NCBI GenBank assembly: GCA_944371785.1
Contig: CALVXZ010000006.1
Location: forward strand, 1 to 35,212
Direction: 5' to 3'
From: an uncultured Clostridia bacterium
Lineage (GTDB): Bacteria; Bacillota; Clostridia; Christensenellales; DTU072
Length of the DNA stretch: 35,212 nucleotides
Below are positions 1 through 35,212 of the stretch, piece after piece. The position numbers and the translations under genes are program-made. Position 1 is the stretch's first letter. Every line of letters begins with the position of its first letter. The notes beneath the pieces were generated by a model that was given only the letters and a program-made list of their open reading frames with translations, ran no database searches and was not told the origin of the DNA.

Positions 1-2
1 TC

Positions 3-1874
3 GTTATATTCGGGAACGAATTCGTTATGCCGGAAAGCGAAGTTACTGTGTCAGCCGAATTTGCACCGGTATATTACATAAACGCTTACGATAACGAAGA
101 TATTTCCATTACTCCGTCCGCGTACACGGTTTTTGCCGGCGACACGGTGTATTTTGACGTGGACGTTCACGGATACAAAAAACAATCCGATTCCGGCAAC
201 GGGAAAGAGATAAACCCGTATTCCGTCGACTTTTCGCTGACCTGCGGAAACGACGTCATTGCCGAAATGGTTTATTCGGGGAATAAAACCTTTGTCGTTT
301 TGCCGGACGATCTGCCGGCAGGACAGTCGATCTATATAAATTATCTGCGGAGCGGTTTTATCAACAATATTTCTCATTCAAAGATCCAATACACTTCGCT
401 GTCCGCAGAAGGCACGGTCACGTCCAACTACCGTTCGGAAACTTCCGTGCCCGTAGGCGCAGAAGTAATTTTGGAGATCAGCCCGGCAGAAGGATACGCT
501 TTGTCGGAACTGATATTCAAGAATTTGTTTACGGGCGAAACCTATCCGGGAAATATGCTGTTCCGAATGCCCGAATACGATCTGCAGATCACCGCCGAGT
601 TCGTTTCGAAGTCCGCGGATCCGGTTACTCCCGTGGAAATTTATGCGGTCAGAAAAGACGAATTCACCGCCGCCGGTTTCGAAATATCGCTGTCGCACAG
701 CGCGGCTGAGCTTTCCGAGGAATGGAAAGGTTATACTCTTTCGGGGTATCTGAACGGCGCGGTCTCCGTAAAGAGCGACGATTCGTTCGATTTCTATCTG
801 TTGTACGTCGATTCGCTCTCGACAGTGGCTCCCGTTTCGCAAACAGCAGGTATGATCCTTCAAAAGACCTTCCCCGAAGCCGAAATAGATTGTTATATCT
901 ACTATAACACTATTGTTTTCGCGCTTGACGGCGACGCCGGAACGGGATACGAAATGTTGAAATACGGCGTTGAACACGATGAGAACTTTATTTATTTCCG
1001 CCGCGCCGATCAAACTCTGGGAGTCCTGGCTTATAAAAACGATTCGCCTTACGTTACCATTCCGGATTCCGTAAACGGATCGCGCGTCGCGTTCATACAT
1101 CGACTTGCGTTCGGCGGAAACACATCGATCCGTACAATCAACTTCGCCGCGGTCACCGAGATCGACGATTTTGCTTTCGAAGGCGTTACGGGAGTCAAAT
1201 ACTTCGATATCGGCTTTGTTTCCGATTCGGGTGTCGGCGCTTTTAAAAATACGCGCGTCAGACGTTTTGATACTTCTACCGGTAACGGTTACTTTACCGC
1301 GGACTCTTACGGGGTGCTGTACAGCATAAACCTACTCGGAAGCCGCGTTTTGGAGGCTTTCCCGACGCTTTCGGATACGACGGTTTATACTCTGCAATCA
1401 CGCACAAACGCTATCGCCGATTACGCGTTCTACGGCGCGGAAAATCTTGTGACAATCAAATATATGAGCACGCTGACGACCGTGGGCGATTACGCGTTCT
1501 ACGGCGCGGTTGATCTTGCGTACGTTTTGCACAGTTCGGATAACGACACCTCCGATAAAAAAGCCGATTTTTCGAATACGGTCTGCAATGTGACCGACGT
1601 CGGTTCCTATGCGTTCGCCGGTACGGATATCGAAATTTTCAGGTTCGATAAAATTATTTCCCTGGGTACCGCGGCGGTGGTCTTCGACGGGACCGGGAAC
1701 GTAACGATAGTGCTGAACGGGAATCGGCTGATCGACGCCGAATACGAACCCGTCCTGATCGACGCCCCCGACGGCGACGCCGGATTTAAGCTGTCTTTGG
1801 ACGGCGGAGCTCTGACCGAAGAATACAAAAACGATACCGCTTTCTCGTATCTTAGCGAATATTTTAACGACTGA
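3..1874 (+). CDS. BspA-like leucine-rich-repeat surface protein, 3' part
   Basis: The reading frame is open from the left edge, so this is the C-terminal part of a larger protein; the ATG at 27 is internal. Two segments of the pattern MPxxxVxVxAEF (codons around 27-62 and again near 570-605) mark the ends of divergent InlB-B/bacterial repeat domains, common in secreted proteins of gut Firmicutes. The second half carries BspA-type (LRR_5) units recognisable as IxDYAFYGAxxL; two copies are spaced 23 codons apart. The protein stops at a plain hydrophilic C-terminus (LSEYFND) with no LPXTG, SLH or membrane segment, so how it stays on the surface is not visible here; the anchor or signal peptide may lie in the missing N-terminal part. 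Such proteins typically mediate binding to host or microbial surfaces, but no specific ligand can be inferred. Confidence 0.8.
   Translation, partial: VIFGNEFVMPESEVTVSAEFAPVYYINAYDNEDISITPSAYTVFAGDTVYFDVDVHGYKKQSDSGNGKEINPYSVDFSLTCGNDVIAEMVYSGNKTFVVLPDDLPAGQSIYINYLRSGFINNISHSKIQYTSLSAEGTVTSNYRSETSVPVGAEVILEISPAEGYALSELIFKNLFTGETYPGNMLFRMPEYDLQITAEFVSKSADPVTPVEIYAVRKDEFTAAGFEISLSHSAAELSEEWKGYTLSGYLNGAVSVKSDDSFDFYLLYVDSLSTVAPVSQTAGMILQKTFPEAEIDCYIYYNTIVFALDGDAGTGYEMLKYGVEHDENFIYFRRADQTLGVLAYKNDSPYVTIPDSVNGSRVAFIHRLAFGGNTSIRTINFAAVTEIDDFAFEGVTGVKYFDIGFVSDSGVGAFKNTRVRRFDTSTGNGYFTADSYGVLYSINLLGSRVLEAFPTLSDTTVYTLQSRTNAIADYAFYGAENLVTIKYMSTLTTVGDYAFYGAVDLAYVLHSSDNDTSDKKADFSNTVCNVTDVGSYAFAGTDIEIFRFDKIISLGTAAVVFDGTGNVTIVLNGNRLIDAEYEPVLIDAPDGDAGFKLSLDGGALTEEYKNDTAFSYLSEYFND
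1418..1509 (+). repeat. 23-nt perfect direct repeat inside the LRR region
   Basis: An identical 23-nt sequence occurs at 1418-1440 and 1487-1509, encoding the DYAFYGA core of two successive leucine-rich repeats. The offset is 69 nt, i.e. exactly 23 codons, the usual length of the BspA-type repeat. Identity at the DNA level, including third codon positions, suggests recent duplication or gene conversion between repeat units. Confidence 0.85.
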
Positions 1875-1905
1875 ATTTTTTTATTCGAAATTAAATAATT
1901 TTAAT

Positions 1906-1928
1906 AAGCTCCTTCGGGAGCTTTTTTT
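1906..1928 (+). terminator. Rho-independent terminator after the LRR protein gene
   Basis: A 7-bp perfect stem (AAGCTCC/GGAGCTT) closes a TTCG tetraloop and runs directly into seven T residues. It lies 32 nt after the stop codon at 1874, ending the LRR-protein transcript. Confidence 0.92.
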
Positions 1929-1938
1929 ATTCCCTAAA

Positions 1939-1967
1939 TCATATACGAAAAGGATACGGCATAGGAT
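1939..1967 (+). promoter_or_regulatory. Candidate sigma-E-type sporulation promoter
   Basis: TCATATA (1939-1945) and CATAGGAT (1960-1967) are separated by 14 nt. They match the B. subtilis sigma-E consensus (kmATATT, 14-15 nt, CATACAmT) at 6 of 7 and 6 of 8 positions. The site sits just after a terminator and upstream of a PdaB-like gene, a family controlled by sporulation sigma factors in Bacillus. The predicted leader before the ATG at 2065 would be about 90 nt. The match was found by eye, so chance is not excluded. Confidence 0.35.
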
Positions 1968-2064
1968 ATTCTAGAAAACCGCCCGAAGGCATTTTTCGCG
2001 GAGAACGGCTATTTTCCGCAGATTTTCGCTTCGGCGCGGGCGTTAATATGGAGGTAGCGGATAA

Positions 2065-2823
2065 ATGATCCCGATAGTCGTCAAAAAACGCACATTGATA
2101 GCGATAATCCTGATCGTAGCCGTAGTCGTCGCCGTTATAGCCGGTGTTTGCGCCGGCAATAAAACGGAGGACGTAGCCGCGATCAACAGAAAAGTTCCCG
2201 TTTACGCAGTGGATACCTCAGAAAAACAAGTGGCGCTGACCTTCGACGCCGCATGGGGTGCCGATCAGACCAGAAAAATTATGGATGAAGTAGAAAAATA
2301 CGGTTTTAAATGCACTTTCTTTCTGACGGGATTCTGGATAGACGAAAACAAGGAGCTCGTTAAGGAGATATCCGATCGCGGGCATCTGATAGGCAACCAT
2401 TCGGAAAATCACAAGCATCTGAACGAAGTCGCGGATCTTAATGCGGAGATAGATTCCGTTAACGCGGACATATCCGCTATCACAGGCAGTTCTCCCGTTT
2501 ATTTCAGAGCTCCTTTCGGAGAATACGACAACGATCTGATTTCGGCTTTGGAATCGAAGGGGATGCAATGCGTTCAATGGAGCATAGATTCGTTGGATTG
2601 GAAGGGGATCTCTTCTTCGCAGATAGCCGAACGCGTGGTAAACGATCTGGAAGCCGGCGATATAGTGCTTATGCATAACGCTTCCGACCACATCGTTGAG
2701 GCGCTGCCGCTGATACTGCTGTCTATTCGGAATAAGGGGCTTTCCGCGGTGCGCCTTGACGAAATGCTGTACAAAGACAACTATACCGTGAATTCTCAGG
2801 GTATACAAATCAAAAATCAATAA
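2065..2823 (+). CDS. PdaB-like polysaccharide deacetylase, membrane-anchored
   Basis: A 252-residue protein with an N-terminal signal anchor (hydrophobic residues about 10-29 after KKR) followed by an extracellular NodB-homology domain. The five deacetylase motifs are present: TFDAAWG with catalytic-type Asp61, HSENH with metal-ligand His112 and His116, RAPFGEYD at 148-155, DSLDW near 175-179 and LMHNAS with His204. In motif 1 the second Asp of the usual TFDDG is replaced (TFDAAWG), as in Bacillus PdaB (TFDISWG); one metal ligand therefore differs from classical peptidoglycan deacetylases. PdaB acts in spore cortex formation in Bacillus, so a spore-envelope role is plausible but inferred. GGAGG at about 2051 lies in front of the ATG. 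The next gene follows 24 nt later and is probably cotranscribed. Other members of carbohydrate esterase family 4 are possible. Confidence 0.88.
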   Translation: MIPIVVKKRTLIAIILIVAVVVAVIAGVCAGNKTEDVAAINRKVPVYAVDTSEKQVALTFDAAWGADQTRKIMDEVEKYGFKCTFFLTGFWIDENKELVKEISDRGHLIGNHSENHKHLNEVADLNAEIDSVNADISAITGSSPVYFRAPFGEYDNDLISALESKGMQCVQWSIDSLDWKGISSSQIAERVVNDLEAGDIVLMHNASDHIVEALPLILLSIRNKGLSAVRLDEMLYKDNYTVNSQGIQIKNQ

Positions 2824-2847
2824 GAAAAAAGACAGGAGAATTTAAGG

Positions 2848-3522
2848 ATGAACAATTCGATACCGAAAAACCCGATATGTCGTAACCATTCGGTGATTAT
2901 CAGCGGAACCGTGGACAAAGAACTTTCTTTTTCGCATTCCGCTTACGGAGAAAACTTCTTCGAAACGTACGTTGCCGTAAAAAGGATGTCGGAGCAAATA
3001 GACCGCGTGCCGGTGACAATATCCGAACAGCTGCTGAATTCCTTCGGGGACATCGGAAAAGGCGACGCGATCGAAGTAACGGGGCAGTTCAGGAGCGTAA
3101 ACAAATTGATAAACGGCAGATCCAAACTTGTGCTTTCCGTGTTTGCGAAAGATTTGGCGAGGGATCCCGAAAAAATGAACGTAAACGAGATAGAGCTGAT
3201 AGGCTACGTTTGCAAACCGACTGTATACAGGATAACGCCTTTCAAACGCGAAATAGCCGATATCCTTATCGCGGTAAACCGCGCATATCATAAATCCGAT
3301 TACATTCCCTGTATCACCTGGGGAAAAAACGCACAGTTCGCGGCAGGATTGGAAGTAGGCGATAAAGTATACGCTTTCGGCAGAATACAGTCCCGAGAAT
3401 ACAGGAAAAAACTTGAAAACGGTACAGAAGAAACGCGAACGGCATACGAAGTAAGCATTACCAGCATAGGATACGCAGCTGCCGATATGTTCGGCGACGG
3501 CGATATTATGGAAGGCAGCTGA
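2848..3522 (+). CDS. SSB-like protein with two OB-fold domains
   Basis: A 224-residue protein that appears to hold two OB folds in tandem. Residues about 15-105 form an SSB-like unit (SGTVDKELSFSH...ETYVAVKR...GDAIEVTGQFRS). Residues about 110-205 form a second one (IELIGYVCKPTVYR...ILIAVNRAYHKSDYIPCITWGKNA...GDKVYAFGRIQSREY) that is clearly like the core of bacterial single-stranded DNA-binding protein. It lacks the acidic DDDIPF-type tail of the main replication SSB, so it is more likely an accessory ssDNA-binding protein than the essential one. AGGAG at 2834-2838 precedes the ATG. It lies in the same short operon as the deacetylase upstream, without an evident functional link. Confidence 0.72.
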   Translation: MNNSIPKNPICRNHSVIISGTVDKELSFSHSAYGENFFETYVAVKRMSEQIDRVPVTISEQLLNSFGDIGKGDAIEVTGQFRSVNKLINGRSKLVLSVFAKDLARDPEKMNVNEIELIGYVCKPTVYRITPFKREIADILIAVNRAYHKSDYIPCITWGKNAQFAAGLEVGDKVYAFGRIQSREYRKKLENGTEETRTAYEVSITSIGYAAADMFGDGDIMEGS

Positions 3523-3550
3523 AACGGGGAAAGGAAATACAGACTCAAAC

Positions 3551-3579
3551 TTGAATTACAGTTTTGAAAGAGCTATAAT
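3551..3579 (+). promoter_or_regulatory. Sigma-A promoter giving a predicted leaderless yggS mRNA
   Basis: TTGAAT (3551-3556), a 17-nt spacer and a perfect TATAAT (3574-3579). Only 6 nt separate the -10 box from the ATG at 3586, so transcription should begin at or next to the start codon. No Shine-Dalgarno sequence is present. Confidence 0.82.
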
Positions 3580-3585
3580 TTAAGT

Positions 3586-4266
3586 ATGGATAAATTGATC
3601 GGGAATCTGAATAAACTTCTTTCCGAAGTCGAAGAGGCAAAATACCGTTATTCGGTAAAATATGACGTCGGATTGGTCGCTGCCGGCAAGTTCCGCAGCA
3701 CGGAAGAACTGAAAACGGTTTTTTCTACGGGTAAAATAGAAGCCATCGGGGAAAACAGGGTACAGGAATTCCGCGAAAAATACACTCCGGATATGACGTG
3801 GGACATGATCGGTCAGTTGCAGACCAACAAAGTAAAATACGTCGTCGGGAAAGTCAGACTGATCCAATCTCTGGACAGAATTGCGCTTGCGGAGGAAATT
3901 CAGAAAACTGCGGAAAAACGCGGAGTCGTCCAACAATGCCTCGTGGAGATAAATTCCGGATCGGAAGAAAACAAGGGCGGGATCGAAGCCGAAGAACTGA
4001 AGGAATTCGTAAAGCGGATGCAGGATTTCCCGAATATTAAATTGAGGGGAGTCATGGCGGTAGCGCCGCGCGGGATAGGGGAAACGCAGTTGGAAAAATG
4101 TTTTTTGAAAGCGCGCGACGCATTCCGTTCGATCGATTTTTCTGATAATTTCGATATCCTGTCCATGGGTATGAGCGAAGATTTTTCTGTCGCAATAAAA
4201 TGCGGTTCGAATTTGATAAGGCCGGGCAGAATTTTGTTCGACGGAGCGTCGAGTATTATCAAATAG
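3586..4266 (+). CDS. yggS: YggS/PLPBP-family pyridoxal phosphate homeostasis protein
   Basis: A 226-residue single-domain PLP-binding protein with the alanine-racemase-like TIM-barrel fold and no catalytic domain. The PLP lysine is Lys35 in LVAAGKFRS; GENRVQEF and IGQLQTNK follow in the family order, then VEINSGSEENKGG, GVMAVAP and the phosphate-binding LSMGMSEDF..AIKCGSNLIRPG near the C-terminus. The family (YlmE in Bacillus) buffers free PLP and affects amino-acid and vitamin B6 balance; no enzymatic reaction is established. It is followed after 17 nt by sepF, the same order as ylmE-ylmF in Bacillus. The start is fixed by the promoter, whose -10 box ends 6 nt upstream; no ribosome-binding site is visible. 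Confidence 0.93.
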   Translation: MDKLIGNLNKLLSEVEEAKYRYSVKYDVGLVAAGKFRSTEELKTVFSTGKIEAIGENRVQEFREKYTPDMTWDMIGQLQTNKVKYVVGKVRLIQSLDRIALAEEIQKTAEKRGVVQQCLVEINSGSEENKGGIEAEELKEFVKRMQDFPNIKLRGVMAVAPRGIGETQLEKCFLKARDAFRSIDFSDNFDILSMGMSEDFSVAIKCGSNLIRPGRILFDGASSIIK

Positions 4267-4283
4267 ACCATAAATTAGAATAA

Positions 4284-4643
4284 ATGAGCTATATAAAAAT
4301 GTTGAAAACAGGGGAAATACCGCAAAAAAAGAAAAAAAGATTGCCCCTTTCGGAATACGATAGATTTGCTATCGCAAACAGGCGCGTTACCGCCAAAACG
4401 ACGTCGGAAATAGTGTCCGACGCACCTGTTTCCGTTTCGGAAACCGAAGTTTTGATTGACGAATTCCGTTCCGGCAAAAGCCTTTTGGTTTCGTTTTCCA
4501 AAATGAGCTCTGTCGAAAAGTCCAGGACTTTGGATTCGATGTCCGGCGCGGTAAACGCGTTGGGAGGACGAGTCGTGTCGGTGGGTCACGATCTGTTCCT
4601 GTTTGCGGTAAAGGACGCGGAGATAGATTGCAAGATCGATTGA
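4284..4643 (+). CDS. sepF: Cell division protein SepF
   Basis: A 119-residue cytoplasmic protein. The C-terminal half (residues about 55-113: VLIDEFRSGKSLLVSFSKMS, then DSMSGAVNALGGRVVSVGHDLFLF) fits the SepF core that polymerises into rings and bundles FtsZ. SepF also tethers FtsZ to the membrane through an N-terminal amphipathic helix; here the N-terminus MSYIKMLKTG is short and only weakly amphipathic, followed by a charged KKKKR linker. The protein is shorter than Bacillus SepF (about 150 residues), mostly in the linker. It directly follows yggS, the conserved ylmE-ylmF arrangement, which strengthens the call. No good Shine-Dalgarno sequence precedes the ATG. Confidence 0.8.
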   Translation: MSYIKMLKTGEIPQKKKKRLPLSEYDRFAIANRRVTAKTTSEIVSDAPVSVSETEVLIDEFRSGKSLLVSFSKMSSVEKSRTLDSMSGAVNALGGRVVSVGHDLFLFAVKDAEIDCKID

Positions 4644-4736
4644 ATCCGGCGTATACGCGCTTCGGGTTTACGCATTACTTTTAAATTTAAATTTTTTATT
4701 ATCCGTTTATTTTACTTTCGTATATTTATTCTGCGC

Positions 4737-4766
4737 TTGAAATAAGTCGGCGGTTTGTTGTATAAT
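4737..4766 (+). promoter_or_regulatory. Sigma-A promoter giving a predicted leaderless lspA mRNA
   Basis: TTGAAA (4737-4742), an 18-nt spacer and a perfect TATAAT (4761-4766), followed by only 6 nt before the ATG at 4773. The position rules out a TTG at 4755 as the start codon, since it would lie upstream of the -10 box. No Shine-Dalgarno sequence is present. Confidence 0.82.
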
Positions 4767-4772
4767 GCTCCT

Positions 4773-5336
4773 ATGAATAAAAACATTGCCGAAAAATTTA
4801 TTTATAAATCTCCTAAAAAGACGGTTTTGGTGATATTATTCGAACTTTTAATGGTCGGCATTTATCTGGCGATAGATCTATTGACCAAACATTTCATCTA
4901 TATGCCCATTGCGGCAGGCGCGGACGATATAACGATTTGGGACGGCGTACTGAAATTGGTCGCCGTAGAAAATACGGGCGCTTCTTTCGGTATTTTCCAA
5001 AACGCCAACGAAGTTTTATCCGTAATTTCGGTAATCGTCGTCGCCGTTTTGTTCGCGGTGATGATACTATCAGTAAAGAACAGGAACGGCTGGTTCCGCG
5101 CCGCATTGATTTTGATGCTGGCGGGCGGAATAGGCAACCTCGTCGACAGATTCGTTTTCGGTTTCGTTAGGGATTGGATTTATTTCGAACTGATCGATTT
5201 CGCGGTGTTCAATCTTGCCGATTCGGGACTGACGGTGGGATGCGTTCTGTTGATCATTTATGTAATATTTTTCTATCGTCCCGTCGATAAAAAGCAAAAA
5301 TCAGGCACGAATAATTCTTCCGCGGAGCAAAACTAA
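4773..5336 (+). CDS. lspA: Lipoprotein signal peptidase (signal peptidase II)
   Basis: A 187-residue integral membrane aspartyl protease that removes signal peptides from prolipoproteins after diacylglyceryl modification. Four hydrophobic segments are visible (about 17-36, 80-100, 108-122 and 148-170). Family motifs are in order: VAVENTGASFG (64-73), GGIGNLVDRF (118-127), then the catalytic aspartates Asp134 (VRDW) and Asp150 (FNLADSG). The C-terminal tail is hydrophilic (KKQKSGTNNSSAEQN). The start is placed at 4773, not at the TTG codons upstream, because those overlap the promoter -10 box. The rluD gene follows with a TAATG overlap, as lspA-ylyB do in Bacillus. Confidence 0.95.
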   Translation: MNKNIAEKFIYKSPKKTVLVILFELLMVGIYLAIDLLTKHFIYMPIAAGADDITIWDGVLKLVAVENTGASFGIFQNANEVLSVISVIVVAVLFAVMILSVKNRNGWFRAALILMLAGGIGNLVDRFVFGFVRDWIYFELIDFAVFNLADSGLTVGCVLLIIYVIFFYRPVDKKQKSGTNNSSAEQN

Positions 5337-6262
5337 TGGCGTTGCATACTTGTATGTTTAAAGTTGGTCCCGATAAAAACGGCGCAAGGATCGACGTTTT
5401 TTTGTCGGAAGCTTTAGGCGATTGCACGCGCTCCAGGGTCAGGCTTTCGATCATAGCCGGAGCCGTTCGCGCTGACGGTGAAACGATTCTGAAATGCGGT
5501 TATCACGTTAAAAGCGGTTCGGTTCTGGAAATAGACATACGCGACGCGGAGCCTCTGAAAGCCGAAGCCGAAAACATTCCATTGAATATCGTTTACCAGG
5601 ACGCCGATATGGCGGTTATAAACAAGCCTGCCGGAATGGTTACTCATCCCGCGCCGGGATCGGAATCGGGAACCTTGGTAAACGCGCTTTTGTATAATTT
5701 GAAGGATCTTTCGGGCATTAACGGGGTTTTAAGACCGGGAATAGTGCACCGTTTGGATAAAAACACCACCGGATTGATAATGGTTGCGAAAAACGACGCC
5801 GCTCACCTCGATTTATCCGGACAGATCGCGGAAAAAAGCGCGAAACGTTATTATATAGCTTTGGTCGACGGGAATCTGAAGGAAGACGGCGGAGTCATAG
5901 AGGCGCCGTTGGGCAGAAATCCTTCCGACAGAAAGAAAATTGCTGTGGTGGAAGGCGGCGACGCCGCAAAAACGCTATATAAAGTCGTCGAAAGATTCGG
6001 TAAATACACCTTGGTGGCTTTCGAACTTTTCACCGGAAGAACGCACCAAATCAGAGTACACGCCAAATTTATCCGTCACCCGATCGTAGGCGATTCCGTA
6101 TACGGCGGTTCCGACGAATTCGGCGTCGGAAGGCAGCTTTTACACGCTTTCAGGCTGTCTGTGGCATTGCCATCTTCCGGCGAAATAAAGAATTTTTATG
6201 CTCCCATACCCGACGATTTCAGGGCGGTTCTGAAAAAAATCCGCGATCGCGCCGTCAAATAA
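5336..6262 (+). CDS. rluD: RluD-type 23S rRNA pseudouridine synthase
   Basis: A 308-residue RluA/RluD-family enzyme that isomerises uridines in large-subunit rRNA to pseudouridine. An S4 RNA-binding domain occupies residues about 17-75 (RIDVFLSEAL...SRVRLSIIAGAV). The catalytic domain follows with NKPAGMVTHP and the catalytic motif HRLDKNTTG (nucleophile Asp141), then FTGRTHQIRVH near 232-242. The start ATG overlaps the lspA stop by one base (TAATG), with GGAG 8 nt upstream, so the two are probably translationally coupled. It is the counterpart of Bacillus ylyB; the exact target uridines cannot be told from sequence. Confidence 0.92.
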   Translation: MALHTCMFKVGPDKNGARIDVFLSEALGDCTRSRVRLSIIAGAVRADGETILKCGYHVKSGSVLEIDIRDAEPLKAEAENIPLNIVYQDADMAVINKPAGMVTHPAPGSESGTLVNALLYNLKDLSGINGVLRPGIVHRLDKNTTGLIMVAKNDAAHLDLSGQIAEKSAKRYYIALVDGNLKEDGGVIEAPLGRNPSDRKKIAVVEGGDAAKTLYKVVERFGKYTLVAFELFTGRTHQIRVHAKFIRHPIVGDSVYGGSDEFGVGRQLLHAFRLSVALPSSGEIKNFYAPIPDDFRAVLKKIRDRAVK

Positions 6263-6312
6263 AATTAAATTGAATATTTTTATAACAAAAACGGCATTTA
6301 CGCGAAAAACGC

Positions 6313-6341
6313 TTGCATGTATCCGTTTTATATGATAATAT
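6313..6341 (+). promoter_or_regulatory. Sigma-A promoter of the rimP-ribF operon
   Basis: TTGCAT (6313-6318), a 17-nt spacer and TAATAT (6336-6341). Transcription would begin near 6348, placing the rimP leader hairpin inside a leader of about 65 nt. No other good promoter is seen before rimP. Confidence 0.7.
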
Positions 6342-6366
6342 AAATTTACTTTATAGTAGAAATACT

Positions 6367-6393
6367 AAAGAGTGGCTGAATTTGCCACTCTTT
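6367..6393 (+). ncRNA. rimP leader hairpin
   Basis: A 10-bp perfect stem, AAAGAGTGGC (6367-6376) with GCCACTCTTT (6384-6393), closes a 7-nt loop about 20 nt before the rimP start. A hairpin of the AGAGTGG/CCACTCT type in front of rimP is a recurrent cis-regulatory leader in Firmicutes. The stem ends in only three T residues followed by GTTAGG, so it could be a weak attenuator or an RNA-binding site, perhaps for autoregulation of the nusA operon. The mechanism is not established here. Confidence 0.75.
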
Positions 6394-6412
6394 GTTAGGT
6401 AGCGAGGTAAAT

Positions 6413-6931
6413 GTGTTGTATTCCGAAACGGTAAAGGAACGCGCGGAAAAAATTATCGCCGAAGTCATCGAACCGATGGGCTACGAATTGGTAGAGGTCA
6501 CTTATACGACGGGAAAGGAAAAAGTGCTGACCGCTTATATCTATAAAAAAGGCGGAGTGACCTTGGACGATTGCGTGGCGGTGAACGACGCTCTGGAAGC
6601 TCCTTTGGAATTGAACGACATAACCGACGGGAAACCGTATACCCTGAACGTATCTTCGCCCGGATTGGACAGACCCGTCGTGACCGACCGCGACTTCAAC
6701 CGTTCTTTGGGCGAAATTTTGGAGGCGATCCTGCTTAAACCGATCGGAAAAGCCAAAAAAATAGTAGGAGCGCTTTCTGCTTGGAACGACGATGAAATCA
6801 CTTTATCGGGCGATGACGGCGAAACCTCGATCCCCAGAGCGGATATTAAAATACTCAGACCTTTCGTGGATCTGAAAAGCGCCGGCAGAGTTAAATTCAA
6901 CGACGGCGATGACAAAGCGACAAACGCCTGA
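6413..6931 (+). CDS. rimP: Ribosome maturation factor RimP
   Basis: A protein of about 172 residues needed for late 30S subunit assembly. The conserved pattern is complete: the N-terminal domain with MGYELVEVTY and LDDCVAVNDAL, the signature LNVSSPGLDRPV, then the small SH3-like C-terminal domain ending in IKILRPFVDL. The start is set at GTG 6413, with GAGG at 6404-6407 five nt upstream. TTG 6416 is an alternative. The ATG at 6411 is out of frame, and an in-frame TTG at 6392 falls inside the leader hairpin. It heads the operon with nusA, as in most bacteria. Confidence 0.92.
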   Translation: MLYSETVKERAEKIIAEVIEPMGYELVEVTYTTGKEKVLTAYIYKKGGVTLDDCVAVNDALEAPLELNDITDGKPYTLNVSSPGLDRPVVTDRDFNRSLGEILEAILLKPIGKAKKIVGALSAWNDDEITLSGDDGETSIPRADIKILRPFVDLKSAGRVKFNDGDDKATNA

Positions 6932-6976
6932 TGGCGGACAATTAAATAAAAAATACAACTTAATAGGAGAAACGTA

Positions 6977-8089
6977 ATGCAAAATCGCGAATTGTTCATG
7001 GCATTGGACCAGATCGAAAACGAGTACAAAATCGACAAAAACCAATTGATAGCTTCTTTGGAAGCGGGGCTTGCCTCGGCTTTCAAAAAAGAATCGGGTG
7101 AAAGCCGCTCCGTTGCGGTCAGAATGAACCCCGAAAACTTCACCATCGAATTTTTTGCTTATCAGACCGTAGTCGAAGGCGAACCCGAGGACGACAACCA
7201 GCTTTCGTTGGAAGAAGCCCGCGAAATAAAGCCCGACGCCAAGGTCGGAGAATATATCGGGGAAGTAGTTTCTCCGGACGATCTTTCCAGGATCGCTGCA
7301 CAGACCGCAAAACAGGTCATCACTCAGCGTCTTAACGACGCCAAACGCGAACAGGCGATGAGCGAGATGAACGAAAAAGAAGGCGAATTGATGCAGGCGG
7401 TAGTCAGGAGGGTAGAACCTACCGGCACCGTATCCGTGGAGATCGTCGGCACTCAAATGGAAGGCGTTTTGCCTACCGGCGAACAAGTACGCGGCGAAAC
7501 CTTGCATGTGGGCGACAAAATCAAAGTATACATTAAAAAGATCAGAACGGACAGCAAAGGCACTTCGCGCGTTATGGTATCGCGTTCGGCGGCAGGTTTT
7601 GTCAGAAAACTGTTCGAAATCGAAGTCCCCGAAGTCCGCTCCGGTTTGGTAAAGATAAAGAGCATCGTCCGCGAAGCCGGACAAAGGACGAAACTCGCGG
7701 TTTATTCCGACGATCCCAACATCGACTCGATCGGATCCTGCATAGGTCCTAAGGGCAGCAGGGTAAACGCCATCATCAACGAACTCAACGGCGAAAAAGT
7801 CGACGTTATACTGTATTCTTCGAATCCTTCGGAATTTATCGTCCGCGCGCTGTCCCCCGCAAAAGTGCTTATGGTACAGCTGAACGAAACCGACCAGCAG
7901 GCTCGCGTCGTAGTTCCCGACGACAAACTCTCGCTTGCGATCGGCAGAGGCGGATTGAACGCAAAACTCGCCGCCAGACTTACCGGATTTAAGATCGACG
8001 TAAAACCGTACTCCGAAGTCATCGCGGCGCTGTCCGACGAGGAACAGGCAGGCGAAGGCGAAGCCGATCAGAATACCGACGCCGAATAA
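6977..8089 (+). CDS. nusA: Transcription termination/antitermination factor NusA
   Basis: A 370-residue RNA polymerase-associated elongation factor that modulates pausing, intrinsic termination and antitermination. Domains in order: the N-terminal polymerase-binding domain (1-125), an S1 domain (about 134-200, with MEGVLPTGEQ), KH1 with the GPKG loop at 257-260 and KH2 with GRGG at 323-326. The protein ends soon after KH2 in an acidic tail and lacks the C-terminal AR repeats of E. coli NusA, as is normal for Firmicutes. AGGAG at 6965 precedes the ATG by a good distance. The stop overlaps the ylxR start (TAATG). Confidence 0.96.
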   Translation: MQNRELFMALDQIENEYKIDKNQLIASLEAGLASAFKKESGESRSVAVRMNPENFTIEFFAYQTVVEGEPEDDNQLSLEEAREIKPDAKVGEYIGEVVSPDDLSRIAAQTAKQVITQRLNDAKREQAMSEMNEKEGELMQAVVRRVEPTGTVSVEIVGTQMEGVLPTGEQVRGETLHVGDKIKVYIKKIRTDSKGTSRVMVSRSAAGFVRKLFEIEVPEVRSGLVKIKSIVREAGQRTKLAVYSDDPNIDSIGSCIGPKGSRVNAIINELNGEKVDVILYSSNPSEFIVRALSPAKVLMVQLNETDQQARVVVPDDKLSLAIGRGGLNAKLAARLTGFKIDVKPYSEVIAALSDEEQAGEGEADQNTDAE

Positions 8090-8346
8090 TGCATTGTCCC
8101 GAAAGAATGTGCGTCGTTTGTAAAAAACGGCTGTCCAAAGGCGAACTCGTGCGCGTCGTCGCCGCTCCGGACGGAGTCAAAATCGATGCGGACGGGAAAT
8201 TACAGGGCAGAGGCGCATATCTATGTAAAGAATCCGTTTGCGTCGAAAGGTGCATAAAGAAAAAGGTGCTGGACCGCGTACTGAAAACGGAAGTGCCGTC
8301 AGAAATATATGAAGCGTTGCGAACTTTTGCCGACAGACAGAACTAA
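8089..8346 (+). CDS. ylxR: YlxR-family nucleic-acid-binding protein
   Basis: An 85-residue protein of the DUF448/YlxR family. The family signature is clear: RMCVVCKKRLSKGELVRVV at 6-24 and GRGAYLC, with several cysteines (8, 11 and later ones) that could form a metal- or RNA-binding site. It always sits between nusA and infB in Firmicutes. YlxR has been reported as a nucleoid-associated transcription factor or RNase P-interacting protein, but its main role is unsettled. The start overlaps the nusA stop by one base. Confidence 0.92.
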   Translation: MHCPERMCVVCKKRLSKGELVRVVAAPDGVKIDADGKLQGRGAYLCKESVCVERCIKKKVLDRVLKTEVPSEIYEALRTFADRQN

Positions 8347-8614
8347 GCTGAAAAGCTATATCGGATTTGCATTGCGTAAACGCGCCGTAGCGTTCGGAGT
8401 CGACAATATATTATCGTCGAACGTAAAGGCGGTGCTCATAGACGGCGGTCTGAAAGAAAATTCGCGCAAGAAGCTGGCGAACAAGCTGTCCGACGCACGG
8501 ATATACGAACTTAACGACATTGGCGAACTTGTCAACAATCCCGCGGTAAAAGCCGTCGGAATAACAGACAAGGAGCTTACAAAAGCTATCGAAGATATGC
8601 TAACGAAATATTAA
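8309..8614 (+). CDS. ylxQ: L7Ae/YlxQ-family putative K-turn RNA-binding protein
   Basis: A 101-residue protein at the position of ylxQ between ylxR and infB. The fold pattern fits L7Ae (YIGFALRKRAVAFGVDNIL, KAVLIDGGLKENSRKKL, VKAVGITDKELTKAI). In archaea and Bacillus these proteins bind kink-turn RNA; no in vivo target is known for YlxQ. The ATG at 8309 would overlap ylxR by 38 nt. The family usually starts close to the LLGLARRAG-like segment, so a shorter start (for example TTG 8327) is possible. No clear Shine-Dalgarno sequence precedes either, suggesting translational coupling to ylxR. Confidence 0.8.
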   Translation: MKRCELLPTDRTKLKSYIGFALRKRAVAFGVDNILSSNVKAVLIDGGLKENSRKKLANKLSDARIYELNDIGELVNNPAVKAVGITDKELTKAIEDMLTKY

Positions 8615-8628
8615 ATTAGAGGAAGGAT

Positions 8629-11289
8629 ATGTCCCAAACCACTGGTAACGAACAAAATTCCGGTATCAAGAATTTACCCGCTTTTATAGAAGCGAAGCGT
8701 CAGGCTGTCGCAAAAGCGCTGACTTTTCAGCGTAGCGCGATAACCAAGGCGAAACTGCAGCTGGAAGAACGCAAAGCCGAACTTGTAAGAAAATTCGAAG
8801 AAGAAGCGGCGTTGGCAAAGACCGCCAAAGAGGCGGAAGCTCCTTCCGCGCCTGTCGAAGTCGTAGAAGATAACGCGGCGGCATCTCCCGCGGAAACCGA
8901 AACCGTAAACGAGGCGGCAGTCAAAGTCGAAGAATCTGTTACGAAGTCCGCCGCCGAGTCTTCGGAAGAAGCGGCTGGAAAAGTTACGGAATCCGTTAAA
9001 CAGGAAATTTCAAAGCCGAAGCCGGCTAAACGCGAGGTCAAACCCGAACCGGCAAAGGCGGAAAAAGACAAACCGGACGTATCCAAACAAAGACTTGCCG
9101 CGCAATCCGCCGCGGAGTCCATTATATTGGCAAAGCCCAAAAAACCGATCATAAAACCGGTAATTAAAACCTATATTCCTCCGATAGAGGAACCCAGAGG
9201 TCCCAGGAATTTCCGCGATAAAAACGGCAAACCCGCGCGTTCCAACGATAAAACCGAAACCAGCGCGGATATACTGAGGCGCGTTTCGGCGTTGGAAAAG
9301 ATGACTTCTGTGTCCGGGGCGAACGCTTCCAAGGACAAGCGCAAGACTGCTACCGTTGAACGTTCCGAAGACAAAGTCAAAACCAACAGAAAGGCGATGA
9401 CCAAAAAAGGTTACGTCGACGACGGCGCCGTTGTCGAATACGATGAAATGGGCGAGATCAAAAAGATCCGTACCAGAAGGACGGGAACCCAGAAAAAAGA
9501 GTTTTCCTCCGTTCAGGAAGCCCAGGCTATCGAACACGCGGTATTCACCAGGGATCAATTTACGGTAAAAGAACTTGCCGAAAAGATAGGGAAGACGGGT
9601 TCGGAAATAATCAAAAGACTGTTCCAGCTGGATATAATGAAGACGATAAACGACAATATCGATTTCGAAACGGCTGAATTGGTCGCCGCGGACTTCGGCG
9701 TTTCCATCGAACTGCAAAAGGAAGAAACCAGCGAAGAAAAGCTGATTTCCTACTTCGAAAAGGAATCTGAAGACGATCCGTCTTTGATGAAACCGCGTCC
9801 CCCGATAGTAACGATCATGGGTCACGTCGACCACGGCAAGACTTCGATTCTGGACTACATCAAAAAATCCAACGTAGCCGCGGGCGAAGCCGGCGGAATA
9901 ACGCAACATATCAGCGCTTACACCACCGAAGTGCGCGGAAAACAAATTTGTTTCCTGGATACCCCCGGACACGCCGCGTTTACCTCGATGCGCGCCAGGG
10001 GCGCCAACGTGACGGATATAGTCGTAATAGTCGTAGCGGCTGACGACGGCGTAATGCCTCAGACCGTGGAAGTCATCAACCACTGCAAAGCCGCAGGCGT
10101 AAAGATGATAGTCGCCATTAACAAGATCGACAAGACGGGAGCCGATCCCGACCGCGTGCTTAGCGAATTGACGGCTCACGACATCGTGCCCGAAGAATGG
10201 GGCGGCGACGTTCCCTGCGTCAGAGTCAGCGCGAAAACCGGTCAGAACATCGATTTACTGTTGGAAAACATCCTTTTGGTGGCTGAAATGATGGATCTGA
10301 AAGCCAATCCCGACAGGAACGCGCGCGGCACCGTTATCGAAGCCCGTTTGGATAAGGGCAAAGGACCGATTGCGGTGGTCTTGGTTCAGAACGGTACTCT
10401 GAAGATCGGCGATCACATAGTTGCCGGCACCGTTATCGGAAAAGTGCGCGCCCTTCAGGACGAAAAAGGCAAAATGGTTAAAAAAGCGTTGCCTTCGACC
10501 GCAGTCGCCATTTTGGGCTTGGACGACGTTCCCGAATCGGGAGATCAGCTGTTGGCAGTAGACGACGAAAAATTGTTGAAATCCGTTGTAGCCGACCGTA
10601 TCGCAAAAGAAAAGGAAAAGAAACTCCAAAGCGGCAGAATTACCTTGGACGACGTATTCCGCGGTATCGAAGAAGGCAAGCTGAAGGATCTGAACATAAT
10701 CGTAAAAGCCGACGTTCAAGGCTCCGTCGAAGCCATAAAACAAAGTCTTTTGGAACTTTCCACGGACGAAGTCCGCGTCAGGATTCCTCACGCCATGGTC
10801 GGCGCGATAAACGAATCGGACGTCGTTCTCGCCGATTCGATCAACGCTATCATAATAGGTTTCAACGTGCGTCCGATAGCCGGAGCAAAAGCGCTTGCCG
10901 AGGCCAGGAACGTCGAAATCAGATTGTACCGCGTAATTTACGACGCGATCGACGACGTCACGAAGGCTATCAAAGGCTTGTCCGCTCCGAAATACAAGGA
11001 AGAATACCTCGGCAAAGCCGAAGTCCGCGCCATCTACAAGATCAGCGGCGTCGGTACGATAGCCGGATGTATGGTCGTTGACGGAAAGATAGTCAAAAAC
11101 GCAAAAGTACGCCTTATCCGCGACAATATCGTCATTGCGGACACCGCTATCGATTCCCTGAAGCGTATGAAAGACAACGTAAAAGAAGTCGTTCAGGGGT
11201 ACGAATGCGGCATAGGTTTGCTGAACTGTTCCGACATCAAAGAAGGTGATATAATCGAATCTTTCGAAGTTGTCGAGGATCGTTCTTAA
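8629..11289 (+). CDS. infB: Translation initiation factor IF-2
   Basis: An 886-residue GTPase that brings initiator tRNA to the 30S subunit and promotes subunit joining. Residues about 40-240 are a low-complexity Ala/Glu/Lys/Pro-rich segment typical of IF-2 N-termini. An IF2_N helical domain follows at about 305-365 ([20 protein letters not shown]). The G domain has G1 GHVDHGKT at 398-405, G3 DTPGH at 444-448 and G4 NKID at 498-501, followed by the beta-barrel, IF2 core and C-terminal fMet-tRNA-binding barrel ([13 protein letters not shown]...GYECGIGL). GAGGAAGG in front of the ATG is a strong ribosome-binding site. It belongs to the rimP-ribF operon. Confidence 0.97.
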
Positions 11290-11303
11290 ACGGAGAACCT
11301 TTT

Positions 11304-11654
11304 ATGAAAATAGAAAGGGTAAATTCAGAGATCAAAAAGATCTTGACGGAAATAATAGGCGAGGAGATTAAGGATCCTCGCGTTTCCGAATGTAAAATGC
11401 TGACGATAATGAACGTGGACACTTCCGCCGATCTTTCCGTGGCTTTGGTGTTCGTCAGCGTTATGGACGGAGACTCCGAAGCCGTGATAGAAGGTCTGAA
11501 CGCGGCTAAGGGTTATCTGAGAAACGCTCTGTTCAAAAGGCTGAAAGTTCGTACCGTGCCGGAGCTGAAATTCGTCCTGGACACCAGCATTGACTACGGG
11601 TTCAAGATCGACAGAATTTTACAGCAATTAAAAAAAGAGGAGGAATCCGAGTAA
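11304..11654 (+). CDS. rbfA: 30S ribosome-binding factor RbfA
   Basis: A 116-residue KH-like protein required for 16S rRNA 5'-end maturation and late 30S assembly. The family pattern is complete: RVNSEIKKILTEII near the N-terminus, DPRV, TIMNVDTSADLSVALVFVSV, then the helix AAKGYLRNALFKRLKVRTVPEL and FVLDTSIDYGFKIDRIL. It starts 14 nt after infB with GGAG upstream, and the next gene begins one base after its stop codon. The infB-rbfA order is nearly universal. Confidence 0.95.
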   Translation: MKIERVNSEIKKILTEIIGEEIKDPRVSECKMLTIMNVDTSADLSVALVFVSVMDGDSEAVIEGLNAAKGYLRNALFKRLKVRTVPELKFVLDTSIDYGFKIDRILQQLKKEEESE

Positions 11655-11655
11655 G

Positions 11656-12636
11656 ATGTACGAGGCTTTGTCCGCGGCAATACATTCTGCCGATAAAGTG
11701 GCGCTGTTTATGCACGTGCGCCCGGACGGCGACGCTGCCGGCAGCGCCCTTGCAACCAAACATTATCTGGAAAACCTCGGTAAAAAAGTCGATATCCTTA
11801 TCGAAAATCCTCTGGAATTAAGACAGCAACTGAAGATATTGCCCGGTTTTTCCGAAATCGGTAAATGCAGATCCCGCCGTTACGACCTGGGTATCGCTTT
11901 GGATACCGCGACTTCGGCTAGATTGGGAACCAAATGCCAGGCGCTGTATTACGGAAGATGTTCGGAACACGCTGTCGTCGATCATCACGTTTCGTCGGAA
12001 GACTTCGGCGAGATCATCGTACGCGAACCCGGTGCGGCAGCCACCGCCGAAATTTTATTCAGAATTTTCAGCGAACACGACAAAAACGCTATAGATCTGA
12101 ACGTGGCGACTTGCCTTTACGCGGGTATCGTCACCGATTCGGGCGCGCTGACTTTTTCGAATACTTCGGAAGAAACTCTGACGATCGCCGCAAAATTGGC
12201 TGCTTACGGCGTGGACAGGTATACCGTCGTCCAGAAACTTTTCAAAGAGGAACGCCGCGAAGTTTTCAATCTGAAATTAAGAGTGCTGTCGCGTGCGGAA
12301 TTCCCCGCGCAAGGCAGATGCGGAATAATAGTTTTCAAACAAAGCGATTTTGCCGCTACCGGGACTTCCGACCTGGATACCGAAGGTTTGATAAACAACA
12401 TAATCAATATAGAAGGCATTGACCTCGCGATCGCGGCGTCCGAACGCGAAGATATGAACTCCTATCAGGTTTCCGTCAGAGCGAAAAACGGCGTAAACGC
12501 CGCAAAATTCGCCGAAAAGTTCGGCGGTGGCGGTCACGTCTGTGCCAGCGGACTGAGGCTTTTGACGGGCGGCGAAGAAGGCTTGGCGGAATTGAAGAAA
12601 GCCGCAGAAGAATATTTATCCGAAAACGATCGATGA
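11656..12636 (+). CDS. nrnA: DHH-family nanoRNase/pAp phosphatase NrnA
   Basis: A 326-residue bifunctional oligoribonuclease/3'-phosphoadenosine-5'-phosphate phosphatase of the DHH-DHHA1 family. Metal-binding motifs are intact: HVRPDGDAAGS (His20, Asp24, Asp26), ALDT near 90, VDHH (Asp109-His110-His111) and VTDSGAL. The DHHA1 substrate-binding loop GGGGH lies at 290-294. The enzyme degrades the shortest RNA fragments and recycles pAp. It sits between rbfA and truB, as in many Clostridia and mycoplasmas. GAGGAGG within the end of rbfA serves as ribosome-binding site; the ATGA overlap with truB implies coupled translation. Confidence 0.94.
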   Translation: MYEALSAAIHSADKVALFMHVRPDGDAAGSALATKHYLENLGKKVDILIENPLELRQQLKILPGFSEIGKCRSRRYDLGIALDTATSARLGTKCQALYYGRCSEHAVVDHHVSSEDFGEIIVREPGAAATAEILFRIFSEHDKNAIDLNVATCLYAGIVTDSGALTFSNTSEETLTIAAKLAAYGVDRYTVVQKLFKEERREVFNLKLRVLSRAEFPAQGRCGIIVFKQSDFAATGTSDLDTEGLINNIINIEGIDLAIAASEREDMNSYQVSVRAKNGVNAAKFAEKFGGGGHVCASGLRLLTGGEEGLAELKKAAEEYLSENDR

Positions 12637-13511
12637 TCTCCGCTTTTGTGAATCTGAATAAAGAAAAAGGCATGACCAGCGCCAAAGCCGTCGCAAAAGT
12701 TAAACGAATACTTTCCGACAAAGGGCTTCCGACGTTGAAGACGGGGCATATGGGAACGCTGGATCCCGACGGAGAGGGCGTTCTGCCCGTCGCCGTAGGC
12801 AGAGCCACCAGATTGTTCGATTACGTTACCGGCGATAAAATTTATTATACGGAATTCGTGTTCGGAAAAACCACCGACACTCTGGACGCTTCGGGGAATT
12901 TTTCCGACGTCACCGGTCCCGTTCCCGATTCCGACGCGCTGCGATCCGTCATACCTTCTTTAACGGGTAAAATTTCGCAGATCCCGCCTAAATATTCAGC
13001 CAAATCCGTGAACGGCAGGAGAGCTTACGACCTGGCGCGCGCCGGAGAAGAATTTGAATTAAAACCCAAACAAATAGAAATTTATTCCATAGATTATCTA
13101 GGAAGAGCCGACGAGGCGTTTGCGTTCCGCGTAAGCTGTTCCGGCGGTACTTATATCCGCAGCCTTTGCAGGGATATGGCGGAAAAAGCCGGAACGGTAG
13201 GGTATATGCGTTTGATCCGACGTGAAAAATGCGGCGTTTTCGAATATAAGGACGCAGTTACTTTGGATACTCTTCGCGCGGCGGACGATATCGGTAAATA
13301 TCTGATCCCGATAGAATCGGCTCTGTCATATCTTCCCGTTTACGAACTCAACGGTAACCCGGAGGGCGCAAGACTTATCCTTAACGGCGTACCGTTGCGC
13401 CTTTCGGGCATGCCCGATTCGCTTTTCCGATTGAATATAGACGGAAATCTGTTCGGCTTGGGCAGAAAAGACATGGACGGTCGTTTCCAATGGGCGGTGA
13501 GGTTGACATGA
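12633..13511 (+). CDS. truB: tRNA pseudouridine-55 synthase TruB
   Basis: A 292-residue enzyme that makes the nearly universal pseudouridine 55 in the T-loop of tRNAs. The catalytic motif GTLDPDGEGVLPVAVGRATR starts at residue 41, with catalytic Asp44. NKEKGMTS at the N-terminus, QIPPKYSAKSVNGRRAYDLAR in the middle and VSCSGGTYIRSLCRDM at about 169-184 are the other family signatures. Start and stop both overlap neighbours as ATGA (nrnA at 12633-12636, ribF at 13508-13511), so the three genes form a coupled block. Confidence 0.96.
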   Translation: MISAFVNLNKEKGMTSAKAVAKVKRILSDKGLPTLKTGHMGTLDPDGEGVLPVAVGRATRLFDYVTGDKIYYTEFVFGKTTDTLDASGNFSDVTGPVPDSDALRSVIPSLTGKISQIPPKYSAKSVNGRRAYDLARAGEEFELKPKQIEIYSIDYLGRADEAFAFRVSCSGGTYIRSLCRDMAEKAGTVGYMRLIRREKCGVFEYKDAVTLDTLRAADDIGKYLIPIESALSYLPVYELNGNPEGARLILNGVPLRLSGMPDSLFRLNIDGNLFGLGRKDMDGRFQWAVRLT

Positions 13512-14452
13512 CTGAACAAATCGTGGCGCCCGAATACCAAAAATACCGCTTAAAAACTCAGCGCAAACGCATTATCGCTCTGGGAATGTTCGATTCCGTG
13601 CATATAGGTCACAGATCGGTCATCGAATATACCTTCGAATGCGCAAAACGACTCGGAATGACTCCGGCGATACTCACTTTCGACAACTGCTTTTTCGAAG
13701 CGCTGGGAAAAAACGAAAAACTTATCTACACGTTAAAAGAAAGAATCGGTATATTGGAAAAAATAGGATTTTCAGCTTCCGACATCCTGGTTCAGCCGTC
13801 GGATCCCGCTTTTTTGTCTATGAGCGGCGAAGAATTCGTGTCGTATTTATGCAGGCTTAACGCAGGGACGGTCGTGTGCGGCGCCGATTATCGCTTCGGA
13901 AAAGGCGGGAAATGGGGCGTCGCGGATCTGTGCCGCATTGCGCGCGGATACGGAATAAGCGCGTTCGTCTGCCCTTTGGTAAAGGAATGGGAACGCAAAA
14001 TTTCTTCGTCGGATATCAGGGAATATCTGGGAATCGGCGAAGTTAAATTGGCGGCGCATTTCCTCGGAAGACTTTTCGGAGTGACGGGCGAAGTTGTGCA
14101 CGACAGAGGAGTCGGAAAGAGCTTCGGACTGCCCACCGCGAACATAATTACCGACGAAAGGAAGCTGCTGCCTGCGGACGGAGTTTACGATACCAGGGTC
14201 GTGATAGGCGGCAAAAAACTTCCGGCAGTCACTAACGTGGGCTCCAGACCGACATTCGGAGAAGGTAAAAGGGCGATCGAAACGCACATTATCGATTTTG
14301 ACGGAAATATATACGAACAGGAAATCACCGTACTGTTCGTGGAACGCCTGCGCGGAATTTTCAGATTCGACACCAAGGAAGAATTGCGTATGCAAATACT
14401 TTCCGATATCGAAACGGTAAAACGTAACGCAAAAGAAAACAAAATTATATAA
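13508..14452 (+). CDS. ribF: Bifunctional riboflavin kinase/FAD synthetase RibF
   Basis: A 314-residue enzyme that converts riboflavin to FMN and FMN to FAD. The N-terminal nucleotidyltransferase domain has the adenylylation motif GMFDSVHIGH at 26-35 (usual form GxFDGxHxGH; Gly is Ser here) and SSDIREYL near 168-175. The C-terminal flavokinase domain begins at about 194 with GEVVHDRGVGKSFGLPTAN and continues with DGVYDTRV, NVGSRPTFG and ETHIIDFDGNIY. The start is placed at ATG 13508, not 13490, because GGTGAGG (13495-13501) is correctly spaced for it and it forms an ATGA overlap with truB. It ends the conserved operon order. Confidence 0.95.
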   Translation: MTEQIVAPEYQKYRLKTQRKRIIALGMFDSVHIGHRSVIEYTFECAKRLGMTPAILTFDNCFFEALGKNEKLIYTLKERIGILEKIGFSASDILVQPSDPAFLSMSGEEFVSYLCRLNAGTVVCGADYRFGKGGKWGVADLCRIARGYGISAFVCPLVKEWERKISSSDIREYLGIGEVKLAAHFLGRLFGVTGEVVHDRGVGKSFGLPTANIITDERKLLPADGVYDTRVVIGGKKLPAVTNVGSRPTFGEGKRAIETHIIDFDGNIYEQEITVLFVERLRGIFRFDTKEELRMQILSDIETVKRNAKENKII

Positions 14453-14463
14453 AGGAACCCGTT

Positions 14464-15312
14464 ATGATCAAATTCGGAGTAGCCGGAAATTCGCAAAGTT
14501 TTTACGATGAAGGTCATCAGACAACGTCGGAAGCCGCAAAATGGTGCGCGGAGCGCGGAATTGACGTTTTCGAATATTCCTTCGGCAGAGGAGTCACGAT
14601 GAACGAAGCCACCGCGAAAGCGTTGGGCAAGGCATTCAAAGAAAACGGTGTGGAACTGACCGTTCACGCGCCGTATTTCATAAATTTTTCCAATACCGAT
14701 CCGGAGATGATCGCAAAATCGATAGGATACGTGCTGTCTTCTTGTAAAAAAGTACGCGACTTCGGCGGCAACAGAGTGGTCGTACATCCGGCAACGCAAG
14801 GTAAGCTGTCCAGGACCGAAGCCGAACTGATAATGTTGGACAACGTAAAAAGATTGCACGACGCGCTGGGGGAAAAAGGATATTCCGATATAAAAATTTG
14901 TTTTGAAACGATGGGCAAGACGGCGCAGATGGGCACGTTGGACGAAATTATAAAAATCGTTTCGCTTTTCGATCAATATTATCCCTGCATAGACTTCGGA
15001 CACATTAACGCAAGGGAGCAGGGTATTCTAAATAAAGCCGATAATTATAATACTCTACTTCAAAAAATGTTAGATTTTCTACCCGAAACTAAAGTTTTTA
15101 ATATGCACGTGCATTTCAGTAAAATCCAATACGGAGCAAAGGGAGAAATTCGGCATCTGACTTTCGGCGACGAAATTTACGGTCCCGATTACCGTCCTTT
15201 GATGGAATTATTCTTCGGTTTCGGAATGTCGCCGTACATAATCTGCGAATCCGACGGAACTCAGGCGGAGGATACGCTTGAAATGAAAAGGTACTATTTT
15301 TCTTTGAAATAA
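14464..15312 (+). CDS. Endonuclease IV-like TIM-barrel protein
   Basis: A 282-residue AP-endonuclease-2-fold (xylose isomerase-like TIM barrel) protein. Residues lining up with the metal site of E. coli endonuclease IV are visible in order: His68 (VHAPYF), His108 (VVHPA), Glu148 (CFETMGK), Asp177 and His180 (CIDFGHINA), His215 (MHVHFSK), His231 (IRHLTFGD) and Glu262 (ICESD). The Asp two residues before His231 in endonuclease IV is Ile229 here, with Glu228 beside it, and the DNA-penetrating loops look different. It may be an AP endonuclease, but a sugar-phosphate isomerase-like role is not excluded. It follows ribF by 11 nt and closes the operon before a strong terminator. Confidence 0.82.
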   Translation: MIKFGVAGNSQSFYDEGHQTTSEAAKWCAERGIDVFEYSFGRGVTMNEATAKALGKAFKENGVELTVHAPYFINFSNTDPEMIAKSIGYVLSSCKKVRDFGGNRVVVHPATQGKLSRTEAELIMLDNVKRLHDALGEKGYSDIKICFETMGKTAQMGTLDEIIKIVSLFDQYYPCIDFGHINAREQGILNKADNYNTLLQKMLDFLPETKVFNMHVHFSKIQYGAKGEIRHLTFGDEIYGPDYRPLMELFFGFGMSPYIICESDGTQAEDTLEMKRYYFSLK

Positions 15313-15351
15313 AACGTAGCGGAAAATTTATTCCGGAAGGCAGGATTATCG

Positions 15352-15384
15352 GCGGCAGGATCGGGGGATCCCGCCGCTTTTTTT
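15352..15384 (+). terminator. Rho-independent terminator of the rimP-ribF operon
   Basis: An 11-position stem (GCGGCAGGATC with GATCCCGCCGC; one A-C mismatch at its sixth position) closes a GGGG loop and runs into seven T residues at 15378-15384. The T-run overlaps the stop codon (15383-15385) of the convergent yunB gene. It ends plus-strand transcription only, since the other side lacks a T-run. Confidence 0.9.
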
Positions 15385-16045
15385 ACGGAAGCAGATCGAA
15401 AATGTTGTCGTCCGATATTCCGGTTATATAAGAATCCGGGATACGGCCCAATACTATGTCTTCCGCCAGGACGAAATCCATACTGACCGTTACGTCTTCC
15501 GCGTCCAGCGGCACCAACATTCTTACCGTGCCCGTGACGCGCATTATCAATCTGTGAATGGTTTGGTTTATGCCTTCGGTGTAATAATAGGAACCTATCG
15601 ATACGTTTACGACTCCGACCGGGGCGATGTTTATCGACAAGGGGTGACCTTTGTCCGCAAGTACCGATAACCCCGTAAACGCTCCCGTGGGTATCTCCAC
15701 GTCGTAATCGGTAATTTTGTTCATTGCCTTTTGCATTGCCTCCTGGGCATAGATAGTCAATGAATTTATTGCCGGAGTATTGGCTTTTATCAGGGTTATT
15801 TCGCCGGCGTCGTTTTTGTCGTAGCTGAAAAATTCGCCGTAAAACTTGGAAAAATTCTTTATTTTTGAGTTTGCTTCAATAAACGCCGACACGGTCAGCG
15901 CCTGGATGTCGGCTTCGGCAAGCTCTTTTACCAAGGGCTTCGCAACCGATTCGAAATATCCGATAACGGCGGCGATGACCGCAATCAGTACCGCAAGCGC
16001 GGCGATGAGTTTTAACCGCCTCAGTTTTTTCGCGCTTAACGCCAT
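15383..16045 (-). CDS. yunB: Sporulation protein YunB homologue
   Basis: A 220-residue protein with one N-terminal membrane segment (about residues 12-30 after KKLRRLK) and an extracytoplasmic domain. The C-terminal half matches the YunB pattern: IPTGAFTGLSVLADKGHPLSINIAPVG, then the signature YTEGINQTIHRLIMRV, VPLDAEDVTVSMDFVLAEDIVLGRIPDSY. In Bacillus yunB is in the sigma-E regulon and its loss impairs sporulation; its biochemical role is unknown. It is convergent with the endonuclease IV-like gene and divergent from pheS. No ribosome-binding site is seen before the ATG, and a TATATT box ends 5 nt upstream of it. Confidence 0.85.
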   Translation of the reverse strand: MALSAKKLRRLKLIAALAVLIAVIAAVIGYFESVAKPLVKELAEADIQALTVSAFIEANSKIKNFSKFYGEFFSYDKNDAGEITLIKANTPAINSLTIYAQEAMQKAMNKITDYDVEIPTGAFTGLSVLADKGHPLSINIAPVGVVNVSIGSYYYTEGINQTIHRLIMRVTGTVRMLVPLDAEDVTVSMDFVLAEDIVLGRIPDSYITGISDDNIFDLLP

Positions 16046-16050
16046 AATTT

Positions 16051-16081
16051 AATATATGTTTAAATTTTATTACGCGTGCAA
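16051..16081 (-). promoter_or_regulatory. Candidate yunB promoter
   Basis: On the minus strand TTGCAC (16081-16076) and TATATT (16056-16051) are separated by 19 nt, longer than ideal. The -10 box ends 5 nt before the yunB ATG, so any transcript from it would be leaderless. A CATATATT sequence here resembles a sigma-E -10 box, but no matching -35 box was found. Confidence 0.35.
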
Positions 16082-16090
16082 TTAATTGCA
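16077..16090. repeat. 14-bp perfect palindrome between divergent yunB and pheS promoters
   Basis: TGCAATTAATTGCA is a perfect inverted repeat. Its right half contributes the pheS -35 box (TTGCAA, 16086-16091) and its left half, read on the other strand, the candidate yunB -35 box (TTGCAC). It may be a protein-binding site or simply two back-to-back -35 boxes. Confidence 0.6.
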
Positions 16091-16114
16091 AAATAATTCG
16101 GCAGGTTGTATAAT
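16086..16114 (+). promoter_or_regulatory. Sigma-A promoter of pheS-pheT-mutS2-nifS-thiI
   Basis: TTGCAA (16086-16091), a 17-nt spacer and a perfect TATAAT (16109-16114). The start site should be near 16121, leaving a leader of about 20 nt that carries only the ribosome-binding site. There is no room for a T-box riboswitch, which often controls pheST in Firmicutes. Confidence 0.85.
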
Positions 16115-16141
16115 CATTATAATTTCATTCAGGAGAAAGGT

Positions 16142-17251
16142 ATGTCAAACGACGAATTAAAAGAACTTTTTAAGGAGCAGCTGCAAATTATAGAGGCTGC
16201 GCCCGTTTCCGATGACGTCAAAAAACTTCTGACCGACAGATCGGAAGGCGTTATCGAAGAACTTGCCGCGTTGAAAGACAAGACCGACAGGCGCGACGTA
16301 GAAAACTTCAGAGTCAAACACTTCGGTAAATCCGGAGATATAACGGAATTGACCCGACTTATCGGAAAAGCTCCCGTCGAATCCAAAAAAGCAACCGGAG
16401 CCGTAGTCAACGGGATAAGGAACTTCTTTGAAAAGATGTTCACGGAAGCGGAAAAGGAATTTTCCGAACGCGAATATGCCGCCCGTATACGCGACGAGGC
16501 GTTGGACGTCACTTTGTCGCGTTCGAATCTAAACGAGGAAACAGGGGCTCTGAATCCTATTTCAATCGTTAAAAACGACATAGTTTCCATCTTCGCCGGA
16601 ATGGGCTTCAGCGTTGTGGACGGTCCTGAAATTGAATTTACCAAATATAATTTCGAATTGCTGAACATTCCCGAAGATCACCCGGCAAGGGATCCCGGGG
16701 ATTCGTTTTACATCAATCCCGAAATTTTGCTGCGCACGCAGACTTCCTGCGTTCAGGCAAGGACGATGCTTGAATCCAAACCGCCTATCAGAGTGGTGTG
16801 CCCGGGTAAAGTGTACCGCCCCGACGAGGACGCGACTCACAGCCCGATGTTTCATCAGATAGAAGGTCTTGTCGTTGACGAAAACGTCACTTTAAAGGAT
16901 CTGAAAGCCGTTTTGGAACAGTTTGCGCGCCGTTTCTTCTCCGAAAACACGAAGGTCCGTTTCCGTCCTTCGTTCTTTCCGTTCACCGAACCCAGCGTCG
17001 AAGTCGACCTCAGTTGCGCAATGTGCGGAGGAAAGGGCTGCCGACTGTGCAAAGGCACCGGTTGGTTGGAGCTTTTGGGCGCGGGCGTAGTCAATCCTGC
17101 CGTATTCGATATGTGCGGCATCGATTCGAAGAAGTATTCCGGATTTGCTTTCGGAATGGGGCTGGAGCGCGCCGCAATGGTTAAATACGGCATACCCGAT
17201 ATGCGTCTGCTGTTCGACAACGACAAACGCATTCTCAGCCAATTCAAATAG
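16142..17251 (+). CDS. pheS: Phenylalanyl-tRNA synthetase alpha subunit
   Basis: A 369-residue catalytic subunit of the (alpha-beta)2 class II synthetase that charges tRNA-Phe. An N-terminal coiled-coil (about 1-110) precedes the core, which includes LNIPEDHPARDPGDSFY, class II motif 2 around HSPMFHQIEGLVVDE, the cysteine-rich segment CAMCGGKGCRLCKGTGWLE near 288-306 that is usual in bacterial PheS, and motif 3 GFAFGMGLERAAM. The start is ATG 16142 with AGGAGAAAGG upstream. An in-frame TTG at 16106 would lie before the -10 box and is rejected. pheT follows after 8 nt. Confidence 0.97.
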   Translation: MSNDELKELFKEQLQIIEAAPVSDDVKKLLTDRSEGVIEELAALKDKTDRRDVENFRVKHFGKSGDITELTRLIGKAPVESKKATGAVVNGIRNFFEKMFTEAEKEFSEREYAARIRDEALDVTLSRSNLNEETGALNPISIVKNDIVSIFAGMGFSVVDGPEIEFTKYNFELLNIPEDHPARDPGDSFYINPEILLRTQTSCVQARTMLESKPPIRVVCPGKVYRPDEDATHSPMFHQIEGLVVDENVTLKDLKAVLEQFARRFFSENTKVRFRPSFFPFTEPSVEVDLSCAMCGGKGCRLCKGTGWLELLGAGVVNPAVFDMCGIDSKKYSGFAFGMGLERAAMVKYGIPDMRLLFDNDKRILSQFK

Positions 17252-17259
17252 GAGGAAGT

Positions 17260-19662
17260 ATGTTAGTTCCGATTAAATGGTTGAACGATTTTGTAGACGT
17301 TTCAGGCATTTCTCCCGAAGAAATCGCCGATAAATTGGTGTCCTGCGGCTTTGAAGTCGAGGAAATAATAGATCTTTCGAAAGACGTTACGGGCGTCGTG
17401 ACCGCAAGAATAGACTCCGTAAGCAAACATCCCAACGCCGACAAGCTTATTGTTTGCGAAATCACGGCAGACGGTAAATACACCGTTGTTACGAACAACT
17501 CCCGGCTGAAACCCGGCGACATAGTGCCGTTCGCAAAGGACGGAGCCAAACTCCACAGCGGCACCGTCATCAAAAAAGGCGAGGTTCGCGGCGTTTTGTC
17601 CGACGGTATGTTTACCGGCGGAAAAGAACTTAATCTTACCGAAGGCGACGTAAAAGGCGCCGGCGAGGATAAAGTTTTGGTTTTACCGCAGGATACTCCC
17701 GTGGGCGTTGACGTAAACAAGGCGTTGGAATTGGACGATATAGTATTGGATATCGGCATCACCGCAAACCGTATAGACGCGAACGGGATCTTGGGAATAG
17801 CCCGTGAAGTCGCCGCGGTTACGGGGCGCGAACTGAAAATGCCTTCCGATTATATCGACCTTCCCGAAGGCAACGATATCGGCAAAAAACTGAGCATCGT
17901 CAACGAAGCTCCCGATCTTTGTTTCAGATATTTCGCGGCTATGGTCACCGACGTAAAGATCACCGAATCCCCGACGTATATCAAACGCAGATTGAAAGCC
18001 GCAGGCTTGCGTCCGATAAACAATATCGTAGATATCACGAACTATATTCTTTTGGAAGTCGGGCAGCCGATGCACGCTTTTGACCTTTCGACCATAAAAG
18101 GCGGAAAGATAGTCGTAAGACGCGCCAAGGAAAACGAAAAGATCGTCGCCTTGGACGGCAAAGAATATACTCTTTCCCCCGAAAATCTTGCGATCTGCAA
18201 CGCCGAAGAGCCTATGGCGATCGCCGGAGTGATGGGCGGAGCCGGATATTCCATCTTCGACAATACCACCGAAGTGGTTTTCGAATCCGCGGGCTTCAAG
18301 CGCGATTCCGTCAGAAGGACGTCGCGCAGCCTGGGGTTGTCTTCCGATTCTTCGCAGAGATTTTCGAAAGGTATCGACCGGTATTCGCAGCTTATGGGTT
18401 TGAAAAAAGCCGTCGGTATGGTAGTCGAAAACGGTTGGGGTAAAGCCGTCGCCGGCACAATAGACAGCTACCCCGAACCCTTACCCGAAAAGACTGTTGA
18501 ATTTACGGCTTCGGACATCGAAAAGATACTCGGTATCTGCGTTCCGGAAGATAAGATCCTGTCGATATTGAATTCTCTTTCGATCCCGACAGAACTTTCC
18601 GACGGCAAATTTGCTTCGAAGATACCCGGATTCCGCGAAGATATAGTCGGCGTAAACGACATCGCCGAAGAAGTCATCAGAATGTACGGATACGATTCTT
18701 TCCCGTCAGATTCCAAAATGTACGGCGCGCTGATCACCGGAACGGTCACCAAACAACAGGCAAACGCGAAAAAGATCGCTTCGTTTATGGTGGGAGCAGG
18801 GGCTTACGAAACTCTGACTTATTCTTTCATCACGCCTAAATCCTTCGATATGCTGGGGCTCCCGGCGGACTCCTTGCAAAGAAAAGCCGTCACTTTGTTG
18901 AATCCTTTGGGCGAAGATTATTCGGTAATGCGTACCTCTATGGCACACAGTATGCTGAAAGCACTGGCGACAAACGTCATCAGAAGAAACAAATCCGTCA
19001 GACTGTTCGAAATTTCAAAGGTGTTCATTCCCGAAACTTTGCCGTTGACGGACAAATTGCCCGTTGAAAAGAACATACTCGTTTTCGGAGCATACGGCGC
19101 GGCGGAGGACTTCTATTCGGTTAAAGCCGTTTTGGAAGCGTTGTTCGATTACCTCAGGATATCGGTCGATTTCTCCGCAGGTACTCTTTCGCATATGCAT
19201 CCCACCAGGACCGCGCTGATTTCCGCAGACGGCAGAAACATCGGCTACGTCGGCGAAGTATCCGACAAAACCGCCGCGGCTTACGGCATAGACAAGAGGG
19301 TGTATCTCGCCGAAGTAGACGCAGATTACCTCGAAACTTTCGCAAAGGATTATTCCGGATTCAAAGTCATTTCCAAATATCCTTCCGTCGAAAGGGATCT
19401 GGCTTTGGTGACCGACGAAAACGTCGAGGCGAAAAAGATCCTTTCCGCCATACGCGAAGCCGCCGATACCGAACTTCTGACGGACGTAAGTATCTTTGAC
19501 GTCTTCCAGGGCGCGAACCTGAAAGAAGAAGGTAAAAAATCGGTCGCGGTGCGTCTGACTTTCCGCAGCAACGAACGCACTCTGGTGGACGACGAAGTCG
19601 TAAAACTTATCGACGGTATATTGGTTAAATTACAATCGTCTTTGGGAATAAAGCTAAGGTAA
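17260..19662 (+). CDS. pheT: Phenylalanyl-tRNA synthetase beta subunit
   Basis: An 800-residue subunit, the normal length. The N-terminal EMAP/OB tRNA-binding domain is at about 40-150 (SVSKHPNADKLIVCEI). B3/B4 editing-domain features follow (RPINNIVDITNYILLEVGQPMH split across 248-270, LAICNAEEPMAIAGVMGG), then the B5 domain, the catalytic-like core and the C-terminal ferredoxin-fold anticodon-binding domain (ISKYPSVERDLALV...FDVFQGANLKEEGKKSVAVRLTF, residues about 705-795). AGGAGG lies just before the ATG. The stop overlaps the mutS2 start by one base (TAATG). Confidence 0.97.
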   Translation: MLVPIKWLNDFVDVSGISPEEIADKLVSCGFEVEEIIDLSKDVTGVVTARIDSVSKHPNADKLIVCEITADGKYTVVTNNSRLKPGDIVPFAKDGAKLHSGTVIKKGEVRGVLSDGMFTGGKELNLTEGDVKGAGEDKVLVLPQDTPVGVDVNKALELDDIVLDIGITANRIDANGILGIAREVAAVTGRELKMPSDYIDLPEGNDIGKKLSIVNEAPDLCFRYFAAMVTDVKITESPTYIKRRLKAAGLRPINNIVDITNYILLEVGQPMHAFDLSTIKGGKIVVRRAKENEKIVALDGKEYTLSPENLAICNAEEPMAIAGVMGGAGYSIFDNTTEVVFESAGFKRDSVRRTSRSLGLSSDSSQRFSKGIDRYSQLMGLKKAVGMVVENGWGKAVAGTIDSYPEPLPEKTVEFTASDIEKILGICVPEDKILSILNSLSIPTELSDGKFASKIPGFREDIVGVNDIAEEVIRMYGYDSFPSDSKMYGALITGTVTKQQANAKKIASFMVGAGAYETLTYSFITPKSFDMLGLPADSLQRKAVTLLNPLGEDYSVMRTSMAHSMLKALATNVIRRNKSVRLFEISKVFIPETLPLTDKLPVEKNILVFGAYGAAEDFYSVKAVLEALFDYLRISVDFSAGTLSHMHPTRTALISADGRNIGYVGEVSDKTAAAYGIDKRVYLAEVDADYLETFAKDYSGFKVISKYPSVERDLALVTDENVEAKKILSAIREAADTELLTDVSIFDVFQGANLKEEGKKSVAVRLTFRSNERTLVDDEVVKLIDGILVKLQSSLGIKLR

Positions 19663-22013
19663 TGCTCGAAAAAACGCTGAAAGCTTTGGAATTTAATAAA
19701 ATTTTGGCGGAGATAGCGGCAAAAGCTTCTTCGGTTCCTGCGCGCGAAGCCGTTATGGAAATTCGCCCGTACAACGATCCGCAGTATATAGAGGAGCTTT
19801 TGGAAGAAGTCGCCGAAGCCGACAGGATAGCTTTCGAATACGCTACGAATCTTTCTTTCGCTTTCGACGACATCGGCGCCATCCTGGACAAAGCCGAAGT
19901 CATGAGCGTATTGACGATGGGAGAACTTCTTCGCGTTTCGAAGATGCTCCGCGTCGCATATTCCGTCAAAAATTCCATAGCCAAGGTCCCCGACGATTCG
20001 TTGACGCGGCTGAAAAGGATAGCGGCTTCCGTTTATACCGACAAACAGTTGGAAGAAAGCATAGAATCGGCTATCGTTTCCGATACCGAAATGCACGACA
20101 GGGCTTCCGAGGAACTTCGCGCAATAAGGATCCGTATCCGTAAAGCCGGCGAACAAATCAAATCCAAACTGTACACTTATATAACTTCGCCCGCTTACGC
20201 TAAGTATCTGCAGGACAACATCGTGACGGTGCGCGGCGACAGATACGTCATTCCCGTAAAAGCCGAATGGAGATCGGCGATCCCGGGATTGGTTCACGAT
20301 CAAAGCGGCAGCGGTCAGACGCTGTATATCGAACCGATGGCGGTAGTCGAACTAAACAACGCGCTGAAAACGTATCTGTTGGAAGAACAAGCCGAAATAG
20401 AACGTATTTTGCGCGCTTTTACTTTAAAAGTCAGCGTTGCCGCCGATCAGATAAGGGACAGCTTTACAAAGATCGTCAAATTGGATACCGTATTCGCAAA
20501 GGCGTATTACGCAAACGCGATACGCGGTGTAAAACCCGTAATGAATACGGACGGTATCGTAGATATTTCTAAAGGCAGACATCCGCTGATAGACCCCCAA
20601 AAAGTCGTTCCTACCGATATAAACCTCGGAAAGAACTTTGATTTGCTGTTCGTAACGGGCCCCAACACCGGGGGCAAAACGGTGGCTCTGAAATTGGTGG
20701 GGCTTTTGACGGCAATGGCCATGTCGGGCATCTTCGTTCCTTGTTCGGAAGCCGTTCTGAATATATTCGACGAAGTTTATTGCGATATCGGCGACGAGCA
20801 AAGTATCGAACAAAGTCTGTCGACTTTTTCGTCGCATATAGCCAACATTTCAAGTTTTATCGATAAACTTAACTCAAATTCTTTGGTCCTTTTGGACGAA
20901 CTTGGCGCAGGTACAGATCCAACCGAAGGCGCGGCTCTGGCAATGAGCATTTCTCAGTATATAAAGGAGCGCGGATCCAAAGCAGTCATCACGACGCACT
21001 ATAACGAATTAAAAGAATACGCGGTCGTCACTCCCCGTGCGGAAAACGCGTCGATGGATTTCGATCCGCTGACGTATTCGCCCACATACCGGCTGATAGT
21101 CGGCACTCCCGGCGTTTCGAACGCGCTGTTGATCGCGGGCAAATTGGGGCTGCCGGCAGAGATCGTAGAAAATGCGAAAGCCGGTATAGCCGAAGGCAAA
21201 TTGGACTTTGAAAACGTCATCAGTTCTATGGAAGAAGCGCGTCACAACGCAATGGAAAACGAAGAAAAGTCCAACGAAATGTTGAAACAAGCCGAAAAAA
21301 CCTTGAAAGAAGCCGAGCGCGAACGCGACAGGCTGTATGTTCAGCGCGAGAAATTGAACGAAAACGTCAGAAAGGAAACAAAGCGGCTTGTGGAAGAAGC
21401 CATGGGCGAAGCCAACGAAATAATCTCCGCGATGCGCGCGCTCCTGGACGAGCCGACCGAAGCCGATCTGTTCAAGGCAAGAAAGCTTAAAAAATCGTTG
21501 GAAAAATACGTCGTAAACGAAGACAACGAGTTTATGGGCTTCGGCGAGGAGGCGGACGGAGATATCCGCGAAGGGGACGCCGTCTTGGTAAAACCGCTGA
21601 AAGCCGAAGGGATTGTCAGCAAAATAGATTACCGCAAAAACTCTGCCGTCGTCGCTTTGGGCAAGATGAATTCCGTTTTCAAACTCGACGTCCTTCAGAA
21701 ACTCAAAAAAAGCAAGAGGCAGGAATCTGTGACTGCGGTGCATACGCCGCGGAAGCTGGACAACGAATCTTTTTCGCCGGAACTCAATCTGATAGGGCTG
21801 ACTTCCGCCGAAGCGCGCGTCGAATTGCAGAAATATTTGGATAAAGCTGTTTTAAAGGGCGTTAACGAGCTGCGGATAATCCACGGCTACGGCACGGGAA
21901 AATTAAGAGAAACCGTCAGAAATTATTTAAAAACCTGCTCTTTCGTGGAATCTTACCGCGACGGCGTTTACGGCGAAGGCGAAAGAGGGGTCACCATAGT
22001 GAGGCTGAAATGA
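19662..22013 (+). CDS. mutS2: MutS2-family endonuclease/ribosome rescue ATPase
   Basis: A 783-residue MutS2 protein. It lacks the mismatch-binding domain of MutS and starts directly with the clamp/core region. Walker A GPNTGGKT is at 333-340, Walker B LVLLDELGAGTDP with Asp412-Glu413, followed by a long coiled coil (about 520-590, rich in Glu/Lys), a KOW-like segment and a C-terminal Smr nuclease domain with HGYGTGKLR starting at His741. In Bacillus MutS2 splits collided ribosomes and has been linked to recombination control. It overlaps pheT (TAATG) and the next gene (ATGA). The rnhC, zapA and cvpA genes found between pheT and mutS2 in Bacillus are absent. Confidence 0.95.
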   Translation: MLEKTLKALEFNKILAEIAAKASSVPAREAVMEIRPYNDPQYIEELLEEVAEADRIAFEYATNLSFAFDDIGAILDKAEVMSVLTMGELLRVSKMLRVAYSVKNSIAKVPDDSLTRLKRIAASVYTDKQLEESIESAIVSDTEMHDRASEELRAIRIRIRKAGEQIKSKLYTYITSPAYAKYLQDNIVTVRGDRYVIPVKAEWRSAIPGLVHDQSGSGQTLYIEPMAVVELNNALKTYLLEEQAEIERILRAFTLKVSVAADQIRDSFTKIVKLDTVFAKAYYANAIRGVKPVMNTDGIVDISKGRHPLIDPQKVVPTDINLGKNFDLLFVTGPNTGGKTVALKLVGLLTAMAMSGIFVPCSEAVLNIFDEVYCDIGDEQSIEQSLSTFSSHIANISSFIDKLNSNSLVLLDELGAGTDPTEGAALAMSISQYIKERGSKAVITTHYNELKEYAVVTPRAENASMDFDPLTYSPTYRLIVGTPGVSNALLIAGKLGLPAEIVENAKAGIAEGKLDFENVISSMEEARHNAMENEEKSNEMLKQAEKTLKEAERERDRLYVQREKLNENVRKETKRLVEEAMGEANEIISAMRALLDEPTEADLFKARKLKKSLEKYVVNEDNEFMGFGEEADGDIREGDAVLVKPLKAEGIVSKIDYRKNSAVVALGKMNSVFKLDVLQKLKKSKRQESVTAVHTPRKLDNESFSPELNLIGLTSAEARVELQKYLDKAVLKGVNELRIIHGYGTGKLRETVRNYLKTCSFVESYRDGVYGEGERGVTIVRLK

Positions 22014-23134
22014 TATATTTCGACAACGCCGCTACAACCCCGGTAATAAAAGAGGCTTTGGACGAAGCCAATCTTTATTTTACGGAAAAATATTTCAATC
22101 CGTCGGCATTGTATCACGCCGGGTTGGAGATCAAAAACGATCTTAATTCCGCAAGGCGCGTTCTTTTGAACGGTTTGGGCGCGGAAGGAAAGATTTATTT
22201 TACTTCCGGCGGCACCGAATCCGATAACCTGGCTTTCTTCGGAACGAAAAAGCGTAAAAACTCTGTTGTAATAATCTCTGCCGCGGAACACGCGGCGGTC
22301 TATCAATCGGCGATCAGCCTGAAAAACCAAGGCTTCGATATAAGGATCGCGCCCGTAGACACATCGGGAAAGGTTGACGAAACGCGTTTCGGCAATCTGC
22401 TGTCGGAAGACGTGTCGTTGGTTTCGATAATGCACGTTTCCAACGAAACGGGCGCGATCAACGATATAAACAAGTTGGCTGAGATGACAAAACGCGTTCA
22501 GCCGAAGGCTTTATTTCATTCCGACGGAGTACAAGCCGGAGGAAAGATCCGCGTCCGTTTGGGCAGATTTATCGACCTGTATTCGCTTTCTGCGCATAAA
22601 ATAGGCGCCCCGAAGGGCACCGGAGCGATATTCGCCGCTAAAAACGTACACCTCAGCCCGGTGGTCGTAGGCGGCGGTCAGGAAGAAGGCGTTCGATCCT
22701 CCACGGAAAACACCGCGGGAATAATGGCTTACGCAAAGGCTTTCACTGCGGCGGCTTCGGTTTTGGACGAAAGCCTGAAAAACGTTGCCGCGATACGCGA
22801 TTACATTTTTGCGGAGTTGTCCGCCTTCGACGATATAAAAATCATTTCCGATAAAAGCGGCAGTCCTTATATAATGTCTTTTGCGTCCGGAAGCCTGCGC
22901 GGCGAAGTGTTGCAGCACGCCCTCGAAAGAAAAGATATAATTGTCGGTACGGGCTCGGCTTGCTCTTCCAACAAAGCCACCAGAAGAATACCGGAAGCCT
23001 TGGGACTTACGGGAAAATTTGCGGAAGGCATTCTCAGATTAAGCTTTTCGCGCTTTTCTACTATGGACGAAGCCCGCTCGTTTATGACCGCCTTTACCGA
23101 AATTTACAAGGAGTTGAAAAAATATGTCGGTTGA
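22010..23134 (+). CDS. Cysteine desulfurase (NifS/IscS family), probable ThiI partner
   Basis: A 374-residue PLP enzyme that takes sulfur from cysteine as a protein persulfide. Motifs: YFDNAATTP at the N-terminus, TSGGTESDNLA, AEHAAV, HVSNETGAI, the PLP lysine Lys197 in SLSAHKIGAPKG and the persulfide cysteine Cys318 in GTGSACSSN. The gene starts in an ATGA overlap with mutS2 and its 3' end overlaps thiI by 11 nt. This mirrors nifZ-thiI of Bacillus, where NifZ is the dedicated sulfur donor for tRNA 4-thiouridine. The short catalytic loop and the context favour that role over general Fe-S cluster assembly; this part is inference. Confidence 0.92.
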   Translation: MIYFDNAATTPVIKEALDEANLYFTEKYFNPSALYHAGLEIKNDLNSARRVLLNGLGAEGKIYFTSGGTESDNLAFFGTKKRKNSVVIISAAEHAAVYQSAISLKNQGFDIRIAPVDTSGKVDETRFGNLLSEDVSLVSIMHVSNETGAINDINKLAEMTKRVQPKALFHSDGVQAGGKIRVRLGRFIDLYSLSAHKIGAPKGTGAIFAAKNVHLSPVVVGGGQEEGVRSSTENTAGIMAYAKAFTAAASVLDESLKNVAAIRDYIFAELSAFDDIKIISDKSGSPYIMSFASGSLRGEVLQHALERKDIIVGTGSACSSNKATRRIPEALGLTGKFAEGILRLSFSRFSTMDEARSFMTAFTEIYKELKKYVG

Positions 23135-24296
23135 ATATAACTGCATTCTGATTCGCTTCGGCGAGATCTTTTTGAAAGGAAACAACAGAAAATACTTTGA
23201 GGATTTGCTGATAAACAACATCAAAGCCGCTCTTAAACCTTTAAAATATACATTTTTAAGATCGCAGGGGAGATATTACGTCGAAGACTTCGATAATGCG
23301 GACGAGATCATTCAGAGATTGAAAAAGGTCTTCGGTATCCACTCCGTATCCCCGGCTCTGAAAGTTAAAACCGACAAGGAAACTCTGTTCGAAGCGGCTG
23401 TCGGTATGTCGCCGATGAGCGGTAAATTCCGCGTGACGGTAAAGCGCGCCGACAAAAGACTTCCCTTTACTTCCGCGGAAATGGCGGGCAATATCGGCGG
23501 CGCGCTGTTAAGGGCGTCGGGCGGAAAGCTGAAGGTCGATTTGTTCGATCACGACTTCGATCTGAACGTTGATATCCGCGACAACGGCTATTCTTATCTG
23601 TTTTACGACAAAATTCCGTGTGCGGGCGGCTTACCCGTGGGCTGCAGCGGCAGCGGAATGCTGCTGTTGTCCGGAGGCATAGATTCCCCGGTTGCCGGCT
23701 GGCTGATGGCAAAACGCGGCGTAAGATTGCACGCGGTACATTTCCATTCATTCCCGTATACAGGCGAACCTGCGCTGCAAAAGGTAAAAGACCTCGCCGA
23801 AAAGCTCTCCAAGTACACCGGTCAGGTCAATCTGCACGTCGTACCTTTTACCGCAATTCAATACGCCATTCACGAAAACTGCCCGGCTTCTTTCATGATA
23901 ACCATTATGAGGCGTTTTATGATGCGTATCGCCGAAAAAATCGCCGCAAAAGAAGGCTGCGGCGCCTTGATTACGGGTGAAAGCCTGGGACAGGTCGCAA
24001 GCCAGACGATGCAAAGTATGAACGTAACCAATTCCGTCGTTAAACTTCCCGTTTTCAGACCCGTAGTGGCATTCGATAAGGAAGAGATCATAGACATCGC
24101 TCAAAAAATAGATACTTTCGAAATTTCTATCAGACCTTACGAGGACTGCTGTACCGTATTCTTGCCAAAGAACCCGGTGATCCGTCCCAAAATTTCCGAA
24201 GCGGAGGAATACGAAAAAGCTTTGGATATAGACTCTTTGGTGGAAAAAGCCGTGGCGGATACCGAAGAACTGATAATCACTCCCATGACCGAATAA
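23124..24296 (+). CDS. thiI: tRNA 4-thiouridine synthetase ThiI
   Basis: A 390-residue enzyme that adenylates U8 of tRNA and inserts sulfur to make 4-thiouridine. Domains: an N-terminal ferredoxin-like part (IRFGEIFLKGNNRKYFE), a THUMP domain (about 60-165) and the PP-loop pyrophosphatase domain with SGGIDSPVAG at 183-192 and TGESLGQVASQT later. The rhodanese domain of E. coli ThiI (482 residues) is missing, as in Bacillus, so sulfur must come directly from the neighbouring cysteine desulfurase. AAGGAG at 23108-23113 is the ribosome-binding site, inside the upstream gene. It ends the operon before a terminator. Confidence 0.95.
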   Translation: MSVEYNCILIRFGEIFLKGNNRKYFEDLLINNIKAALKPLKYTFLRSQGRYYVEDFDNADEIIQRLKKVFGIHSVSPALKVKTDKETLFEAAVGMSPMSGKFRVTVKRADKRLPFTSAEMAGNIGGALLRASGGKLKVDLFDHDFDLNVDIRDNGYSYLFYDKIPCAGGLPVGCSGSGMLLLSGGIDSPVAGWLMAKRGVRLHAVHFHSFPYTGEPALQKVKDLAEKLSKYTGQVNLHVVPFTAIQYAIHENCPASFMITIMRRFMMRIAEKIAAKEGCGALITGESLGQVASQTMQSMNVTNSVVKLPVFRPVVAFDKEEIIDIAQKIDTFEISIRPYEDCCTVFLPKNPVIRPKISEAEEYEKALDIDSLVEKAVADTEELIITPMTE

Positions 24297-24316
24297 GTTA
24301 TACGAATTGAAACGCG

Positions 24317-24342
24317 AAAAGCGCCTTCACGGCGCTTTTTTT
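24317..24342 (+). terminator. Terminator between thiI and the convergent PBP gene
   Basis: AAAAGCGCC (24317-24325) and GGCGCTTTT (24331-24339) form a 9-bp perfect stem around TTCAC, continuing to seven T residues. On the minus strand the same stem is followed by four T residues, so it may also end the penicillin-binding protein transcript, whose stop is 40 nt away. Confidence 0.9.
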
Positions 24343-24381
24343 ATAGGAAAAATTCAAACAGGGGAGTCTGTTTTTAAAACT

Positions 24382-26622
24382 TTATCCGAAAATCGAATTA
24401 TTTTTAAACCTGTTTCGGAAAATTCCGTCAAAGCGGTTTTCGCGGAAAAGAAAGACGATTTTCGGGTCGCTTTCCGCAACGAAAACTCCGTCTGAGGTTT
24501 CTGCCGCCAATCGGTATCCGACAAATCCGAATCCGTATTCGGGAACGGCAACTTCCACAAAACCCTGACCGGGTTCGGCGCGGTAGACCTCGTTTCCGTT
24601 AAGATCGCTTACCTTTATGACGAATTTGTCGTCGGCTGTAAAAGAAACGGACAGTTCTCCGTCACCGCGGCGCACCGCAAAATCGGTCGGCAAAGGATCG
24701 TCGAAATAACAGGACGTTTCGGGCAGGAGATTTTCGTTAAACATCGCGGTTTTCCTGTATTCATAAGGCGTATTCTCGCCTGCAAGGTTCAAAATATGAT
24801 AGTTATCATATAAATACCCGTCGATATCGGCATAAATTATTCCTTCCGGAGGAGTAAATCCGACTTCGCTTAGAGGTATTGTCTGCAATATCTTTAATGC
24901 CAGAAGCGACGGAAGTCCGCCTCCCGTAACGCTAAGCGGCATACTTTTCCCGTAGCAGGAGGATATCGAAGTATATTCCGGAGTATAAGCGGCGCACCAG
25001 GCGTCGTAGTTTGCGTCAGAATCGCCGTTCGTCCCCGTTTTCGCCGCTACACAACCTATAGAAGAAAGTTTTTTCGCGGTGCCGCTTTCGGCTGTCTTTT
25101 CCAGCATATAAGTCATCATATATGCCGATTCCTCGGAAACGGCTCTGGTTTGTACGGCTTCGTTTTTATAAACGGTTTTGCCGTCTTTTTCGATGCTTTT
25201 GATGAAAGTAAGCTGTTTATGGACTCCTCCGCACGCTAAAGTCATATATGCTTCGCCCAATTCAGTCACGGTAACTCCGTCGGTCATTCCGCCCAAAACC
25301 GTCGGAAGACCGTCCTTTTCGTTAAAACGCAATCCGAACCTTTCGGCAAAACTTTTAGCTCCGTTTATTCCGAATTCGTTCGCAAGTTTAACGGCAGGCG
25401 CGTTAGCGGAACTCATAACGGCTTCCGTAAGCGAACACCAACCCGAATATCTATCCATATAATTTTTCGGTGAATATCCGTTAAAATCGGTTTTTTGATC
25501 TAAAATCGGAGTGAAAGGAGAATATTTCCCGGATTCCAACGCCGGCAGATATGCCAGAAACGGTTTCAACGCCGATCCCGGCGAACGGCGGAATTCCATC
25601 GGATCGAAAGAAGAATCGGAATCGTACGCAACGATGCCGCCGGATCTATTGTCGGCTATCAATTCGGTAGAATTGACGCCGTCCGTGCTGAAACTTTCAC
25701 CGTTACGGATTTCGTAAACGTTCCTTTGTAACTTTGAATCCAGATAGGTATTGACGACGTATCCGCCCGTAAACAGCGATTTTTCGGATATACCCAATAT
25801 ATCCGCCGCTTCCTCGGCGGCGCTTTCGGCATATTTCAGATAAGGATTATCCGAGGCTGTCGTATCCGGTTCCGAGTAACCTTCGGCGACGGCGGCGTTA
25901 TATTCGGTTTCGTCGATATATCCTTGATCTTTCATAAGTTTAAGCACAAGATCCCGTCTTTCAAGAGCGTTTTCGACCGAATTCAAAGGAGAATTCTTTT
26001 TCGGATTTTTGACTATACCGGCAAGAATTGCCGCTTCCGACAAGCTGACGTCGGAAGGTTTTTTGTCAAACAGCCGTTCGGTAGCCGCTCTGACGCCGTA
26101 CAACGAATGCCCGAAGTAAATTGTATTCAGATACATTTCCATTATCTGATCTTTCGAATACCTTTTTTCTATCTGTTTTGCAAGTTTTGCTTCCTTTAAT
26201 TTTCTGACGATCGATTTTTCGTTGGTCAATATGGCGTTTTTTGCAAGCTGTTGGGTAATGGTAGAGCCGCCTTCTTTCATATAACCGGCTTTTATATTAT
26301 TAATCAGCGCGCCGGCTATACGCCTGTAGTCCAATCCGTGATGAGAATAAAACCTTTTGTCTTCCAAAGCCACGAACGCATTTACTATATGCGGAGAAAT
26401 TTCGTTCAAAGGAGCGACGATTTTGTATTCGGCAGGGAGCGTTATCGGATCTCCGCATACGTCTGTAAACTTTGTTTCTTCCGCATATACTTCAAGTTCG
26501 TTTTTGTTTAAATTTATATCCTTTGTAACGATAACATAGAAAATTACTCCTCCGAGTATTATGAAAACAAAGCTAATTAATAATACTAACGCTGTAATTT
26601 TTAATGCTTTTTTGGCTTTCAT
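24382..26622 (-). CDS. Class A penicillin-binding protein (PBP1A family)
   Basis: A 746-residue bifunctional peptidoglycan synthase: a short cytoplasmic N-terminus, one membrane segment (about 8-33), a GT51 glycosyltransferase domain with catalytic Glu87 in EDKRFYSHHG and the motif GGSTITQQLAKN at 118-129, and a transpeptidase domain with Ser350-x-x-Lys353 (SPGSALKPF), Ser405-Ala-Asn407 and Lys528-Thr-Gly530. All active-site motifs are intact, so both activities are expected. The C-terminal region (about 640-735) resembles a small beta-sandwich, perhaps Fn3-like. No Shine-Dalgarno sequence is seen before the ATG. It is divergent from miaB with only 73 nt between. Role in growth or in sporulation cannot be told. 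Confidence 0.94.
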   Translation of the reverse strand: MKAKKALKITALVLLISFVFIILGGVIFYVIVTKDINLNKNELEVYAEETKFTDVCGDPITLPAEYKIVAPLNEISPHIVNAFVALEDKRFYSHHGLDYRRIAGALINNIKAGYMKEGGSTITQQLAKNAILTNEKSIVRKLKEAKLAKQIEKRYSKDQIMEMYLNTIYFGHSLYGVRAATERLFDKKPSDVSLSEAAILAGIVKNPKKNSPLNSVENALERRDLVLKLMKDQGYIDETEYNAAVAEGYSEPDTTASDNPYLKYAESAAEEAADILGISEKSLFTGGYVVNTYLDSKLQRNVYEIRNGESFSTDGVNSTELIADNRSGGIVAYDSDSSFDPMEFRRSPGSALKPFLAYLPALESGKYSPFTPILDQKTDFNGYSPKNYMDRYSGWCSLTEAVMSSANAPAVKLANEFGINGAKSFAERFGLRFNEKDGLPTVLGGMTDGVTVTELGEAYMTLACGGVHKQLTFIKSIEKDGKTVYKNEAVQTRAVSEESAYMMTYMLEKTAESGTAKKLSSIGCVAAKTGTNGDSDANYDAWCAAYTPEYTSISSCYGKSMPLSVTGGGLPSLLALKILQTIPLSEVGFTPPEGIIYADIDGYLYDNYHILNLAGENTPYEYRKTAMFNENLLPETSCYFDDPLPTDFAVRRGDGELSVSFTADDKFVIKVSDLNGNEVYRAEPGQGFVEVAVPEYGFGFVGYRLAAETSDGVFVAESDPKIVFLFRENRFDGIFRNRFKNNSIFG

Positions 26623-26658
26623 CGAATATTATTGTGTATCGAAGCCGAAAAAATATGC

Positions 26659-26687
26659 TTGCTTTCGGTGCGGATAAGATATATACT
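26659..26687 (+). promoter_or_regulatory. Sigma-A promoter giving a predicted leaderless miaB mRNA
   Basis: TTGCTT (26659-26664), a 17-nt spacer and TATACT (26682-26687), with 8 nt to the ATG at 26696. No Shine-Dalgarno sequence precedes the ATG. It lies in the 73-nt gap shared with the divergent PBP gene. Confidence 0.7.
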
Positions 26688-26697
26688 ATTATAGTAT
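26683..26697. repeat. Short palindrome over the miaB -10 box and start codon
   Basis: ATACTA-TTA-TAGTAT is a perfect 6-bp inverted repeat with a 3-nt centre. It covers most of the -10 box and the first two bases of the ATG, a position where a bound repressor would block transcription. In an AT-rich region such short palindromes also arise by chance. Confidence 0.35.
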
Positions 26698-28003
26698 GAA
26701 TTACTATTATATTGAAACGTTCGGTTGTCAGATGAACGTTCACGAATCCGAAAAACTTGCGGGAATATTGGAAAGCAGAGGTTTGACGGCGGTTTCGGGC
26801 GCCTCCCGTGCAGACGTAATTGTTTTTAATACCTGTTGTATACGCGACACCGCCGAAAAGAAGATCGAAGGAAACATCGGCGAATTAAAGGCGTTAAAGC
26901 GTAGCCGTCCCGATCTGATAATCGTCATTTCGGGATGTATGACGCAACAAGCCGGCAGAGCCGAAGCCTTAAAAAAGCGTTTCCCGTTCATCGATATTAT
27001 TTTGGGGACAAACAACCAATACGAATTGGGCGAAAAAATAGATGCTTTGTTAAAGGCAGGGAAAAAGATCATTTCGATAGATAACGCAGATAAACCTGCC
27101 ATTTCGGAAGAAGTTCCCGTTTTCAGGACCTCTTTCCCGAACGCCTGGATAAATATTATGTACGGGTGCAATAATTTTTGTACATATTGCATCGTTCCTT
27201 ATGTGCGCGGCCGCGAAAGGAGCAGGGATCCGGAACGTATTATTTCGGAAATAAGATCTGCGGTAAACGAAGGATACAAGGAAATTACTCTGTTGGGTCA
27301 AAACGTCGATTCTTACGGATCGGATTTGGATTCCGGAATGAATTTTTATAAACTTTTACAAAAAATCGCCGAAATCGACGGCAAATTCCGCGTACGTTTT
27401 ATGACCTCGCATCCGAAAGACCTTTCGGAAGAAGTAATTAAACTGATATCGGAACATCCGAATTTTTGTAAAAACATTCATCTTCCCGTACAATCCGGTT
27501 CCAACGCCGTTTTAAAGAAGATGAACAGAAAATATTCGCGCGAACGCTACCTGGAACTTATCGGATATATCAGAAAATATATGCCCGAAGCAGGTATAAC
27601 CACCGATATCATGGTGGGTTTTCCCGGCGAAACCGACGCGGATTTCGCCGACACTATGGATCTGGTCGAAAAGGTGCGTTTCCAAAACGCTTTTACTTTC
27701 GTATATTCGCCGCGTAACGGAACTCCGGCTGCCGCGATGGAACAGATACCTGCGGATATAAAAAAGTCCAGGATCACGCGTTTGGTGGCTCTGCAAAATT
27801 CCATAAGCGACGAAATAAGCCTTGATTATCTTGGAAAAACCTATGAAATTCTGATCGAAGACGAGGAAGGCGGTATCTGCGCAGGCAGAACCGATTCGGG
27901 CAGATTGGTGCGTTTTCCGGGAGATAAGGAAGATATCGGAAAGTTCGTTAACGTAAAAATCACAAAAAACAAGGCGTCTTCGCTGTACGGAGAAAAAGTA
28001 TGA
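26696..28003 (+). CDS. miaB: tRNA methylthiotransferase MiaB
   Basis: A 435-residue radical SAM enzyme that adds a methylthio group to i6A37 of tRNAs reading UNN codons. The N-terminal UPF0004 domain carries the auxiliary cluster cysteines Cys11, Cys47 and Cys81 (FGCQMN, NTCCIR, SGCMTQ). The radical SAM motif is Cys158-x3-Cys162-x2-Cys165 in YGCNNFCTYCIVPYVRG. A TRAM domain closes the protein (about 370-433). The substrate isopentenyl group is made by MiaA, encoded at 32605 in the same gene cluster. Its stop overlaps the mutS start (ATGA). The start is supported by the promoter 8 nt upstream and lacks a ribosome-binding site. Confidence 0.96.
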   Translation: MNYYYIETFGCQMNVHESEKLAGILESRGLTAVSGASRADVIVFNTCCIRDTAEKKIEGNIGELKALKRSRPDLIIVISGCMTQQAGRAEALKKRFPFIDIILGTNNQYELGEKIDALLKAGKKIISIDNADKPAISEEVPVFRTSFPNAWINIMYGCNNFCTYCIVPYVRGRERSRDPERIISEIRSAVNEGYKEITLLGQNVDSYGSDLDSGMNFYKLLQKIAEIDGKFRVRFMTSHPKDLSEEVIKLISEHPNFCKNIHLPVQSGSNAVLKKMNRKYSRERYLELIGYIRKYMPEAGITTDIMVGFPGETDADFADTMDLVEKVRFQNAFTFVYSPRNGTPAAAMEQIPADIKKSRITRLVALQNSISDEISLDYLGKTYEILIEDEEGGICAGRTDSGRLVRFPGDKEDIGKFVNVKITKNKASSLYGEKV

Positions 28004-30639
28004 AGGCTCAAAACAAGATGTCGCCGATGATGATGCATTATCTGTCGGTAAAGAAAAGCTACCCCGATACGATATTAATGTACCGCCTGGGCGATTTTTA
28101 CGAGATGTTTTTTGACGACGCCAGGGAAGCCAGCAAGATATTGGATCTGACTCTTACAGGCAGGGATTGCGGATTGGAGGAGCGTGCGCCCATGTGCGGA
28201 GTGCCGTATCATGCCGTCGAAAATTATATCGCAAGATTGATAAAAGCCGGCAAAAAAGTGGCTATTTGCGAACAATTAACCGCGCCGGGAGATCAGAAAG
28301 GTATGGTAAAACGTGACGTCGTGCGCGTTCTGACGGCAGGCACCGTGACCGGCGATCAGATGATCGCGGCGGACGATTTCAATTACCTGGCTTCGTATGT
28401 TTCCTGCGGCGAAAAAGAGGGTCTGGCGTGGCTGGATCTGACGACGGGAGAATGTTCCGTATTTAAACCCGGTAAGGTATCCGCATCGGAAAAATTGCTT
28501 ACTTTAGCGCCGAAAGAGATAATAGCGAACGAAAAAGGCAGGGAATTTCTGATCGATTCCGACGCCGTGCAAAGCGGAAAACTGCCTAAACCGGGATCGC
28601 ATTACGAGTACGCTTTTTCGGAAGAAAACGCCGAGGAAACCTTGAAAAAATTTTTCGGGGTATACTCGATTTCGGCTTTGGGATTGGAACGCGGAGCGTC
28701 CGTAATGGCTTTGGGCGGATTGATAGATTATGTAACCGCCACCCAAAAACAGCATTTGGATCATATAGAAACTCCGAAAGTCATAGACGACGCGGAGGAA
28801 ATGTTCATAGATTTCAATACGGTAAGGAACCTGGAACTTACGGAAACCTTGTTCGACCGCACCAAAAACGGGAGTCTGTTGGGCGTGATGGATAAGACCT
28901 GCACGAATATGGGCGCAAGGGCTTTAAAACATTCGATTTTACATCCGTTTTCCAAACTCTCGGATATCGAAAAAAGGCTGGACGCCGTCCAGGAAATATT
29001 CGATAACCCCAATTATGCCGCCGATCTTCGCGAAATATTAAAGGATATACGCGATATCGAACGCCTGAGGAACAAGATCGCTTACAACACGATCAATCCG
29101 CGCGAATGCAGGGCGATTTTGTCGTCGTTGGAAGCCATAAAGGCGTTAAAAACTGCTTTAAAACCTTTCAAAAGCGCAAAATTAACTTCCATTTACGAAA
29201 TAATAGATCCTTTGGAAGATTTGTCAGACACTCTTTCGTCCGTTCTTTCGGAAGACCCGCCCGTTTCGGTTTCCGAAGGCGGAGTAATACGCGAAGGCTA
29301 TTCGGAAGAATTGGATAAGCTGCGCAGCGCAAAAAGCTCCGCAAAGGATTGGCTGTCCGAATACGAAGCAAAAGAACGCGAAAATACCGGGATCAAACAG
29401 CTGAAAGTAGGATATAACAAAGTTTTCGGATATTACATAGAAGTCAGCAACGGCAATCTGGGGCTGGTGCCTATCAGGTTCCAAAGGAAACAGACCCTGA
29501 CCACCGGCGAAAGGTTCATCACCGAGGAACTTAAGGAAATGGAAGAAATAATCCTTGGCTCCGACGAAAAAGCTCTGAGGATAGAACAGGAGATATTCGA
29601 CAAGCTGAAAGCACGTCTGAAAACAGCGCTGACCGCGTTACAGATGAACGCTTACGCAACGGCGGAATGCGATCTGATACAAAGTCTTGCCACGCTTGCA
29701 AAGCAAAACGGATATACTCGTCCAAAGACCGATCTTTCCGGCGAAATAGTCATTAAAAACGGCAGACATCCCGTTATAGAATCAATAAAAAAGCGTTCGG
29801 AATACATTCCAAACGACGTAATTATGGATAAAGATTCGCGAATTTTGGTGATAACGGGACCGAATATGGCGGGAAAATCGACGTATATGCGGCAAGCCGC
29901 TCTGATCGTGTTGATGGCACACATGGGTTCATTCGTTCCTGCCGAAAAAGCGCGGATAGGGTTGGTGGACAGGATATTTACCAGAGTCGGCGCCGGGGAC
30001 AACCTTGCCTCCGGTCAATCCACGTTTATGGTCGAAATGACCGAAATGGCAAACATTCTGAACAACGCCACCGATAAAAGCCTTATCGTTTTGGACGAAG
30101 TCGGCAGAGGTACTTCGACGATAGACGGACTTTCGATAGCCTGGGCGATAGTGGAACATTTATCGTTGAAGCTGAAAGCCAAAACGCTTTTTGCGACACA
30201 TTATCACGAGCTTGCCGAATTGGAAAGCACTCTGCCGTCGTTAAAAAATTACCACGTTCTGGTGAAAGAATCGGACGGAACCGTAACTTTCCTATACAAA
30301 ATCGCGCGCGGAAGCGCAAATAAATCCTTCGGAATAGAAGTCGCGGAACTTGCCGGGATAAAAAAGGAAATAACCAAACGCGCGGCGTTCGTGATGCAGG
30401 CGATAGAGGATACTTCCGGGGCGGGGCTGAAAAAACGCATTTCCGACCGACCCGGCGAAGACGCCGTACCCAGCGACGAACAGATCGCGCTGTTCGCGGA
30501 GGATTCCAGGTTGGGAAAAGTCGAAGCCGTTTTGAAAGACGTCGACGTCAACTCGATAACTCCCGTGCAATCGTTGACTATACTTTCGGAGCTGGTTTCG
30601 ATAGTAAAGCCAAAGCGCAGAAAAGGATCTAAGGCATAA
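28000..30639 (+). CDS. mutS: DNA mismatch repair protein MutS
   Basis: An 879-residue mismatch-recognition ATPase. The mismatch-wedging motif Phe33-Tyr34-Glu35 (GDFYEMF) lies near the N-terminus; the connector, lever and clamp domains follow, then the ABC ATPase with Walker A GPNMAGKS at 620-627, Walker B IVLDEVGRGTST and the TLFATHYHEL segment. The C-terminal region ends with a basic tail (KPKRRKGSKA). The start overlaps the miaB stop as ATGA. mutL follows after 25 nt, so mismatch recognition and the MutL nuclease are in one transcript. Confidence 0.97.
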   Translation: MKAQNKMSPMMMHYLSVKKSYPDTILMYRLGDFYEMFFDDAREASKILDLTLTGRDCGLEERAPMCGVPYHAVENYIARLIKAGKKVAICEQLTAPGDQKGMVKRDVVRVLTAGTVTGDQMIAADDFNYLASYVSCGEKEGLAWLDLTTGECSVFKPGKVSASEKLLTLAPKEIIANEKGREFLIDSDAVQSGKLPKPGSHYEYAFSEENAEETLKKFFGVYSISALGLERGASVMALGGLIDYVTATQKQHLDHIETPKVIDDAEEMFIDFNTVRNLELTETLFDRTKNGSLLGVMDKTCTNMGARALKHSILHPFSKLSDIEKRLDAVQEIFDNPNYAADLREILKDIRDIERLRNKIAYNTINPRECRAILSSLEAIKALKTALKPFKSAKLTSIYEIIDPLEDLSDTLSSVLSEDPPVSVSEGGVIREGYSEELDKLRSAKSSAKDWLSEYEAKERENTGIKQLKVGYNKVFGYYIEVSNGNLGLVPIRFQRKQTLTTGERFITEELKEMEEIILGSDEKALRIEQEIFDKLKARLKTALTALQMNAYATAECDLIQSLATLAKQNGYTRPKTDLSGEIVIKNGRHPVIESIKKRSEYIPNDVIMDKDSRILVITGPNMAGKSTYMRQAALIVLMAHMGSFVPAEKARIGLVDRIFTRVGAGDNLASGQSTFMVEMTEMANILNNATDKSLIVLDEVGRGTSTIDGLSIAWAIVEHLSLKLKAKTLFATHYHELAELESTLPSLKNYHVLVKESDGTVTFLYKIARGSANKSFGIEVAELAGIKKEITKRAAFVMQAIEDTSGAGLKKRISDRPGEDAVPSDEQIALFAEDSRLGKVEAVLKDVDVNSITPVQSLTILSELVSIVKPKRRKGSKA

Positions 30640-30664
30640 AATATATCGATAACGGAAAAAGTCT

Positions 30665-32608
30665 ATGAAAATAAACCTATTAAGCAGTGAAGTTTATAAC
30701 AGAATTTCCGCAGGGGAAGTCGTGGAGAACCCCGCGTCGGTGGTAAAGGAATTGGTAGAAAACGCTATCGACGCCGGCGCGACCGATATCTGCGTACGCG
30801 TAGAGGACGGCGGCATAAAAACCATCGAGGTTTCGGACAACGGTTTCGGTATAGAAAAATCGGAGCTTCCGAAAGCGCTTTTGCCGCACGCGACAAGCAA
30901 AATAGAATTTGCCGACGATCTGGACACGATAGCGACATTGGGTTTCAGGGGCGAAGCTTTGGCGTCAATTTCCGCAGTATCCGAAATAGAGATACTGACG
31001 AAAGCCACCGGCGAGGAATGCGGTTCCAGGCTTTATTCCAAAAACGGAGTCACCGAAGTTACCGACTGCGCAGTTTCAGGCGGCACTTCGGTAACCGTCA
31101 GAAATCTGTTTTTCAACACTCCTGCGCGTTATAAGTTTTTGTCCTCGAAAAGCGTCGAGGAAAACAAGATAACCCGTCAGATGTTTATGCTGATCCTTGC
31201 TAATCCCGATATCGCTTTCAGGTACTATGCGGACGGTTCCGCGGTATACGCTTCTTCGGGAGAAGGCTTGAAATCGGCGATAAGTTCGGTGTTTTTGCCG
31301 CAGATTTACGAAAGAATGTTGGAAATAAAGCCGTACAGATCTCCCGAGAACATCACGGTTTCGGGATATATCGGTTCATACGAGGTGTTTAAAAACAACC
31401 GTACACAGCAGATATTCGTATTGAACGGCAGAGTCATTTCCGATCAGATGCTGTCCGGGACGGTTCTGAACGCCTACGGCGAAAGAATGATGGCAAGGTG
31501 TTTCCCCGTGTTCGTCATCGAAATAGTTATGCCGTTTTCTGAAGTCGACGTCAACGTCCACCCAAATAAACGCGAAGTACGCTTTGCTTCACCCAGGAAG
31601 GTCTATTCCGCGGTATACCGCGCCGTACAGAACACGCTTTCCGAATACGAAGAAAAGCGCAGCGCGGAACTGATCGCCGGCGAAAACGCCAACGGCAGTA
31701 TCGTAGTGGACGAATACTCCGACGCGCCCGAATCGAAAGACTTCGTCGTGCAACACAAAAAGACAACGGTGTCCTACGAAGAAGCGAAAAACCTTTTGAA
31801 AAATTTTAAACCGGTCGATTATAAGGATCTGGAAAGTCCGTCCGCACCTTCCGAAAGTTACAAAAAATCTCCGTCGGAAGGCAATATATTTAAAAAAAGC
31901 TGTTCCGACGGCAAAGCGGCAGGCGGCGCGGAGAATTTGAAACCCGCCGTGACCGAGAGTGTATCCGAACCTGCCGAAAGCTCCGCCGCGAACGGGACTC
32001 TTTTTGCCGAAGCTCCTAAGGAATCGCTGTTGAAAGGAAAACCGTTCAGGGCGGTCGGTCAGCTGTTCGACACTTATCTTGTCGTGGAATCTTCGGACAA
32101 AGTTATATTTATCGATCAGCACGCGATGCACGAACGCATCATATTCGACAGATATATGCAAGAAATTACTTCCGGGGAAATTGCTTCGCAGCCGCTGCTT
32201 ATCCCTTACGTCTTCGAATCCGACGTCGCGGATACCGAAGCTCTGACCGAAGCCGGGTATATTTTAAAGGAAGCGGGTTTTGAAACGGAGCGTTTCGCTC
32301 CTGACGCGATAAAGATATATTCCGTCCCGGCGGTTTTGGGAAGTCTGGATCCCGACGCAATGATGAAAGAAGTGCTGAAATCGCTGAACTCTCCAAATTT
32401 AAAGCAAAAATTCAATAAAGAAGCCTTAGCTTTGGCGGCTTGTAAGGCGGCTATAAAGGGCGGCGACAGCTTTACCGACTCACAGATCGAATATATCGTC
32501 GACAAATATATCGACGGCGGAATGCCGTTGCAATGTCCGCACGGCAGACCCACCGCTTTGGTATATACCAGAACCGATTTCGAAAAACTTTTCAGGAGGA
32601 AAGTATGA
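30665..32608 (+). CDS. mutL: DNA mismatch repair protein MutL, endonuclease type
   Basis: A 647-residue GHKL ATPase. N-terminal motifs: ENAIDAGAT, DNGFGIE, HATSKI and TLGFRGEAL. A variable Ser/Glu-rich linker (about 340-450) joins the C-terminal dimer domain. That domain has the marks of nicking MutL proteins: DQHAMHERIIFD at 484-495 (metal-site motif DQHAxxExxxxE, with Asp in the last place), ACKAAIKGG from about 592 and CPHGRP at 624-629, plus QPLLIP at 509-514, which fits a beta-clamp-binding motif. This predicts strand nicking by MutL itself, as expected in bacteria without MutH. Only a weak ribosome-binding site is present. The stop overlaps miaA (ATGA). Confidence 0.95.
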   Translation: MKINLLSSEVYNRISAGEVVENPASVVKELVENAIDAGATDICVRVEDGGIKTIEVSDNGFGIEKSELPKALLPHATSKIEFADDLDTIATLGFRGEALASISAVSEIEILTKATGEECGSRLYSKNGVTEVTDCAVSGGTSVTVRNLFFNTPARYKFLSSKSVEENKITRQMFMLILANPDIAFRYYADGSAVYASSGEGLKSAISSVFLPQIYERMLEIKPYRSPENITVSGYIGSYEVFKNNRTQQIFVLNGRVISDQMLSGTVLNAYGERMMARCFPVFVIEIVMPFSEVDVNVHPNKREVRFASPRKVYSAVYRAVQNTLSEYEEKRSAELIAGENANGSIVVDEYSDAPESKDFVVQHKKTTVSYEEAKNLLKNFKPVDYKDLESPSAPSESYKKSPSEGNIFKKSCSDGKAAGGAENLKPAVTESVSEPAESSAANGTLFAEAPKESLLKGKPFRAVGQLFDTYLVVESSDKVIFIDQHAMHERIIFDRYMQEITSGEIASQPLLIPYVFESDVADTEALTEAGYILKEAGFETERFAPDAIKIYSVPAVLGSLDPDAMMKEVLKSLNSPNLKQKFNKEALALAACKAAIKGGDSFTDSQIEYIVDKYIDGGMPLQCPHGRPTALVYTRTDFEKLFRRKV

Positions 32609-33519
32609 TAATCGTAGGCGGCGCAACTGCTACCGGGAAAAGCGCGTTCGCCTTGGAATTGGCAAAACGGACGGGCGGAGAGCTGATATCCGCAGATTCC
32701 ATGCAAATTTATAAAGGAATGGATATCGGGACCGCAAAGGACACCGATTCCGAAGTGCCCCTGCATATGGTGGACGTGGTTTCGCCGAAAACTCCGTTTA
32801 CCGTAGTCGATTATAAACAAGCCGCAACGAATTGTCTGAAGGAACTGAAAAACCGCGAAAAAGAAGCCGTCATCGTAGGCGGAACAGGGTTTTATATTGA
32901 CACTTTTCTGTACGAAATGGATTACGGCGGCGACGGTGAACGCGACGAAGATCTGTATTCGGCATTGAAAGCCGAGGCGGAAAGGTTCGGCGCAGCGCAT
33001 ATGCACGAACGATTAAAACTCGTCGATCCCGTATCCGCAGAAAAAATACACGCCAACAATTCAGTCCGCGTACTAAGAGCGCTGTATATATATGAATCAT
33101 CCGGTCGCAGGGCTTCCGAACAAAATATCGTTTTCAAGCCCGCGGAGCCCTTCAAAATGTTTATTTTGAAATCGGACAGGGAGAAACTAAGGCAAAAAAT
33201 CGCCTTAAGAGTCGACAAGATGCTGGCGTCGGGATTGCAGAAAGAGGTGGAATCTCTGCTGAGCGACGGCGTAACGTTCGATATGCAGTCGATGCAGGGA
33301 ATCGGATACAAGGAATGGCGTGATCTCTTTGTCGAAGGCGCCGACGTAGAGCGCGTGCGCGCCGAAATAATAAAAAACACGAACGCCTACGCAAAGCGGC
33401 AGGAAACCTGGTTCAATAACAGGTATAAAGCTTTTGCGCAAAAAATCGACGTCGAAAGCGTGAACGAAGAAACCTATCGCCGCGCAGTCGCCGCGCCGTA
33501 TTACGGATATGAAAACTAA
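32605..33519 (+). CDS. miaA: tRNA dimethylallyltransferase MiaA
   Basis: A 304-residue enzyme that transfers the dimethylallyl group to A37 of tRNAs, the first step before MiaB. The P-loop GGATATGKS is at residues 5-13, followed by ISADSMQIYKGMDIGTAK and VGGTGFYIDTFLY; GIGYKEW and ETWFNNRY near the C-terminus complete the family pattern. AGGAGG just before ATG 32605 and the ATGA overlap with the mutL stop fix the start; an in-frame ATG at 32533 lies inside mutL and is rejected. Hfq, which often follows miaA, is not present; the next gene is a YnbB-type PLP enzyme. Confidence 0.96.
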   Translation: MIIVGGATATGKSAFALELAKRTGGELISADSMQIYKGMDIGTAKDTDSEVPLHMVDVVSPKTPFTVVDYKQAATNCLKELKNREKEAVIVGGTGFYIDTFLYEMDYGGDGERDEDLYSALKAEAERFGAAHMHERLKLVDPVSAEKIHANNSVRVLRALYIYESSGRRASEQNIVFKPAEPFKMFILKSDREKLRQKIALRVDKMLASGLQKEVESLLSDGVTFDMQSMQGIGYKEWRDLFVEGADVERVRAEIIKNTNAYAKRQETWFNNRYKAFAQKIDVESVNEETYRRAVAAPYYGYEN

Positions 33520-33562
33520 AATTCTCCTGATTTTGGTTAAAAAGCAGAGGTAAAAAGCTGAT

Positions 33563-34804
33563 ATGAATACAGAAAGAGTAAATAAATTGATTGAAATTGC
33601 CGAAAGCAAAGCCGAACCGACCTTTAAAGAAATAGAAAGCAGGGCGCTGATGAACCAAAAAAAGGTGCTTGACGCTTTCAGAAACGCACGAATTTCATAT
33701 CATCATTTTAATCCGACTACGGGATACGGTTATTCCGACGCAGGGCGCGAAAAGCTTTGCGAGGTATTCGCCGAAGTTTTCGGAGCCGAAAAAGCTTTGG
33801 TGTCTCCGAACATCGTTTCAGGGACCCACGCTCTGACTGTAGCCTTATTCGGTTTACTGAAGTCGGGCGATCTTTTGTTAAGCGCGACCGGCTCGCCTTA
33901 CGACACTCTGCAGGAAGTTATATCCGGAAAAGGCAACGGGTCTTTGGCCGAATACAATGTACAATACGATGAAATTCAATTGAAAGATGGCACAATCGAT
34001 TCCGAGTCATTGGAAAATTACCTCCGTGAGCATAAACCGTGCGTAGTTATGCTGACCAGATCGCGCGGGTACGCCTGGAGGGACGCTTTTAATACCGACG
34101 ATATTGCGGCTGCCGCAAAAATCGTCAAAGACAACTCTCCCGACAGCATAGTCCTGGTCGATAACTGCTACGGCGAATTCGTGGAAACAAAAGAACCGAC
34201 TCAATGCGGAGCCGACGTCATAGTGGGTTCCTTGATCAAAAACGCAGGGGGCGGATTGGCGCCTACGGGCGGATATATCGCAGGCAGAACGGCTTTGATC
34301 GATAAAATTTCCTACAGATTGACTTCTCCGTCCATAGGAAACGAGGTCGGAAGCTACGCTGCAAGTTATATGCCGTTTTTCCAAGGACTTTTCCTTGCGC
34401 CGATAGTTACTAAAAACGCTATCAAAAGCGCGGTTTTGGCTTCGAATCTGTTTACGGAACTCGGATTTGAAACTTTGCCTGAACCCGGAAAGCTCCCGGG
34501 AGATATTATCTGCTCGGTGAAATTCAACGCCCCCGAACCGATGGTCGATTTCATTCAATCGATTCAATACTTATCGCCTGTGGAATCTTACGCGACTCCG
34601 GAACCGTGGGATATGCCGGGCTACTCCGACCAAGTCATCATGGCGGCAGGAACCTTTGTGCAAGGTGCGTCGATAGAACTTTCCGCAGACGGACCCGTAC
34701 GTCCGCCTTATATAGCTTACCTGCAGGGAGCGCTTACCTACGAACACGCTAAACTTGCACTTTCGGAATTTTTGGCACGATTCGAGACGGAAAATTTAAA
34801 ATAA
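33563..34804 (+). CDS. YnbB-family PLP enzyme (methionine gamma-lyase-like)
   Basis: A 413-residue fold-type I PLP protein of the family annotated as methionine gamma-lyase-like or aluminium-resistance protein (YnbB in Bacillus). Visible features: ISYHHFNPTTGYGYSDAGRE at about 44-63, SPNIVSGTHAL, SRGYAWRDAF, VDNCYGEFVE and the likely PLP lysine Lys226 in VGSLIKNAGGGLAPTGG. The C-terminal GYSDQVIMAAGTFVQGASIELSADGP segment is typical. The family is conserved downstream of miaA in Firmicutes, but its physiological substrate is uncertain; a sulfur amino-acid lyase is the usual guess. AGAGG at 33546-33550 lies 12 nt upstream of the ATG. Confidence 0.9.
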   Translation: MNTERVNKLIEIAESKAEPTFKEIESRALMNQKKVLDAFRNARISYHHFNPTTGYGYSDAGREKLCEVFAEVFGAEKALVSPNIVSGTHALTVALFGLLKSGDLLLSATGSPYDTLQEVISGKGNGSLAEYNVQYDEIQLKDGTIDSESLENYLREHKPCVVMLTRSRGYAWRDAFNTDDIAAAAKIVKDNSPDSIVLVDNCYGEFVETKEPTQCGADVIVGSLIKNAGGGLAPTGGYIAGRTALIDKISYRLTSPSIGNEVGSYAASYMPFFQGLFLAPIVTKNAIKSAVLASNLFTELGFETLPEPGKLPGDIICSVKFNAPEPMVDFIQSIQYLSPVESYATPEPWDMPGYSDQVIMAAGTFVQGASIELSADGPVRPPYIAYLQGALTYEHAKLALSEFLARFETENLK

Positions 34805-34885
34805 ACTTTTATTTGAAAATACCGCAAGCGAAATACTGCGTCGCCTCTGAAACCGAACGATCCCCCCAATTCTAGTCTATTTTAT

Positions 34886-34931
34886 AAACGCGCCGAATTT
34901 TTGGCAAAACAACATTATTCTGCGCGTTTTT
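34886..34931 (+). terminator. Possible terminator after the YnbB-family gene
   Basis: AAACGCGC (34886-34893) pairs with GCGCGTTT (34922-34929), followed by a T-run to 34931. The 28-nt loop is long for an intrinsic terminator, although GCC/GGC inside it could add a small internal hairpin. Confidence 0.4.
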
Positions 34932-34956
34932 GATCGTTTTTTGTTTAGCTGCATAA

Positions 34957-34985
34957 TTGTCAAAAATAAGATATAATGATAATAT
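34957..34985 (+). promoter_or_regulatory. Sigma-A promoter for the gene at the right edge
   Basis: TTGTCA (34957-34962), a 17-nt spacer and TAATAT (34980-34985), in an AT-rich block. Transcription would start near 34992, about 100 nt before the ATG at 35092. Confidence 0.6.
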
Positions 34986-34994
34986 AAGATATAT

Positions 34995-35081
34995 TAAACG
35001 CATTTGACGGAAACGTTTAATGATTTTCTGTAGCCTGCGTGTTTTAACCTGCAAAGGTTATCAAATAAAAAATTTTATTTA
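34995..35081 (+). ncRNA. Candidate structured leader RNA of unknown class
   Basis: Downstream of the promoter the sequence can fold into consecutive hairpins: an outer pairing of AACGCA with TGCGT(G)TT enclosing ACG-GAAA-CGT; TAACCT-GCAA-AGGTTA (35045-35060), a perfect 6-bp stem with a GNRA tetraloop; and an AAATAAAA/TTTTATTT stem ending near 35080. AGCCTG occurs at both ends (35032 and 35081). It does not match a riboswitch class I can recall, and could also be a chance AT-rich fold. Confidence 0.3.
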
Positions 35082-35091
35082 GCCTGAATTT

Positions 35092-35212
35092 ATGAGGAGA
35101 TCCGATTTTGTATCTTTTTTAAAGACATATAGTTTCTGCTATAGGATAATGTCTTACGATTTTGATACGGTAAGGTACAAGACGTGCCGAAGCGTGGATC
35201 AAGTTTGTAAAT
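35092..35212 (+). CDS. Unidentified partial ORF running off the right edge
   Basis: Forty codons are open from ATG 35092 to the end of the window, starting MRRSDFVSFLKTYSF. A second in-frame ATG at 35149 (MSYDFDTVRYKTCR) could be the true start. Neither has a proper ribosome-binding site; GAGGAG at 35094-35099 lies within the ORF and is not well spaced for either start. The piece is basic and contains three cysteines. I do not recognise the family. The upstream promoter and leader support expression from this direction. Confidence 0.4.
   Translation, partial: MRRSDFVSFLKTYSFCYRIMSYDFDTVRYKTCRSVDQVCK

Follow-up and report, generated by a model that had tools for sequence, protein, structure and literature searches.

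Leaderless genes are well established in bacteria. In the summary figures of a genome survey, they occur in 56 of 209 Firmicutes genomes, concentrated in the Lactobacillales and Mycoplasma, and the table entry for Firmicutes is 4.2 (2.4, 16.6), which we take as the mean and range of the percentage of genes (PMC3160421). The survey names insulation from read-through as a general advantage of leaderless genes (Zheng et al., PMC3160421), and words beginning with "Clostridi" are absent from its main text. Clostridia are treated as relying on the Shine-Dalgarno (SD) sequence, and few leaderless genes appear in most mapped species that we found. The cited passages give 15 potentially leaderless genes for C. 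difficile (PMC7438776), about 2–3% of transcripts for three solventogenic clostridia (PMC9045289), 4% of InterS starts for C. phytofermentans (PMC5171806), and 212 leaderless transcripts for C. acetobutylicum (PMC4533764). Among the literature matches listed, judged by titles and the beginnings of abstracts, no title named leaderless genes in the uncultured gut Clostridia lineage described here. We analyzed the start region of its yggS gene, the genome around it, and the orthologues in related genomes.

The yggS start region and other promoters of the window

The window, i.e., the whole analyzed stretch of 35,212 nucleotides, is contig 6 of a 1.54 Mb genome comprising 117 contigs and 93% complete. 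The forward-strand yggS gene (3586–4266) encodes a YggS-family PLP protein scoring above the family cut-off of TIGR00044 (148 bits, cut-off 106). Its closest named YggS relative among the matches listed is that of Candidatus Stercoripulliclostridium merdigallinarum (77% identical), which belongs to the Clostridia in the NCBI taxonomy. On the 5' side of yggS, a −35 box TTGAAT (3551–3556) and a −10 box TATAAT (3574–3579) are separated by a 17-nt spacer, and six bases, TTAAGT (3580–3585), separate the −10 box from the ATG (3586–3588). The gene lacks an SD sequence, defined here as a match of at least 4 nt to AAAGGAGGTGA ending 3–12 nt before the start. A base-by-base check and this search confirmed the layout claimed in the preliminary description, namely TTGAAT-17-TATAAT, six bases, ATG, and no SD. 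With six bases between the −10 box and the ATG, RNA polymerase would be expected to initiate on the A of the yggS AUG, placing the predicted +1 at position 3586.

The preceding gene on the same strand, coding for a single-stranded DNA-binding protein-like product (PRK05813, 2848–3522), stops 63 nt before yggS, and a scan of window bases 1–20000 listed no terminator-like site between 3522 and 3586. With a same-strand gene this close and no listed terminator in between, yggS may also be carried on mRNA reading through from that gene, with a long leader that lacks an SD. On the other side, the forward-strand sepF gene (PF04472, 4284–4643) starts 17 nt downstream of yggS; by eye, the region before it (4266–4284) has no clear SD, despite its operon-internal look.

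The preliminary description ascribed the yggS geometry also to lspA and miaB, which holds for lspA and is approximated by miaB, with a gap of 8 instead of 6 nt. The lspA gene for signal peptidase II (4773–5336, forward strand; TIGR00077, 99 bits, cut-off 74) is preceded by a −35 box TTGAAA (4737–4742), an 18-nt spacer, and a −10 box TATAAT (4761–4766) ending 6 nt before the ATG at 4773, and is putatively leaderless. The miaB gene (26696–28003, forward strand; TIGR01574, 508 bits, cut-off 355) has a −35 box TTGCTT (26659–26664) and, after 17 nt, a −10 box TATACT (26682–26687) ending 8 nt before the ATG at 26696. Because the miaB gap is 8–9 nt among relatives (see below), its message could be leaderless with a start further from the −10 box, or may carry a leader of 1–3 nt. 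In contrast, pheS has an ordinary leader: in the forward-strand feature at 16086–17251, TTGCAA-17-TATAAT (16086–16114) ends 27 nt before the ATG at 16142, with an SD in between. On the minus strand, a TATATT (region 16046–16056) ends 5 nt before the ATG of the sporulation gene yunB at 16045, with no obvious SD by eye, making yunB a further leaderless candidate, even though a gap of 5 nt is no commoner than background in the genome sample. The number of promoter-like sites in window bases 1–20000 shows no excess (19 found, 20.9 in shuffles); the non-random feature is the position of promoters relative to start codons in the genome sample, not the number of promoter-like sites.

The gap-6 class in the genome

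We sampled 793,939 bp (52% of the genome) with 598 genes predicted by a simple home-made hexamer-based finder, whose start rule is blind to upstream motifs. Of the 598 genes, 22 have an exact TATAAT at a gap of 6 nt from the start, and gaps of 5, 7, and 8 nt account for 1, 2, and 1 genes, respectively. The other spacings between 0 and 59 nt average 1.4 genes (maximum 4), and 300 dinucleotide shuffles give 0.56 on average at gap 6 (maximum 3). When one mismatch to TATAAT is permitted outside TA...T (relaxed rule), 30 genes have the box at gap 6, compared with 5.4 at other spacings (maximum 11) and 3.4 in shuffles (maximum 9). The preliminary description had proposed a genome-wide count of SD-less genes with a −10 box ending 5–9 nt before the start. 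Run on the 52% sample, this count gave 25 of 190 genes by the exact rule, far above the shuffles (mean 1.2, maximum 5), and 46 of 190 by the relaxed rule (shuffles 6.2, maximum 15), whereas only two SD-bearing genes have such a box by either rule. The putative leaderless genes are a minority: the exact rule gives 22 and the relaxed rule, with background subtracted, about 40, or 4–7% of the 598 genes as estimated from box positions.

The genes with a relaxed gap-6 box share further features. An SD precedes 1 of the 30, compared with 408 of all 598 genes. A pyrimidine occupies position −1 in 29 of 30 versus 307 of the 568 other genes, which fits a +1 at the A of the start codon. A −35 box matching at least 4 of 6 positions at a distance of 16–18 nt is found in 18 of 30 versus 53 of 568 others. 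When position is assigned by gene distance alone, the class holds 24 of 254 promoter-proximal genes (at least 50 nt from the upstream neighbor) and 1 of 253 operon-internal ones (same strand, less than 25 nt from the neighbor), with 5 of its 30 members outside both groups. Operon-internal genes mostly bear an SD (187 of 253), as had been claimed. Among 118 promoter-proximal genes with an SD of at least 5 nt, TATAAT is scattered 16–65 nt upstream with none at 6. Together with the almost entirely SD-less gap-6 class, these genes show two initiation layouts side by side in one genome.

Loss of the anti-SD was considered as a cause and rejected, as the anti-SD of the 16S rRNA is normal, with TGGATCACCTCC closing the matched 16S sequence. 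A missing ribosomal protein S1 was considered too; an S1-type match below the rpsA cut-off is present, as in 12 of 14 control genomes. This best match (G000:C29:2193-3179, locus L233) lies in a 798-residue open frame, possibly an S1-repeat fusion of the kind known in Clostridia.

NCBIfam models match 23 of the 30 gap-6 genes at 1e-10, leaving 7 without. Products above the curated family cut-off comprise YggS, LspA, UvrC, endonuclease III, DNA polymerase III delta, the spore protease YyaC, a SigK-type sigma factor (subfamily model), a dihydroorotate-dehydrogenase-like FAD/NAD-binding protein, and YqeK, whose protein additionally has a NadD match slightly under the NadD cut-off. NAD kinase, RecX, EfbA/RqcH, IspE, and others fall below the cut-off. 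The set looks like low-level housekeeping. For five of the genes (UvrC, NAD kinase, NadD, the FAD/NAD-binding protein, and a PHP-domain protein), the match to one of their family models begins at residue 1, which supports their start codons. One leaderless-type gene, L015:3916-5028, is a possible fusion, with the first 60 residues matching RNA 2',3'-cyclic phosphodiesterase (below the cut-off) and residues of about 158–368 matching a phosphoglycolate phosphatase-type HAD hydrolase.

Conservation of the spacing among relatives

At yggS, the length of the gap is conserved and its sequence is not. An exact TATAAT ends exactly 6 nt before the ATG in 10/10 genomes of the genus, own genome included, and the six bases in between are of eight different sequences (TTAAGT, TTAACC, TCAGGT, CGGATT, TTAAAT, AACCTT in three genomes, TGAATT, and ATCGGT). 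By eye, TTGAAT, TTGAAA, or TTGCAA occupies the equivalent −35 position in 8/10 of these genomes, again including our own, and the distance from the upstream stop codon to the ATG drifts between 41 and 66 nt. The lspA gap is likewise 6 nt in 10/10 genus genomes, with TATAAT in 8 and TATACT in 2, and the sepF-to-lspA distance drifts between 48 and 183 nt. Within the genus, a single yggS locus (L113) and a single lspA locus (L107) carry a 4-nt SD match, and several lspA relatives outside the genus have an SD at the start instead. By a permissive rule that searched 15 codons on either side of the aligned start, the yggS box lies at a gap of 6–9 nt in 20 of 30 loci overall and 10 of 20 outside the genus.

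The miaB gap is 8 nt (6 loci) or 9 nt (3 loci) in all nine genus loci; the tenth genome (G004), with only a distant MiaB-type match found, lies outside this count. In the wider set, the gap is 6–9 nt in 16 of 20 loci, and five loci of other genera (among L235–L252) have 7 nt. The N-terminus of the miaB protein is conserved from at or near the equivalent of ATG 26696, with the exception of L242, where the box precedes an ATG nine codons further upstream. In one congener (L110, genome G007), a second in-frame ATG, preceded by an SD match of 7 nt, precedes the yggS start by 21 nt, and its reading frame runs across the TATAAT box; this species may combine SD-led initiation on read-through mRNA with leaderless initiation on transcripts of the yggS promoter. 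By eye, the relatives L108 and L109 keep AAAGGAGG but have no ATG directly after it.

For a broader view, we compared whole-genome counts, on both strands, of TATAAT-N6-ATG with TATAAT at 9–14 nt, using uncorrected binomial p-values. The median ratio is 2.34 in the own genus (p<0.001 in 8 of 10 genomes), 1.22 in other genera of the family (4 of 24), 1.29 in other families of the order (7 of 32), and 0.83 in other orders of the class (2 of 186, G416 and G387); this spacing control, applied to the relatives and the class, is imperfect, as its baseline in other orders is 0.83 rather than 1. A cruder reversed-pattern control was dropped because of its wide scatter over the 249 genomes of a phylum survey. 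The own genome has the highest ratio of all 252 (3.45). Two genus genomes, G003 and G006, show no significant whole-genome excess, and within the order, families represented by G034, G036, and G056 are without signal (ratios 0.78, 0.66, and 0.23). The earlier guess of a lineage trait thus finds support in a genus median about 2.3-fold against 0.83 in other orders and in gaps kept at yggS and lspA throughout the genus.

At gene level, an exact gap-6 TATAAT precedes 6 of 297 genes in a second species of the genus (G001), and 5 of 288 and 5 of 140 genes in two other families of the order (G048 and G038); an SD is present in 2 of 9, 1 of 9, and 1 of 10 of their relaxed gap-6 genes, respectively. 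Four control Bacillota (G327, G186, G163, and G318) gave 0/126, 0/151, 0/152, and 0/121, i.e., 0/550, with zero by the relaxed rule as well. For G048 and the control G163, most of the sampled sequence came from contigs known to hold a pattern match, which favors matches, yet G163 still gave zero. A second independent lineage in the class, suggested by G416, is not clearly supported by gene counts: G416, from another order and chosen for its ratio of 2.02, has 1 exact and 3 relaxed gap-6 boxes in 157 genes, with relaxed-rule shuffles at 0.81 on average (maximum 3) and also 3 relaxed boxes at gap 7. The five species of its genus (family f163, outside the order) have TATAAT-N6-ATG ratios of 2.02, 1.85, 1.60, 1.37, and 1.09.

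Probable leaderless initiation, its alternatives, and known systems

The promoter geometry, the genome-wide excess, the absence of an SD, the near-restriction to promoter-proximal genes, and the conserved spacing are best read as SD-led initiation accompanied by a minority of leaderless initiation as a lineage trait. We consider it very probable that yggS is leaderless from its own promoter, that a minority of SD-lacking genes behave alike, and that the trait is inherited in the genus and patchy in the order. A sigma-70-type (SigA) promoter of its own, with the −10 box six bases from the start codon, would drive yggS, and its message would then begin with 5'-AUG, with neither leader nor SD. 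In other bacteria, a 5'-terminal AUG is recognized together with initiator tRNA by the 70S ribosome or by an IF2-loaded 30S subunit, and this route would be expected for yggS. Other SD-lacking, mostly promoter-proximal genes would presumably use the same mode, while most genes use SD sites.

RNA polymerase can initiate 6–9 nt past the −10 box, which allows tiny leaders. It might thus start 1–3 nt before the AUG, or inside the AUG with the true start codon downstream, at an otherwise real promoter. The miaB gaps of 8–9 nt in the genus and 6–9 nt in seven other box-bearing loci would suit such leaders. However, if leaders were free, a spread of gaps would be expected, whereas the gap is sharply 6 at yggS, at lspA, and genome-wide (22 genes, against one at gap 5 and two at gap 7), and the miaB N-terminus is conserved from at or near the ATG. 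We therefore regard this alternative as improbable. We give somewhat less credence still to the idea that the TATAAT belongs to a minor or internal promoter and that yggS is translated mainly from a read-through mRNA of the upstream gene. That gene lies on the same strand, only 63 nt away and with no terminator-like site listed in between, and most potentially leaderless genes of C. phytofermentans possess a typical RBS and a further transcription start upstream, according to the cited passage (PMC5171806). Yet yggS and 29 of the 30 gap-6 genes lack an SD, so a read-through mRNA would offer no ribosome site, and read-through gives no reason for a fixed box-to-ATG distance while the gene-to-gene distance drifts. 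Least probable, to a degree that we consider almost negligible, are chance matches or a gene-calling artefact in AT-rich upstream sequence. TATAAT is common in AT-rich intergenic DNA, and promoter-like sites are not in excess in bases 1–20000, but the shuffles, the off-peak spacings, the 0/550 control genes from the same pipeline, and the conservation in orthologues contradict this explanation.

Beyond leaderless initiation itself, the order may possess, by retention or gain, a stable group of leaderless housekeeping genes in which selection maintains the exact −10-to-AUG spacing, with leaderlessness possibly insulating these genes; we put this forward tentatively and somewhat short of an even chance. 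The group would comprise yggS, lspA, and miaB, whose conservation was followed, and, in the own genome, also genes matching nadK, uvrC, nth, holA, recX, and rqcH. If insulation were true, a read-through mRNA would offer no ribosome site and protein would come solely from the gene's own promoter, and the class forms a natural gene set for asking if a leaderless gene is protected from translation on read-through mRNA. With a small, heritable class of such genes, start prediction and expression models that expect an SD may also overlook starts or put them in the wrong place in MAGs of this gut lineage. Families with and without the signal inside one order offer an evolutionary comparison for gain or loss of leaderless initiation.

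The closest described genes are the TA-led genes of Zheng et al. (2011), which have a −10-like TANNNT about 12 bp from the start and are mixed with SD-led genes (PMC3160421). The present genes resemble them in a box that would place +1 on the start codon, in the absence of an SD, and in operon-proximal position, to which we add conservation in relatives. As described there, the proximal gene of an operon alone can be leaderless, matching the promoter-proximal bias found here, and the 4–7% estimated for the own genome lies inside the Firmicutes range as we read that table (PMC3160421). Unlike the Firmicutes cases that it places in Lactobacillales and Mycoplasma, the present case concerns an uncultured Clostridia lineage with the spacing traced in orthologues. 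As in the mapped Clostridia, transcription would start at or near the start codon; there, transcription starts were mapped, and here they are deduced from sequence. The potentially leaderless genes of C. phytofermentans mostly retain an RBS as well as a further start upstream (PMC5171806, cited passage), whereas the SD and the box at gap 6 are nearly exclusive here (1/30). Among other orders of the class, gene-level counts gave none in G327 and G318 and a weak signal in G416 (1 exact and 3 relaxed of 157). Leaderless genes of the Actinobacteria and Deinococcus-Thermus have the same promoter-to-AUG geometry and coexist with SD genes. In the present genome, leaderless genes would be much rarer (about 4–7% of genes) than in those phyla, for which the table entries are 19.2 and 39.4 (PMC3160421), and here they have a full TATAAT and, in most cases, a recognizable −35 box. 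We therefore assign these genes to a known class, here in a new lineage, and propose no new mechanism.
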